From positions 2,757,659 to 2,821,658 of the forward strand of contig FN649748.1 in the NCBI GenBank assembly GCA_000310025.1: a stretch of DNA of 64,000 nucleotides. The letters run 5' to 3'. Under the pieces are notes generated by a model. That model made no database searches. It had not been told where the DNA came from and was given only the letters and a program-made list of their open reading frames with translations. Source of the DNA: Ectocarpus siliculosus (Eukaryota > Sar > Phaeophyceae > Ectocarpales > Ectocarpaceae). Below, in pieces: positions 1 to 64,000 of this stretch (position 1 is its first letter; every line of letters starts with the position of its first letter). The translations under genes were made by a program, and so were the position numbers.

Positions 1-1238
1 GAAGTGCATGGGAGACCACATACGATGTTCGACTGAAGTACAACACCTATGATACAAACAAACATGCACCGACCTCCCACTCCTTCGCTTACCGGGAGCA
101 CTCCTCTGGTGTCTGGGGAAAAAAGAACGGCCCCACCGTCGGCGTGTTGTTGATGGCGTCCACCACTTGCCACATGATGTGGAAGACAGACTCCTTCGAA
201 ATGCCGAACAGCAAGCCGACATCGATGTATGACGCCCCTGCGAACATGCACAGCGCAACTGCCAGCCGAATTTTCACCGGCACAGCTCCACTGCTCGCGC
301 GCAACCCTGCACCACGCGACCAACAAGAATACAAGCATGGATGTACCGGTAAATTCGAAGCCCAAGCACTTGTCAGGCGCATCGCCGGACGGACATCAGC
401 GCACATGCCATCTCCAAGGCGTCTCCTGCGCTGCTGATGTCCCTGGCGGTGCCAATTCATCTTTCGGACATCAGCGGTGAGCAGCAAATACAAGTGCAAA
501 CCGGCGGCTGCGTTCGCGACGGCAAGACAACCCTGACGAAACCTAACCCTACTCGCTCTTCCTCACGCGCGGACGCACCCTGTGTGGGTATATCTCTTAC
601 TTGCGTAGAAGTCGTTGCGCTCGAGGATGGGTCGTAAAAGTTCCGCGAGCTTGTCGAAGCTGTGCTCCTCCATCCTGTACATGCGTCGGAACAGAATCCT
701 GCGCCTCACATCTTCTAAGTGCTCGTCCCAAACCAGCCGTCACGGCTCGTGGATACGTTGCCGCGTCTTGGGTGTTCGGCGCTGAACGACAGTCGATGTG
801 GCGACAGTCAGCACCAGCACAATCGCCGCTATTGCTTTGAGCTTGTCGAGGACATCCCGGGTGTGTGTTGGCCGAGCGCGTGCCCGTGGGCGAAGGGAGC
901 CACTACATTCTGTAGCCGCGCCGCGCTTTCTACGGTCGCCCATGCCCCAAACACAACCCTAGCTGGCTTCCTATGGTAAGGGGCACTCGTGTTGTAGACG
1001 TCGCTGGTGAGGGGCACTCGTGTTGCAGCCGTCGCAGCCCGCGCGTGCGTCTGTAAGGGTGATTTGGAAAGTGCTCCAAAAAGGCTTCCAAAATTTGGAA
1101 GCTAGTGGCTCCAAATTTTCGGGCCCGACTTCGTTCCAAATTTATGTCAAAAATTTGGAACGGTGGGTTCCAAATTTTTGGAGCTTTCTTGGAGATTTGT
1201 ACAAAATTTGGATTTTTGGACATCGATTAAAACGGCCC
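1..1238. mobile_element. Right-hand part of a PIF/Harbinger transposon (copy A), truncated by the window edge
   Basis: The region holds minus-strand Harbinger transposase exons 1 and 2. Just beyond them it ends in GGACATCGATTAAAACGGCC at about 1218-1237, which read inward gives a GGGCCGTTTT-type terminus. The terminus is followed directly by TTA (1239-1241), the 3-bp target preferred by PIF/Harbinger. Subterminal DNA at 1070-1215 is full of TTTGGAA/TTCCAAA motifs in both orientations, as is common inside such ends. The left terminus and the catalytic exon lie outside the window, so both the TSD and the element length are inferences. Confidence 0.6.
93..943 (-). pseudogene. PIF/Harbinger transposase copy A, exons 1-2, with an in-frame stop
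   Basis: Exon 1 runs from an ATG at 943 to a donor after 601 and contains the motif YRMEEHSFDKLAELLRP, matching the N-terminal region of copy B (YRMEKGSFHKLVELLRP). Exon 2 (306-93) encodes the helix-turn-helix-like stretch SYIDVGLLFGISKESVFHIM and ends at a GTAAG donor, so the DDE exon lies off the left edge. Intron 1 is in phase 1, as in copy B. A TGA at 742-740 breaks exon 1 in frame (HEP-stop-RLVWDEH), where copy B reads through (YEPKRLPW). The stop differs from a CGA arginine codon by one transition. This suggests a dead or dying copy unless the stop is recoded or a sequencing error. Confidence 0.75.
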
Positions 1239-1241
1239 TTA

Positions 1242-2384
1242 TATAACCAAGAAAAAAGTGTGTTCGAGTTTTTTCCTCGTTTTTTTGTCATGAACTCCTC
1301 CTGCTCGCAGCCGAGCTTGCACTGATTCGATCGCAACCGCACGGCGGTGTTATAGTGTGTACGTGTATACACACATGCACACTGACTTGTAAAATGTAAA
1401 ATATATCTGGTGGACACAGCTACACAACCAACTCTTGCACGATGCAGTTTTGTATGCGCAACATCACATCACAACGTGTGCCCGCTGTTGCTGTTGTTGT
1501 TGTTGTGCTCGTGATGTTCAACTGCACACACACACCTGGCACCTGGCAAACAACACTACTTCCATGCCGCCGGACCATGCGCGCACGCCTTGCGCACTGC
1601 TGTATACTTCAGATAAGGGTTTGGGTGTGCCAGGTTACGTACGTGTAGTTGCGTAACGCTCGCTCTTCTTGTAACCTGAGGCCTTCAAAACAGCCGTATC
1701 GATATCGAGTATGTATGTATGTACTCGGTACGTATCGAGCCATTTTCGGGATATCGAACAAAATATATACCGGTATTGGTGTTTTTTTCTCGATACGATG
1801 GCGTATTGTATCGAACCCTTCTGCCCGACCAATATCCAACACTGATTCATTCATTCAAGCACGCAAGTCTGAGTTACTTGCGGCGGTACATATATATCCT
1901 TTCATACACGCAAGTCAGAGGCACTTGCGACAACTACCCGATGCATAATATTTCCGAGCACGCAAGTCTGAGCTACTTGCACTATGACATATTTATTTCT
2001 GGAAATCTAGGTTGTTATGCAGATTATTTCTGGATATGAAACACAGAACATCAACCATGTCTCCATATTCCGAGTATGACAGAGACCATACGGAATTTTA
2101 CCTACTACTACATGACATAGCGACATTTTTTTTTTTTGTTCTTCACTTCAAATCAGCGCTCACAGCACTAAATAGTGCCGTTTATTCCAACCCGTGGTCA
2201 CACAGAAGAGCCTCTCTCTACCCTCCCCTCCTGCGGTACTTCGCCTTCAATTTTTATTGCGAGAAGAGTTCAGCACTCTCTTCCCTCTGTGTACACACGA
2301 ACTAGCGCTATCCACTTACTTGGCCAGGAGGAGCGGAAGCGAGAGAAAAACTCACTTTGCAAGAAAAGCTCGCCTACGCCGGGA
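1242..2384. other. Intergenic DNA, no gene recognised
   Basis: No ORF here resembles a known family and none is supported by splice sites. The stretch holds short pyrimidine/purine runs, a TATGTATG-rich patch near 1710 and the hairpin trio at 1862-1980, annotated separately. Confidence 0.6.
1862..1980. repeat. Three regularly spaced short hairpins (GCAAGT...ACTTGC)
   Basis: Three copies of a small inverted repeat, with stem CGCAAGT/ACTTGCG and a 7-nt loop, lie at 1862-1882, 1909-1929 and 1961-1980, spaced 47 and 52 bases apart. Loops differ (CTGAGTT, CAGAGGC, CTGAGCT) while stems are kept, and the spacers are unrelated AT-rich sequence. The function is unknown. Confidence 0.7.
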
Positions 2385-2552
2385 TTCGAACCCCTGACCT
2401 GACCTCTATCTAGCTAGAAGGTTACGAGGCTACCAACTAGACATTGACAATATTTGAACTAGTCAAACTGACTACCTAATGCTGAAGCTACGGTAGTGCG
2501 AATATTCCAACAAGGCCAATCAATGTGAAGACAACAACAACAACAACAACAA
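2385..2552. repeat. tRNA-derived, SINE-like sequence with a (CAA)n tail
   Basis: The minus strand of 2385-2445 contains an exact box-B-like GGTTCGAATCC and a box-A-like TAGTTGGTAG, with a tRNA 3'-half look (GGCGTAGGCG acceptor strand). No 5' acceptor strand pairs with it, so this is not a functional tRNA. Downstream on the plus strand the segment ends in GTGAAGACAACAACAA at 2525-2552, the same tail found on the related copies at 4846-5035 and 15195-15323. It is best read as a tRNA-related retroposon or a mosaic of one. Confidence 0.5.
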
Positions 2553-3002
2553 TGTGCCCTTGTCAACCAGCGTACCGTATAGATTGCACCCTTTGTCATG
2601 CCCTCAGGCTGACTCTTATGGCTCCCCATAGTTGGCCCAACGGATTTTTTTGGACAGGCATACCCCCCCCCCCCGGATTTCGACCAAAAGACAGACCTCT
2701 CACCACATCACCACAGAGTTCTCCCTCCATGATTGTCGGGTCGTCACCAGAACTTGAAGGCTGTACGCACCACACCTGTAGGCGTCTTTGAAGCTAGTGG
2801 TGACTGCTGTTGGGTCTGTGTGTGCTGAGAAATGTCAATCCATGTAAGCAAAAGTAAGAATCCGTGTGGAGAATCCGTAGGAGATTCTAATGTAAAGGGA
2901 ATCTTGCGTTTCTGAATAATATATATATGTGACAAAAAAAATGGCCCGGCTGTTTTTTTTGAGTGGATAACATTATTGGGTCTCTTGTCTTTTTGCTGTT
3001 TT
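2553..3002. other. Intergenic DNA, no gene recognised
   Basis: Contains an 11-base C run near 2665, a TA-repeat patch near 2920 and poly-A/poly-T runs. No supported coding sequence seen. Confidence 0.55.
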
Positions 3003-3377
3003 CATGGTGCTCCATGGTGCTCCATGGTGCACCATGAAAACATGTTCATGGTAGTCCATGGTGCTCCATGGAGCACCCAAACTTTTGTCCATGGTGCACC
3101 ATGAACATTCCCATGAACATGTCCACGTCTTTGTCCATGGTGCTCCATGGAGGTCCATGAAAAAAACTAATAAAAGAAAAGTTAACAATTCAAGTGCTCC
3201 ATATGGATGGTGCTCCATGGTGCTCCATGGGGAAAGTGTGAAACACTTTACAAATCAAGTGCTCCATGGTGCATGAAAAAAAAAAAAAATGGTGCTCCAT
3301 GGGAAGAGTGTCAAACATTTTACAAATCAAGTGCGCTCCATATGGTGCTCCATGGTGATGCTCAATGGTGCTCCATG
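3003..3377. repeat. Palindromic minisatellite built on CCATGGTGCTCCATGG
   Basis: A 10-base core ATGGTGCTCC recurs about 20 times in direct and inverted order. It makes many CCATGG palindromes and GGTGCACC variants (for example 3003-3035, 3055-3115, 3207-3225, 3289-3302, 3348-3378). Blocks are separated by a second repeated unit, TTTACAAATCAAGTGCTCC-like, at 3248 and 3320. The mix of direct and inverted units would fold into strong cruciforms. ORFs through it, rich in HGAPW on both strands, are repeat artefacts. Confidence 0.8.
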
Positions 3378-3389
3378 AACATGTTCACG

Positions 3390-4845
3390 GCGTGACTCAA
3401 TAATGTCAAACCCCTTTTTTTTTATCACGGTCACGATTTTTGTTGTTCCGCTCGCCGCTCAACGAATCTATGCATATATATGTGGGGTGTCACAAGAATC
3501 ACAGGCGAGAGAGAGACAGAGCGATAGAGACGATCAGACTGAGACCGACAAACACAGACACAGATAGACGTCGAGCGGGAGTACAAGAAGCAGGGTGCAA
3601 AACTAGACCGTTCGGGAGAGGCTGTGCATCAGCCCTTTGTGTGTGCTGGGTGGGGCTGATGGGCCTTTTCTCTTGTTCTTCAGATAGATAGGTCTTCTTT
3701 TGCCTGCACGCAGGGAAACTTCAGGCGAATTGGACGGGTGTGCCATGCATTCCCAACCATCGTATCAGAAAACCAGAGCCAAACTTATTTCGGCTACATA
3801 AACAAGATAATAGTTATGATTTCCGGGAAAGTGCCAATACAGTGTGCAAAACCAATTAGTATCTCGAATGGGTAGTCTTTCCGTGTGTGTTTTTATTATT
3901 CCTTAATTTAGTCTCGAACCACAACAACAACGCTGCCCGCCACCTTGCACGACAGGGGTCCGGAGGTAGCAGGTGCTCTCAGGACTATCACCCACCAAGC
4001 TTTGCCACCGTGGTGGCCTTGTCATATTCAGCGCGGGATCCCTGTCAGGGTTTCTTTTTCTGTCGCTCGTCAGGGTTTTCTGTCCCTCGCTCGGTCTCTC
4101 TGTTCGGAATCTGGAATTGACAGAGAGAGCTAGCTGCTGCCTGCTGCATCATCTTCTCCAGCCGCGGGCTTGAACCTTCTTCGTGTCTCCGTGTTTCCGG
4201 CGGAACGAAACCGCTATGCAAGGTGCGTGGCTATGCGAGAAATGCTGAAGGTAGATCTGCCTATTATAGTTGGAGTTGGCGTCTAACAGGTTCACGCCCC
4301 CTGCTTCATGTATGTGTGTAGGTTGACAACAACTCTACATACATACGACGGGCTTTTTTCACCAACAGCTTCTACAGCAGGTCCAACGTTATGCTTTGCC
4401 GTGCAACCTATCGATCTATGCCCATGCAGCAAGTGGACTAATGCATACATGCAATGCACGACGTGTAAACCCCAGCCCCCTTTACTCGCTTGGCAGCCTC
4501 TGCTTGTAGCCTCTGCTTGACATCGGACACATGGGAGCAAAAGCGAATCCCAAGTGCATTTGCACAGAATCCGTCTCCTCGGTATGCATCTCCCTGTGCA
4601 TTTCCACACATGAGCAAATAAATACCCCGTTTGGTTGCCGCTTGCTTCCTACAGAGTACAGACCGTGGGGTCCTGAAGCATGGGCTCCTCGAGCCGTACG
4701 CTCATCCATTCTGTGAGGCGTGTGTCTATGTCTCTCCTCGCTGCGTTTGGGGTCGACTGAAAGGCAACAGGCGGTCACGCTTGCAAAAGAGAAAGAACAA
4801 ATGCGAAAGCTATTTAGGTCACAGAGTTGATATTGAAACTGCTGT
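3390..4845. other. Intergenic DNA, no gene recognised
   Basis: Only short ORFs without family resemblance or convincing splice sites. A GAGA-rich patch lies at 3505-3540. Nothing else could be supported. Confidence 0.55.
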
Positions 4846-4846
4846 A

Positions 4847-4885
<39 letters not shown>

Positions 4886-5035
4886 CTTCACATTGAAAAC
4901 CGTTCCGATCTCTCTCTAACTAATACCTTCATATGTCCGTACAAGTACTGATCCAACACTTGACGCGGTCGATTCCCATGGTCACAGAGTCACAGGCTAA
5001 CTTACCCTAGAAAGGTACGCTCAAACAAACTGGTC
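4846..5035 (-). repeat. SINE-like retroposon copy with (GTT)n = (CAA)n tail
   Basis: Read on the minus strand this segment contains GGGAATCGACC, then TCAAGTG, ACTTGTACGGACA, GAACGGTT, and ends ATGTGAAGACAACAAC followed by a long (CAA)n (plus strand 4849-4884). The same blocks in the same order occur at 15195-15323, so the two are diverged copies of one interspersed repeat. The microsatellite is therefore the tail of a mobile unit rather than an isolated tract. Confidence 0.6.
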
Positions 5036-5920
5036 CCGAGGGATCCCCCAAGTCAATACAAATCATCAACAGATATTCTGGAGTCCTCCGCTCCCTCTGC
5101 GCGCTATGCGAGGTAGTAACAACTGAGACTAGGAGTCAGCAAACAGGCCAGAGAGAAAGAGGTATACCCCCTTGGTTCAATCTTGGTGCTTGACCCCGCA
5201 AGCAGAGACAAGGCCATCTGGCACAGAAAAAGGAGGAAAAAGGGCATCGATCATCGTAGATCAACAATATATTATTTCTTCTGAGGCCACAATCGGGGCG
5301 TGTGTGTTCGTTCCATCTATTCTGGAGCCGGTTTTACAGGCCTTTCGTTATTTCCGGCTGTGTGCACCTGTAGTGCACTGCTGTCGGGCAGCAACAAAAA
5401 ACCGTGGTGTCAAAGTTTCTATCTACCGGGTTATTAGTCCACAGCAGTCCGTCTTTCCAGACCGTCAGAGTTGGGGGTATGCAGAAGTGCGCTGTGTTCC
5501 GTTTTCACGGCATTCTTTCGGGCGTTCAACAGCTCGATTTTCAGAGACGAACGAATGGGTAGTCTTTCTGTTTGTGTTTTTACTATTCCTTGAGTAAATA
5601 ACATCCCACATGCCATGCCCTCTACACACCATGCCCACCATGTATCGTAGGTAGCGCAGCCAAAGAGAAGAGCAGGACAAACCTCGCAGCAGCAGTTAGT
5701 TGAGGAGTAGTTCTTGCTGCAGTACGGACCCCAGGGGGGAGAGATGAGGGGAGGCGGTGACATCACACCTCGGAATAATTGCTGGGGCTGCAATTTTGAA
5801 AATTTGAAACTTGCATGCTTTCTTCAGGGAAATCCGTCGAGTGCAACCGGTCAGGTCTGGGGTCCTCATCCACATGTATGTATATGTGCATACATACAAA
5901 ATCGGAAAAATTACTACAAG
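5036..5920. other. Intergenic DNA left of the Harbinger element
   Basis: A 141-codon frame at 5172-5597 has no recognisable motif, no supporting splice context and unremarkable composition; I do not call it. Nothing else seen. Confidence 0.5.
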
Positions 5921-5923
5921 TAA

Positions 5924-5955
5924 GGGTGTGTCTTATCAGGCCGCAAAAATTCGTA
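5924..5955 (+). repeat. Left terminal inverted repeat of Harbinger copy B
   Basis: Starts GGGTGTGTCTTATCAGGCCG and continues CAAAAATTCGTA. It pairs with 14098-14129 on the opposite strand with three mismatches and is preceded by TAA. Confidence 0.9.
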
Positions 5956-6147
5956 ACTTTTTTCACCGAATAGTAACTTTTTTCACGGAACCGTAACTAG
6001 GGTTTCCAGTGGTTCTTATCGGCAGAAGGCGCGAAGGCGCGTATTTTTCAAAAATTACGGAAAGCGCCACGGCTCGACGTACACACACCGGTCCCGACCA
6101 GGCGAGAGACCCGAGGACTCCCACAACAGACGTTATACACCCACACC

Positions 6148-9100
6148 ATGAACAACAACGCCGTAGCAGTGGCAGGCCGGCCATCAAGAACGAAAACGGT
6201 GCCTCTGCGACTGCAGGGTGGAGGTGAAAGTGGTGCAGCTGCTGGGCATGGTGTTGCCCAGATCACGCCTGCTGGCGCCGTACAGCTCCAGCCGGCACCG
6301 AGCGGCATGGTCCGCCAGGCCGTCCACAGCAGGGTTACCCCCCATACCGATACACAACAGGGGGTGCCACCTGGCGCGGGGCTGATGCCGGGCTTCATGG
6401 ACGGTGAAGGTGCTAAAGCTCGTCAGGTGGCCATAAGAAAGATTCTCGACGACAAGCAGTTTGGCGAAGACCCAGGGAAGAATTGGAGCGAATCGGAGAG
6501 CAGCGACGACGACAACGGGAAGGACGCTCCGATGTCAAGTGGCAGCAGCAATAATGTGTCGGTAGAGGAGAGTACAGCTCCGTCGGACATAGGCTCACAG
6601 GAGTCCGGAGATGTCGATTCCGGAGATGTCGAGTCCGGAGATATCGTGTTCGCAAAGGAAATACGGGAAGCAACATTCGGGGGAGGGGGAGCGGGCAGAA
6701 AAAAAAACCATGGCAAGCGGAAGGCGAGCGCCGGCGGCAGCGCCGTAGGGAACATGAACTCAACAAAGGCAAGCCTAGGAGCGAGTGCCAAGAAAGCCCG
6801 GGGCAAGGACTACCCGCTCTGGGCCGCACATCTGCTGAGGAGGACATGCGCGCACCGCAAGATCCCGAGGATGTCGAAGGAGGGCGACAAGCATGTCCTG
6901 GTGCAGGCCCTCCGATCTCACGACGGCAACATGAACCGGCCATGTCCGTACTATGACGACCTCAATGCTATCACAGCCGGTGAGATGCTGGTATTGTGTA
7001 GATTCGTCGTCGATGAGAGTCACAGCAGACGGCACAGAGTATTGAGTAAAAGTATAGGTAAGTATGCTGCAGTCGAACGCAGTGTGCGTAAAGGTTACAA
7101 AACAAAATTACTGCTTTGTGTGTATTATGTAGAATGCCCGCTTCAAATCGACCTGTTCGTACAGTAGAAGGTACGGCATGCTCGAGAGCTGTTTTATTTG
7201 CCCCAGTAAGTGGGAAAATGAAGGCACGCACAGCGTACTACCAGGCATGCTTTGTCGACGACAACTGGTGGTGCACGGACCTAAACGCATAAGCTTTGTG
7301 TGTTCTGTCCTCTCACGCTCAGAGGAATGTCTAGAGTTGAACGATTTTTTTGTGGAGTACAGCATGAGGAATATGTAGTTTTGCTCCGGTTGGGGGTGTA
7401 CACCCGAGGCGTCCTCTCATGCGAAGGCTTATTCGTTGTGTGGGCCGCTTTCTCCTATCCCCAATGTTCGCGCAGGCAAATCTGGACGCAGAAACGGGGA
7501 GGAGGACGAGGAGGAGGGAGCCATTCCTGCCAAAGCACTCCTTACGTTTCGAAATGTTGTCGGGATGGTCGCCATAGCACGTGACAGTAACGTGCCGTTT
7601 CAAGTCGATAATGTGGAGTACAGTGTGGCGGACCTTTACGACGCCCTGGCCAAGGAAGACGAAGCGGGAAAGGGGGATTCTGCGGGCGGGAGTACTCCCA
7701 CTGGTGGTTCATCGACGGGCGGTGCAGCCGGACCGGACGGGGATGGTTCCGTCGGAGGGAGCGGCAGCAACACGGAGCGCAAGGGCCCACACTGCATGAT
7801 GCGGCTCGTTGGGATCCTGTGCGAAGACGCCATCCGCCCACTTCTCATAGAGAGCCGCTTGCAGGCGACCCGGCAGGACCTGGACACCTCATCAGTCGGG
7901 CCGCGGAACGAATTGTGGACAGAGGTCACCGCGCGCTTCCGAGACCCTGACCACCAGGTACACGGTCATGGGTAGGGGGATTGATTAGGACGGATCGGCC
8001 GAGAACGTTGTACATAGACAGCAGTCGAAGTGTATGTTGACACGCATGCCTTTTTTTTGTGGTCATTTTACCCATCGTACTCAACACCTCATGACGTCCA
8101 CGGACGATCGCTGTTGTTTTAGGTAAAAAGCCATGAGGTATCCACCCCCAAGAGCGGGTCAACCTGCTGTTGACGTACACCGGTAACTTATGGTGTTGTT
8201 ACTGACGCCGACGACGATCATACTGCTGTAGTTGCTTCGAAACCTTCACCTATTGGTGGAAGACGTAGAAAACGCGCAGAAGAATTCCACAGGAGTGCAT
8301 AGCCAAACAATATTACACGACAGAAAAAAATAACACTGCAGAAGCAACGCTAAAATACAGGCCGGGATCAGGCAGACAGTACTAAGCTTCCCGCGAGAGG
8401 TGCATTCCCCGTTCGGTATGTTGTTTTTCTTCGTATCAAAATCGTGTTAAATTCCTCGCACGCCCGGGCGGTACTCTATGTAAGTTTTTTTAAAGAACAC
8501 GTGTATGATCTGCGCTGCCCGCTCCCTCGCTCTCTCGCTCTCTCGCTGTATGCATGCCCCATATATGGGTGATGATGTGGACGTTTTTAAGGTGAGAAAA
8601 ATCGTGGACGACGAGCAAGTGTCTCACGTCGACCCGAACATCATCCAGCAACCAAACATCTCGGCGGAGAAGCTTTCCAGGATGTGGGCTACGGCAAAGG
8701 CGAAGTGGAACCAGCCTTATGCCAACTGGAAGAGTGAATCCGGCAACAACCAGCCATGGCTTTCATTTTGTCAAGGTAAGGGATGGGTGGAATGGGGCCT
8801 TGTATAAAATAGCGTATGTTTGCTCGAGGAACCTTGGGCGATTTTGTGGTCGTGGCATAAATTCCGCCCATCCTTCACAGCGTGCAAGTGCTGCTACGGT
8901 CGGAGTTTTGATGTGATACTTGGAGTTATCGGCAGTGTTGTAAAACGTGCTCCAGGGATGACGTTGGCATTGAGGCCTGATGGTGTATTTTGAAGCACGA
9001 CGAAAGACCATACCAATTGGTCCAAAAAAAACTCCCGCCCACGCCTTGCATTTTGTTTTTTTACAGGGTGCACGGACACGTATGTTCTCGGTTGCGCAAT

Positions 9101-9608
9101 CGAGAAATACCCCGAGCTGAACCAAGTGTGCAACAATCTCCTCCCCGAGGGCGCTCAGCGAGAGGACGACGGGACCGGAGAGGGCATTGTCGGCACAGGC
9201 GGTGCCGACCGCCGGGCGGCCGCCAAGCGGGAGGGCGCCAGGCTCCACGAGCAGAACAGGCGGGGAAAAAAGCAAAAAAACAAGGGGGTGGGGCAAAGCG
9301 TGGCAGAGGCTACGTCCGCTGCCATGAAAACCGCAATCAAAGATATGGAGCCACTGCTGGAAAAGGTTGGCGGATCAGAAAAATCAGAGTGGTACAAAAA
9401 AAAAGAGGAACACGCTTGCAAGACTGCTGAACACGACAGCAAGGCTTCTGGCCTCGCCCTCCAGAAGGAAATGACCGAGTCCCACGCCGAATTCTCGAAG
9501 AAAATTGTGGAGGAGGAGAAAGAAAAAGAAGCGGGTTATCAGACGAGAGTTAGATTCCTGCGCAAAATGTTGGCCGGCATCGAGAAGGAAATGTTTGGCG
9601 ACGAATAA
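6148..9608 (+). CDS. Harbinger-encoded accessory protein (ORF2, Myb/SANT-like DNA-binding partner), 4 exons, 705 aa
   Basis: Exons 6148-7057, 7476-7957, 8592-8775 and 9067-9608 join in phase (TATAG|GTAAGT, CGCAG|GC, CAG|GTAC, AAG|GT, CAAG|GTAAGG, ACAG|GG) to give 2118 nt without a stop. The protein begins MNNNAVAVAGRPSRTK. It has an acidic, Ser/Gly-rich N-terminal third with the repeated unit SGDV(D/E) (about 152-167), a basic patch, then a predicted helical region with ELWTEVTARF, followed by MWATAKAKWNQPYANWKSES and an E/K-rich coiled-coil end. PIF/Harbinger elements are known to encode a second, SANT/Myb-like protein that helps the transposase reach the nucleus and the TIRs. Placement in the same element supports that role, but I match the domain only by general pattern. 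Confidence 0.8.
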
Positions 9609-11196
9609 CACCCATATGCACTCCCGGAAAAGTGTTACCGTGCAATCGTCGAATTTTATGCATGCGTGACGGGGGGGGGGGCGGGGGGGTAGTTTCATTT
9701 TTTATCGTTGGGCATGATTGAGTCAACGTCTTCGTTTCGTCGCAGCATTGAGGATACGTGCGCCTCCGCATAGACGTGTGGATTGGTAGGCAACAACCCT
9801 TTGAGAGGATGCTTTACGGAACAAAGGAGTATCAACGAAAATAAATATAGTGGAAGAAAGCCGAGACCGTTGTGGTTCACGGGCAAGTTGCTGTGACTGT
9901 ATTCAACGAACACGAGGATGCGTTTTTTTATTTCTCTCCCTGCTGCAGGGCTTCCTTGCTGCGAGGGTCGTAGCCTTCTTTTTTTTTGGGGGTTCATTTT
10001 TATTGTTGGGCATGGTTGAGTCAACGACTTCGTCTTTTCGTAGCATCATTTTTTTTTGGATACGTGCGCCTCCGCAGAGACGTGTGGGTTGTTTGGTTGG
10101 CAACAACACTTTGAGAGGATGCCTTGAGGCAACAAAGGAGTATCAAGGATAATATGGTTGAAGAACGCCGAAGACATCGCTGTCTTGCGGGTAACCTGCC
10201 GTGCCGCCACTCTGCGGACATGCATATCGTTTGGTGTTTTCCTATTTGCAAGACTTGTTCTTGCAACCCAATACTACGTTGGGTGTTGGCGGGGACTCTG
10301 AGGCACGCTTTGGTTCCGCAATTTTGGAGCCTTGCAATTTTTCCCGTCTCCGCGCATGCTCACTTGAAGCGCAGGAATGTGTTCGCGATGGGATTCGACA
10401 AGACCCCAATTTTTAGCGTGTGTGTGGGTCTCCTTCAGGTCTGCAACCTGGAGCAATGTTTTCGCCCACGCGACGAATATGTAATACAGGGATGCAGAGA
10501 CATCATTAAAAGTTGTATCAACGACAACAACGTTTTCGATTCACACCCTCCTATCAATTAGGAAAAAAAGTCGAACATGCCCACACTTTTAATGCCCTAG
10601 GCAAAACAAGCACCCTCCAAGACCCACAGGACCCCGCTTTCATCCGCACACGATGCATGTTAACCATAAAGTGTTGCCGGCACGAACACACACATTACGA
10701 ACCAAGTGTACCCGGACACATCTGGTCAGAACGCTCCACACCGACACCCACAAAACATGTCAGCGAGAATCAACATGTCACACATCACACCCCCCACCTC
10801 TCCCCCGGGATGCGCCGACACCCTACCACCAACACCCAAAACACGTTCTTCCAGCGCCCTCCGCCCTCTACACTGAGGTACCTCCCTCCCGCGCCTCTCC
10901 CTCCCGCGCCGCTATCCTCCCTTTCACGCGTCTCGTCATACCGTGGAAGCTAGCGTACTTCTGCCGCCATCCGCTCATGTGGCCCCTAACCGCAACCCGC
11001 CCATTTAGTGTACCCGCCACGGGAAGAATCGCATCCCCGCGCGCCCCACCCCCACCCCCCTTGCCCCCCGCCGCGCCTCTCGCCCGCTTGTAGTAGCGAC
11101 CTTCCCCCCCATCCGCCCCCATCCGCCCCTATGTAGACCCGTCCCCACTTCCCGCTTCTGCGCGCGCGACGCGATGCCGCCGGGCTGGATACGTGC
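9609..11196. other. Non-coding spacer between the two convergent Harbinger genes
   Basis: Holds the tandem duplication at 9689-10165 and a C-rich, CCTCCC/CGCC-rich stretch at 10780-11150. A 145-codon frame at 10124-10561 lacks any family motif and is not called. Confidence 0.6.
9689..10165. repeat. Two-copy direct repeat inside the Harbinger element
   Basis: Unit 1 (9689-9860) and unit 2 (about 9989-10165) share GTTGGGCATG(A/G)TTGAGTC, GGATACGTGCGCCTCCGCA, GACGTGTGG, CTTTGAGAGGATGC and ACAAAGGAGTATCAA in the same order, about 300 bases apart. Divergence is around 15 percent by eye. Downstream of both units lies a related GAAGAA(A/C)GCCGA segment. Confidence 0.75.
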
Positions 11197-13865
11197 TCAC
11201 GAATTCCTCTGGCGGTTGTAGTCCGGCCTCCACTGCTTCTTCAACTCCAGGGCCGTGCGGATAGCCGCTCGGGCCGGGGTCTCACCGCTCCTCGAAGGAG
11301 CCGGCTGCTCCGTTTGCCAGCCATCCGGCAAGGTGCGCTGCGTAGCACAGAGGGCCGGCCGGTTGCGTCCGCTGCGCGAGTCCTCCTCTGCAAGCTGGAT
11401 CGGCGATACCTTCTCGTCTTGCAGGAAGTTGTGCAGATGGAAAAGAGCCGTGATGAGATCCGCGCGTCCTGCGAACTGCACGCGGAGAGGTCTCCACAGA
11501 ATGCCCCAAGTCGAAACCAGGATGCCGAAGCTCTGCTCGATCTTGACACGAAGCTGGCTCAGGTGGAAGTTGAACGAGTCCTCCCCCGCCGGCAGCAGCC
11601 TCCCAGGGTACGGAGTCAGAAGCTTTTCTCCAATGGGGTAGGCGGCGTCACCAATGATGTGAAATCCGGTGGGCAAGCGGGCGACGGCCTTGGCGAGGGA
11701 AGATCGATTCCATGCTACCCAGTCGTTCGTAGAGCCTGGTGAGATCGCCGACATCGCGCAAAACCGGTAGTCGGCGGTGCACATCGCTTGTACGTTGATG
11801 CCGTACGCGGACTTGCTGCCAGAGTAGTACGCGAGGACGTTGGCGGTGTCTTTCGCATACGGAGCCCTGCCCTTGATGAACAGACCATCCACGGCGGCGA
11901 CGACCCAGGAGAAAATGCCATCGGTGCTCTTCTCCTGCATTTGTAGACGGCAGACACGAGGGCGGGAAAGTAGCAGTGTCGGGAAGGGATATAAAATAAG
12001 TCGAGAGATACGTTGACAAAAATTGGTAACAGTGTTCAGCTGTACGTTGTGTGGGTTGATGTCATCGGCGACGGCGCCATCGCCAGCAACGGCGGGCATA
12101 CCATGTAAACTGAGAGTTGGGCCGTTTGATAATCCTAATCATAATCATGCGTCACGTACAGCGGTACGAAGGTATCAGGGCATTTTAGAGCCACGGAGGT
12201 GACTGCATTGATTCCACACTCTTGTATCGCTAAAATCTGTTGCCGGGCCACTGCTGTTGCGGGGCCGAACCAACGTGGCCAGCATACACAAAGGATGACA
12301 ACAACATTTATTTGTAAAGGACACCGAAAGCTGGCGAACCACCCGGGACCCGGGGGATATTTTTCGGTTCGAACCATGCTGACCACGATGACAACCCGAA
12401 CTCGTACCCGCCGGCGACAACACTTTTGTTTCTCTCTTATCAACGAGGGCTGCGTATAGATAGTCCTCCCTACGCTAAAACGGCTGGAAACAGCAGACGT
12501 GAAAAAATACACGATATCCCGCGGTTGGTCGAAAGAATGCCGCCAAGAATAACCGTAGTTGCAGTACTGACCACCGTTAGGTCTCACCTTGAATCTATTG
12601 GCGTTTCGCATGCAGCCTTCCTCGGTCAGGGGGAAGTCAAATGCCCCAATCGCAGGCGTCTCGTTGATGGCATCGATCACTTGCCACAAGATGTCGAACG
12701 TGACCGCCCTCGACAAGCCAAACATGAGGGCAACATCCCAGTAACTGCCGCCAGCCAGGATCCTCAACGCCGCGGCAACGCGGACTTCCACAGCTATGGC
12801 GCCGTTGGTTGGCGATCGCAGTGCTGTGGGGTTTCCGAGCGACGCGCAGATAACGTTTGCAGGATGAGCGTGAGTCGTTCAGGACAGAAGTACGAAGTGT
12901 CAAAGGGGGCATGTTTGCAATCGCCAGCACTTAGTTTAGCAACCTACGACGGGGGGCGCATGTTCTCCGCAAACTCGTCAGATTGCCGGCCCAATACACC
13001 TACCTATGTACTACGGTACGGAGACGGCTCTGTGTTCATCACCTACATACGCATTTTTTGCACATGATGAGCACGTGTCGACAGCTGTTGTGTCATTGCG
13101 GGATACGACAATTTGTATCGGCTCCCGACGAGGCTGTATTTGTTTAGTGGGGCCGGCGTGTACTGTACGCCCTGTGAATACTGCTGCACAGTAGTGAGCG
13201 TCACGAATAGTACCTCCGCCTTTAACCCATACAATGACCGCTGCTGTACAAGTATGTGTCTTGTAACAGCAGTATATCGTACAATACTGCTGCTGCGCTG
13301 TACGTACCCTGCTGCCGCATGTTCGACGAGCGAGTTGCTTTTTTAAAAAAGGCAGCAGGAACATAGACTACAGCAGTAGTAGTCTATGTACAGCACATGT
13401 TTTAGACTTGTGCTCTTCCCCGTTGCTTTCTACATATACACCCAGAAGAACCCTCATCACGCATACCCTGCCGTGGGCGGCTGCATCTACACATCAACAC
13501 TCACCGCCGAAGAAAGCGTTGACTTCCAGCGAAGGGCGGAGTAGCTCGACAAGCTTGTGGAAACTGCCTTTCTCCATGCGGTACGACCGCCGCCACCCGT
13601 GCCGTTTATCGAGGTCCGCCTCGTGTTGAGCCCACGGAAGACGCTTGGGCTCGTAGATGGGCTCCCGTTCCTGAGGGCAGTGGGCACGATGAGCCTCTCC
13701 TGCTGCCACGACGCCCGCCGCCACTACTACGGCCCTCACAAGACCCAAGACTGTGAATCTCTTGTCATGGGCTACATCCTCCTCGTCGATAGCTCGCCGA
13801 CGGCGCTTCTCCCGGCGTTGCGCTGCGATCCCCCTGGGATCTTGACGCTTCCCACGCTCAGGCAT
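11197..13865 (-). CDS. PIF/Harbinger transposase, DDE_Tnp_4 type, 3 exons, 444 aa
   Basis: Exons 13865-13505, 12823-12588 and 11934-11197 join in phase (GGCG|GTGAGT, ACAG|CA, AAG|GTGAGA, GCAG|GAG) into 1335 nt with no internal stop. N-terminal motif YRMEKGSFHKLVELLRP is followed by the helix-turn-helix-like SYWDVALMFGLSRAVTFDIL. The DDE nuclease has its first Asp in AAVDGLFIKG (D215), second in IIGDAAYP (D295) and the acidic third residue in KIEQSFGIL (E332). Family hallmarks YYSGSKSAYGINVQ and SPGSTNDW are present. Length is normal for the family. The enzyme cuts and joins the element at TWA targets in the nucleus. All catalytic positions are kept, so it looks functional. Confidence 0.93.
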
Positions 13866-14097
13866 GGTAGTGGAGTTGCCTTGGGAAGCACTTTGGGGTG
13901 CTGTTGGTGCTGTCTAGGTGTGGTGTGATGAAGACAGCACGCGTGACCGGTGTCTGCTCCGGTAGCCGAAAAAAAGCGGGAAATTTTTTACCGATCCGTA
14001 AAAGGAGCAAGCCCCCAAAAAATACGCCTTGCTCTTTTTACGGAAACGTAGAGGAACGCCTCCATATATTTCAAGAAAATACGGTTTCGTAACCAAA

Positions 14098-14129
14098 TAC
14101 GTATTTTTTCGGCCTGATAAGACACCCCC
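14098..14129 (-). repeat. Right terminal inverted repeat of Harbinger copy B
   Basis: On the minus strand it reads GGGGGTGTCTTATCAGGCCG followed by AAAAAATACGTA. It is followed on the plus strand by the second TAA at 14130-14132. Confidence 0.9.
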
Positions 14130-14132
14130 TAA

Positions 14133-15194
14133 ATACCGGTGCAGACCGTCATTTTCCTTGGACCGTTCAACTATTAATAATATATCCATATATTTATTTC
14201 CGACATTCCGCCTCCACCCCAACAAGGCTACTACGACTGACTCTACTATAGCACCCTCACCCCCAGCTCATGGAGAATACTGATGGAGCAACGTACTCGC
14301 TCATGAACAACAGGCGGTTGGCCCAGTTCAGTTGCCGGGAGTGCATGGGAAGCGTAGCGCCGCAAACAGCTGAGGCATGCATGTGTGTACCCCTTCAGCA
14401 CGCGAACAAGTTGTGATACACATCGCAGTCAGTCATCAGTCGTCGACGGAGTCGATCAGCTCGAGTCGATCGTTCCCCGTCAAACGAATCACCGCAGCAC
14501 GGTCCACAGGACCCACGCGCTCCAGCTCCTCATGCTCCCACGCCGCTTGAAGCATCCCTAACTCCATCACCTCCGCCTCCGCCTGTACCACACTCCTGAG
14601 ATCTATGCCGCCCGCCTCACCGCCTCACCCTCCTCACGCGGGCTTGATGTGTCATTTTTATGAGCATGCATGCATGTAGAGCGGCACGCTTCGGTTCACG
14701 CATGCATATACATCTAAGATAACGTAAAAAAAGTTGCACCATGTCAGCAGCATGCAATGCGCATCGGGTCTGCGGTGTGCAGTGACTCTGTCTGACTGTC
14801 TGGCTGCTGTATGTAGTTTGTTCGCCATGGTGTCGCCTATGACGGCCGAGTTGTGTGTGTTTCGGCAGCTCCACGGGATGGTGCGGCGTCTGTCGGGAGG
14901 ACGTCGGGAGTATCTCGGGGTGTGTGTGTAGGCCAATGAAAAATTGTTCTTCCAAAGACAAAACTGAGCAAGACAAAATCGGAGCTTTTCTCGGGTCTTT
15001 GGGGGTGATTCGCGAAAGCAAAAGACCAGATTCCTAAAGATCCATCGGACTTCGGCGCTTGGGGGATAAAAAAGACCAAGACAAGACCAGAAGAATTAGA
15101 TGTTCGCAAACACCGTAGTACTATCTGTCGTTGACTTTTTTGACTTGCGGACCCTTCGGCTCCGTTTTATTTTTTTATACCTTTTTTGGTTAAG
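14133..15194. other. Intergenic DNA, no gene recognised
   Basis: Only short, unsupported frames. An AGACCA-rich purine patch lies at 14950-15100. Nothing else can be supported. Confidence 0.55.
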
Positions 15195-15323
15195 TTAACC
15201 TCTGACAACGGGAATCGATCCCCTCAAGTGCTAGACTACTTGTATGGACAGTAGAGAACGGAACGGTTGCTAGTGTGAAGACAACAACAATAACAACAAC
15301 AACAACAACAACAACAACAACTT
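15195..15323 (+). repeat. SINE-like retroposon copy ending in (CAA)n
   Basis: Order of blocks: GGGAATCGATCCCC (resembling a reversed box B), TCAAGTGCTAGA, ACTTGTATGGACA, GAACGGTTGC, GTGTGAAGACAACAAC, then (CAA/TAA)n to 15321. The same blocks occur in reverse orientation at 4846-5035. The tail alone also occurs at 2525-2552. Confidence 0.6.
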
Positions 15324-18157
15324 CAGAAGCACGTGGTTTCTTCGCATCGACCGCGCTGCAGCAGTAGTAACCGGCTTGACCAGCGCAAAGACGTCAGTCT
15401 CGTTCGTGGACGCACCGAATGGTTGATATTTTGCACGCAGTACATGACCGGGCGCTGCTGCTGTAGAAGCGAGTAGGGCGGCCGAGGCAGCACTTGTGGC
15501 GAACTATGTACCCGGCTGATGTTGTTGCGCTCTGTTCCCCTCCCTGCTGTATGCTATACTCCTGTATGTCCTTTGTATTGCCATCGGCCTCTGTGCTGTG
15601 CTTCTTTTTTTCCATGTCCTCCCTGCCTACTCTTCCTTGTTGGGTACACCTTGATCTCCCTTTTGCTGTTGCTTTTGCTTTTATATATATGGCTGTCCGC
15701 CCATCTGCTGCCTCTTTGTTCTGTTGCCTTCATTACTCCCATGCCCTGGTGCGTAGTGCCTGATGCTGGTACGGTACCCTTTGATTTTTTTTAGGCGGGC
15801 GTGGGAAGAATCCTCCTTTTTCCCTTTTTATTTTCGCCTTTATTTTTGTTTTGTTTTATTTTGGTCGGTTTCCTAGCGCTCCTTTTCTCGACCGGTCGGT
15901 GCGGTAGCTGTTCTTTTCTTTCTATCATTTTGTTTTCTTTTTCCGAGTGGTTTGTACTCTATCTTGTTTTTGTTTCCCCGCGGCGTCGTATATGCCGGGT
16001 TTTGCGACCACGGGCTCCCCATTTTTGTGGACTACTGTACGGAGCTAATGTGAGAAACAACAACAACATATATATATATATGCAGAGGTAGCACGGTTGG
16101 TTGTTGTGGGAACCGCATAGACTAGATACATACCGATCTGGGTGAGGCTAGCGCGCTCTTCTCCAAGTTGAAGGCCGGAACGGTAGCCGAAGTACATGTG
16201 CACGTGCTGCCGAGGTTTCTGCTTTCTACTCGAGTTCTCCTTGTTATCTGCTTGTAGATGCCCCAGCATTAATTGGTCTACATACATGTAGGTACATGCA
16301 GCCGCAGATAGAACCATACCTACACGGCCGCACTGAGACTGACTGGCGTCCTAACATTGGTCAGCAGTTAGCGCGGTCGATGCTAATAGTACGGACAGAC
16401 ACAAAGATATTGGATCTTACATCGAAACCAACAATGGTGTCCGGTCGCCGCCCAGGACACCTACCGTCAAATATGCTCATGGTCAATTGTCATCACAAGA
16501 AGTAGCTGTGGTTGAAGCAAGCGTGTCCAATCAGAGGCACACCACTTTTCCTTGGGGGACACGCTGTAAATAGTGGTTATTTTTTGCGTTGGCGGGGCGC
16601 GTGGGGGGGGGCGTACTCTTATGTTTTACATGCCTTATCGGTTAGACCATTGACCACGCGTCCTCGAGAGGACGGAGCATTGTTCCCACAGGACCGACTA
16701 CCGATGGCCAATCGTTCCTTCCTACTTTGCCAAAGGTGGCTCAAAAACGTCTTCCCTAGTCTGTCTATCCTAACGATATCCCTTGCAGCCTTCTCAAACC
16801 ACTTCGGGGCGCGTTGGGGGGGGCTTCATTCGCGGCCGTTGGGGCGTGGGTGCTGCTAGAAATGGACAATAGAGGAGGGATTCAGGAATTTCACAAGCGC
16901 AAAAAACCCTCATGTCGCCACGCCTACTCTTACTAGCAAGAACCACGAGAGTATGGAAATTTGCATGTTGCCGACACACCCAAAATATGTGAAACTCTCT
17001 AGTGCAGAAAGCGGAAGCCTTCGGATGGCCCTTCGAGCCAATATGAAGACATGGACCTCGACCCGAAATGAACGTTTCTTATCTGCTGGCTCAAACTGCT
17101 GTGATGGCAAGCCGAATAGAGCACAACGAGAACTTCTGATAGGGAAAAACACCAAGTGTCTGATACTAGCTGTTCAGCAGAGTAATCAAGCTTCAAATCG
17201 CTCCAGGGGGTTGTGGGTATCTCAAGGCGACCGACGAACTGCAGTGGTCCGCCGATTACAGTACCGTGGTTGATGTAAGCAAAAAAGAACTCAAGTCCCT
17301 ACAAAAAACATAACAAGGGACCACTCGCACGCAGGACGAGCTTGTCGTACGTCACGTGTTGAGAGTGTCGAGACAAGCATTGTTTTCGGGGACCCTTACG
17401 GAGCGTCTCCAATTCTGGAGATGTTCGAAAAACTCGATGGATCATTTCGTATCCCTCCCTATCTTCATGCCCAAGGAGCATTTCGTTTTCGTTTTTTCGA
17501 ACCATGGTCGTCTTTCAGTTCGTGTGCAAAAGCTATAGTCTGTGCTCTGGTTTTCTTGAGCACAATTGGAGGTCCTCTGTCGATTTTCTCGCTTACTATG
17601 CAGGTGGAACGACGAAAACATATAGATGATGCGGGAACAACAATCAAACCCAAGTTGGTCGTGTGGTCAACTAACTTCACCTACACCTGGACAGACGGTT
17701 ATCCTTGCGTGCGTATGCTTGAAACGCCCCACGACCAGGGCTAAGAACCTGATGCCCAGAGTATTCGACGATGCGCTGATTGGGTGCTGTCACTGGTGGA
17801 CACGATCGATGTGCCATCGTAGCAGTGCAAGTATCGAACCCGTGTGCGACAAGAAAAAAAAACACGTAGAACTGTGGGGCTCGACCACTGCAAGGGCGGT
17901 CGTTCCCGCGCGCTGTACCAGCAACAATGCGCTCATCGAGAGGGTAGATCCCGTTCTCAACCTGCACTTTGTGTGCGGCCTGGTCGAGAGGACCACGACG
18001 GACGCGTAAAAATAGGGGGGTAAGATGAGGCCGAACAAAATCGACGGTGTCCCATTGATCCGGGCAATTCGCACCCGGGCAGCGTGCTGAACGAACCCCC
18101 CTCCCCCCCCTCCGCGTCTGGAATCTGGGTTGGGCAGGGCAACCAAATTCGGAGGAG
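15324..18157. other. Gene-poor DNA upstream of the pyruvyltransferase fusion gene
   Basis: A pyrimidine-rich, T-run-rich stretch (15540-15960) gives several long but low-complexity frames that I do not call. The remainder (16000-18150) shows no recognisable coding sequence. It should hold the promoter and possibly a 5' exon of the gene starting at 18158. Confidence 0.5.
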
Positions 18158-21100
18158 ATGGAGACGCCTACAGCACGGCCACGAGAGGCCGCGCAGCACG
18201 GGCGGAGACGGGCAGTGGGCGCAGACTGGCACTCGAGTCAGGCCGATCCGTCCAAGGCGGGCCTGTTCGATGATGTCGGGGACTGCATCCTGTTGTTCGG
18301 GGGGTTCTGCAATGGTGAGAAAAAAAGGAGGAGTTATGTCAGTCCATTGTGGCGTTGCCTCGGCGAGGTCCATGTTGGGTGTGACTATGATGGCCTTTTC
18401 CGTGCTGATCTCCTTGTTGATGGCCGGCCTGCCGCGCCGAATAAGAGAGACGAAGTACGCGTTTGACTCGATAGGGTGGTGGCGGTGTCGAAGAAAAAGT
18501 GGCTCACCACCGCTGCTGCTGTGACTACCAGCTTCAGAAGCTCCATCAGCAACTGCAACGTTTGATCAAAGCACCCGGCAAAAGACACATTCCTTGCATA
18601 ACTGGTCCAAATACGCGTCGGACGTGATAGGTGTCGGAGAATATTGGCTTGCCACCGCGGCTGCGACTGCCAGCGGCAGAATCACCATTACCATCACCAT
18701 CATCAGCATCAGCAGCAGCGTTTGGGAAACAACGCCCGGCAAAATGATTGTTTGGCGAGTGTCGCCAAGCCTATTTGACTCGGCACACCGAACTTTAGCG
18801 CATTCACCTCTGTTTCTGACGCGAATCAACCTCTTGCCAGGCAACATGGGTGATGTGGTGCAACCAATCGCGATGCAAGACCTCCTAGCTTCTGTCGCGC
18901 CGGACCAGTGTTTTTGGTACGCGCACCCGGCCGATGAAGATGTCGAAAGGGGTTACCGTATCGGCGAGTTTTTCGGCGGGGACGACTCGAAGGTGTTCCC
19001 CCTCACGCCCGACCTCGCTTGGAAGGTAACGAAACACACACAAATACACCACTTTTTTTTTTTTTCGCGGACAGCGAGTGTCCTGGCCCTTCTTCTGCGC
19101 CCCCGGCTCCAACAGAGAGTGGACACTCTCCCCCGAATCACACCGACAGTTCGCCCACCAGGTAGCTCCCGCGAGGTGATATCGTGTGTATTGTTGATGT
19201 CGTTCTCGATTTGGTGGAACGACGCTAGTGTATCGCAAGAATTTTGGGGGGGCAATATGTATCATTGGGCCAGACACTATTTTTCACCCGGTTGGTACAA
19301 CATTGCAGAAAGGAAATAAACACGTTTGAATTTTCATTTTGGTCTTCAAGTCATATCCGTGTGCCTTGGTGTTTTCTGTTGAGAGGAAACTCTCACTAGC
19401 TTGTTGCCTGGAGCAGTGCAAGTGTCCGGGGAAACCGTTGTGGCTGTCCGATCGAAATTGGCAAGTTTTTCCGAGTTGAACGGTTCTCTTGAAAACGAAG
19501 ACAAGAAAGAGCTAGTGTCAAGATTGTTTTGACAGCATTTCACGGTTTTGTCCGGAACAGAAACGGCTCCATTTATCGGGGCAACCTCGGGAGATTTTTT
19601 TCCCGGACGGAGGAACACGGACACGTGTGAATCGGACCATTCGGTTGGGATGCGCACCGGCTGGGACTCTCGAGCATGACTGTCGTTTTAGCGTTCCGTG
19701 ACACCGTTGTGCGCGCGTGCACGCCGGCGTACCGTCACAGCGTACTGCGGTGGACTAACCCCATGATCGAAACGGCTTGACGAACACACAGGTAAATCGG
19801 TTCAAGGCCTTGGTTATCGGTGGCGGAGGGATTTTCGCAGCGATCCACCAGCCGTTGCCAAACGACCAGTTCGTAGAGGCCTTGACCCTGCCGATAGTCG
19901 TGATGGGAGTGGGAGCATCGTGAGTGTCGCGTTCCTTCGGCTTCCCGCTGTCTCTTGCGATATTCGGTTGGAAGCGGGGGGTTGGATCGATTCGCAGGCT
20001 CGTTGAGGGCTGCACCAACCGTCTCGTAGACTCATGGTCGCGTACGAAACGAACGCCCAATGATGCTACGAGGCCGCGCTCTGTGTGTCGGTTGGATTGA
20101 TTCACAGGCTGAGTAAGGGCTCTACACCAACCGTTTCCCATGTGCTGACTCATCGTCGCCTAGGAACCGAATGACCACGATGCTGCGAGGCACGCTTTGT
20201 GTATGGGGACCCATTCTCGAAGGCTCCCCGCGGGTACAATACCCTAGGGATATTGTGCTGCCGCCAGAGTGAAGGTGCCTTGCGAACGCATCCCCTCCTC
20301 CCCTGTGGGTGACGCAAACCAAGGACGCCTGCACGTCTTGCCACCAAGGAAACAAGAACCGCGAGCACCTTCGTCTTTAGACAGTAATTCGACAGCAACC
20401 GTCTCTCGTGCATGCGTGCGCGCTGCTTTCGACCGCTGGCGTCCGCCGGTCTGTTGTCGTTTCCTCCCCCCTGTCAGCTCCCGCGCGATGATCTACAGCA
20501 AGCTGCTGTCGAAGGCGGTGTTCGTGTCCGGCCGCGATGAGACGTCGATCCAAACGTTCAAGTCCATGCTGGGGCGCGATCCCAACGCGACCGTGGCCCC
20601 CGACGACGTCGCTCTCGTGAGGGACCCCGTATTGAGCGACAAAATGCTGTCCGACAAAGAGGGCAGTTGCTGGAAACGGAGCGCAGGTGAGCGCCGCTGG
20701 CTGTTGACTGGTCCGAGCAGAGTAAATGGAAGAGACTATCGGGGAACCAATTTTCGTTTCATGAAGGGGAGAGTTGTCTTTTGCGATCGGAAGGTGCCTG
20801 ACACAAAGAGCTCAAGACCCGCGTTTGGGTTTGTTTCCACACGCCACTGTTCAATGCTATAGGTCGGTTTCCCCGGCGAGGCGAGACCCACGCGACATGA
20901 ACACCGCAGCCAGCTAAGACAGGAGGAAAAATAAGTTCTTCTCTTGCCGCCCCAGCCAGTCAGTCGTCAACCACGCTGATTGCTTGCACGTTGCCGCTTG
21001 CATTTTGTTCGCGCTTCTCGCCTTTGTTTCACCGGCTCGTGGTTCCCGTAGGCGACGATCAACAGCCCCTATGTTTCGTAGTACCTGCGGCCAACACGCA

Positions 21101-23344
21101 GGACACGACTGAGATGCACGAACACCTGCTCAACGCTGTGAGGCAGGGCGACAGGTTCATCAACGTTTTCCCGAAGCATCAGAAGGAGATCGAAAAGGTG
21201 GGCATTGGCATGGATCGCGTTGTGCGGTCGCTCGTGTTTATATTATTTTCCCGTGTTCCCGCCCACAGACCAAGCACTCATTTGCATGAGACAAGTATGG
21301 GGGCGTTTCGCGTCCCTTTCACATCATGCCATCCTGGGTGTCACTAAATAACCCCTCTCCCCCGCCTCTCTTCCATCGGGTGCTGTGAAATTCGCCCCCC
21401 GGACCCCCCGAGAAGTTCGCGTACCCCGGCACAGTGGAGCAAATCGTCGATCCGATGGAGTACGTCGAGCAGCTGTGCAATTGCAAGGCGATCATCTCGA
21501 CCAGGCTCCACGGCGTGGTGCTGGGCCTGCACATGAGCGTGCCGACCTTCGCCGCGTTCCGTCTCCCCTCGGACAACAAGGTGCCCGACGTCATGGCGCG
21601 CGTCATGTCCCTGCCCGACCAGTTCCTCCAGATCGACAAGGACCTGGACCGCGACCTGGTGAACGCGGCGGTTAGTCGCGTGAGGCAGCTCTACGAGGAA
21701 GGGGATCGCCGGGCGGTGATCCACGACCGGCTGTCCGCGTTCCACGACGAGTTCATCGTGCACGCGCGCCACGTGCTCGTCGACGTCCTCGGGGTCGGGG
21801 ACCACCACCAGCAGCAGCAAGGACCAGATGTGGTGACGTATGTACAACAGGCTCAGATCGACAACGGACTCCTGGCGCCGCAGGCGGCAGTGAGCGCCGC
21901 GGCGGCCCTGAACGGCACACCAGCGGAGTCGTCCGTGCCGTCATGGTCGCACAAAATGATGCCGGCATCTGTCGGCTTGGACTGCGTTGCCGCCTTGTTC
22001 TTGCTCTTCGCCATCATTGCGTTGGCCGCCTTGCCCTCGAAGACGGGCGGTGGCCGCGGTGGGGGTCGAATCCCTCGGGTACTCAAATCTGACGCAGCCA
22101 ATGGAGACAAGAAGGGCCTCATTGCCGTCAGCGGCATGGAGCCTGCCCTAGGGAAGGCCACCGCCCACCAAGAAATGGAAGAGCACTGCGGCATGACCGA
22201 TGCCGCCAGCCCTTCCAGCTTCAGAGATTCCGAGCTGGGTTCCCGAGACTCTCTGTCGCCAGCACAACGAAGCCCCGCCACGAAACAGTCGGGCTTCCCA
22301 GCTACCAAGAAAGGACCGTCTCTCAACTTTCTCTTCGCGCTCAACTTCATCCTGTGGATAGCTCTGGCGGTGGCCTTCAGTAGGTACAGCAAGTCCTATC
22401 TTCGGGATACGCAGGACCCCGTAGGCCTCCTCGTTCTGCAGGGGTCGGTCGGGGTCGTGGTCCTTTGCGCTCTAGGACGTCTGGGCTTAGGTGCCACCGA
22501 CGAAGGGCGTGCAGGAGGCTCGGTCAGTGTGCTAGGCCAGCTCGTGCAGCCGTTTGCTGCTAGTCGACTGGCCGGGCTAGCGGCGATCCTCCACACCTGC
22601 CAGGCCTTTCTCACGAGCTTCTCCGTGTTCGTTGGCGGCGTTGCCGTGACGAGCGCGCTCAAGGCCACCGAGCCGGTCGCTGCCGTCGCGTTCTCGCACC
22701 TTATCCTGGGCAAGACGGTTCACCGCATCAAGCTGGCGTCGCTTGCGGTCATCATGGCGGGAATCGTCTTGTTGACCACGAAAAGCACGGCCACAGCAGG
22801 AACCGCCCACGAGGCAGCGGAAGAGGGAGGAGCCACGCCCCACAGCCCGGTGGTGCTGGCAGCAATGTTCACCATGGCGGCCGTCTGCTGCAACGCTCTT
22901 CGCAACGTGCTGATCAAGAAGGGCGACCCTGTCCCACCGCGTCAGACCCTCCTGGCCTGCAGCTTGGCAGCGGCGGCGATCGGCGTCAGCCTCATGGCGC
23001 TCAGGGTCGTGATGAGGAGCATGGACGACCTGCTCCTAGGCCCCGCTCCCGGAGGCGTGGTCGAAGCCGCGGATGCCGCCCGTGAGGGCAACGGCGCTAG
23101 CTGGCTGAGCATGGAGGGCGTGAACGCGGCCCTCTGCTTCGTCGGGTACAACCTCGCCTCGTTCAACCTCCTGGCCCAGCTCAGTCCGGTGGGCCACGCC
23201 GTGGGTAACTCCGTCAAGAGGGTGGTGATGTTCGGAAGCGGGATCCTGCTCATGGGGGAGGTGATGACAGGGCGGCAGCTCGGAGGCACCGCCGTAGCCC
23301 TGACGGGCGTCCTTGTGTACAATCTCGTTGGGTCTACCGGGTAG
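18158..23344 (+). CDS. Polysaccharide pyruvyltransferase fused to a triose-phosphate-translocator-family transporter, 6 exons, about 918 aa
   Basis: Exons 18158-18314, 18841-19025, 19792-19919, 20478-20686, 21052-21197 and 21413-23344 join in phase throughout (2757 nt). Residues about 40-420 carry pyruvyltransferase hallmarks in order: LLFGGFCNGNMGDVVQPIA, ALVIGGGGIF, IVVMGVGA, FVSGRDETS, and AIISTRLHGVVLGLHMSVP. This family moves a pyruvyl ketal from phosphoenolpyruvate to sugars. A single membrane helix (CVAALFLLFAIIALAAL, about 460-480) and a polar linker follow. From about 577 to the end there is a multi-helix transporter of the TPT/nucleotide-sugar type, with NFLFALNFILWIALAV, ALKATEPVAAVAF and NALRNVLIKK. 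One extra helix before the transporter would put the enzyme in the lumen. No signal peptide is seen at the chosen ATG, so a 5' exon may be missing. Confidence 0.87.
19981..20206. repeat. Tandem duplication of about 110 bp in intron 3 of the fusion gene
   Basis: Units 19981-20090 and 20091-20206 both begin GTTGGAT(C/T)GATTC(G/A)CAGGCT. They continue with CACCAACCGT, GACTCAT(G/C)GTCG, AATGA(T/C)..ATGCT and CGAGGC..GC in order. Confidence 0.75.
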
Positions 23345-25924
23345 TATCGCTGCGAGGTGCGTGGGATGGATGGGGGGTTGGGGGGGATGGATGCTGCTTG
23401 GCGTGTTCGCAGATAGCTTGGAGTTGCGGCGTGCATGCACACACTAGAATGCAGTTGGGGACGAAAGCTCGTTGGCTGCAGCTGTGAGTTTGCAGCCAAG
23501 GCATTGCTCCCGGTCAAAGGCCGTGCAATGTCAGTGCCACGCATGTCCGTGGCAACGGTTGTCGTAAAGATCAGCCCTTGTCCGTGTGAAATGCACGAGC
23601 TTGTCGATGGCACTGTGGGCAACCTACGGCGTGCGGCGTGTGTGCTTGATGTGAAAAGAGTGCGAAGGCGCTCGGACGGGGTATAGCTGTCAGATTTTCA
23701 GATGGATGTGGAGAGTCGCCAAACCTTATGCGTGGTGCGTGTTGTCTGCAGGTACTCGGAGTGTGCTCTGTCGGCGGCTGACGATTTCCTTGCAGAACCT
23801 GGGGCGTCTCAAGTGGCGACATTTTTTAATAGTTCGGAGGTATCTGTCAGGTGAAAGACAAGCCTGCCTGGGTGTAGCATGGTTTTCATGCCTTGTGTTT
23901 GTGGAAGGGGCGTCGGCAGATGTGTGTATGTTCTTTATGCAGCAATTAAGCTTTCATTTCCTCAAGTACATCATTTCCTCTTCGCCCTCCACTATTATCG
24001 AGTGCGTTAAATGGTCGAGGCTTTTTGGTGCGTCTACACGTTGGGTGTGCAACGCCGCGAAAATGGTCAGAAATTTCCCGTATCGATCCGATCGGGCACG
24101 GTGTCGAATACTGCGGCCTGCTCTTCCGAATTTGACAGTATCTAGCGACAATTCATTGTCTTGTACCTGTAGTCTTTTGCACTGAAAATGGCATCCTGTA
24201 GTTTGCAAAGGGGGTGTGCGCTGTGCGTGTAGCAGCACTGCGACGCGTTACGGGGTTGGCGGTCTGATGTACAGTAAGTAGTACAAGGCTGGAGAGCCTG
24301 AAGTAGAGGCATTACCGCCTCGTGCATGTGACGCTAGAGAGCCTGAAGCATAGATAGAGCGTCTCGTTCTTTTTCCCACTGCCTTATAGCTGCGTTTACG
24401 TTGGGCGTTTCCTGTTCGCTCGTCTTTGGAGTCCCCTTGGACGGTCGATATCTTGACCTCGTTGTGTCGAATTTACGATAGGCCGCTCGATTTACGGCGG
24501 ACGGATAGGTGTTTGTGGTGCCTCTCGTCTTGACAGGTTCATTCTGTGTCTCACTGTCTCATTGCCCTCTTATTCCATGGATGTCGTGACGTGTTTCACG
24601 GCATGGTTCCTGCGCAGTCGTTCTCGCGCTATTGCCTTTTCGCTCCAGCGGCGCAGTTTGTTTTTTTCCGCGTGCTTGTTAAGTCTGTTTATGGTGTGTA
24701 ATGGAGATAAGGTCCAAACACGAGCAAGTGGGCGTTAAGCCATTGCAATAGAAGGAACTCATAATTCAAAGTATATAGGCTTGAATATTCTCCCGGTTGA
24801 AGTACCGTAAGTCGCAAAAGATGCAGCATCCCCTGGACGGAAGGTCAACGCCCGATTACTCCATGACGAAGAGGATGACAACATCGCACGTTAGTTGTTT
24901 AGGAAAGCTCGTGACTTGATGGCTCCAACGCCGCAAATCCCGACACTGGAAGTCCTTAGTTGTTGGAGAGTAATCGAGCGTAGTATACCGATCGGGGGTG
25001 GGGGTGGAAGTAAATGTGACGTACGGTGTATGCGTGGTAGTCAGGTTGTGTGTAATACTGAAGTAATGTTGTTCCTGATTGTTGCGTTTTGATGTTACAT
25101 GTTGGAGGGCGGAATGTCTCTGTATTGCAGAAGACAACGAACCCCAAAGTAGGACAGGGAGCCTCGATATGTGGTACTGTGCCTGCATACTAGAAAAACA
25201 ACAAGGTGGAGGTCCAGCTACGAATGAAAGTATTTCCACCAAGAAATGACGGTGGTGAGTTCCCAGATGTCTCACCAGGTACTGCATAGAACAGACGGAA
25301 ATAGCGCGATGACTGAAAATGATCCCACGCCCCCCAAATCACGAAAATTTGCATCGCACACCCGGGGCGCGATCATGCCATCTCTCGGGCTGCTGCACGA
25401 CTTTTCACCCTTTCACTGTGCTTTGGTTCGTGGAACTTGCATGTATATGCCAATGAGTGTGGGTGTCTTTCTGACCCAATTCTTTCACATGCGTACAGAC
25501 TGGGGGCATTTCAGGCAACGCTCATACAGACAGTGCTGAGACAAGCACGTCGTGTGCTCCACGGGCAGCTTCGCGGCTTGTCCTCGGGTAACCGTTTTAG
25601 CTATGGTAGGCATTCAACGCGGTACCCCTTTTTCGACATTCAAGTCAAAGGCATCAATCTCTATCTCGCTACAGCTTCATCTGTGTACATATTGTGCCGC
25701 GCACATAATTCACATTATTACAAGGCTTTCGGCGGCTTACGCCGCCACGCTGAGAGAAGCGTACCGCAAGACGCATGTTTCTTGGCGTCTGGTAAACGAT
25801 GGTATGCGGTGGCTGTGAGATTCCCAGCAATTTGTTCCCGCAGTATGCAGATGTGAGAAATGATGTACCACATAGGGCGAAGTCACACACTGAACGTGCG
25901 TTGTGAGCAGTAGTGAGCAGAAAC
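23345..25924. other. Intergenic DNA, no gene recognised
   Basis: 3' flank of the fusion gene followed by DNA with only short frames. Nothing matches a known protein or RNA. Confidence 0.55.
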
Positions 25925-26345
25925 ACGGCTTAAGCATACGACACGACACGGCTTAACAACTAAGTCACACGGTGCACACTAAGGCAACGGTAAATTAAAG
26001 CACGGTCCACGCAACGACACGACACGGCGTAGTCAACAACACGGGCGCCACCCAACGCAAACCACACGAAACGGCATAGTCAACCACGCAAACTTCATGA
26101 CAACGGCAAAGTCACACACTACATACGACACGACACGGCATAGTCATCCTGACAACACGACCACGGAAGAGTCACACACTAACGGCAGCACACATACGCA
26201 CAACACGCGACGAGCCGCAAACCCAGAGACTTTGAAACCAGCAACTATCCTCGTGGGATGCATAGTGACGCATACGACACGACACGACATGGCATAGTCA
26301 TCCTGACAGCATGACCACGGAAAAGTCACACACTAACGGCAGCGC
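25925..26345. repeat. Degenerate tandem repeats of the type ACGACACGACACGGCATAGTC
   Basis: The core CGACACGACACGGC(A/T)TAGTC occurs at about 25940, 26015, 26070, 26125 and 26275 together with a second unit (A)AGTCACACACTA(A)CGGCAGC at 26110, 26168 and 26325. The larger unit CATCCTGACA-CGACCACGGAAGAGTCACAC is present twice about 155 bases apart. The array abuts the truncated 3' end of the Helitron gene. Confidence 0.75.
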
Positions 26346-26359
26346 ACAACGACGATTTG

Positions 26360-28840
26360 CTAACCCATCGCACGGACTATGCCTTTTTGGCCATTAACCA
26401 GTCCTTGCTTAAAGTTAAGGTTCCTTGTTATCATTACCATACAGTTCAGCTTTAGGTTCAAGACATGAGGCGGAACGCCTGCAACGTCAATTGAGTTGAG
26501 GTCAGCAGCCATGACGAAGTCGAAGGCATCGGCATTGCAACTGTCAGGGTCGACAGTGTCGCAACTGTTCACGGTACAGAGATCACCAGACAGCAGGTGA
26601 AGGATATGTTCATTGATTGTGTCTATGGTGTCATTGGTAGAGGACAGTATTGCTCTCGACTTGAACGTGCTGGGGTCTGCATGTAGAATATCGGGGTAGA
26701 CGAAGTTGATCAATTCTTCGAATGATTCCGTATTCTCAATGACAAACGGATCAGGTGGCATTGCTGGGATGTCATGAATGTATGCTAGGGCTCCGATACC
26801 AATATTGCGTACAAAGGCGGCGTAGGGAGCATCCTGGCGATCACGTTGGGAAATGGTCAGGCGCATTCTATGGATATACGGCCACAGTGGGCTTGAAATG
26901 ATGGAAGCATCAACTGTTTCTGCCTGTCCGAAAACACGACGACGGGTCCTATTTGACGCATGTCGCCACTGAGCAAAACAGTTTTGCCGCCCATTAGCAG
27001 AGTGTTCCCCATGAGGTCCTGTAGCGTAAGGTCAAGCGCCTCGACGGAATATCGGTGGCTCATCGGAATTTCGTCCCAAACGATGAGATCACATTTCCGC
27101 AAAACTTCTGCTCGTTGCGATTCCGCGGAGATATTGCACATTGCGCCGGCGACATTTTGAACCGTTGTGTTGGGTGACGTTGTGCACGACGTGGTCGTAA
27201 ACTAAAAGCTGTTCGTTGGTAAGGTTAGGTAGGTGGTGAGCAGCGAAAACACGCATCTGTTCGACGTCGAACATATGTTTAAACCGTAGGTACTCCGTGT
27301 CTAAATGAATGACTGTTGGAAGTCCGGCGATGGTGTTAGTACGTCCATGGTGCTGCAATCCAAGGTCGATTTCCCGAAGCGCTGCGTTGCTCGCTTCGAT
27401 GGAGGTCATGGACATACGTAAGTCTTGGGGGTGAAGTCTCGTTTAAAGTGCCTTGTACTCTTCGTCATGTTTGACGATGCCCATGGCTCTAGCAGCGTCT
27501 TGGAATGTTTCATGAACTATTTCGTTGTGAGTCCTGAGTAATTCAAACGATCTTGCCGGTTTGTGGTGCAGAAGTTGGCGCAGATAGAAGACGTCCCCTT
27601 TATCTGGTGTAATAGCCGTAACACGCGCTACGTGCTTGTCTGGAGTGCGAGGTGTAACATAATAGCCGAATCTGTCGCGAAAATGCGTTCGTTCCTGTTT
27701 TCCGTGACTTTCGATTTTTGTTGACAATGTACTTCTCGTTGTAGTCCAGGTACGTGAGGGAATCGAAGTCGGACTCGGTAGGTCTTCCAAAGTACAGCAT
27801 GAGGTCGGATTTGGTCTGTTCGGCTTCCGACTTCTGTTCGGCACGTGTAAGAGTTTGATCGACAATGACGTGTTGTTCATCGGGAAGGTGCAGGCGAAGG
27901 GACGTGACGGAAGGGTGGCGCTCCATGATGTGGAAACCAAGTAATCGCCACGCAGCCTCTGCCGCTGACACGTATCTTGCCGATCGGTAAGCTTCAATTT
28001 CGTCACCACCACAAACAATCTTGGCCTTGATAAAGTCGGCGCCTTTCGTGATGTACTTGTAAATATACTTGACTACTGTATGGCGTTGGCGGTGCAGACG
28101 TCAAAACACATGTGACAGTTGTATTTGGAAAGGAGCCAAATGTTGTACGGTGCTATCCATTGATTGGTGGCGAATGATTCGATAAATTTGCCGTTCACTC
28201 TGTGTGTGTAGGGAAATATCTCTTCGGTATCTCTACGACGGTACTCGGCTCTACCGGTCTTGCCCACAGCGGCTACGTCACGCCATGGTTGGGGATAGTT
28301 TTTGCCGCACACCTTAACTCCAGGCCGTTTTCGATCTTCCTTCATGCACGGTAATGTGGGGTTGTGACTGCCACACTGTTTGTGTACCATGAGGTTCAGC
28401 ACTTGATCTCTTGATCTACCATTGTTGAGCTCTGGCGGCGGCACTTCCGCCCAACACCATTCGTCCATTTCTCCCATCTGATCGGGCAAAGGTCCCTCAA
28501 AGCGCACTACTAAATGCATATGGGGCATTCCCCTCTTCTGGAACTCTACGCAGCTCATCTCAAAGTCAATCGGTCCAAAAATCTTGCCACTCCTGAGGTC
28601 TTTCATGAGTTCAGCCATTTTAATTTTAATTTTGAAGACACGGTCGCATAAGTCTGGCCTGTCGTACGCTGTTTGACCGGGTAACAGATTAGCTTGAATT
28701 AATTGCTTCCCAGTTACCATTGCATGTCATGGTGAGCATGGCACTAGGGCGTCCCTTACGTGATACAATAGCTAAGGCGTCGGTTTTGTGTTTGCTTTCA
28801 TTTTGGCTGGATGCCCGTGAAAGGTTTTCGGGAGCGATTT
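26360..28840 (-). pseudogene. Decayed Helitron Rep/helicase gene
   Basis: Read in three shifting frames, the segment retains the Helitron order. First comes the pre-HUH region (AMLTMTCNGNWEAI, about 28710-28750), then EFQKRGMPHMHLVVRF with the HUH metal site (about 28510-28540). The Rep tyrosine region KYIYKYITKG follows (about 28047-28076), then YVSAAEAAWRLLGFH and GDVFYLRQLLHHKPARSFELL. Pif1-type helicase pieces come last: LIVWDEIPM (about 27070), TVLLSGDMRQIGPVV and MVMITRNLNFKQGLVNG. Frameshifts lie near 28700, 28075 and 27720, with a stop at 27443. Helicase motif I (Walker A) is deleted at about 27150-27175, and the C-terminus stops at 26360. It cannot encode a working rolling-circle transposase. 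Confidence 0.88.
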
Positions 28841-28919
28841 ACCTATCTGAGCTTCCTGGGGCGCGTCCTCTAAAGTTTTGTACGTGGTGGCACGTTTCTG
28901 GCCTTCAGCTGAGGAATGC

Positions 28920-29990
28920 ATGTATGTGTGTGTTGTGAGCAGACAGAGTGCTGGTGCTGGTCTGCAGAGGGAATGAGGCAGACGGAAAGCGAAGAGTCTG
29001 CAGAGGGAATGAGGCAGACGGAGCCGAGAGCAGACAGAGTGCTGGTGCTGGTCTGCAGAGGGAATGAGGCAGACGGAAAGCGAAGAGTCTGCAGAGGGAA
29101 TGAGGCAGACGGAGCCGAGAGCAGACAGAGTGCTGGTGCTGGTCTGCAGAGGGAATGAGGCAGACGGAGAGCGAAGAGAAACCCGAGAGCAGACAGAGTG
29201 CTCCACACGTGATCGAGAAAAGAGTGCTGGTGCTGGTCTGCAGAGGGAATGAGGCAGACGGAGAGCGAAGAGTCTGCAGAGGGAATGAGGCAGACGGAGA
29301 GCGAAGAGAAACCCGAGAGCAGACAGAGTGCTCCACACGTGATCGAGAAAAGGCGGAGCGGCGGCGGAGCGGAAACATGCCCAGAAGCAATGAGGTGCTG
29401 CAGACAGACGGAGAGGGCAGAGAACGAACCGAGAGCAGACAGAGTGCTGGTGCTGGTCTGCAGAGGGAATGAGGCAGACGGAAAGCGAAGAGTCTGCAGA
29501 GGGAATGAGGCAGACGGAGCCGAGAGCAGACAGAGTGCTGGTGCTGGTCTGCAGAGGGAATGAGGCAGACGGAGAGCGAAGAGTCTGCAGGTAGGTAGGT
29601 AGGAAAGATGCAAGCACTGGTAGAAGTGAGAGGTGTAGGGGAGTGAGAGGTGTGGGGGGGAGCGCGACGTGCGAATCGAATTTTAGGGCTTTGAACGGAG
29701 ACTATATTTGTGTTCCGAGACGAAGAGGCAGACAGAATGCTGGGCGTGCAGAAATGAGGTGCTGCAGACAGACGGAGAGGGCAGAGAACGAACCGAGAGC
29801 AGACAGAGTGCTGGTGCTCGTCTGCAGAGGGAATGAGGCAGACGGAGAGCGAAGAGTCTGCAGAGGGAATGAGGCAGACGGAGAGCGAAGAGAAACCCGA
29901 GAGCAGACAGAGTGCTCCACACGTGATCGAGAAAAGGCGGAGAGGCGGCGGAGCGGAAACATGCCCAGAAGCGGAAAGACAGAATGAACT
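28920..29990. repeat. Minisatellite array next to the Helitron remnant
   Basis: Built from interleaved units: TCTGCAGAGGGAATGAGGCA + GACGGA(A/G)AGCGAAGAG, CCGAGAGCAGACAGAGTGCT, and CCACACGTGATCGAGAAAAG. Higher-order blocks repeat from 28950 to 29590. After a unique gap (29591-29730) they resume to about 29985. Both strands stay open for long distances because the unit lacks stops. The Ser/Leu-rich (minus) and Glu/Arg-rich (plus) frames of up to 281 codons are artefacts. Confidence 0.88.
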
Positions 29991-32900
29991 CTAAATCCAA
30001 GTGAAAAATGGTGGGAGAAATGCTGGTCTGTCAGGGCTCGAGAAAACCGATCTTTGAACGGAGAGCGGCCCGCTGGAAATGCGAAATACTCGAAAGTTAC
30101 GCCGAACACAAATGATAGAACTGTTATTAGATGATGAGTGAGGCCAGGTTGCGGGGTAGCATGGGGCGAATTCCGCCCCTCTCCCCATGCAATGCATTTA
30201 TGTATATACGCACGAATATGGGAAAATCCAAGGATTTGATTACATCGGTTTTACATGAGAAAGATAATGTGGGCGTCCGGGAAATAATCGCGAAGCCTTC
30301 AGCACGGAGGGAGTTTTTTTCGCTGCGCCCTGTTGTTGGGCGCAGACCTCCGCTTTCCTTTTCTCACCTGTGCGGAAGTTCGCCTGTACCAACGAGGGTC
30401 CATTCACATCGCATCGAATGAATCTTTGGTCTCACGCACGAAACAAGCGGGATTGTATCAATGTACTGCTGTGGAAAGGGCCGTATGAACTACTGTGTAC
30501 ATGGCTTGTGTACACACGAACACTGTGATCAGACGAACTGATGTTTTCTGCGTGCGCTAAAGCGAGAGCGTCATCACAACATGGATGGGTTCACCCCATT
30601 CAGACACCAGCTCACTCTGCAGGGTTCTCTCTAGCCCGTCAGACAACAGTGAACAGGCGTCTGTGTTGTTTCCAAGCCACCTTTGCCAGGGTTGAAGGGA
30701 GGACGCAGGAGCGCCATGGTTGAACAATGTTGGACACATCTCCGAAGATCACAATACTACTACGGGTTTCCACCGGCACACGAGGCATTTCCAAGTAGAG
30801 AGAGCGAGAGAGAACTTCCATGTAACCTCGACTTGATGGCCAGCAACGCCATCCACCGGCGGGGTCTGTGCGAAGTGTTCACAAACTTCCCCCGCAACAC
30901 TTGCGCAGGCCAGACCTCAACCAAAGATCCCACAAAGCAACTTGCCGGCGGGGGGGGCATAGATAGGAGAACCAGCCCCCCCTGTGGATAGCAGTTGCGC
31001 GGCCCCTACGCACTGCAACGATCCACAGCGTTGCACACACCGCAGAGCAGCGAGAGAGAGGGCACGTTGTGGCATTTTGGTGTGTGTCCATCGGTGCGTA
31101 GGCAGCTTGCTTCGTTTTTCTCTCCCTAGACCGGCTGAGAGACGCTACGAAAGGTAAGAAGGGCGTGAGGGTGCGGCAGCGTAGGTGGAACAGCTGGGTC
31201 ACATATGCATATTCAGTTCCTGCTTTGAAGCACAATCCGTTCGTTGGCAACCTGCTGCGGAGCTGCTGTGGAGGAGCTTGTCCTGCGTCCATGACTCCGC
31301 ATAGCGAATGGAAGAGTATCCCTTGATTTGCGGTATTTGCCGATATTTAGCGGGAGACTGCCTGCCGTCGTCTATGTAGACCACAGTAGTACGTTCAGCT
31401 TGTGAAAACTCCTGTCTCACAGTAATGAACTCGTTGGCTACGGGAACAAGCAACGGTTATTTGGGCACACCAGAGCAACGGTGTCATCAGAAGGCCTCTC
31501 ACTACTGCCTCTCCTCTTCCCTCGCCGGCTTCTCCGCTCTCTACCGCAAGGAAGGGTCGTTTGCCCCAAAGATGCCTGCAACGTCCGCTGCGACCGGTGG
31601 CGCATCCAGAGTGTTTTCAGCGACCTGGCCACCGTACACTCCAGCATCTATGGGTGTAGAGGATGACCAGCAAGCCGCCAGGGACGACCGGCAGCGCGGT
31701 CCCTACTGTCAGGTGCGACTCCTGCAGGAAACTTCCCAGCTGAAACTTTGCGTTCAGGCCGTGCATCTGACACTACATACCACATGCACATAAGACGACG
31801 ATACATTCTTCTACTGTACATCAGCAGTACACCATAGTCTGCATACAGTTCCGCCTTGGTATGTACGTTGTGGGACCATTTCTCTCCGGCGGCAACATTT
31901 GGGATTGGCTAACCTACGTCCTGGTTCCCATTCCTTGTGCTTTGGGGGTGTCGGGAACAATGGCCAACCATCCTTCTAGAATTAGACAGGCAGTGATCGG
32001 TGCTCAAACATGTATCGTGTGAGGCAGGCCCACGGGCCCCCTGAAATCCCCACCTGCATCCTTCACTGTCACGGCCGATTCCACTGTCAAAATTGCTATC
32101 GTCACCGCGCACTGTTTTGCTTGCAGGTCGCAATTCGGACCCTCCGTGCACGCACGAGCGGCGCTGCTTTCATTTCAAGTTCAGGTGAGACGGAAATAAT
32201 GCACAAGACGCCGCCGTGGTTGACGCTGGCACTTCCGAGCTCACCACTCATCGAATGCATCTACTACGCATACTATGCACCCGCAAAATTGGTCTTGCCT
32301 GTAAACAAGATGGATACTCGATTCCGGCAGTGAGCCACATCATCCACAATCCTACTAGAAGGCAAGACACGTGTGCTGTACCGTCACTCCGTATTTCACT
32401 CTTGAAAACAGCTAGAGTTGATACTTAGGAACGTACATAGTTGCTGTTCAGTCCGTGAGGGCATACGCTAAGGCAGAGGCCCACCGTAGTATGCATATGG
32501 CTATTGCCAATGTCTATGACTAATATTTGCAGTACATTTTCTGCTGAGGGATGGTGTAGTACTGGAAAACTGTGAACATTTCCACTCATCCTGGCTACAA
32601 ACTCGGCCAACTGCATGTTGGGGACGTGTGGTTTGTTCCTATTGTAATCTTCCGTCTCGGTGTTGACTTTACAGGTTGAGTAACATCTTGAGGCGCCCAC
32701 GAAAGGCAACGAAGAGCAGCTTCCATATACGCATCGGAACAACTTGTGAAATAGCCTGTTCAGTCGATTTTCATTCAGTGAAGCCACATGATATCATTCA
32801 CGGCTCCCTCGGGGACTGAAACTGAGACCAACCCGGGGAAAGGAAAGCACCTCTCAAAAGAGTACCGAAAGGTGGGTTGACTACTTGATTTTGGGCCGGT

Positions 32901-33136
32901 GCCTGGCTGTGTCTTACCCGCAAGATTCAACTAATCGATCAAGCCTGTGCGCCGTGACGTGCACGTACGTACGTATATACCTGGCTCGACGTCGTAGACT
33001 GACAAATGAACAGCAATTTGTTAGAACAGCTGTCCTCGACCAAAAGTGTGCAACTGCTTTTAATATCCCTCCTTCGTGGACGGCAGCATGCAATATTGAG
33101 TGCTACTGTGACACACCAACATCCTCCCGGGCACGT
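29991..33136. other. Intergenic DNA, no gene firmly recognised
   Basis: Only short frames. A possible small exon at about 32127-32180, bounded by TTGCAG and CAG|GTGAGA, may belong to the membrane-protein gene to the right, but it shows no motif. Confidence 0.45.
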
Positions 33137-34846
33137 ACTAATTGACGGCGTGCAGAGGCCACCACCGACCAGGGCGAAGGCGGTGACCTTCTTTTCGTCG
33201 AGCGCGAGCTGCTCGTGCGGAGCTACAACAGCGTCTCACTTTCTGACGACGGCACCTATAGCTTGACACTCTCCGACTGCTACGGATTCATGCCGATTAC
33301 CACGTCTTCTCCTGCCAGACGAGTATCGAGTGCTTCTTGGCGGTCACGCAATCATGACGGGGCAGATGCCGGGAGGCGTGAACGGCAAACGGCGGAGATT
33401 GTTCGTATATTGTTCCTTCCCCTGCCTTCATCGATGGAGTTTGTGGTGAACAGCGGACAAGTGAGTATTGGGTAGGAGCACTGTATCACTACCTCTGATC
33501 CACTCTCAGGGAATCAGTTCACTCGATACGGAGTATTTGCCGTTCACAAAAAGCATTGTTGAACTGATACCGACCACGGTGCGCCTCAGATTTGGGTATC
33601 GAATGCACGGTCAACGACTCTGGAGTGAATACATACAATGGGTTGCGATCAATTCGTCATGTCTAGACCCGTACCCACACGGGAAGGCCACGCACGTTGG
33701 CTGGGATGCGTCCCCCGAGGTAGTCACTCCGCTTGTCGTAGCGTATTTTCTCTCATTTCGATGCCCTCGCCTCTATTTCTCTTTTCCTCTTCTCCTGCTT
33801 CAATGGCCGTACGTGCGCCCCGCCCCGTTCCGTCGACGGAAATGCACGCATACCTAAGGCGACAAGCAGTGGCACCGTCATCGGCAACTTTCACCTTCTC
33901 CCCGTAGCCCACGTGCCCCAGCTGCAGCACGCGCCCGTCTTCAACGCAGAGACCACCACCACGTCTCCGGATATCAGGACCGTCGGGCACGCCGCCTACA
34001 CGCCCGGAGTCCCCGTTCTACATGAACCATCCCGCGCGTATTTCTCCTCTACAACGGCGGCCGCCGCGGATTCACTCTGTGAGAGGGGAGAAATGGGCTG
34101 CATCGGAGAGGGGCCAGGTGTCGACGAAGGTACCGCGCTGTCTTCAGTTGGAGGCGGCTTCGCGGGGGGAGTAGCGGTGGGGGTCGTTTTTTCTCTTCTG
34201 CTTGTCCTCATAATCTTCAGAGGAGGACGGGGCAAGGACTTCATGGAGAACTTCTGGACTCTACTCAAGGGCGACGGTGATGCAGGGATGAGAAAATCCG
34301 GGTGGAGGGGTTTCATCGTCAGCGTCGGGGGGGAGAAGAAGGTGTCGTCATGCCAAAGTTCTGTACCTACGAAAATGAAAACTGAAATCCCGCCCGCTTC
34401 CGCCCAAAATCCAAGTAGACTACCGGCATCTATGCAGCCTGTGCGCTTCAGGACATAGACCGACATTTGGTGCCAGGTTTCTGGGCTCCGACAGAACTGG
34501 CCACGCACACCCAGACCAAGGGATGTAGGCGTATGGCAAAAGTGATTGCAGTGCTCCCCTCCCCTTCGTATTCACTCCGGTATTGCATTCTATATCTTTG
34601 GCCCGGCAGGAAGACGGCGTACCGCATGGCGTCGATGCGCCAGGCAAGAGTAACGACGGCTCCAGCGACAGCGACGAGACCCTTATCGAGAATGTACCTG
34701 AGCCGGTGGGGCTACCTAGGTACGGTGAACCACCTGCTCGCTTTCTAACAAAAGCTCACAACATTTTTGTTCGAACAACTAAAATTGTAGTGCCCCCCCA
34801 AATCCAAGTTCGCTCCGAAAACCGTTGTTCAATTGCTGTCGGTTGA
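33137..34846 (+). CDS. Putative single-pass membrane protein, incomplete model
   Basis: Pieces with coding character lie in order. At about 33150-33290 is LLFVERELLVRSYNSVSLSD followed by GTYSLTLSDCYG, a phrase like the YGDG-type repeat seen in secreted stramenopile proteins. At 33928-34458 (acceptor CTGCAG|CAC) is a Thr/Ser-rich luminal stretch, two nearby Cys (CERGEMGC), a membrane helix GGVAVGVVFSLLLVLIIF and a basic stop-transfer FRGGRGKD. At about 34607-34846 is an acidic tail (SNDGSSDSDETLIENVPEP). The apparent first intron (33461-33509) is very short and the YG motif region is out of frame with what follows, so exon joins are unsure or the gene is damaged. No enzyme function is visible. 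Confidence 0.35.
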
Positions 34847-34849
34847 CCA

Positions 34850-35761
34850 AGCCTTTGATTAACGCCACATCTAACAGACGGTTAACCGTAGGTTTTGACG
34901 CTTTATCTGATCCTCCATTGCTGTGGCCCCGTGCTGTGTCTTGTGTGGGCAGGAGCGAGGAAGACTGGCGGATCTTATTCGATACCCTGTACGAAGATTA
35001 GTCGGCGCCGCGGCGGAAGTAGCGATGATCCCACAAGCCGCGTCGCCCAGCCATGGACGGGCTTAGGTTGCCATGACGCCATCAATCGTTGCCCAGTAAT
35101 GATGGATCCCCTCGTCCCCTTCTACCGCTGAAATCCCCCTTTGGCACGTACCCGGGTTTAGCAAATTGTTGAAGGCATTGAGCAGCCGTCCACCACGATA
35201 TCCTTATCTAGCCGGCATTCTTGCCTTCGCTTCAGTACGAACGAGAGATCCCTGACCCAAAGAAGTGAGTATCTGAAATTTCTATCTCAAGATCTTGACC
35301 CTACTCTGGCGTGATCAAGAGGGTTGACTTCCTTCTGCGGCCAACATCAACCACGGCAAATATATCACGCGTCGAGACTACTACCGCGTTCGCGACGAGT
35401 GCAACTGAAAGAGGCATATTTGATAGATCGGGATTTAGCCACAGCCAACCAAAGAGTCGAAATTGTTTCCGAAACACCGGGGTCTTGGGGCACGCATCGT
35501 ATGAGGTAGCGCGTTTGAAAAAACACAATCGACCGCGTGAAGCAAGCACAGACCGAATAACAAAAAAATATGAATCGAAAGAGAACGAAACACGTCACGA
35601 GGACATCACACCAGTACCACGTGGTGTCGGTGTGCCATGGTAGGTACTCGATATCTTCGTCAATAACCAGGAACGGAACATCTACCGAGACGATACGTCT
35701 AGAGCAGCGTCACCACGCAACGAGGACGCCACCAACAACAACTTCAACAACAACAATAACA

Positions 35762-35796
<35 letters not shown>

Positions 35797-36293
35797 AACT
35801 AACAAGGCAAGAACAAACAACAAAGGCGACGGAAACAACGTCAACGCCCCGCAAAACGCGGCAACAGACCCAAACAAATTTGGACAAGCTGCGACCTAAA
35901 GATAATTCGTCGGTCGAACACAAAAACAATCAAACTGGCCAAGGGTGCATCTGCCAAGAGTGCAGAACGACATGATACGGGGAGCAAACCAGCACCTGGG
36001 ACATCACAAACTTTAGACACATATGCACACAAAAACGCTGTCCCACCCAGGCCCTCCGAATCACGCCCGGCCACATCGCTGCCTAACCCTAACCGCATCA
36101 CCGGAGCGTGTGGTGCGGTCTCCATCGCCATTCGCATCTCTCCTTGGAAGGAAGTCGGCGCCGGTCTACAATGTAGTCTAAACTGAAGAAGACACGAGTT
36201 ACAGTGCACACGTGTGTACAGAATTGCACGCCGAAAGGCGTTGCGAGCAACAGACCTCCTGAGCGAGCCGGGCCGCTGCGAAACACATCGGTG
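34850..36293. other. Intergenic DNA with an (ACG)n tract
   Basis: Contains (AAC)n/(ACG)n microsatellites at 35735-35800. Frames through them are repeat-driven. No other supported feature. Confidence 0.55.
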
Positions 36294-39200
36294 TCATCGA
36301 GGACGGCCGTTGCACGAGTGAAGACGGCGGTAGAGCTCTTCGCTGGATTCGGGTGATGCCAATCCGTCACCGCCCCCGCCACCGTTGCCCCGCCCGGTGC
36401 GTCTTTCCGCTCCGGGGCTGCTGCTGATGCAGTTGACCGGAAACTTCCCGCCATCCAACTTTGACATCGCGTGCTGCCAAGGCAAGCGGTAAAGAGCAAG
36501 GGGAGACAAAGCACGAAAAAGCGGCTCGCGTTAGGCACTTTCGACTGATACACCTCTACACAAGGATTCAGCTACTCACGACACTGTGGTATAGACAACC
36601 AAGTGTGCGAGAGAAAAACTACGGAGCGCTACCGCAAGGTGGAGGCGGTTCACCTTAAGTCCGGTAGAACCCTGCCCCTTGAATAAATAATACCCCCACC
36701 GCAAAACGGCACGTCTCAACAGTAGTACCCACGGTTTTTGACCAAGTCTTGGAGGGGACTAAGGCTACCTTGCTAGCTGCCAGTGAAGCTGCGTATCGCT
36801 CACAAGAGGGCGCAGTGCGGATGGAGCAAGTGTGTGCTGTGTGTGGTGAGCTCACCTTGGCCTTGGGATCACCGCCCAGCATCGCGGCTACCCGCTCTGA
36901 CGTTCGGGAAGGCAACGCGCGCACTAGGGTTTCGAACTGTCGCTCGTAGTGCTCGTACAGCACCTCGTCGACCAGGTTACACCCTCTGCAGTAGCAACAG
37001 CAGTAGCAAAGCAACAGCAAACAGCCGCAGCACCAACACCGCCAGCATTAAAAAGAAGCGGGGCAAAAGAAGAACGAGACAAAGCGCAATGTTGCAAAGA
37101 ATCGCCACGTGCCTCCGCAGCATACCAAGGTCACCTGCAGCAGAATCGATGATTTAGAGCAAATGTGTGGCAGGAGACGAAGACAGAAAACAACGCCAAA
37201 ACCTCCATTCTTTGCCCAACTCTGGATTGGTTTCGACACTCAAAGCAGGTCAACATTGTCAACCGCGCCTACAGTAGTGCCATACACCACTGTGTACTTG
37301 TACCGTCGACTCAGGAGCGCCCAGCTGTGTTTATCGAGTGGTACTGCATACTGCCGAAACTAGATCAACGGGCGGAGCTGTCTTTCGGATTACAGTTCCC
37401 GGCCAGTTCGGAAGTACAACGTCCGACACGCGTCGTTTTCGAACGCATTACAGCTTGTCATGCTTCACCCTCCCGCTTCCGGTCGCGCAACTGGCCATGA
37501 CAGCCAACCAGAGGAGGGAGAACGGACTCCGGTATTTCCCGGGACATCACGGCGTTGGTAGTGAGTTAAGGGCCATTCCTCTTCTACTCTAAAAAGCACA
37601 CCACAACACATACAGTACTTCAAACGACGATGGGTCATACGGATGAGACTTCTTCAACTGCATCGTTTCTACTCTCTAAAGAACGGATGCTCCTAGGGTA
37701 TTTACCATGCCATGCAACTGCTGTGCCATGGGCTCTTGGTTTAGAGAAGAGCACGGAGGGTGCATGGATACGAAAACCTGTTACTGCGGCGTGTGTTGGC
37801 GGCGTTGATGCCGTCCCCACACAAGACCACGGGAGCTGCAACAGGGGCGTCACATGCCACCGGGTCAGGGCCACCGGCGGGTAGCCCGCTGTTACGCTGC
37901 TTGCTGGTTGTTCGTACGACATGATAGTACGGGCACGACGGCCTTCGACATGACGGAAGCTGATCGATCAAACCGTGCGATGCCGACCCTGCCACATTGC
38001 ACTTTGTTTTTCCCACCTGATGGCGCTGATGCACTTGTTGTTGGTGTCAGCGGCGGGGCAGGAAAAGTAGCCACGCCCTGCGTCCTGCACTCTTTGGGAC
38101 CCAACGTTGAGCTCGATCGTGTCCATGTCCCATTGCATGAGATGCGCCTGAGGGCAGAGCGGCGATCCGTGGTTGTGTTTCGAAGCGAGAGGAGGAAAAC
38201 ACTTCAGGTAGACCACCCGCTACGATGCAACATAGCCACTACTACTGTCTACTACTACCAACAACAACAACAACAACAACAACATACTCTATGGAAACAC
38301 CCACCAGGACGGCGACGGATTCTGTCATCCTTTCCGTGATGAGCACCACCACGCCGTGTCTCTCAGCCTCCTCCATGACCTCGCTGGCCACCCTGTCAAG
38401 AACACCGTTTCCCACATTTCCCGAGACGTCAGTCAAAATGGAGCTTCGTGATACACAAGGCGAGCGCGATTACCTCCAGACCGTGTCGCTACTGTCAAGA
38501 ACTTGGAAAATTATTAACTCTAGGGGTAAAAACGCTGCAGTTACAAGAGCTTGGACCCCGACCTACACTAAAACAAATACATTTCCTGTTGGCTTCCTTG
38601 TAGAGGAAACAAGCCGCTACGGTTTTGCCCCAAAACAAAGGGGTACATACTTGGCGACGTGTTCTGTAAGTTGCTTTGTAGAGATACATTGAGGGAAAAC
38701 AAACGGCGGTGCGGCCATCACAAGACAGAGCGGTAGCGAACCTCGCCAATACTACAGAACGGTGCGACGACAACATGCAGCAGAAACACAACGAGAGCCG
38801 TGCAGCAGTGCAGCGCAAGCGAAGCAAGGTGCATGTAACACGACCGTACAGTTCAGGACTGACGTTCTCCCGAGAGTCGTGATCTTCACCAAACCGCTGG
38901 GCGCAAGGGCAAATGCAACGCCATGCAACTGTGTCAACAGGGACACCGCGACCGAGTCGCAATGCCAAAACGCCCGAAAACCATGGCCGCGACGCCTCTC
39001 AAACAACGACGAAGCAACTGAGGAGCGAGGAACAACTATAACGAACACACGCGTGCGGTGAATAAAAACGACCTTCGAAATGAAACCGCGTTCGACAAGT
39101 CCAAACAGTTTTTCCTGCACTGCCAATGCTGTTGGGGCATGAGAAACGCTACCTTCGTGTACTAAATATATTGCGTGGGGGAAAATACAACCGATATATC

Positions 39201-42100
39201 TGCGTCGGTTCAAACAGGAAACGGCCAGAGGCTTCGTACATTCCACGCGCTCCATGCGGACAACGCAGCAAATTCAGCCGTCGGTGCCATGGTAAAGCAT
39301 GAAAGGGCGCACCTTCGAGCTTTTTCCGCATCCACGATCTTCGTGAAGTCGACGTCCCGCCCGGACATGAGCCACGCGAGCTGGTTGCAAAACGGTCGGG
39401 CATCACCTTGAGGCACTCTTCCGGCACGAATCTCGGTCACCAGCGCTTGTGGGGTCTGCGCATCATGCACGATCATCATCGGTGATATACGGGGGGGGGG
39501 AGGCATTGGGGCGATATCAGGCGGGCAGGGTCAAGATATCCAATGGCAGGCATCAGGGAAGAACCACACGTTAGCAGCGCACGTGCGACTGTGGCGTGCT
39601 GCGTACGCCCGGGAACTAGAACGTCGGAATATCTTTTCCAAGAGCGGCGAGATTAGTCGCCGACCGCCCCTTCCGTCCTAAACACCAACCACTGCGCAGC
39701 GCACACTCAACGTGGCAAGCTCATAGAGGGATCCGGACAACCCTAGAGTCACCGTGTCAACGTGTTGCCGGCTGATACATGGCGGGAGCTCGTCAAGCGT
39801 GCACAAAAAAACAAACAGACAGGGGTGGTTTGGAGGGCACGAAGAAAACGTGGTTTGTGTCTCCGAAAGGCAACATGTCGGCTGCTTTAGAGGAGAGGTG
39901 AGTACAAAACTATCCAGCTCTCGTCCTCTAGACCATCGATTCATGTTTTGTTTTCTTGGGTGTCTTCTCCATCAACGGCTCTCATCCGGGTTTGCGTGGT
40001 TCAGCAGTGGACGTACTCAACAGGCAGGGAGGCGCGTCGCTGTGAACTCGATGTGTTGAAAAAGTCTTTTTTGGGACGGAGGAACAAGCCCTCTATATCC
40101 AAGTGAAAAAGAGGACCGAAAACAACGTTGTGTCCAAACTTTGCGCGCACAACGATGTGCCTCCCTGCCGACTGAGCAAGGCCATTGCCAACCCACGCGC
40201 AACCGGATGAGAGTCGTTGATGGAGAAGACGCCCAAGAAGAAAAACATGAATCGATGGTGCAACGGGCGAGAGCTGGATAGTTTTGTACTCACGTGTCCT
40301 CTCAAGCGGCCGACTTTTTGCCGTTGGGAAGCGCTGACGCACGTTTTGGTCTCTTTTTGACACCGAGAACATTTTTTCTCGCACGCCGGGAGCGCTATCG
40401 CCACATATTGGCGGGCATAGCATCAGCTCAGTGCATCAAGGGTTGTGGGGAGCCCTTTGCGAGCTCGTTACATTCAGTTTCCATGACGCCTTTGTGGTTT
40501 ATCTGTCGCAAATCGTTTGGTAGCAGTAGACCACGATTCCCGCCGCACTTCCGATGCATTCCGAGAAAACCACAAGATAAGACGTTTTTGCGCATAAAAA
40601 CGGTACTCAAATGTTCCTCTGGCAGATATTCGCGCGCAAATGTTTGACAGCATTTGAAGATGTATTTCCACCATTTTGAAACCATGGGTGTAAGCAATGG
40701 TTCGTACTTGGGAAGACGGCAGAAAGCAGAGAAAAAAAGCGGTCTAAACGATGGTAGGTTCGTACGTTGGAAGATGGTAGAAAGCAGGATTACTGGTATG
40801 CAGCAATCCGGCGGGGTAAACTACTCGCTACTGCCGGCCTGCCGGCGCACCTTGTATTTATTCTTGATATCCCCTCGGAAGTTGAAGAGCGACAGAAAGC
40901 GCTCGGCGGGGCGGCGCATTATCGTCACGAAGGCCGCCCCGGGCACCAGCTCCTCCAACACGCCGTACGGGGTGTTCGGCGTCACGTGTCGAAGGCTTAT
41001 ATCGAACGCCTGGCCCTTGTCGCGCCGGGAATCGAGCTCCCCCCGCCCGAACCAGCCGGTGGCCTTGGGGTGCAAGAAGTAGGAGCGTCTCTGGTGGCCA
41101 ACCTAACGACACGGATTGGCGGCAGAAAGAGTATCCCAGCAGACGGTTGTTGCCATCTAGTGTCCGGGTTATCGACTGAGGAAGAGGGCCGAGCGCGAAG
41201 GGGCCATTCGTTCCACGAATTGTGCTAGGGGGCGCCCCCGCCACCCCATGCTGCTATCACGCCAGTCGACTAGCCAGTCGACTACGCAACAGGAGTAGTG
41301 GCCAAAGGGTGCAATGCAGCAGTCGGTCCAAGTTTCTAGCGCATGCGCCGAATAGCCATGAATCTGTGTGGATTCTCTGCGTTGTAGTACCCAATGATCG
41401 GACTGGCTCGGGAAAAGCACTTCCAGCTGGGGCACGCACCGTGGCATGGAAAGGATGAAACCCTCTACACGTGCGCACATTTCCCTCTCTCCAACTCGTT
41501 GCTAACGTGACAACGTACACACCACCATATATGAGTGTTAGATACACAGAGATATCGTCTCGTCCGAATGTGTTTGTGTCGGAGATCATCCATATATGTG
41601 CCGGGTACCCGTGTCGAAAACGAACGTGGTGCTTCATCTCTCTTAATTCGCTCGCGCGAAAGTATACAGGGGTGCGTGTGCATTGACTTCATAGACGCAC
41701 ACGTGACAGCCTATCGCCACCGATGCGCGTGCCTCTCTTTCCCAGTCGTCTTCTGTTTTGACTAGCAAAAACAGATGCTGGGCAAAAACGATGTTTCTAC
41801 GTAGCACCCCGCCATACTGTACATGTGAAACAACGGTAAGCAACGTAACGGGTGTTGCTGCAAAGAGAGATGATGGCAGGTATCAACCGAAAAAGCAAGC
41901 CGGCGCACAGGCGCAGCCGGAAACAACGGTGGTCAAAACCGCACCTGCGCGATGTAGGTCGCCAGTGTGGTGCTCCCTGTCTTGAAGGATTTGATCAACA
42001 CCAATCCATCACCCGTGCCACTCTGATGGCGGTGCTGCTGCTCATCACTCTCATCCCACTGGCCGCGATCTCGACCACAAGATGCGCAATCGCTCATCGG
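36294..42100 (-). CDS. Galactose-3-O-sulfotransferase-like carbohydrate sulfotransferase, at least 5 exons
   Basis: Exons (about 42100)-41945, 41090-40851, 39455-39313, 38392-38305 and 38219 onward join in phase. Exon 1 has the PAPS 5'-phosphosulfate loop LIKSFKTGSTTLATYIAQ. Exon 2 has FDISLRHVTPNTPYG and VTIMRRPAERFLSLFNF, the 3'-phosphate site (RxPxxRFxS). Exon 3 has FCNQLAWLMSGRDVDF, and exon 4 HGVVVLITERMTESVAVL, matching the LVLI-E-ESL element of Gal3ST enzymes. Exon 5 continues VVYLKC. The 3' end is unsettled: exon 5 may run to a stop at 37968, or it may splice to 36985-36856 (NLVDEVLYEHYERQF, resembling the family's D-x-x-LY..F end) and 36473-36294. The N-terminal membrane anchor exon was not found. 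Such enzymes transfer sulfate from PAPS to galactose-type sugars in the Golgi; the substrate here is unknown. Confidence 0.82.
39845..40350. repeat. Large imperfect inverted repeat (foldback) in intron 2 of the sulfotransferase gene
   Basis: Left arm 39845-40042 and right arm 40150-40350 are reverse complements with about 15-20 percent mismatch. Shared blocks include GTGAGTACAAAACTATCCAG, ACCATCGATTCATGTTTT, GTCTTCTCCATCAACG and GCAGGGAGGC. The spacer is about 107 bases. The transcript could form a hairpin near 200 bp long. Confidence 0.85.
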
Positions 42101-43250
42101 AACTCCTCGGAGCTCGGTACGTTGGGTGCTTCCGTCGTTATTGATACCGTCATCGTCGCCGGGAGACCTCCTGGACCATGTATGCCGTGTGCCGCAGATC
42201 ACACCAGCGCGAAACGTAATCGTCGTGAAACGAAGTGATAGGGTCAAAGCACGTAGTACAGCAGTAAGTTGTGCAAGATCTTGCATTGCTGCACCCAATC
42301 ATGATTCATCCCTTGCGACTGGCTTATCCTAGCCGGAGAAGACGCAGCGTGTCTGGCTCCCGGAGGCAGCGTTGTACTTCCTTCCGTCACACGCGTCTTA
42401 CGTATCCAACCCTCGACAGCTGGAGCATACGATAAATGTGCCTCGAGCACCCAGATGTGCCCACAGTACGGCGACATCACACAAGCATGTCACCCCCCCC
42501 CTGCTTCTGTCGTTTCAAGTTGGAGATTCTCCGCACCTTTTCCATTAATGGTCAGATGCCCCAAGTTTGTCCTACAGCAGATATTGTCTGGGAATCGGCG
42601 GAATCAATGGGTAATGGCATCTCCGCTCACATGCTCGTCCCGCCAATGCGCTTGCCCTCCTTGAAGTTATGTCGCAACCACGACAGTACGACGATGGTCA
42701 ACCCTGTTGCCCAGACCTGAGCATGATCCGCACACCGATCGCAAACGCTCACAGGATGAACACCTGCATCGTAAACCAGACCCGCTACGCAGGTCTAACG
42801 CCCAAAGGTACCATGATAACATAGCATATCTGTACAGGTGGGGTGCCTCCGCGCACCGCTGGTCGTGGCCGCTTGATCGGCAGCCAAAAGCCAACCTGCA
42901 AGGCTGGTGTTTGGTTTGGTCGCCGACCGTTACCGCGGCGGGCATGCTGCTGCTGTGTGCCTATCGACGAACTGTGTTCATCGACGAGAATGGGGATCGT
43001 GTTTCGCTCACCAGGCGTCTGCGGGCCGACGACATACGCGCCTCCCTTGCCGGCATCGGTCTGCCCTTCGTTGTCGCCCACTGCAGCCCTTCCAGCAGCC
43101 CTCGCGCACGCGTTCTTGCACAAGGAGCACAACGAGCAACATTGCGAGCAAGGTGGGGGGGCAACGCGAAAGACGGCCTCCCTCACGCGTTCTCCATTTT
43201 TGTTCGGAGTCCCCCCACCGTCGTCAAAAAAAGATACCACCATGACACGA

Positions 43251-43288
<38 letters not shown>

Positions 43289-44989
43289 TCCATATGGTAC
43301 TAACTAACCGACGAAATAGGGATCTCTTTTTCTCACGTGAGTACCTGGAGCTGGCACATTGCTTCATCCAGGAAGCGCCTAACGGCCAAGCGTCCAGAGA
43401 AAGGAAGGCGATGCCACCTACCGCAGCAGCAGCAGCTGTAAAGAACATCTCCGACTTTTTTGTGATCTTCGGAGAATTGCGGAGAACAGGGAGGGGGCCC
43501 ACCATGCGGACAGAAAAAGCAGGCGGGGGATAAGCTAAACCCAAAGACTGCTGCTGGTGGCTGTCACCTCGACAGATCGAGACTGCTGGACAGCTGCTGT
43601 GTCGTCAACCACCACGTCCTATTACAGCGTGAGTTGTTGGGAATCGACTCACGGACTTTGCCTCGTCGACGAGATGTTGAGTGGAAGAGACGATGGAGAA
43701 CGGGATCCGCTCGGATCGCTCAGTCTCTCGATCGGTCGTGCGGATACATGTGTATCTCGAAGCTCTTCGCCGCCGTGCCTTTTTGTACTGCCGGCTGTGC
43801 GTATTTTCGAAACCCCTTGGAAGCGTTAAGCGAGAGCCGGGGCGGATCCTGGAGGGGGCAAGCCGTGTCACCCAACTCCCATCTCTTCCCGCTTTTTTTT
43901 TTTGCTTGCCAGAGAGAGTGGCGGCGTCCTGCGAGGGCACACAACGCGATCGCAGCTTGGTCGGCTGCTGGCTATCTTCAGAGAACCGCCGCCCATCGAT
44001 CCTGTTAAGAAGGAAGATCTTCCACGGGAGAGGGGAAAGATCGGAGAGGGGAAAGTGGAGCAAAAATAGAGGGGCGAAGCAGGTGTGTGTTTTGTGCGTT
44101 TGTGTGCTTTTTGTGGGGAGAGGTGTGCCATTGTGGGGGAAACGAAAGAGGGAAGAATGCACCAACGAAATCGAGAGGAGAGCGCGCTCCGGCCTTTGTG
44201 AGTTTTCAGCTGTGCCAGCACCTCCAACCATGCACATGCACAGCTTTGTACCACGCCGCGGGTGCGTGCTCCGCTCTCACACGAGGCTGCCGGTCGAATC
44301 AGTACGGACACTCCAACATGCGTGCCCGCTGCCAATGTCGACCGTGATCCTGTGTCTCATTTTGCTTGTGGCCAAACATCCTCAAATCCAAGCCGGTGAC
44401 TCATCAAGTTGATCACAACCCGCAGCTTGCTTGAAAAGGGCCAGCGATGTTGCCCGACCCGATTTCTCTACTTTTATCTGCGTCTGTCACGCTCTCTGTG
44501 CATGCCACTATCCTGCATGGCGAATCGCTGTTTCGGACGATACATTTGTCTCTCTTGAACTGCATCACGTGTGCCCCAACTCGATGTGTTTGCTGTTCGG
44601 CGGATGAGTAGAGACATGCCGCTGGATTGTGCCGCGATAAAGGGTGCTCGTCAATCGATCGTGATTTTGCTGGTGTAGAAGGATCGAAGGATCGAAGGTG
44701 CACGCAGCAATCATACACTCCATGTCGGAAGTGCCGGCGCAAAAATAATCCATGAGTTGTCACATGGAGCAGCGGTTGGGGCTTGTCAGCAACAATACTA
44801 TTATATAAATAGTCTACAACCGCACGCCTTCTTCAAAACAAGACAATAAAAAAAGCACTTCTGCTGTATAGTCTATTCAAGACACAACAGCGACACAGCA
44901 GTACCATTAGGTGCTCTAAAGACGTCTTTGCGCTGCGGAGTCCCGACTTGGATATCTGTACCAGCAGGGGAGATCATGGAGCAGCTAAA
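42101..44989. other. Intergenic or 5' region of the sulfotransferase gene, no gene firmly recognised
   Basis: A (CAA)n tract lies at 43254-43288. Long overlapping frames on both strands at 43605-44412 look protein-like in length only and have no motif. The missing 5' exon (signal anchor) of the sulfotransferase may lie here, but I could not identify it. Confidence 0.45.
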
Positions 44990-45310
44990 TACGTCTTGGC
45001 ATGCCCATTTTGCTGGCGACTTTTCGTCGAAGGTTGCAGCTGCGGTCCGAACAGTCCGTCAATCGAGGTCCATTCAATGCACGATCCACTGCTGTACGAC
45101 CCGGCACGGACTCAATCCCTCGTAAGCTGGTGCAGTAGTAGTAACTGAGCTGCCTAGCATGACCCGCAGTTCGGGGACTGCATCTGTGACACCACGCGTA
45201 CAGCAGTGGATCGTGAATGGTGTCGGCCAAGATTGCCGAATTTTCGGACCGCAGCAGCAGCTCTCGACAGCACGGCCCCAGCAGTGGTCCCGCGCGTGCC
45301 AGCGCGATTG
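44990..45310. repeat. Imperfect inverted repeat / foldback sequence
   Basis: The left arm ends ACGATCCACTGCTGTACG at 45098. The right arm starts CGTACAGCAGTGGATCGTGA at 45197. Further out, GCTGCGGTCCGAA (left, about 45040) pairs with TTCGGACCGCAGC (right, about 45253). Arms of about 100 bases flank a 98-base spacer. No target duplication was recognised. Confidence 0.65.
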
Positions 45311-45771
45311 CCGCTCCTCCACAATCTCCTCTACTGGGAGATGTTCAAGTCGGATCTTCACAAGCCGAAAGGCCATTTCGTTTTTTTTTTCGATGCAGAT
45401 TTGAACTGAAAATTTTAGTTGGCAAGAACTCCTGAGCAGGGTGTATGTTGGCAATAGTGTTGGCCGGGCTGCAGCTGTGCTTGTGCTTGATGCCTTTCTC
45501 AGCGCTTGCCGGTATATCGCGGTGGCGCCATCAAACTTGACGCGTGCACCAAGGCCGTCATAGGAATTGAAGAGTACTGCTGCGTTACAGTCGAGCATGC
45601 GTCCACCGTTTGGTCATCAATCGTTCACCGTTTGGGAGAAAAACAAATATAGATAGTGAGCATTAGTGCCGGTTCGGTTGTTGGCGCATTGCTGTTCCAA
45701 CACGCGTTCTGGTTGTTCCACATTCAGGCCCTGCCTTTGACACCTTCCTCTCCCGCCTCATCTTCTCCCTC

Positions 45772-47169
45772 TTGACCCTCTTTTGTTTTGATGCAGGGCC
45801 ATCGAGAACCTCTCTGCGTTCCCGAACGTCCCGATTTTTCGAACCCCAGATCGGTTTCCCGATGACGCCCTGGTCCGGCATCTGCTCGATGGTGGCGCTG
45901 TGTGCCGCGGTTGGCTGCTTCCGGCTGCTACTCATCCTCAGCCGGCACGTGTCACTGCTTGTTGGCGCTGCATCCAAAGTGCTCGACAACAACGAAAGCA
46001 AGAGGGGGCGCAAGCGCATGCGTGATCTTAGCCTTACCGGAACCAGACCAAGGTCCGCGGGGGCTCACCAGACCAGGAGCCGTGTCGACCCCCAGGGCTC
46101 TGTTTTCAGCGGCAAGTTCGAGAAGATATGGCTGGCTTTCGACAACCTTCTCCACCGCGTGGCGGTGGTGGAGAATGACGCGAATGTCGAAAACGATGCG
46201 AACCTCTTGAAGGGAAATCTTTCCGCCGCGATCGAGGATGCCGTCGCCGGCGGCATCGCGGCCGCAGAGCAGAAGATGGCGCTGGCCTTCCAGGCCAAGA
46301 TGGCACAGGCCGTCGTGAACGAGATGGGGAAGCGGCGCGTGATGCAGGAGGGCCGGGAGGCGTGGTGGCAGAGGAAGTTCGACCTCGAAGAGAACAAGCT
46401 TGGCACTGCGCTCGCCGCCGCGGTCGCTTCACACGAGGACGCCATGGCCGCTCGCCAAAGGAAGTACGCGGCAACCTTCAACTCCGTCCGTGACGACGTC
46501 CTCCAGCTGAAGGAGCAAGCTGCCGACAACGCCGCGGGGAAGGCGGCCGACGACGCTGCTGCAAGGGAGAAGGCGGCGACGGCCAATCTCCTCCGCTCCA
46601 TTAGCGCGACGCACCAGAGGCAGCAGGAGGCGGTGATGGCGCTGCAGCAGGAGGTGCGGGAGTGCCTGGCGCGGAGGAAGGTGGAGGAAGTGTCTTCGGC
46701 GTCCCGTGGCGACCGGCCGAGTGTTGCTGCGGAGGCGTCGCCACGGCCGCCGTCGATGGAGGACACGACCAAGCTCCGCAACGTCAAGAGCGACCTAGAC
46801 TCTCTCGGAGCCCGCCTCCTTGCCCTCGAGAACGCGGGAAATGGCTTGGTGAGCCCGCGCAGGCTGAACAGGACCCTCCACAAGGTCCACGAGAGCGTCT
46901 TGGAGTCGATCAGGGTCTGGGGGGAGGAACCGCTCGTCGGCCCTGTGTACACGGCATGGGTGCTCAGGAAGATCAAGAAGGACAGCTCGAAGACAGGGCC
47001 GGGGGCGGGGGACGAGGGAGACGAGAACACGACGCCGCGCGAGAAGAGTGAGGGGGGATTGGGAAAGGGAGGCTCTACGACGCAAGAGGGCGAGGGAGAC
47101 GGCAGCGCGTCCAACGACTGCATGTCTGGTGGGGGAGAGGGAGGACAGGGCCGTGCCCCCAGCACCTAG
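45772..47169 (+). CDS. Coiled-coil protein with a possible membrane anchor, about 465 aa frame
   Basis: An uninterrupted frame of 465 codons ends at 47169. Its last 360 residues have strong coding character: Ala/Glu/Lys/Arg-rich heptads (for example AAIEDAVAGGIAAAEQKMAL, LRNVKSDLDSLGARLLALEN) predicting long coiled coils. A folded-looking segment VHESVLESIRVWGEEPLVGP follows, then a Gly/Ser/Glu-rich disordered tail. Near the N-terminus is a hydrophobic stretch (MVALCAAVGCFRLLLILS). The true 5' end is uncertain: the first 75 codons may be intron, because a TTGATGCAG acceptor at about 45796 opens a second protein-like frame there. No family recognised. A 366-codon frame on the opposite strand is its shadow. 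Confidence 0.6.
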   Translation: MTLFCFDAGPSRTSLRSRTSRFFEPQIGFPMTPWSGICSMVALCAAVGCFRLLLILSRHVSLLVGAASKVLDNNESKRGRKRMRDLSLTGTRPRSAGAHQTRSRVDPQGSVFSGKFEKIWLAFDNLLHRVAVVENDANVENDANLLKGNLSAAIEDAVAGGIAAAEQKMALAFQAKMAQAVVNEMGKRRVMQEGREAWWQRKFDLEENKLGTALAAAVASHEDAMAARQRKYAATFNSVRDDVLQLKEQAADNAAGKAADDAAAREKAATANLLRSISATHQRQQEAVMALQQEVRECLARRKVEEVSSASRGDRPSVAAEASPRPPSMEDTTKLRNVKSDLDSLGARLLALENAGNGLVSPRRLNRTLHKVHESVLESIRVWGEEPLVGPVYTAWVLRKIKKDSSKTGPGAGDEGDENTTPREKSEGGLGKGGSTTQEGEGDGSASNDCMSGGGEGGQGRAPST

Positions 47170-49069
47170 AGCGGCAGTGATTTGTACGTTTTCCTTTTTG
47201 ATTTGTCTGATGGAGCACCGGCCGGTGGGTGATGAGATCTTCGCCACTACCCGCTTGATGATGAGGCTAACGCTGTGCTCTTCGTGTGGTTTGTGTTTGT
47301 GGCGTTGGTTGTGCATGTTCCGTGTGTGAGTCTTGCAATTGCTTGACTATCCACCCAGCAGACGTACGGTTGACCTCTTGGTGTTCTCCCTTAGATTTGG
47401 CGCTCAGTTTCGTGATGTTGCATTTCTAGTAGACCAATCAGAATTGTTTGGCTTGTTGCGCGAGGTCGGTGTCCAGGACGGAATATGTTGATCTCGCGGG
47501 TTGCTGATGATTTTCTAGCAGGAATTTGGGACTGCATGGTTGAGGGCGGCGCCGGCTCACTCGACTATTGTTGTTCGTTTACAGTAGATTTTGTGCGTAA
47601 CGGGGACGGGCGGCAACATTGCCGGTGTCAAGGCGTGCAATCTCTTTTTCATTGTTTTTGTGCTTGGCAGATGCGGCGAAGACTATGTACCTCGGCCGTT
47701 ATTGTCCTGTCCTTGATGTAACATTCTGCTAAGTCTGTAGATGCACTTCGTATATTTTGTTGTTTGGTGACTTTTCTATTCGTCTGTGCACTTCGTTGGT
47801 CAGGCCAGTCGGGCAGAAGGTTTTTTCCTTCTCAATTCGCGTTGACAGATTGCAGAAAGACCGGACGTACTTTTGTTCAAGCTTGCGTGCGCCTGGCGTT
47901 GGATTTGCACTGAGGCTCGTGGTGGGACCGTGTCTGTTGGTGTGTTCGACCTGATTGATGTCCCATTTCGTGCGCAACGCAGGGACAAAGCGTTTTGTTA
48001 CTGCGCGCATGGGTACCCGGTTGTTGTTCTGCCAGGTAGTTGTGTTAGAGCTGCTAGCCGGCAGTATTAGAAAGGCTGCATCTGGGTTTAGTCAAATGAA
48101 ATATTCAGGAACCCCCCCCCCCCCCGAAACGCCACACCGGTACGAACCACACCGCTCCGTTGCCCGTATGTATGCGGAATGATTTCGATCAGCCGTGAGT
48201 GTGAAACCGCTGTTGCCACCCGCAGTCATTGACTATAGACTAGTGTGGGTGATTTTTCTGAATACAGCACTTCACCTCGTCCGCATGGTACATGTCTCAG
48301 TATCGATCACCTGACACAAAGGATTGAGTCTCACCCTGCCTGGACTATCCACAGGCGCGTGCTTACGGGGTGGATCCATATGTTCACTGCCTTGGTAGCC
48401 CTGCGCCACAGCGAAACACTTGCGCTGGGTTGTGGTGAAATGGGCAACGATAGCAAAGTGCCATAATGTGCAGAAGCCAACCTGCGTAGCCAGGGCGCAA
48501 GCAAGGACGTCACCGGCAACCCTCCTCCTGTAGAGTCGGGGCGACTCGCACAACGAGCTAAGAAAAACATGTACTTCATGAAGTAGTACAGAAGGTCTGG
48601 GCACAGTTATTTCAGTACTCATACATATGGCGGGCTCCGCAAGCCACGCCAAGAGTACCGATCGCGTGAGGTGTATATGTCGAACACGTAATCGTACTGC
48701 TTGTCCAGGGATCTCAGGAGAAGCTTCTAGAGAGTGAACAAGAGAGCTGCCAGAGCTCGTACACGCAAATCGTCTCCCGTTAATTTCTCTCTCTCCCCCC
48801 TCTTGTATAATGCCTTCGCATTGCAAGCGGAAATCCCTCCATGTTGGAAATGCCCCCAATCAAGCGGTGATCTGTGCACACGTTCTTGCTCACTTCTGCC
48901 TCCCACTCTGGCCCCATTTCCACCGACTAAGACAACCTCTTGTCCCTCCAGAGGCCACGCTATCCTTACCCCGCACAATTGGAAGACCTGTTCCTCTGGC
49001 CGAAGATGGATGATGTGCAAGAGCATCATTCGGCCACCGAGTGCGATGTGGAGAGACAATGTGACAGCA
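47170..49069. other. Intergenic DNA, no gene recognised
   Basis: Contains a C run at 48113-48125 and short frames only. It probably includes the promoter and unidentified 5' exons of the coiled-coil gene that follows. Confidence 0.5.
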
Positions 49070-52000
49070 GCAGAGGTGGACCAGCCGAAACCAACGCTAC
49101 AAATATTGCATCCAGCCTGAGCGAGCGCATCGAGCTGCTGGACGGGGAAACCAGGTGCTATGATTGTGCAACGTCCTGATGCAGCATCCTGTGCCTCGGT
49201 GGCGGGCACACGCGGCGTAATCGATACCATTCTGGACTTTGTGAGACGCTCGCAAGCCTCCATGCGTAGATGTTGGCTGAACTGCCGATAGGTCGGTCGC
49301 GCGCAGTTGGTTCTGTCGTCTTCACCATTTTCGACTCTACACGACGTACGCTGCAAGCAAGCATAGCCTCGAACATGTGTGGAGATTTCCTTGCAAATGG
49401 CTGAACTTGCAATCACTCTCGTTGTACATGGATGAATTCTTCAAGCATGACATACTTGCTGGACTTGTCAGTAGCGTGAACGGGTCAGCCACAACCTGTT
49501 CACGCCGCTTTCCATCTTGCATGGTGTCTCCATGGACACTCCAAATGGTTTGACCACCTCGAGCGCTGAACGTTGAAGAGTTCTCTGAGGTGTTGACCCC
49601 ATCCAACACAGTCGGTCATTCACTCCTGTGTCCTGTTCTAGGCAGAGTTTCTCGATATGCTTTGGCACGCTCACAACACATGCACAGGTCATGCTGGAGG
49701 CGTGTTGGCGAGCTGGAAGACGAGGAGGCTTCCCTCAACCACCGGCTGATGAGGCTGGAGAAGATCCGCCGTGGCGAGCGCCTCGAGGTTTGACGCTAAT
49801 CACCGAGAAAACATCTCGAACCTTTCTACGGTGGTTTCATACGCTCATACCGACTCTCGGGCGGTATGCTGCGCAGTTACCGGCATTGGTGCATCTTCTG
49901 GAGCCGAGAAATAGCGCCCGATTCATAACCAGACAACTCAGCTATAAGAGCTCACAGTGAATGTCGTTTGCCCCTTGCTACACACACCACACCTTGTACC
50001 CGGATCATACGGAAAAGATCCTGGGGCTAGAGCAGGTCTGCCAAGCCGCCGAAGTCGCAATGCTGCAGGCCCAGGACGAAGGTGCCCACCTGGACGCCAA
50101 ATCCCAGATTCTAGAAAATTTGGCCGAGGACGAGGCTGAGGATGCTGCAGCTGGCAACCACGGGGCCTCGTTCCCGGCTTCCTCAGGAACCCACCACGAT
50201 GCTTTGCCTGCTTCTTCCCTGCCGGATAGTGGTGGTAGAGTTGGCAGCAACGAGGGCAAAGCCGAGCCGCCCACAAGGTACTGTCCAGCAGAAAAAATAT
50301 ATATACGGCATTTAAAAAAATATTATCTTGCACCACGTATTCATTCGCCAGAGGCCGAGGCTGGTCGCCACCTATAGATTACCGCGCAAATCGTCATCTA
50401 AAAAATAGTCCAATCGAGTGGCTCCAGCGTCTCCTACTGCTATTTGGGCGCTTGAACGCATCTGTCAACAACCTTTCTGTTCGAGATCGTGAGAACGACA
50501 GACGGTGGTTCGAAATTCATTCTTTCGGTCGAAGTGAAAGTTGGTGCTTGCCCTCAATGAAATACGGACGCAATGAGTGTCCCGGATGACGCACCCACCC
50601 AGCCATATCACAGGTAGTATGTAGACCTGTACAAAGTCTAGGGCCCTATTCAGCGCCGACATTATACCCCGCTGCTGCGTCGTAGGTGGCTTTGAATTTT
50701 CTCTTGTTGGGGATTCGAATACTCATTGGTCATATCCTGCGCAGGTGTGAAGGTTTTGCGGACCTGGTGGCTGCTCTGAGTGAGGTGCCTGCCCACGAGA
50801 AGAAGCGCCAACAACTGGCGTCAGTGTTGCAGCAGACCGAAGATCAAACACGGAGCGAGATCGCCGAAGCTGCTCGCTCGGCCGCCGGGTTCAGGCAAGA
50901 CAAGACGGAATTCAACAGTTTTATCGAAAAAGCTCCTTGGCCCAAGATATCGCAACCTTGTGTCCTCCTCCCCTGCATCGAGTCCGCAGCGGCGGAACAC
51001 GTCTGTCTCCGCGTCTCGACGGTGCAACGAACCCTGTGTAGTCCGGGTTAGTCCGAAAGACGAGCGAGTGACTCACATACAGTAGGTGTCCCGATATAGT
51101 GCCTGTATGTGTCTAGGTTGGTTGACCGGCACTATACCGGGCACTGGCACTATTCAGAATTGTGCCTGAATAGTGCCGGTTTGGCACTATTCAGGGCCTA
51201 GGGCCTGAAAATCCCTCCATAGTGCCGGCTTCGCACTATTCAGGACTGTTCGACTTCAGAGTGCAGCGCTTGCGCTTTGCGGGGCAGACAGAGTACCAAA
51301 CGAACGGTATTTGGATCAATCGTGAGGTGGGCGACGTGGGCGGGCTTCATGAAGTTTCGTGAGGCTCTTGGACTGTCGAAAACACGGCATTGGTTACCTT
51401 AAAATTAACTTGATTGACCAGAGAGATTTGTTGCACAGCAGTTGTTCTCTTCCCACCTCAGCGCAAGCACTCGCTGCTAGTGAAACGTTGCTCCTGCCTT
51501 TCAACCGTAGACCGTGCTGCCCGATAAAAGTTCACCTCGCTATCAAATTATTATGTGTTTGCAAGAAGGCCGTAGCACTGTTCAGGTAACCTCAAAGGCA
51601 CCCCTCGACAGCGAAAGAAAGACCCTCATGCACGCACCCGATGTACATTTGGAGGTAAAACATGGATGGATGTAGTACTCCTTACATGAGCACACAAAAG
51701 CAGATGCAGCCTAATAAAGGGGTGAAGAAGATCACGAACTCCCCTGTTCCTTCGATGAAAAGCTAGAGGGAAGACCAAGCCTTCAGAAGCAAGGAAAACG
51801 ACTGGCCAACCAAAAGACGTCAGTCTCACCAAGAAATGGCCTGTCAGTGCGGTCAAAAACAGAAAATATTTGTTTCTCAAGGCCATGAGAGGGCGTTATG
51901 GAGGAGGCTGCGCTATTCTCTGGATAAAAGACAGAAATGATAGCAACAGAGAGAGGAGAACTACGTGACTGCCAAGGCTTACTACTTTGAACACGCGCGT

Positions 52001-54148
52001 TCGTTTCGGAATGTTTTCATCCTTCCTTAGAAATATCTTATTTTCCACCACTCACTACTAATAGACTCTTCACTAATGTTTTTCCACTTCGGCTCTCATC
52101 TCTAGATTCTGCGCCCCTGCGGCGTTTGTTGTGAGGAAGGTCATCTCGCTCGAAACTCTTGTTGTTCACCTCAACGCCATATTTTCCTCCTGCATCATCA
52201 CTGCTGCCCTTGGCTATGTTTCCCATATCCTTCGTCACTACCACCATCTTCCTTTTCGCTCGCCTCACTACTGAAATCCCAGCCTATTGGTGGAACCTGG
52301 TCGATCGGTATACCGTGACATTTGAAGACGTCACGCGTACCGAGAGAAACCGAGCTATACTTGTAGCTCGAAGGGAAACCGTCTCCGAATTTTGTTGGCG
52401 TGGAAGGTTTGAGGCGACAAAAGACTGTGTGTGGGGTCTGAACCGGCACTATTGACGGGTTCGATAGTGCCTGGACCGGCACTATAGCGGGCAGCCCTGA
52501 ATAGTGCCAAACCGGCACTATTCAGGCCTGTGCCTGTATCGAGAAGTTTTACCAGCACTATACCGGACGTTGGCACTATTCAACCGGCAATATATCGGGA
52601 CACCTACTGTATTGGCCTGGCAAGACGTCCTGGGTGTTGGTGTGTCGTGAATATGTTGCCTTACTTTTTTCGTTTCTTTTTATTTGTGACCAGACGAATG
52701 GCGAAACAACGAGATGCGGAACGATTACCTCTGGAACGCGAAACCGCCATCCTCCGCCAGGAGCTTGCTGAAATGACTTCGGAGGAAGAGGTAAGGACAC
52801 AAAACACCGTATGATATCTTCTCGAACTCCGCTGCAAAGTTTGAAGTGCTACTGTACGATCTTCGGTCCTATGCACCTGTCAAGAAACCCTGGTCATCAG
52901 GAGAGTGAATCTGCGCGAAATATTCTGCGATTGTTGAGGGCTTGAAGATTGAAAAGGCTTCAATATTCGGGGCAGCGATCAACGGGGATCACTACGACTT
53001 TCACCGTCTCACGCTAGCGCTTGCGTTGATGGCGTGCTGATTCCGGGAGTATGAAACGGCGGCGTGCCCACCTGTGTACATTCTACAAGCGCGATGATCG
53101 ATAGGGTCGTGTAGAACGAGCGCAGACTACTACTGTAGTCTATGCCCACGCGAAGATTCTGAAAGTTAGACTAGCCCGCGTGTGAATTCTTTACATCAGC
53201 AGAATACTAGCGTGACCTCCGCTACACGTGACACGCACGGCAGATCGTGGAGACACACATACTCACTTTACTAAAGTTTTGTAAACCGTCGGCCTGCTAC
53301 TTGTCTCTACTTTCGGAATGATTACAGCTTCAGGCTAGAGCCGTTCGAGCGCAGCAGATCGGCGAAGGCGTGAAGCGCCGTCTACACCATGCCACCAACA
53401 AGCTCACATCCGTTAGAAATGATCTTGCACAGGCAAGTGAGTGTCTCCACGTGCAATTGTACGTACGTTTATTGCCTGTTCCGCGGCAACTGAACACCAA
53501 CAAAGGCGCCCCCTGGAAGCCACACCGCTGAAAATTGTGTTCCAGGTCTTAGTCTACACAGTCCCCAGGCTCTTCCGGGATTACGGTGTGTGCGACCCGC
53601 AACTCACGTACCCAGGCTATTCGCAGAACGCTACGCGGGAGGTGATTCTCCCTCATTCCGTACCAAACCAAGGCGGTGGGGTTGGGCGTGATGCACAACA
53701 TCTGGCCTCGTGCCGTGCCTTCCCCTCAAACGCTCCGATATATCCTGAACAACGCATTGTAATCAATTGAAGAGTGAGTTAGAAGGGACAATCAGTTCAT
53801 GGGATTGGAACAGAACTCCTATTTCCCGTGTGCCTCCCATCAAGCGAACAGGGACCGTCCAAGCACATGGAGGAGGAAGAGCGCACGAGCCTCGAGCTCA
53901 TGCAAGGCATCGCCGAAACCAAAGCACGCTTGCGCTCGCGGAAAGGTGTGTCGGACACGGCCAATTGGTCGAGAAGCAACAGTATCAACCGCGGCGGTGT
54001 AGGCAGCGTCGTAGGCGACGGGAGGGGGGCATCGACGCCAGGCTCCATCCCACCAAGGCTAGAGATGCAGCCGTCGAAGGGAAGCATGAACAGGGCCAAC
54101 CGTCAGTCGAGCGGCCGCCACAACAATTGGGGAGCAGGGTGGTCGTGA
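49070..54148 (+). CDS. Multi-exon coiled-coil protein, 5' end not found
   Basis: Phase-compatible exons: (about 49070)-49154, 49688-49787, 50036-50277, 50745-50894, 52694-52790, 53334-53432 and 53852-54148 (stop). Joined, they give a long heptad-rich protein of about 350 residues, with stretches such as SLSERIELLDGETR, VGELEDEEASLNHRLMRLEK, VCQAAEVAMLQAQDEGAHLD, HEKKRQQLASVLQQTEDQTR, ERETAILRQELAEMTSEEE and ERTSLELMQGIAETKARL, then a Ser/Gly/Asn-rich tail. Two introns appear to use GC donors, AG|GCAAG after 50894 and AG|GCAAGT after 53432, because only these keep the frame. No family recognised; a structural or scaffold role is a guess. The 1.5-kb element at 51080-52609 sits in the fourth intron. 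Confidence 0.6.
51080..52609. mobile_element. Tc1/mariner-like non-autonomous transposon, 1.53 kb
   Basis: Left end CAGTAGGTGTCCCGATATA (51080-51098) is matched in inverted orientation by TATATCGGGACACCTACTG at 52591-52609. Both ends are flanked by TA (51078-51079 and 52610-52611), the Tc1/mariner target. Each end carries several copies of GGCACTATTCAG or its complement CTGAATAGTGCC (at least seven in total), direct and inverted. No DDD/DDE transposase frame is visible. A basic 76-codon minus frame at 52038-52268 has no motif. It lies in an intron of the coiled-coil gene. Confidence 0.85.
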
Positions 54149-54819
54149 CGGAAGCTCGGTGCTGTGTACGTGGACGGAGTTCCCTCTGTTAGACCGTGAA
54201 CTCGAAATCTTGTGTACCACAAGGTCCATGTTTCATCTCTGGCGGGGCATGATTTGAGGACAACCCCACATGGAATGACGCGCTGGTATTTCCCCCCACG
54301 TCCTGGCATCGGAAGGAAGATAGGCTACCAAGTGAACCACCGGGGCGACAGCTAAACACCGGATGCATGTAGACTTTGTCGTTTGTCTCCAAGCCCCAAC
54401 TGTGTAGCGACACGATCAGTGGCTCTCAACGAGGAAGATTTCCTTTCCAACAAGGCAGCCACGGCCTCAAGCATATCCGGTTAGGCAACCGCGCCACCCG
54501 CGCATCGCAACAACAGCGAGCAGGATGCGTGATCCGCCAGAAGAAGCCCGCGTACCTGAGTCGTGAATTCTGTGCCGCTTGGGGAGAGACGTGAACAATC
54601 CTCTAACGTCGGTTTGCGCTGGTGGGGTAGGCAGCATCAGCCAACGGAAACACTTAAGCAGCCAACACCCAACGTGGCATGAGCCGCTCAAAAAGGCCAG
54701 ACAAAAAAATAGCTCTGTGGCTTCATGTGGGAACACGCACAACCAAAGGGGTAAACTCCACTCGTGCAATCAAGACATCCGCGAATAATCTATTTGCTCC
54801 TCGAAAGTGAAACAACATG

Positions 54820-57140
54820 CTACGTCGCACTATTTGGCGTCCGCTTCTCGTGGTCCTTGAGCTCTCGTCCCAGCAGGGTCTGAAGGAGCACCTTGTCGGC
54901 CATGTCGTGCCCCTGGATAAAGTAGTAGCTGCCGGCGGCCTTGAAGGACACAAATGGTCTCGATGTGTTGGGCATGGGCTCCACCTGAGACAACAGGGGA
55001 GGATAAAAATTACATCACATACAAGTCAGAACACGAACAGATTAAGAGAGACAATGTAAGCACATAAAAAAAAAAAACTAGCTGTGTTTTTTCCCAGCAG
55101 CCTCCACACGCATGGTACGTTTTATACCCTTAAGGCGAGGCGGTGTATGCACGAAATCACCCATTAGCAAACAACTATCCTGTCAGTCCCCGGCGTAACC
55201 CAAGTGCGAAATGCAACAGCAAGCGGGCGACTTTGTCTCTATTTCTGCCTACTGTACACAGACATGGGCTCGACGGCGCCAGTGAACGTTGTTCATTGCA
55301 CGTCTCTGGAGACTCATTCGACAGAAAAGTAACCAACCGTGTGCAGCCAAACTAAATCATCGACCAAGATGTTCAGTCATCCATCGATCCGCACCTCATC
55401 TATCGAAAACTCGGTGGTTCTTCGCACCCCGAAGATGTTCATCCGCTCCACACGAAATCGCCGGCCCGACAGCTTCGGCATGCCGTACCGGTTCTTCTTG
55501 TTTCTTGGTTTCTTGCGAACGTCACCGTCTTCTCCCTGGGCGACTCCCCCCTCGTATATCTGAAAACAAGCAAGGGGAGGTCGAAACGACAAATATTGAC
55601 AAACACAATCGGATCTGGCCGAGGGTTGGCCGAGGCACATCCCTCTTCCTCCGGAGAAGGACCGTGGCCAAAAAAAGGTACTCCGCTCTCTAGGCTCGGG
55701 CAGAAATCAATGCCCAACGCAGGAGCGTCGAACGTGCGCTTATAATGTGAGAGCTTTTATCGAGGGCTTTCCAAACATTTATGGAAGGTGTCACTAAAAA
55801 ACGTTGCTGCACACAAGTATGCATACTGAAAGGGACGACAAGTACACTGGTACGAACGCTTGAGGCCGAAAAAGCCCCAAAGTTGGGGTGATGGCATTCA
55901 TAACGTTCATGTCCACAGGGAGGCAAGTATTCTATTATTTAGTACCATGCAACCCGTCGCTTGGCCTAAATCATGGTCGCTTTGCCGACGCACAGCTCGT
56001 TTTACCTCAGCCATTCGAAACACGTAGGGACTGACACAGAGGTTCAGGAGGAGCGTCGAGCTGCCGGTTCCCACCAAGGCCGCGCTCATCACAGCAACTT
56101 GTCCTGCCACCGGCACGCTCTCCTTGCCATACATCACCAGGGCCGGCACCGCCAAAATGCTGACGAGGCACGTCGCTATCGACACCCTGATAAAAACACA
56201 GTTGGTTCAGGCAAAACAGAAAACAAACACAACAATTGATTCGGCAACGCGGGCGAGAATGAAAGATTGACCAGGCGGAATGACTGCTTACCGTTGGGTA
56301 GGCATAGAAAAACAAAATAAAACACGATCAGGGTCGATACGCCAACATTGCAGGCGTACAGGTGGAAAAACGCTTGTCTCAACGTCGCTTCCACCCAGCC
56401 GTTGATCTCTGCATGGCCTGCATCGGAAACCACACAAAGTTGGAATATTCAGTACCTACAGCGACTCCCTCGTCAGGCAAGCCAGGACTTTCACCGCGGT
56501 GCCTGGCACATGCTTGTTCTCATATCGAATGCGTTGGCATGCAAGCGTTGGTATAGCGCTAGCTTACACAGTAACAGTACACAAATGCGAGGTTGTTCCC
56601 TGCTCCACACTGCCCGAAAATGGCGAAGCACACGGCGATAAAGCTCATTCAAGAAATCTTCACATGTGCCGGTATACACTCTTTCGCCTGCAAACAACGC
56701 AACAGGCACCAAGGCGGGATTGGCAGTCCGTGGTGTACCCAGATACGACGGAAAACCTCTCGGCGCGGTCAAAACCCCTTGTACCTTTTCAGCCCTCTGA
56801 CCGGGTGAGCTAGGGACCCTTCGTAGATGAGCTTCCCGCGGTTGCCCCACTGGTCCTTCCTGGTCTCATCGGAGACCTGTTCAACCTCGGCCTTCGCCTC
56901 CGACGCCGTCTTGTCGTCGCCTTCGGCGCTCTTCGTGCTGAAGGAGGCTCTTGTCAAGAGGGGAGGATAGCGGGAAAGGCGGCACAGCAGAGGCGCCGTT
57001 TTCGAATTGCCTCGCAAGCATTGCAGCCCTGCCAGCGATGACGCGAGCGAGCGAGCACTCGATGGCGCTGCAGCAGCTTGGCGGGAGAGGGAACTCACAC
57101 GAAGGAGCACAGAAGATGCCTGCAGGCAGGTAGGTAGCAA
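54820..57140 (-). CDS. TMEM70-family mitochondrial protein, 4 exons, 288 aa
   Basis: Exons 57140-56785, 56186-56006, 55559-55395 and 54984-54820 join in phase (AAAAG|GTAC, ATCAG|GG, GAG|GTAA, TTCAG|ATA, GAG|GTGCGG, CTCAG|GTG) into 867 nt. The N-terminus is Arg/Ser/Ala-rich without acidic residues (SSVLLRVSSLSRQAAAAPSS), a typical mitochondrial presequence. RGKLIYEGSLAHPVRGLKR matches the entry motif of TMEM70. Exon 2 supplies two membrane helices (ATCLVSILAVPALVMYG and VAVMSAALVGTGSSTLLLNL). Exon 3 has RVERMNIFGVRRTTEFSIDE and exon 4 RPFVSFKAAGSYYFIQGHDM, the conserved matrix domain. Family members sit in the inner membrane and help assemble ATP synthase (and complex I). Confidence 0.9.
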
Positions 57141-58160
57141 CCAGACAATTTTTCGGTCGGGATGGCGGCGGTGATGGTCAGGAATAACTCATGTGGCAAA
57201 AGTTCGACGGCGAGTGATGATTTCGAGGGCCGGGCTGTGTGCGCGAGGCTGGGTGGTTCGGTACCTGCTCCGCTGTCGGCGGGCAATGTAGCACCTCAAA
57301 CCGCCTCGGGCTCATATTTCAAACTGCCAATTTGCTTCACTGTCAAGAGTGTCAGTGTTGCGGAATGGCAGTTTTTTGGAAACCTCTCGAAAACCTTTTC
57401 CAACACCGTCCGTTGGCACCAGCATTCTCATTCTCCTTAAAGGGATGCCGAGCCTTGACCCTCCTAGTGCCCAGTTGGTTACAGCTTAGGCTCCAGAGAG
57501 ATCGAGTTCCGCTCAGTCCCAAGGGTCGAAGGCTGACTTGGCTTCAGCATGGAAGTGTCCCCAAATGCACTGGGGACACTTTCTACACTGGAGCAAAGTC
57601 AGCAATTTTTTCCTGTACTAGGCTAATGTATGTACTCTAGGTTTACCAACAAGGGGACCCGCGGCTTGGGAGATTGTGTACAGTATGTCAGACGCCCAGT
57701 TGAGGCACATAGGCATCACACAGCGAACCACCTGACACAGGCATGCTAGACCAATGTTTCCCACCGCACGGTTCACGAGGCGGAGCGTAGCGACGACCAC
57801 GGTGCGGTAAACAGGCATTTGAGCGCGGTGCGCCCAGCGTGTCCCCATTTGGGCTTCCAGTACTAGGAGCACCAGGAGGATCCTAGCACTGAAGCCCAAA
57901 TGGTTAGGAGGGCCCAAAAACAAAACATAAAACTGGGAGAGAAGTAACCAGAAACAGGGAACCCGGGTGGATTATCACCATTTCAGGGCACACTTGGAAA
58001 TCAACACGACACCAATCTCCGACAGCATCCGCCGTAGATCGCGGCGAAACCAATAAACCGCTGTCTGTGTCCTGTGCCTCGGAAGCATGATGCACGAGGC
58101 AGGTCGTGCCCGTTTTTCTCTCTCTCTCCGTGCCTCTCTCTCTCTCTGTGCTTTTACCGA
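57141..58160. other. Intergenic DNA upstream of the TMEM70 gene, with two hairpins
   Basis: No coding sequence supported. Contains a short perfect hairpin (stem AAGTGTCCCC/GGGGACACTT, 57553-57581) and the longer hairpin at 57845-57903. A CTCTCT-rich patch precedes the transposon at 58110-58145. Confidence 0.55.
57845..57903. other. Near-perfect 23-bp hairpin, precursor-microRNA-like
   Basis: Arms CCATTTGGGCTTC-C-AGTACTAGGA and TCCTAGCACTGAAGCCCAAATGG pair with one bulged C and one A-C mismatch around a loop of about 12 nt. Length and pairing would suit a small-RNA precursor, but a remnant of a tiny foldback element is equally possible. Transcription is unknown. Confidence 0.5.
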
Positions 58161-58873
58161 TCAGCACCAAGGGTGCACAAAAAAAAAAAATTCCGACACC
58201 TAACCCTACCCCCCCCCCCCCCCGGGAGGGGTGTAAAAAAAATTTTTTTTTTTTGAAAATTTTCTTACAGGCTTTTTTTTGGGTTTCTCCTTCTCCATTG
58301 GGGGGGCTTGCGTGGGGGGGGGTTCACCGGACCACGTGCAAAGAGGACCTTGTTACTAAGAAAGGAGGTGTAAATTTCCCCGTCATGTACTGAAAAAAAC
58401 TGTGGGGGGGTGGGGAAACTCTTATTTGGTTTTTAAGTCTTGAAATAAAACAATAATGCTTGGGGACAACCCCCCAGCTACAAATAGCTTAAAAATTTTC
58501 TAGCCTCTGCGACAAGTCCACGACGTTTGGCCTCGGTCGAATGTAGCGAAATGACACAACCAAATGACACATACCCATGCGTCGAACCGTCATCATTCCA
58601 AGCTTAGTCAAGCCGGCAACATACCGAAGAGGGGCTGTCGATGAGCCTACGGCGGTGGAATCACCTTCGCCACGTGCAACACCCATCCACAAATAATAGC
58701 AATTTGTCTTGCATGGTACTTATTATTCACTCCCCGAAGCCCCTCCCCCTCCCTCAACAAGACTAAACCGCCGTTTCTTCGAGCGCTTTCGCGTTGAGCG
58801 CCTTCGCCCTTCATCCTCTTCCCCCCTCACCCCCACCCCATCCTCCTCCTCCTCCTCCTCCTCCTCCTCCTCC

Positions 58874-61800
58874 TCACTCCTCCTCCTCCTCCTTCCTCCT
58901 CACCTCCCCCTCCTCCTCCTCCTCCTCCTCCTCCTCCTCCTCCTCCTCTTCCGACCCCGAGCTCTCATCTTCAACCGAGTCCCCCGTCTCCACTGAGGAC
59001 TCGTCTGAGAGTGACCCGTCTGTACCATCAACCCCCTCCGCCCCCGGCGAGACCTTACGGCGTGCTACGGGGGCTTTGCCAGCCGTACTCTTCTGTTGTG
59101 GGTCCTTGCGGCGTGTGACGGGGGCTCTGACAGCCGTACCCTTGCCCTGTATCTTTCCCACCACCGCCGCCTTCTCAGCCTCGCCTACGGCAAAACTCTT
59201 CGTGAACTTCGCAGTGTCCGGATCTGTTTTGCTCAGCTCCAACGAAGTGGCATGCTCCTGGTCTACGTGGTGGGACATGGAGTACTTCCACACCCACTTT
59301 TCAGGGCTGCAAAACAAGCACTTCAGGGGTACGTTAGTGCAAGGTGTAGAAGTCGTGAACTTCGACGCCGCTTTTAGGCCGATAGCAACGAGACTTGTTC
59401 GCGAGTCCAACTTGGGCGCAAGAGAACAGTTGGAGTGTATCTGAGGCGCAGCCTTCCCCGTCTTTGCTTCGACAACCCACGTCTTGCACTTCTCCCCAAT
59501 GTCCCCGCCACAAAAGCCGCACGTGTTGCGCTGCCGTCGGTCCTGTGGGAGCGGCAGTACCATCAACAGAAACACATTCAAAACAAAACGTTGTCATCGT
59601 TCCTGCAGGTATGTCCAACTTGAAATATTTGGCAGTCCTTTGAACTCACAGAAACAGAAACAAAGTGCACTTGCTTGCGAGCGTCTTACCTTATCCTGAA
59701 GGATGTGTCCCCCCATGTGCTGCAGCAGCAGTTTCGCGGGCACCTCCAAGAAACACAGCGGGCACTCCACTTTCCCACCCACATCCACAGAAGCTGCCGG
59801 AACTTCCTCCGCCCCGAGAGCCCCGCCCGCCATGCAAGTGAGGTTGTCATGAAGAGGAAGAGGGGTGACTTGGTTGCGTGGTGGTGGTCGCACGTCAGGA
59901 ACCGCCGCCCAGCCTTGTACCCTTTCCACTTCAGCTTGAAGCACGTGCTGTGTGGTGATCAACTCGTCCATGCTGAACACGTACGTCTGCTTGCCCATCT
60001 CCAACGTCGGGTCCAGTTCCTCGACAAGGGCAAGAGAGCAGCTGTAAGTAGTCGCTGTGTGCAGCTTTCGGTCCTCCCACTCAAACGTCGAACCATCGCC
60101 GTCACCTCCGACCAGCCTCATCCTCATTAGCTGCCCTTTGACCACCTGACCATCTGCGGCCTCGCCGCCAGCTGCTGGTGGCGCAGATACGACTAGAACC
60201 CCGACACAGTAGCTCACGGGTTGGTGACGTCCTGCGCGAAGCCTGAATAGCGCCGCAAACGGGGAGCCGATCTGCAACGCTGTGCCCGAGTCATCCAAGC
60301 AAGTGCTACCCTCGGCCAGGCGTGCGCCTGCCGGCGTCGTGAACGCCCGCACACGTGCGAGCCGATCTCTGGAGGCCTTGCCGGCGTGAGGCCCAGTATA
60401 CTCTTTAACCGCGGAGGCCTTGAAGATCTATCATTAACGAAAAATAACACCGAAAGATACGCGCCGTGGCCGGCAAACAGCAGGGCACGTGTAAAATAGA
60501 GTTCGGGATCAGGTTTGCTTGCAGCTGCGTGTACTGCAACGGTCCATGATTGACTATTCCAACAAGTTGATTCCAACCAAGTTCTACGTTAGACATAATT
60601 TGCTTCAGTCGATCGACAAAGCACGCCTTAACACGTTGTGTGCAAGATGGTTGGTGGTGCGGTCACATGGTGTTCACTGGGCGAATATTTGTTGCTTGGC
60701 CAAGTTGGGAAAAGAAAAGTCCCTCGCACCTTCTTCGCGCCCACTTGCACAAATGGGCTGTGGGTAGATGAGCTTGACTCTTCTCCCTCCGTGTCCAGCA
60801 CCTCTCGGAGTTCAGCGTTGTCGGAGTCCCCGCCACCGTCACTTGGCGATGCTGCCTGGCCGACGACACGCTCCTCCTCGTCACATGCGTCGGTGCCGTC
60901 TTCGGCCCGCACGCCAGGCATTTCTTTGTTGGTTCTGGAGGGGGGGGTGCGGGAATGGTGGGCAGTTGCATTCAGGACAGTGTGACAAGTATCCGCGACC
61001 CTTGATAAACACCAATTGTTAGCAGGCAGAACGTAGACCGCTGACGTTGTTGGAACAAGTCTTGAAACACGGCATGTATTTGTGGTTCCACCTTCTCACG
61101 AAACCTAAACTGGCCGCCAAAAACCCTCTACGCCCGAGAAGGCGACGGACGGAATAGAGCCAAATTATAACCAACCGAAGTACGGGAGTACTTACCCGAA
61201 CGGAAAGAACATGGTGATGCCCTTATAGGTTCAAAGTGTACAGTTTCTGCACTTCGAACTTCTTCTTCCACCGCGTCAGCCTGCCTCGTTGCTGGTGAGG
61301 AGTCAACAAATCTAGAGCAAGGTGCTTCAAACTTGAGTCTTCTGGCTCCAACGATGATCGCTGAACCAGATCTGCTCCAAGACGGAAGGGGTGCAGAGGG
61401 AACAATCCAATAAAAAAAAAGTGCATGTGTGGTGGAATGAGGGTACGACAGTTAAGTTGTCTTGCTTTCCTAGTTGTGCCTTCCTATTTCGCATTTTTTT
61501 TCGCTACGTGGTCTCACCTCTGTAAACCTTACTGCCCTTGATGTCCACACACGGCTCGCACATGCCTCCTGGTTCTTCCACTACTCCAGCACAACCTGGG
61601 CTCAGGATGCCGCGGGAGACGGATTCCACGGCGAAAAGAGCCACGCCATTCGTGTCTATTCGAGACTCCCACGACAACCCCTTTTTGACGACACCATGCA
61701 AAGCTGCTGGGTAGTGTTGGATAACAGGCTCCCGAACATTCGGACGCAATCCCGCGCAGTGGAGGGGGTTTTGGGCGCGCACCATATCGGTCGAACCACT

Positions 61801-62175
61801 CTCGTGTGCAGCGTCGGAGAAAGCTCCATCCATTTCGCTGCTCGCGCCCTCACAACCCTCACGCCCGTTCACAACTCCCGTCGCAACCACCTCACCGTCG
61901 CTACCCGTACCCGTTCCGCCCTCACGCCCGCCTGCAACTCCCGTCGAGAGCACCTCAACGTCACTGCTTGCGCCCGCTCCGCCTCCACCCCCGCCTGCAA
62001 CTCCCGTCGCAACCACCTCAGCGTCGCTACCCGCGCTTGTTCCGCCCTCACGCCCGCCTGCAACTCCCGTCGAGAGCACCTCAACGTCACTGCTTGCGCC
62101 ACCGCTGCTATCCATCACGTCCCTCGACCCCTTCCCGCCGCCCGTAGTGCTCGTCGGTTTAAAAAACCTCAGCAT
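58874..62175 (-). CDS. Transposon-borne Cys/His-rich protein of unknown function, 5 exons, 799 aa
   Basis: Exons 62175-61518, 61371-61242, 60934-60730, 60427-59690 and 59542-58874 sum to 2400 nt and keep phase; the donor at 61242 (ACT|GTACAC) is weak. The N-terminus MLRFFKPTSTTGGGKGS leads into tandem repeats built on SSDVEVLSTGVAGGREGG (about residues 25-110). Next come FAVESVSRGI and EEPGGMCEPCVDIKGSKV, LTRWKKKFEVQKL, and KEYTGPHAGKASRDRLARVR. Two possible zinc modules follow: CPLCFLEVPAKLLLQHMGGH and CGFCGGDIGEKC. A WKYSMSHHVDQEH motif precedes a basic stretch and a final poly-Glu run coded by a (CCT)n tract. Similar layouts occur in repetitive proteins of basidiomycetes and brown algae as I recall, but I cannot assign a function. 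It fills most of the element, so it may be its transposase or a DNA-binding partner. Confidence 0.65.
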
Positions 62176-62495
62176 TGTATTCCTCTGACGCTTAGCTTCA
62201 GCACCACGCCTGCGGATGTGAGTAAATATTGATTGATTGATCCGCCGTTGAGAGACGGAATAATGATCTAATCGTTCTACTGTTCATACTGTGTCAAGTT
62301 GCGTAGTAGGCGACGCATTCGCACACATCGACAAAGCTGCATGCATGCATGCATTGATACTTTGCGCGACATGCGTGCAGCGAGGATGGACAAAGTAACG
62401 GGTCTTGCGAGGTCTTGAAATGTTGGTAAGCACAAAGTGAGCAGTCCAAATTACTCGAGTATGCAACTGCGGACACCGACCGCCATCGCCCTCAC

Positions 62496-63347
62496 ATGTG
62501 TGCGGTCGACCTCTCGTGCTGGTTCACATGAAACTGGGTCAGCCCTTCACCGGAGCCGAAATAGTGCTGGCACGTGGTGCAAACCCAGTCGCCACGAGTA
62601 TTCTTCTGAGCGATTTTCGCAACAGGCGAACGCGATCTGCTCGCATGCGATTGGCGTGCGGAAAGTGGCAGGCAAGGGCAGGGGACACCGATGTAAAGGC
62701 CAGTTCTGCAGAGGCACGAATATCCCCGTGGCACACAGCCTTGTGGGTGGTGCCGGTCTGCATTTCGCGCATTTTTTTTTCTCAAACGTTGTCAAGTTTA
62801 CGTTGTCACAAGTTGTCATGCTGATCAGCTACCGCTGCGGCTTCTGCCTCTGCTGTTGAGGCTGCCGCTACTGCTTCTTCCAGTTACATTGTATGCAGCA
62901 CAACACATACGCAGCTGCCGCTGCCAGGTGCACGGGCAGCAGTACAACAACGTTTGGTGTGTGCAACACGACGGCAGTTGCATCGCGAGGGCTCCGCATT
63001 CGCGCACTCTTGTTGTTGTGCGTCCAACCTTGGTGTGTTGTTCTTGCTGCTGCTGCTGCTGCTGCGAGGCAGATTATACTAATATGTAACCAAGGCAATC
63101 TCACAAACTGATCCTCATTCCTCTACACTCACTCTTCGTGCTTGTGCGAAGCCTCATGCTGCAAGGCGGTGCCCTCGTCGACTCCTGAACCGTCGCCGAA
63201 GTTGTGTCCGCAGCGGCAAACAAACTCCATCATGCCATCCGCTCGCTCTCGGCAGACGCGGTTTAGCCAAGCCGTCTTGTCGAAGGGGGTTGTTGATAGG
63301 AGTCCCCTCCCCACGGAGACTGTGCTCATCGTGACCGCTCTCCCCAA
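62496..63347 (-). CDS. Zinc-finger-like exons near the right end of the transposon
   Basis: Exon 63347-63133 (donor GAAGA|GTGAGT) encodes WLNRVCRERADGMMEFVCRC and ends with GTALQHEASHKHEE. A second segment ending at 62496 (CACAT|GTGAGG) encodes GDWVCTTCQHYFGSGEGLTQ then FHVNQHERSTAH. The two share a C-x(1-2)-C, an FG(D/S)G motif and a distal H-x-x-x-H pair, so they look like duplicated BED/C2H2-type fingers. Their phases do not join directly, so an exon is missing from the model or they are separate or decayed. They may be the N-terminal part of the 799-aa protein. Confidence 0.4.
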
Positions 63348-63616
63348 GCTCTCGCTCTCTCGCTCCTCTGCTACGGACGGTACCGCGGCTGCGGGCTGCG
63401 GTACTGTTGAGCAGGGGCTACGTGGATTGTACTACCCCCTGTGTGCCCACTTTATATATAGGATTTACTATAGACTTGTTTATATAGGAAATTGTATGGC
63501 GTTTTTTTGGGGGGGGATGGGACCTTCGTACCCCCCCCCCCCCCGGAGGGCCCCAAAAAAAAGTTTTGGGGGTTAGGTGTCGGAAAAAAATTTTTTTGTG
63601 CACCCTTGTCAGCACC

Positions 63617-64000
63617 ACACCGAACGAACTCGCGCGTCAAGCGAGTCCGACCCTCTGTCGAGAGGGGCCGGTATCCTATGGAGGCGGTGCCCATCAGCGA
63701 GCGAGCGTTGTTGGTGGTTTGGTTGTGGGTATGTATGTGCGGTACACGTTTTTTTCTGCGGGTTTTATGCTAGAGCGTCGGGCGCCGGGATTATATTGCC
63801 ATTTCTGGGTACAAAATCGAACTCTTCCGGGTACACCCATATAACCAATATCGGTCACACCAGAGGGTCCTAACGCCAGCGGTAGTTGTACCCGATGGAG
63901 TTTTCTTCCGAAACGGGTACGATGGTTTTTCGGCCAATCAGCTGACAGCCTGGGGGTGCAAGCGTGTTGATGTCTAAGTGTACCCTAAAGTGGTGATAAA
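63617..64000. other. Flank right of the transposon, no gene recognised
   Basis: Nothing supported. The sequence directly continues from the TCAGCACC duplication. Confidence 0.5.

What the first reader, a model, noticed from the sequence alone, without database searches (positions are those of the whole stretch)
18158..23344. Pyruvyltransferase and TPT-type transporter in one polypeptide: a possible built-in phosphoenolpyruvate feed
Seen: one phase-consistent gene joins a polysaccharide pyruvyltransferase (GNMGDVVQ, IGGGGIF, STRLHG) through a lone membrane helix to a triose-phosphate-translocator-family transporter. Known: pyruvyltransferases use phosphoenolpyruvate as donor, the TPT family includes PEP/phosphate translocators, and Golgi pyruvylation of glycans (as by Pvg1 in fission yeast) needs PEP carried into the lumen. 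Inference: the transporter half imports PEP and hands it to the tethered enzyme. The odd number of helices before the transporter would place the enzyme on the luminal side. I know of no described protein of this layout working as a channelled donor-import plus transfer machine.
Basis: partly seen in the sequence, partly recalled or inferred. Interest (0 to 1): 0.92.

Follow-up and report, generated by a model that had tools for sequence, protein, structure and literature searches.

The report
Sugar-pyruvylating enzyme fused to donor carrier
A brown-seaweed gene family joins an enzyme that puts pyruvate on sugars to a membrane carrier of the type that moves phosphorylated three-carbon compounds, so one protein may both import its own fuel (phosphoenolpyruvate) into the secretory pathway and use it there; the layout is real and conserved, the carried compound is still inferred.

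Summary
Window 18158-23344 (+) carries a complete six-exon gene (918 aa, introns GT-AG) for a PF04230 pyruvyltransferase, a lone membrane helix and a PF03151 carrier. Enzyme end, linker and carrier share one open exon (21413-23344), so no splice guess makes the join. The genome is Ectocarpus; five of its loci have this order, one with a degenerate enzyme half. 36 of 46 database hits carry both domains, and those with an organism name are brown algae.

Most likely: a PEP/phosphate antiporter tethered to a luminal pyruvyltransferase whose by-product phosphate pays for the next PEP. Transport is unshown, no targeting signal was found on this copy, and its enzyme half is drifting. New variant of a known kind.

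The parts
18158..18314 (+). exon 1: start codon to ...FCNG; N-terminus without a hydrophobic segment
   Evidence: same start in P0001, P0002, P0003, P0005
18841..19025 (+). exon 2: GNMGDVVQ..., start of the pyruvyltransferase fold
19792..19919 (+). exon 3: IGGGGIF (19816-19836)
20478..20686 (+). exon 4: VSGRD, Arg codon 20533-20535 taken as CsaB R148 / Pvg1p R217
   Evidence: equivalence by motif
21052..21197 (+). exon 5 of the enzyme half
21413..23344 (+). exon 6: end of the enzyme, linker helix, spacer, complete TPT-type carrier and stop, in one open frame
21497..21514 (+). STRLHG: Arg and His taken as CsaB R306, H308 / Pvg1p R337, H339 (PEP binding)
   Evidence: equivalence by motif
21536..21538 (+). 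Ser317, where the 30 relatives aligned have Gly (a change of this copy)
21965..22030 (+). lone linker membrane helix
   Evidence: AlphaFold helix 459-480 of P0003; hydropathy and flank charge
22322..23338 (+). TPT-type carrier, ten helices
22661..22663 (+). Lys aligned with K204 of 5y78 (phosphate binding)
23216..23221 (+). Lys-Arg aligned with K362-R363 of 5y78 (phosphate binding)

Best explanation
It is a two-in-one membrane protein of the brown-algal secretory pathway (most likely Golgi). The N-terminal half is a PEP-dependent ketal-pyruvyltransferase on the luminal side; one helix crosses to the cytosol; the C-terminal half is a ten-helix organophosphate carrier of TPT type that most likely brings cytosolic PEP into the lumen in exchange for phosphate. 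The enzyme moves the pyruvyl group of PEP onto a glycan and frees phosphate, which is the counter-substrate the carrier needs for the next PEP, so import and transfer form a closed phosphate cycle within one polypeptide. Shown here: layout, conservation, active-site residues, carrier fold, orientation in paralogues, joint loss of residues. Inferred: PEP as cargo, phosphate exchange, Golgi site, hand-over, acceptor glycan.
Against: No transport or enzyme data. TIGR00817 score far below its cut-off (60.9 against 317.9 bits), and another TPT-family fragment of this genome (L027, GDP-fucose-carrier-like by recall) also gives a weak TIGR00817 hit (16.6 bits). The His of 5y78 three residues before T188 (H185, role recalled) is Ala here, so residues do not name the cargo. 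In the full-length model the carrier folds tie. The window copy has no N-terminal hydrophobic segment and none could be placed upstream. P0050 shows a carrier without the enzyme half. I saw no report of pyruvylated glycans in brown algae, but I opened none of the 34 papers.
Confidence: 0.64

Rival explanations
1. The carrier half moves another phosphorylated compound (a triose or sugar phosphate) or a nucleotide sugar; the fusion co-localises two steps of glycan assembly without feeding PEP.
For: PF03151 also covers nucleotide-sugar carriers (recalled); the TIGR00817 score is sub-threshold and not exclusive; the H185 place of 5y78 is Ala here.
Against: K204, K362, R363 kept in 32 of 43 fusion rows and lost mostly where the enzyme's PEP residues are lost; fold of the carrier-only relative nearest 5y78 by about 5 Z units; no TIGR00803 match in five fusion proteins while a nucleotide-sugar carrier of this genome has one.
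Confidence: 0.2
2. The enzyme lies in the cytosol, or the protein sits in a plastid membrane, so the transferase acts outside the Golgi lumen.
For: The window copy's start has no signal, nor have P0002, P0003, P0005, P0029; TPT relatives work in plastids (recalled); 10 of 61 rows do not show the charge bias.
Against: Signals or anchors in eight fusion rows and two free pyruvyltransferases, and in frame upstream of the annotated start of the C2 minus-strand copy; charge bias of the linker helix in 51 of 61 rows; no Phe after the likely cleavage sites, as plastid signals of this lineage need (rule recalled; sites read by eye, no predictor used); Cys-rich segment after the signal in P0026.
Confidence: 0.12
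3. The window copy is a decaying duplicate: a passenger of an inverted duplication whose enzyme half no longer works.
For: 16 changes unique to this copy, 13 in the enzyme half, 3 in the linker, 0 in the carrier, one at an otherwise invariant Gly; dN/dS 0.64 enzyme, 0.84 linker, 0.22 carrier between the copies; another paralogue (C2 minus strand) has lost key residues of both halves.
Against: Frame and splice sites intact in both copies; all key residues kept in P0001, the product of this gene; synonymous divergence is also lower at the carrier end, so gene conversion could explain part of the contrast.
Confidence: 0.2
4. Gene-model artefact: two neighbouring genes merged.
For: Models of relatives are sometimes over-merged (P0016 holds two fusions, P0028 an extra domain). 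No transcript data were at hand.
Against: The join lies inside one open exon with no stop, in the same order at five loci and in several species, and the halves co-vary.
Confidence: 0.03

Closest known systems
Schizosaccharomyces pombe Pvg1p with Golgi PEP transporters Pet1p and Pet2p (PMC4872226 and PMC6801904, passages)
   Same: A Golgi pyruvyltransferase supplied with luminal PEP by membrane carriers; same enzyme family and PEP-binding residues.
   Different: There enzyme and carriers are separate proteins; here they are one polypeptide. The Pet1p/Pet2p sequences were not at hand, so kinship of the carriers is untested.
Bacterial ketal-pyruvyltransferase CsaB (PMC10435577, passages; TIGR03609)
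   Same: PF04230 domain; R148, R306, H308, K328 equivalents kept.
   Different: No carrier; TIGR03609 score far below its cut-off (27.5 against 213.1 bits).
Triose-phosphate/phosphate translocator, PDB 5y78/5y79, and model TIGR00817
   Same: Ten-helix fold, K204, K362, R363, closest solved relative.
   Different: Free carrier of plastids (recalled); here fused, secretory by its paralogues, TIGR00817 score below cut-off, H185 place Ala.
Fused genes of the sulfated-fucan pathway in Cladosiphon and Nemacystus (PMC6418280, passages)
   Same: Gene fusion in cell-wall glycan synthesis of brown algae.
   Different: Enzyme pairs without a carrier (L-fucokinase with GDP-fucose pyrophosphorylase in both; sulfotransferase-domain gene with alpha/beta hydrolase in Nemacystus).

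Membership tests
Ketal-pyruvyltransferase (PF04230; Pvg1p, CsaB) | PF04230 match above curated cut-off | tested here: met
   29.3 bits for the exon-6 frame, 78.3 for P0003; cut-off 25.3. The C2 minus-strand frame fails it (17.8)
Ketal-pyruvyltransferase (PF04230; Pvg1p, CsaB) | PEP-binding residues R148, R306, H308, K328 (CsaB numbers) | tested here: met
   R, R, H, K in P0001; the last three intact in 33 of 43 fusion rows; equivalence set by motif and spacing
Ketal-pyruvyltransferase (PF04230; Pvg1p, CsaB) | Pvg1p-like fold | tested here: inconclusive
   5ax7 among Foldseek hits of the P0003 model, E 2.8e-4, 17% identity, but many other sugar enzymes score alike and 5ax7 is not among the 50 rows
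Ketal-pyruvyltransferase (PF04230; Pvg1p, CsaB) | transfer of pyruvate from PEP to a glycan | not testable with these tools
   -
Plastid phosphate translocators (TIGR00817) | score above model cut-off 317.9 bits | tested here: not met
   60.9 bits for P0003, 75.9 for P0050
Plastid phosphate translocators (TIGR00817) | K204, K362, R363 of 5y78 | tested here: met
   intact in 32 of 43 fusion rows
Plastid phosphate translocators (TIGR00817) | fold nearest 5y78 | tested here: met
Plastid phosphate translocators (TIGR00817) | H185 of 5y78 (role recalled) | tested here: not met
   Ala in P0001 and in most rows
Nucleotide-sugar transporters (TIGR00803) | TIGR00803 match | tested here: not met
   none for five fusion proteins at E up to 1; 184.4 bits for the control L034
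GDP-mannose transporters (Vrg4) | closest structural kin | tested here: inconclusive
Golgi PEP transporters Pet1p/Pet2p | sequence kinship | not tested
   sequences not at hand
Signal-bearing or type II luminal enzymes | N-terminal signal or anchor before the enzyme | tested here: inconclusive
   present in P0014, P0018-P0021, P0026, P0032, P0035; not found for the window copy

The most novel reading that the evidence does not exclude
A self-fuelling glycan-modifying enzyme: a PEP/phosphate antiporter and a luminal pyruvyltransferase in one chain, in which the phosphate freed by each transfer is exchanged for the next PEP, so that pyruvylation in the brown-algal Golgi runs as a closed import-and-use cycle; and brown algae make pyruvylated glycans with a family of such machines.
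Probability: 0.5. Interest if true: 0.86.

Novelty: new variant of a known kind. Interest (0 to 1): 0.74.

Why it matters
Donor supply to the Golgi is normally the work of carriers separate from the transferases (for nucleotide sugars in mammals, PMC9368800, passages, which discusses possible carrier-transferase complexes). A natural covalent fusion makes coupling directly testable in one protein, gives a way to guess the cargo of a carrier from the enzyme it is tied to, and predicts pyruvate ketals in brown-algal glycans. The 2019 review of pyruvylated glycoconjugates (PMC6801904, passages) lists red and green algae, with no occurrence of 'brown alga' or 'Phaeophyceae' in its main text.

Tried and rejected
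Upstream exon with a signal peptide for the window copy: a scan of 15500-18320 and of the inverted copy gave only weak candidates (region of 17421) whose start is not shared by both copies; left open.

Viral origin: scan of viral contigs with the fusion alignment, 52 pattern matches, none a relative. Prokaryotic relatives of the enzyme: 70 pattern matches, none a relative. Each used two short patterns, so both are weak negatives.

Enzyme half against PDB sequences: only chance-level matches; Pvg1p appears by fold only.

Residue that tells PEP from triose phosphate: no paper with 'His185', 'phosphate translocator' and 'phosphoenolpyruvate'. By eye, of five other TPT-family fragments of this genome that cover the place, four have His and one Gln. 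Not decisive.

Position of the enzyme-less carrier P0050: its own locus was not found in the readable assembly (best matches 58-60%), nor in the window or the ten stretches around both copies, some of which read N. Whether it is a real split form or a cut gene model is open; the carrier tree nests it among fusions.

The full-length model could not rank carrier folds; the carrier-only model could.

Papers: ten searches. None holds 'polysaccharide pyruvyl transferase', 'triose-phosphate' and 'fusion' together. Of the two with 'pyruvyl transferase' and 'Ectocarpus', one is on giant-virus glycans (passages), one on a red-alga genome (listing only); the one with 'pyruvyltransferase' and 'brown algae' is on a red alga (listing only). 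A 2024 survey of brown-algal matrix polysaccharide genes (PMC11468063) and the Nemacystus genome paper have no 'pyruv' in the main text (term searches). Of 34 papers with 'pyruvylated', 'brown algae' and 'polysaccharide', 20 were listed and none opened. Supplements, preprints and most subscription journals are not covered.

Lowered on checking: confidence of the best explanation from 0.66 to 0.64, because the joint losses may be fewer independent events than first written and a TPT-family control also gives a weak TIGR00817 hit.
Full report
What is there. The window lies in an Ectocarpus genome: it is G000:C23:2757659-2821658 of a 189-Mb assembly, and the protein of this gene, P0001, is held as 'conserved unknown protein [Ectocarpus siliculosus]' on a contig of the same length as C23, 3,983,565 bases. 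The gene runs from 18158 to 23344 on the + strand in six exons with five GT-AG introns and gives 918 aa. The end of the pyruvyltransferase, the linker and the whole carrier are in one frame open from 21389 to 23344, which alone passes the curated cut-offs of both PF04230 and PF03151. The enzyme half of P0003, a relative of Ectocarpus sp. 6 that is 93% identical over exon 6, covers PF04230 positions 1-275 of 280 at 78.3 bits.

Not a one-off. Six-frame searches of the same genome gave five PF04230 places and 29 PF03151 places. Loci with both halves in this order: the window copy; an inverted copy 97 kb away, 96% identical over 9 kb and also intact; C44 (757-aa frame); C2 plus strand (915-aa frame); C2 minus strand (865-aa frame), whose enzyme half scores 17.8 bits, under the cut-off of 25.3, and is not among the five places. 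C7 holds a pyruvyltransferase without a PF03151 place nearby; it matches the free enzyme P0046 to its last residue (71-95% by piece). In the protein database the window frame found 15 proteins and the fusion alignment 46: 36 carry both Pfam domains, 3 the carrier alone by Pfam (P0031, P0035, P0038, whose enzyme half is degenerate) and 7 the enzyme alone (P0041-P0045 look like cut frames, P0046 and P0047 like real free enzymes). With both domains and an organism tag: Ectocarpus species, Undaria (from the tag Undpi1), Scytosiphon and Sphacelaria; Hapterophycus and Laminaria (29 hits) appear as partial carrier-side models.

Enzyme half. Work on CsaB names R148, R306, H308 and K328 (Pvg1p R217, R337, H339, K361) as PEP-binding (PMC10435577, passages; Pvg1p in PMC4872226, passages). 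The equivalents are R, R, H, K in P0001. Equivalence was set by motif and spacing, not by a superposition. The predicted model of P0003 (mean pLDDT 65, pTM 0.46, 30 sequences) has Pvg1p 5ax7 among its Foldseek matches at E 2.8e-4, but several UDP-GlcNAc 2-epimerases and glycosyltransferases match as well or better, and no PDB sequence is found by profile.

Orientation. Of the fusion models that reach upstream of GNMGD, P0018-P0021, P0026, P0028 (ahead of an extra domain) and P0035 have a hydrophobic N-terminal segment by a 19-residue scan; P0014 and P0032 have shorter ones by eye; P0001-P0003, P0005 and P0029 have none; P0031 has none as annotated, though the DNA shows a signal-like stretch in frame upstream. 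The free enzymes P0046 and P0047 have anchors. Independently, the 20 residues after the linker helix hold more Lys+Arg than the 20 before it in 51 of 61 rows, as many in 5, fewer in 5; by net charge 48, 5 and 8 (73 rows were given, 12 lacked the segment or failed the hydropathy cut; the rows are related and include enzyme-less carriers). Both lines say lumen for the enzyme, cytosol for the spacer, as fits a ten-helix carrier with its N-terminus in the cytosol. Loop charges inside the carrier are weak (55 rows). P0026 carries a Cys-rich segment between signal and enzyme, as expected outside the cytosol.

Coupling. In 43 rows with letters at all six key places (of 73; one carrier-only row, P0053, set aside by hand), the enzyme triad is broken in 10 and the carrier triad in 11; both in 8; carrier broken with enzyme intact in 3 of 33; Fisher p 4e-5. 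Rows are related: by the enzyme tree 7 of the 10 may form one clade (support 87), so the independent events are between three and six, and the p value is optimistic. Joint loss could also be plain decay of whole genes. Counter-examples are P0024 and P0032 (enzyme only) and P0014, P0037, P0039 (carrier only; P0039 may be a model error). Identities of the two halves correlate over 861 pairs of 42 rows, r 0.81, Mantel 0 of 2000, and quick trees of the halves share many clades, with many forks unresolved. P0050 and P0048, without an enzyme half, nest among fusions in the carrier tree.

This copy. Against its inverted twin dN/dS is 0.61 overall, 0.64 in the enzyme half, 0.84 in the linker, 0.22 in the carrier, on few changes. 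With P0002, P0003 and P0005 as outgroups, 16 changes are unique to the window copy (13 enzyme, 3 linker, 0 carrier), 9 to the twin (5, 1, 3), 7 unclear. One is Gly to Ser at 317, a column invariant in the 30 rows. Synonymous divergence is also lower at the carrier end, so gene conversion may share the blame. The paralogues, rather than this copy, are the better subjects for experiments.

How it most likely works. In S. pombe, Pvg1p in the Golgi depends on separate PEP carriers Pet1p and Pet2p (PMC4872226, PMC6801904, passages). The brown-algal protein unites the two tasks. TPT carriers are antiporters that swap phosphate for phosphorylated compounds (established knowledge, recalled), and transfer from PEP frees phosphate (PMC10435577, figure legend). 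So each turnover would make the counter-substrate for the next import. This last step is inference.

Novelty. The two-domain gene model is in databases, but ten searches of the held open-access library gave no description of it (listed under Tried and rejected). Each half belongs to a known kind; the single chain with donor import plus transfer is what I found no precedent for. Hence 'new variant of a known kind', interest 0.74.

Noticed in passing
window 16211-25720 and 30125-37893: Inverted segmental duplication: the same stretch lies reversed at about C23:2864600-2881900, 89-96% identical by piece; 25.7-30.1 kb has no counterpart there.
   Followed up: partly
window 26360-27201 (-): Pif1-like helicase remnant split over two frames (PF05970, PF21530), perhaps of a Helitron-type element, inside the stretch missing from the other copy.
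   Followed up: no
window 11200-12138 (-): Transposase frame, DDE_Tnp_4 (PF13359).
   Followed up: no
L038 1508-4102 (-), C2 minus-strand copy: Degenerate fusion paralogue with RLDG in place of RLHG and Ser for the K204 lysine, about 10 kb from an intact one; its annotated protein P0031 starts downstream of an in-frame signal-like stretch.
   Followed up: partly
P0016 and P0028 (database proteins): P0016 is a model holding two fusions in a row; P0028 has about 790 residues ahead of the enzyme with another domain (PF22778), perhaps merged neighbours.
   Followed up: no
P0026 (database protein): Signal peptide and a Cys-rich segment ahead of the enzyme half of a fusion.
   Followed up: no
P0050, P0048 (database proteins): Enzyme-less carrier that keeps the lone linker helix; P0050 is named 'putative phosphate/phosphoenolpyruvate translocator precursor' in Ectocarpus; its own locus was not found in the readable assembly.
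   Followed up: partly
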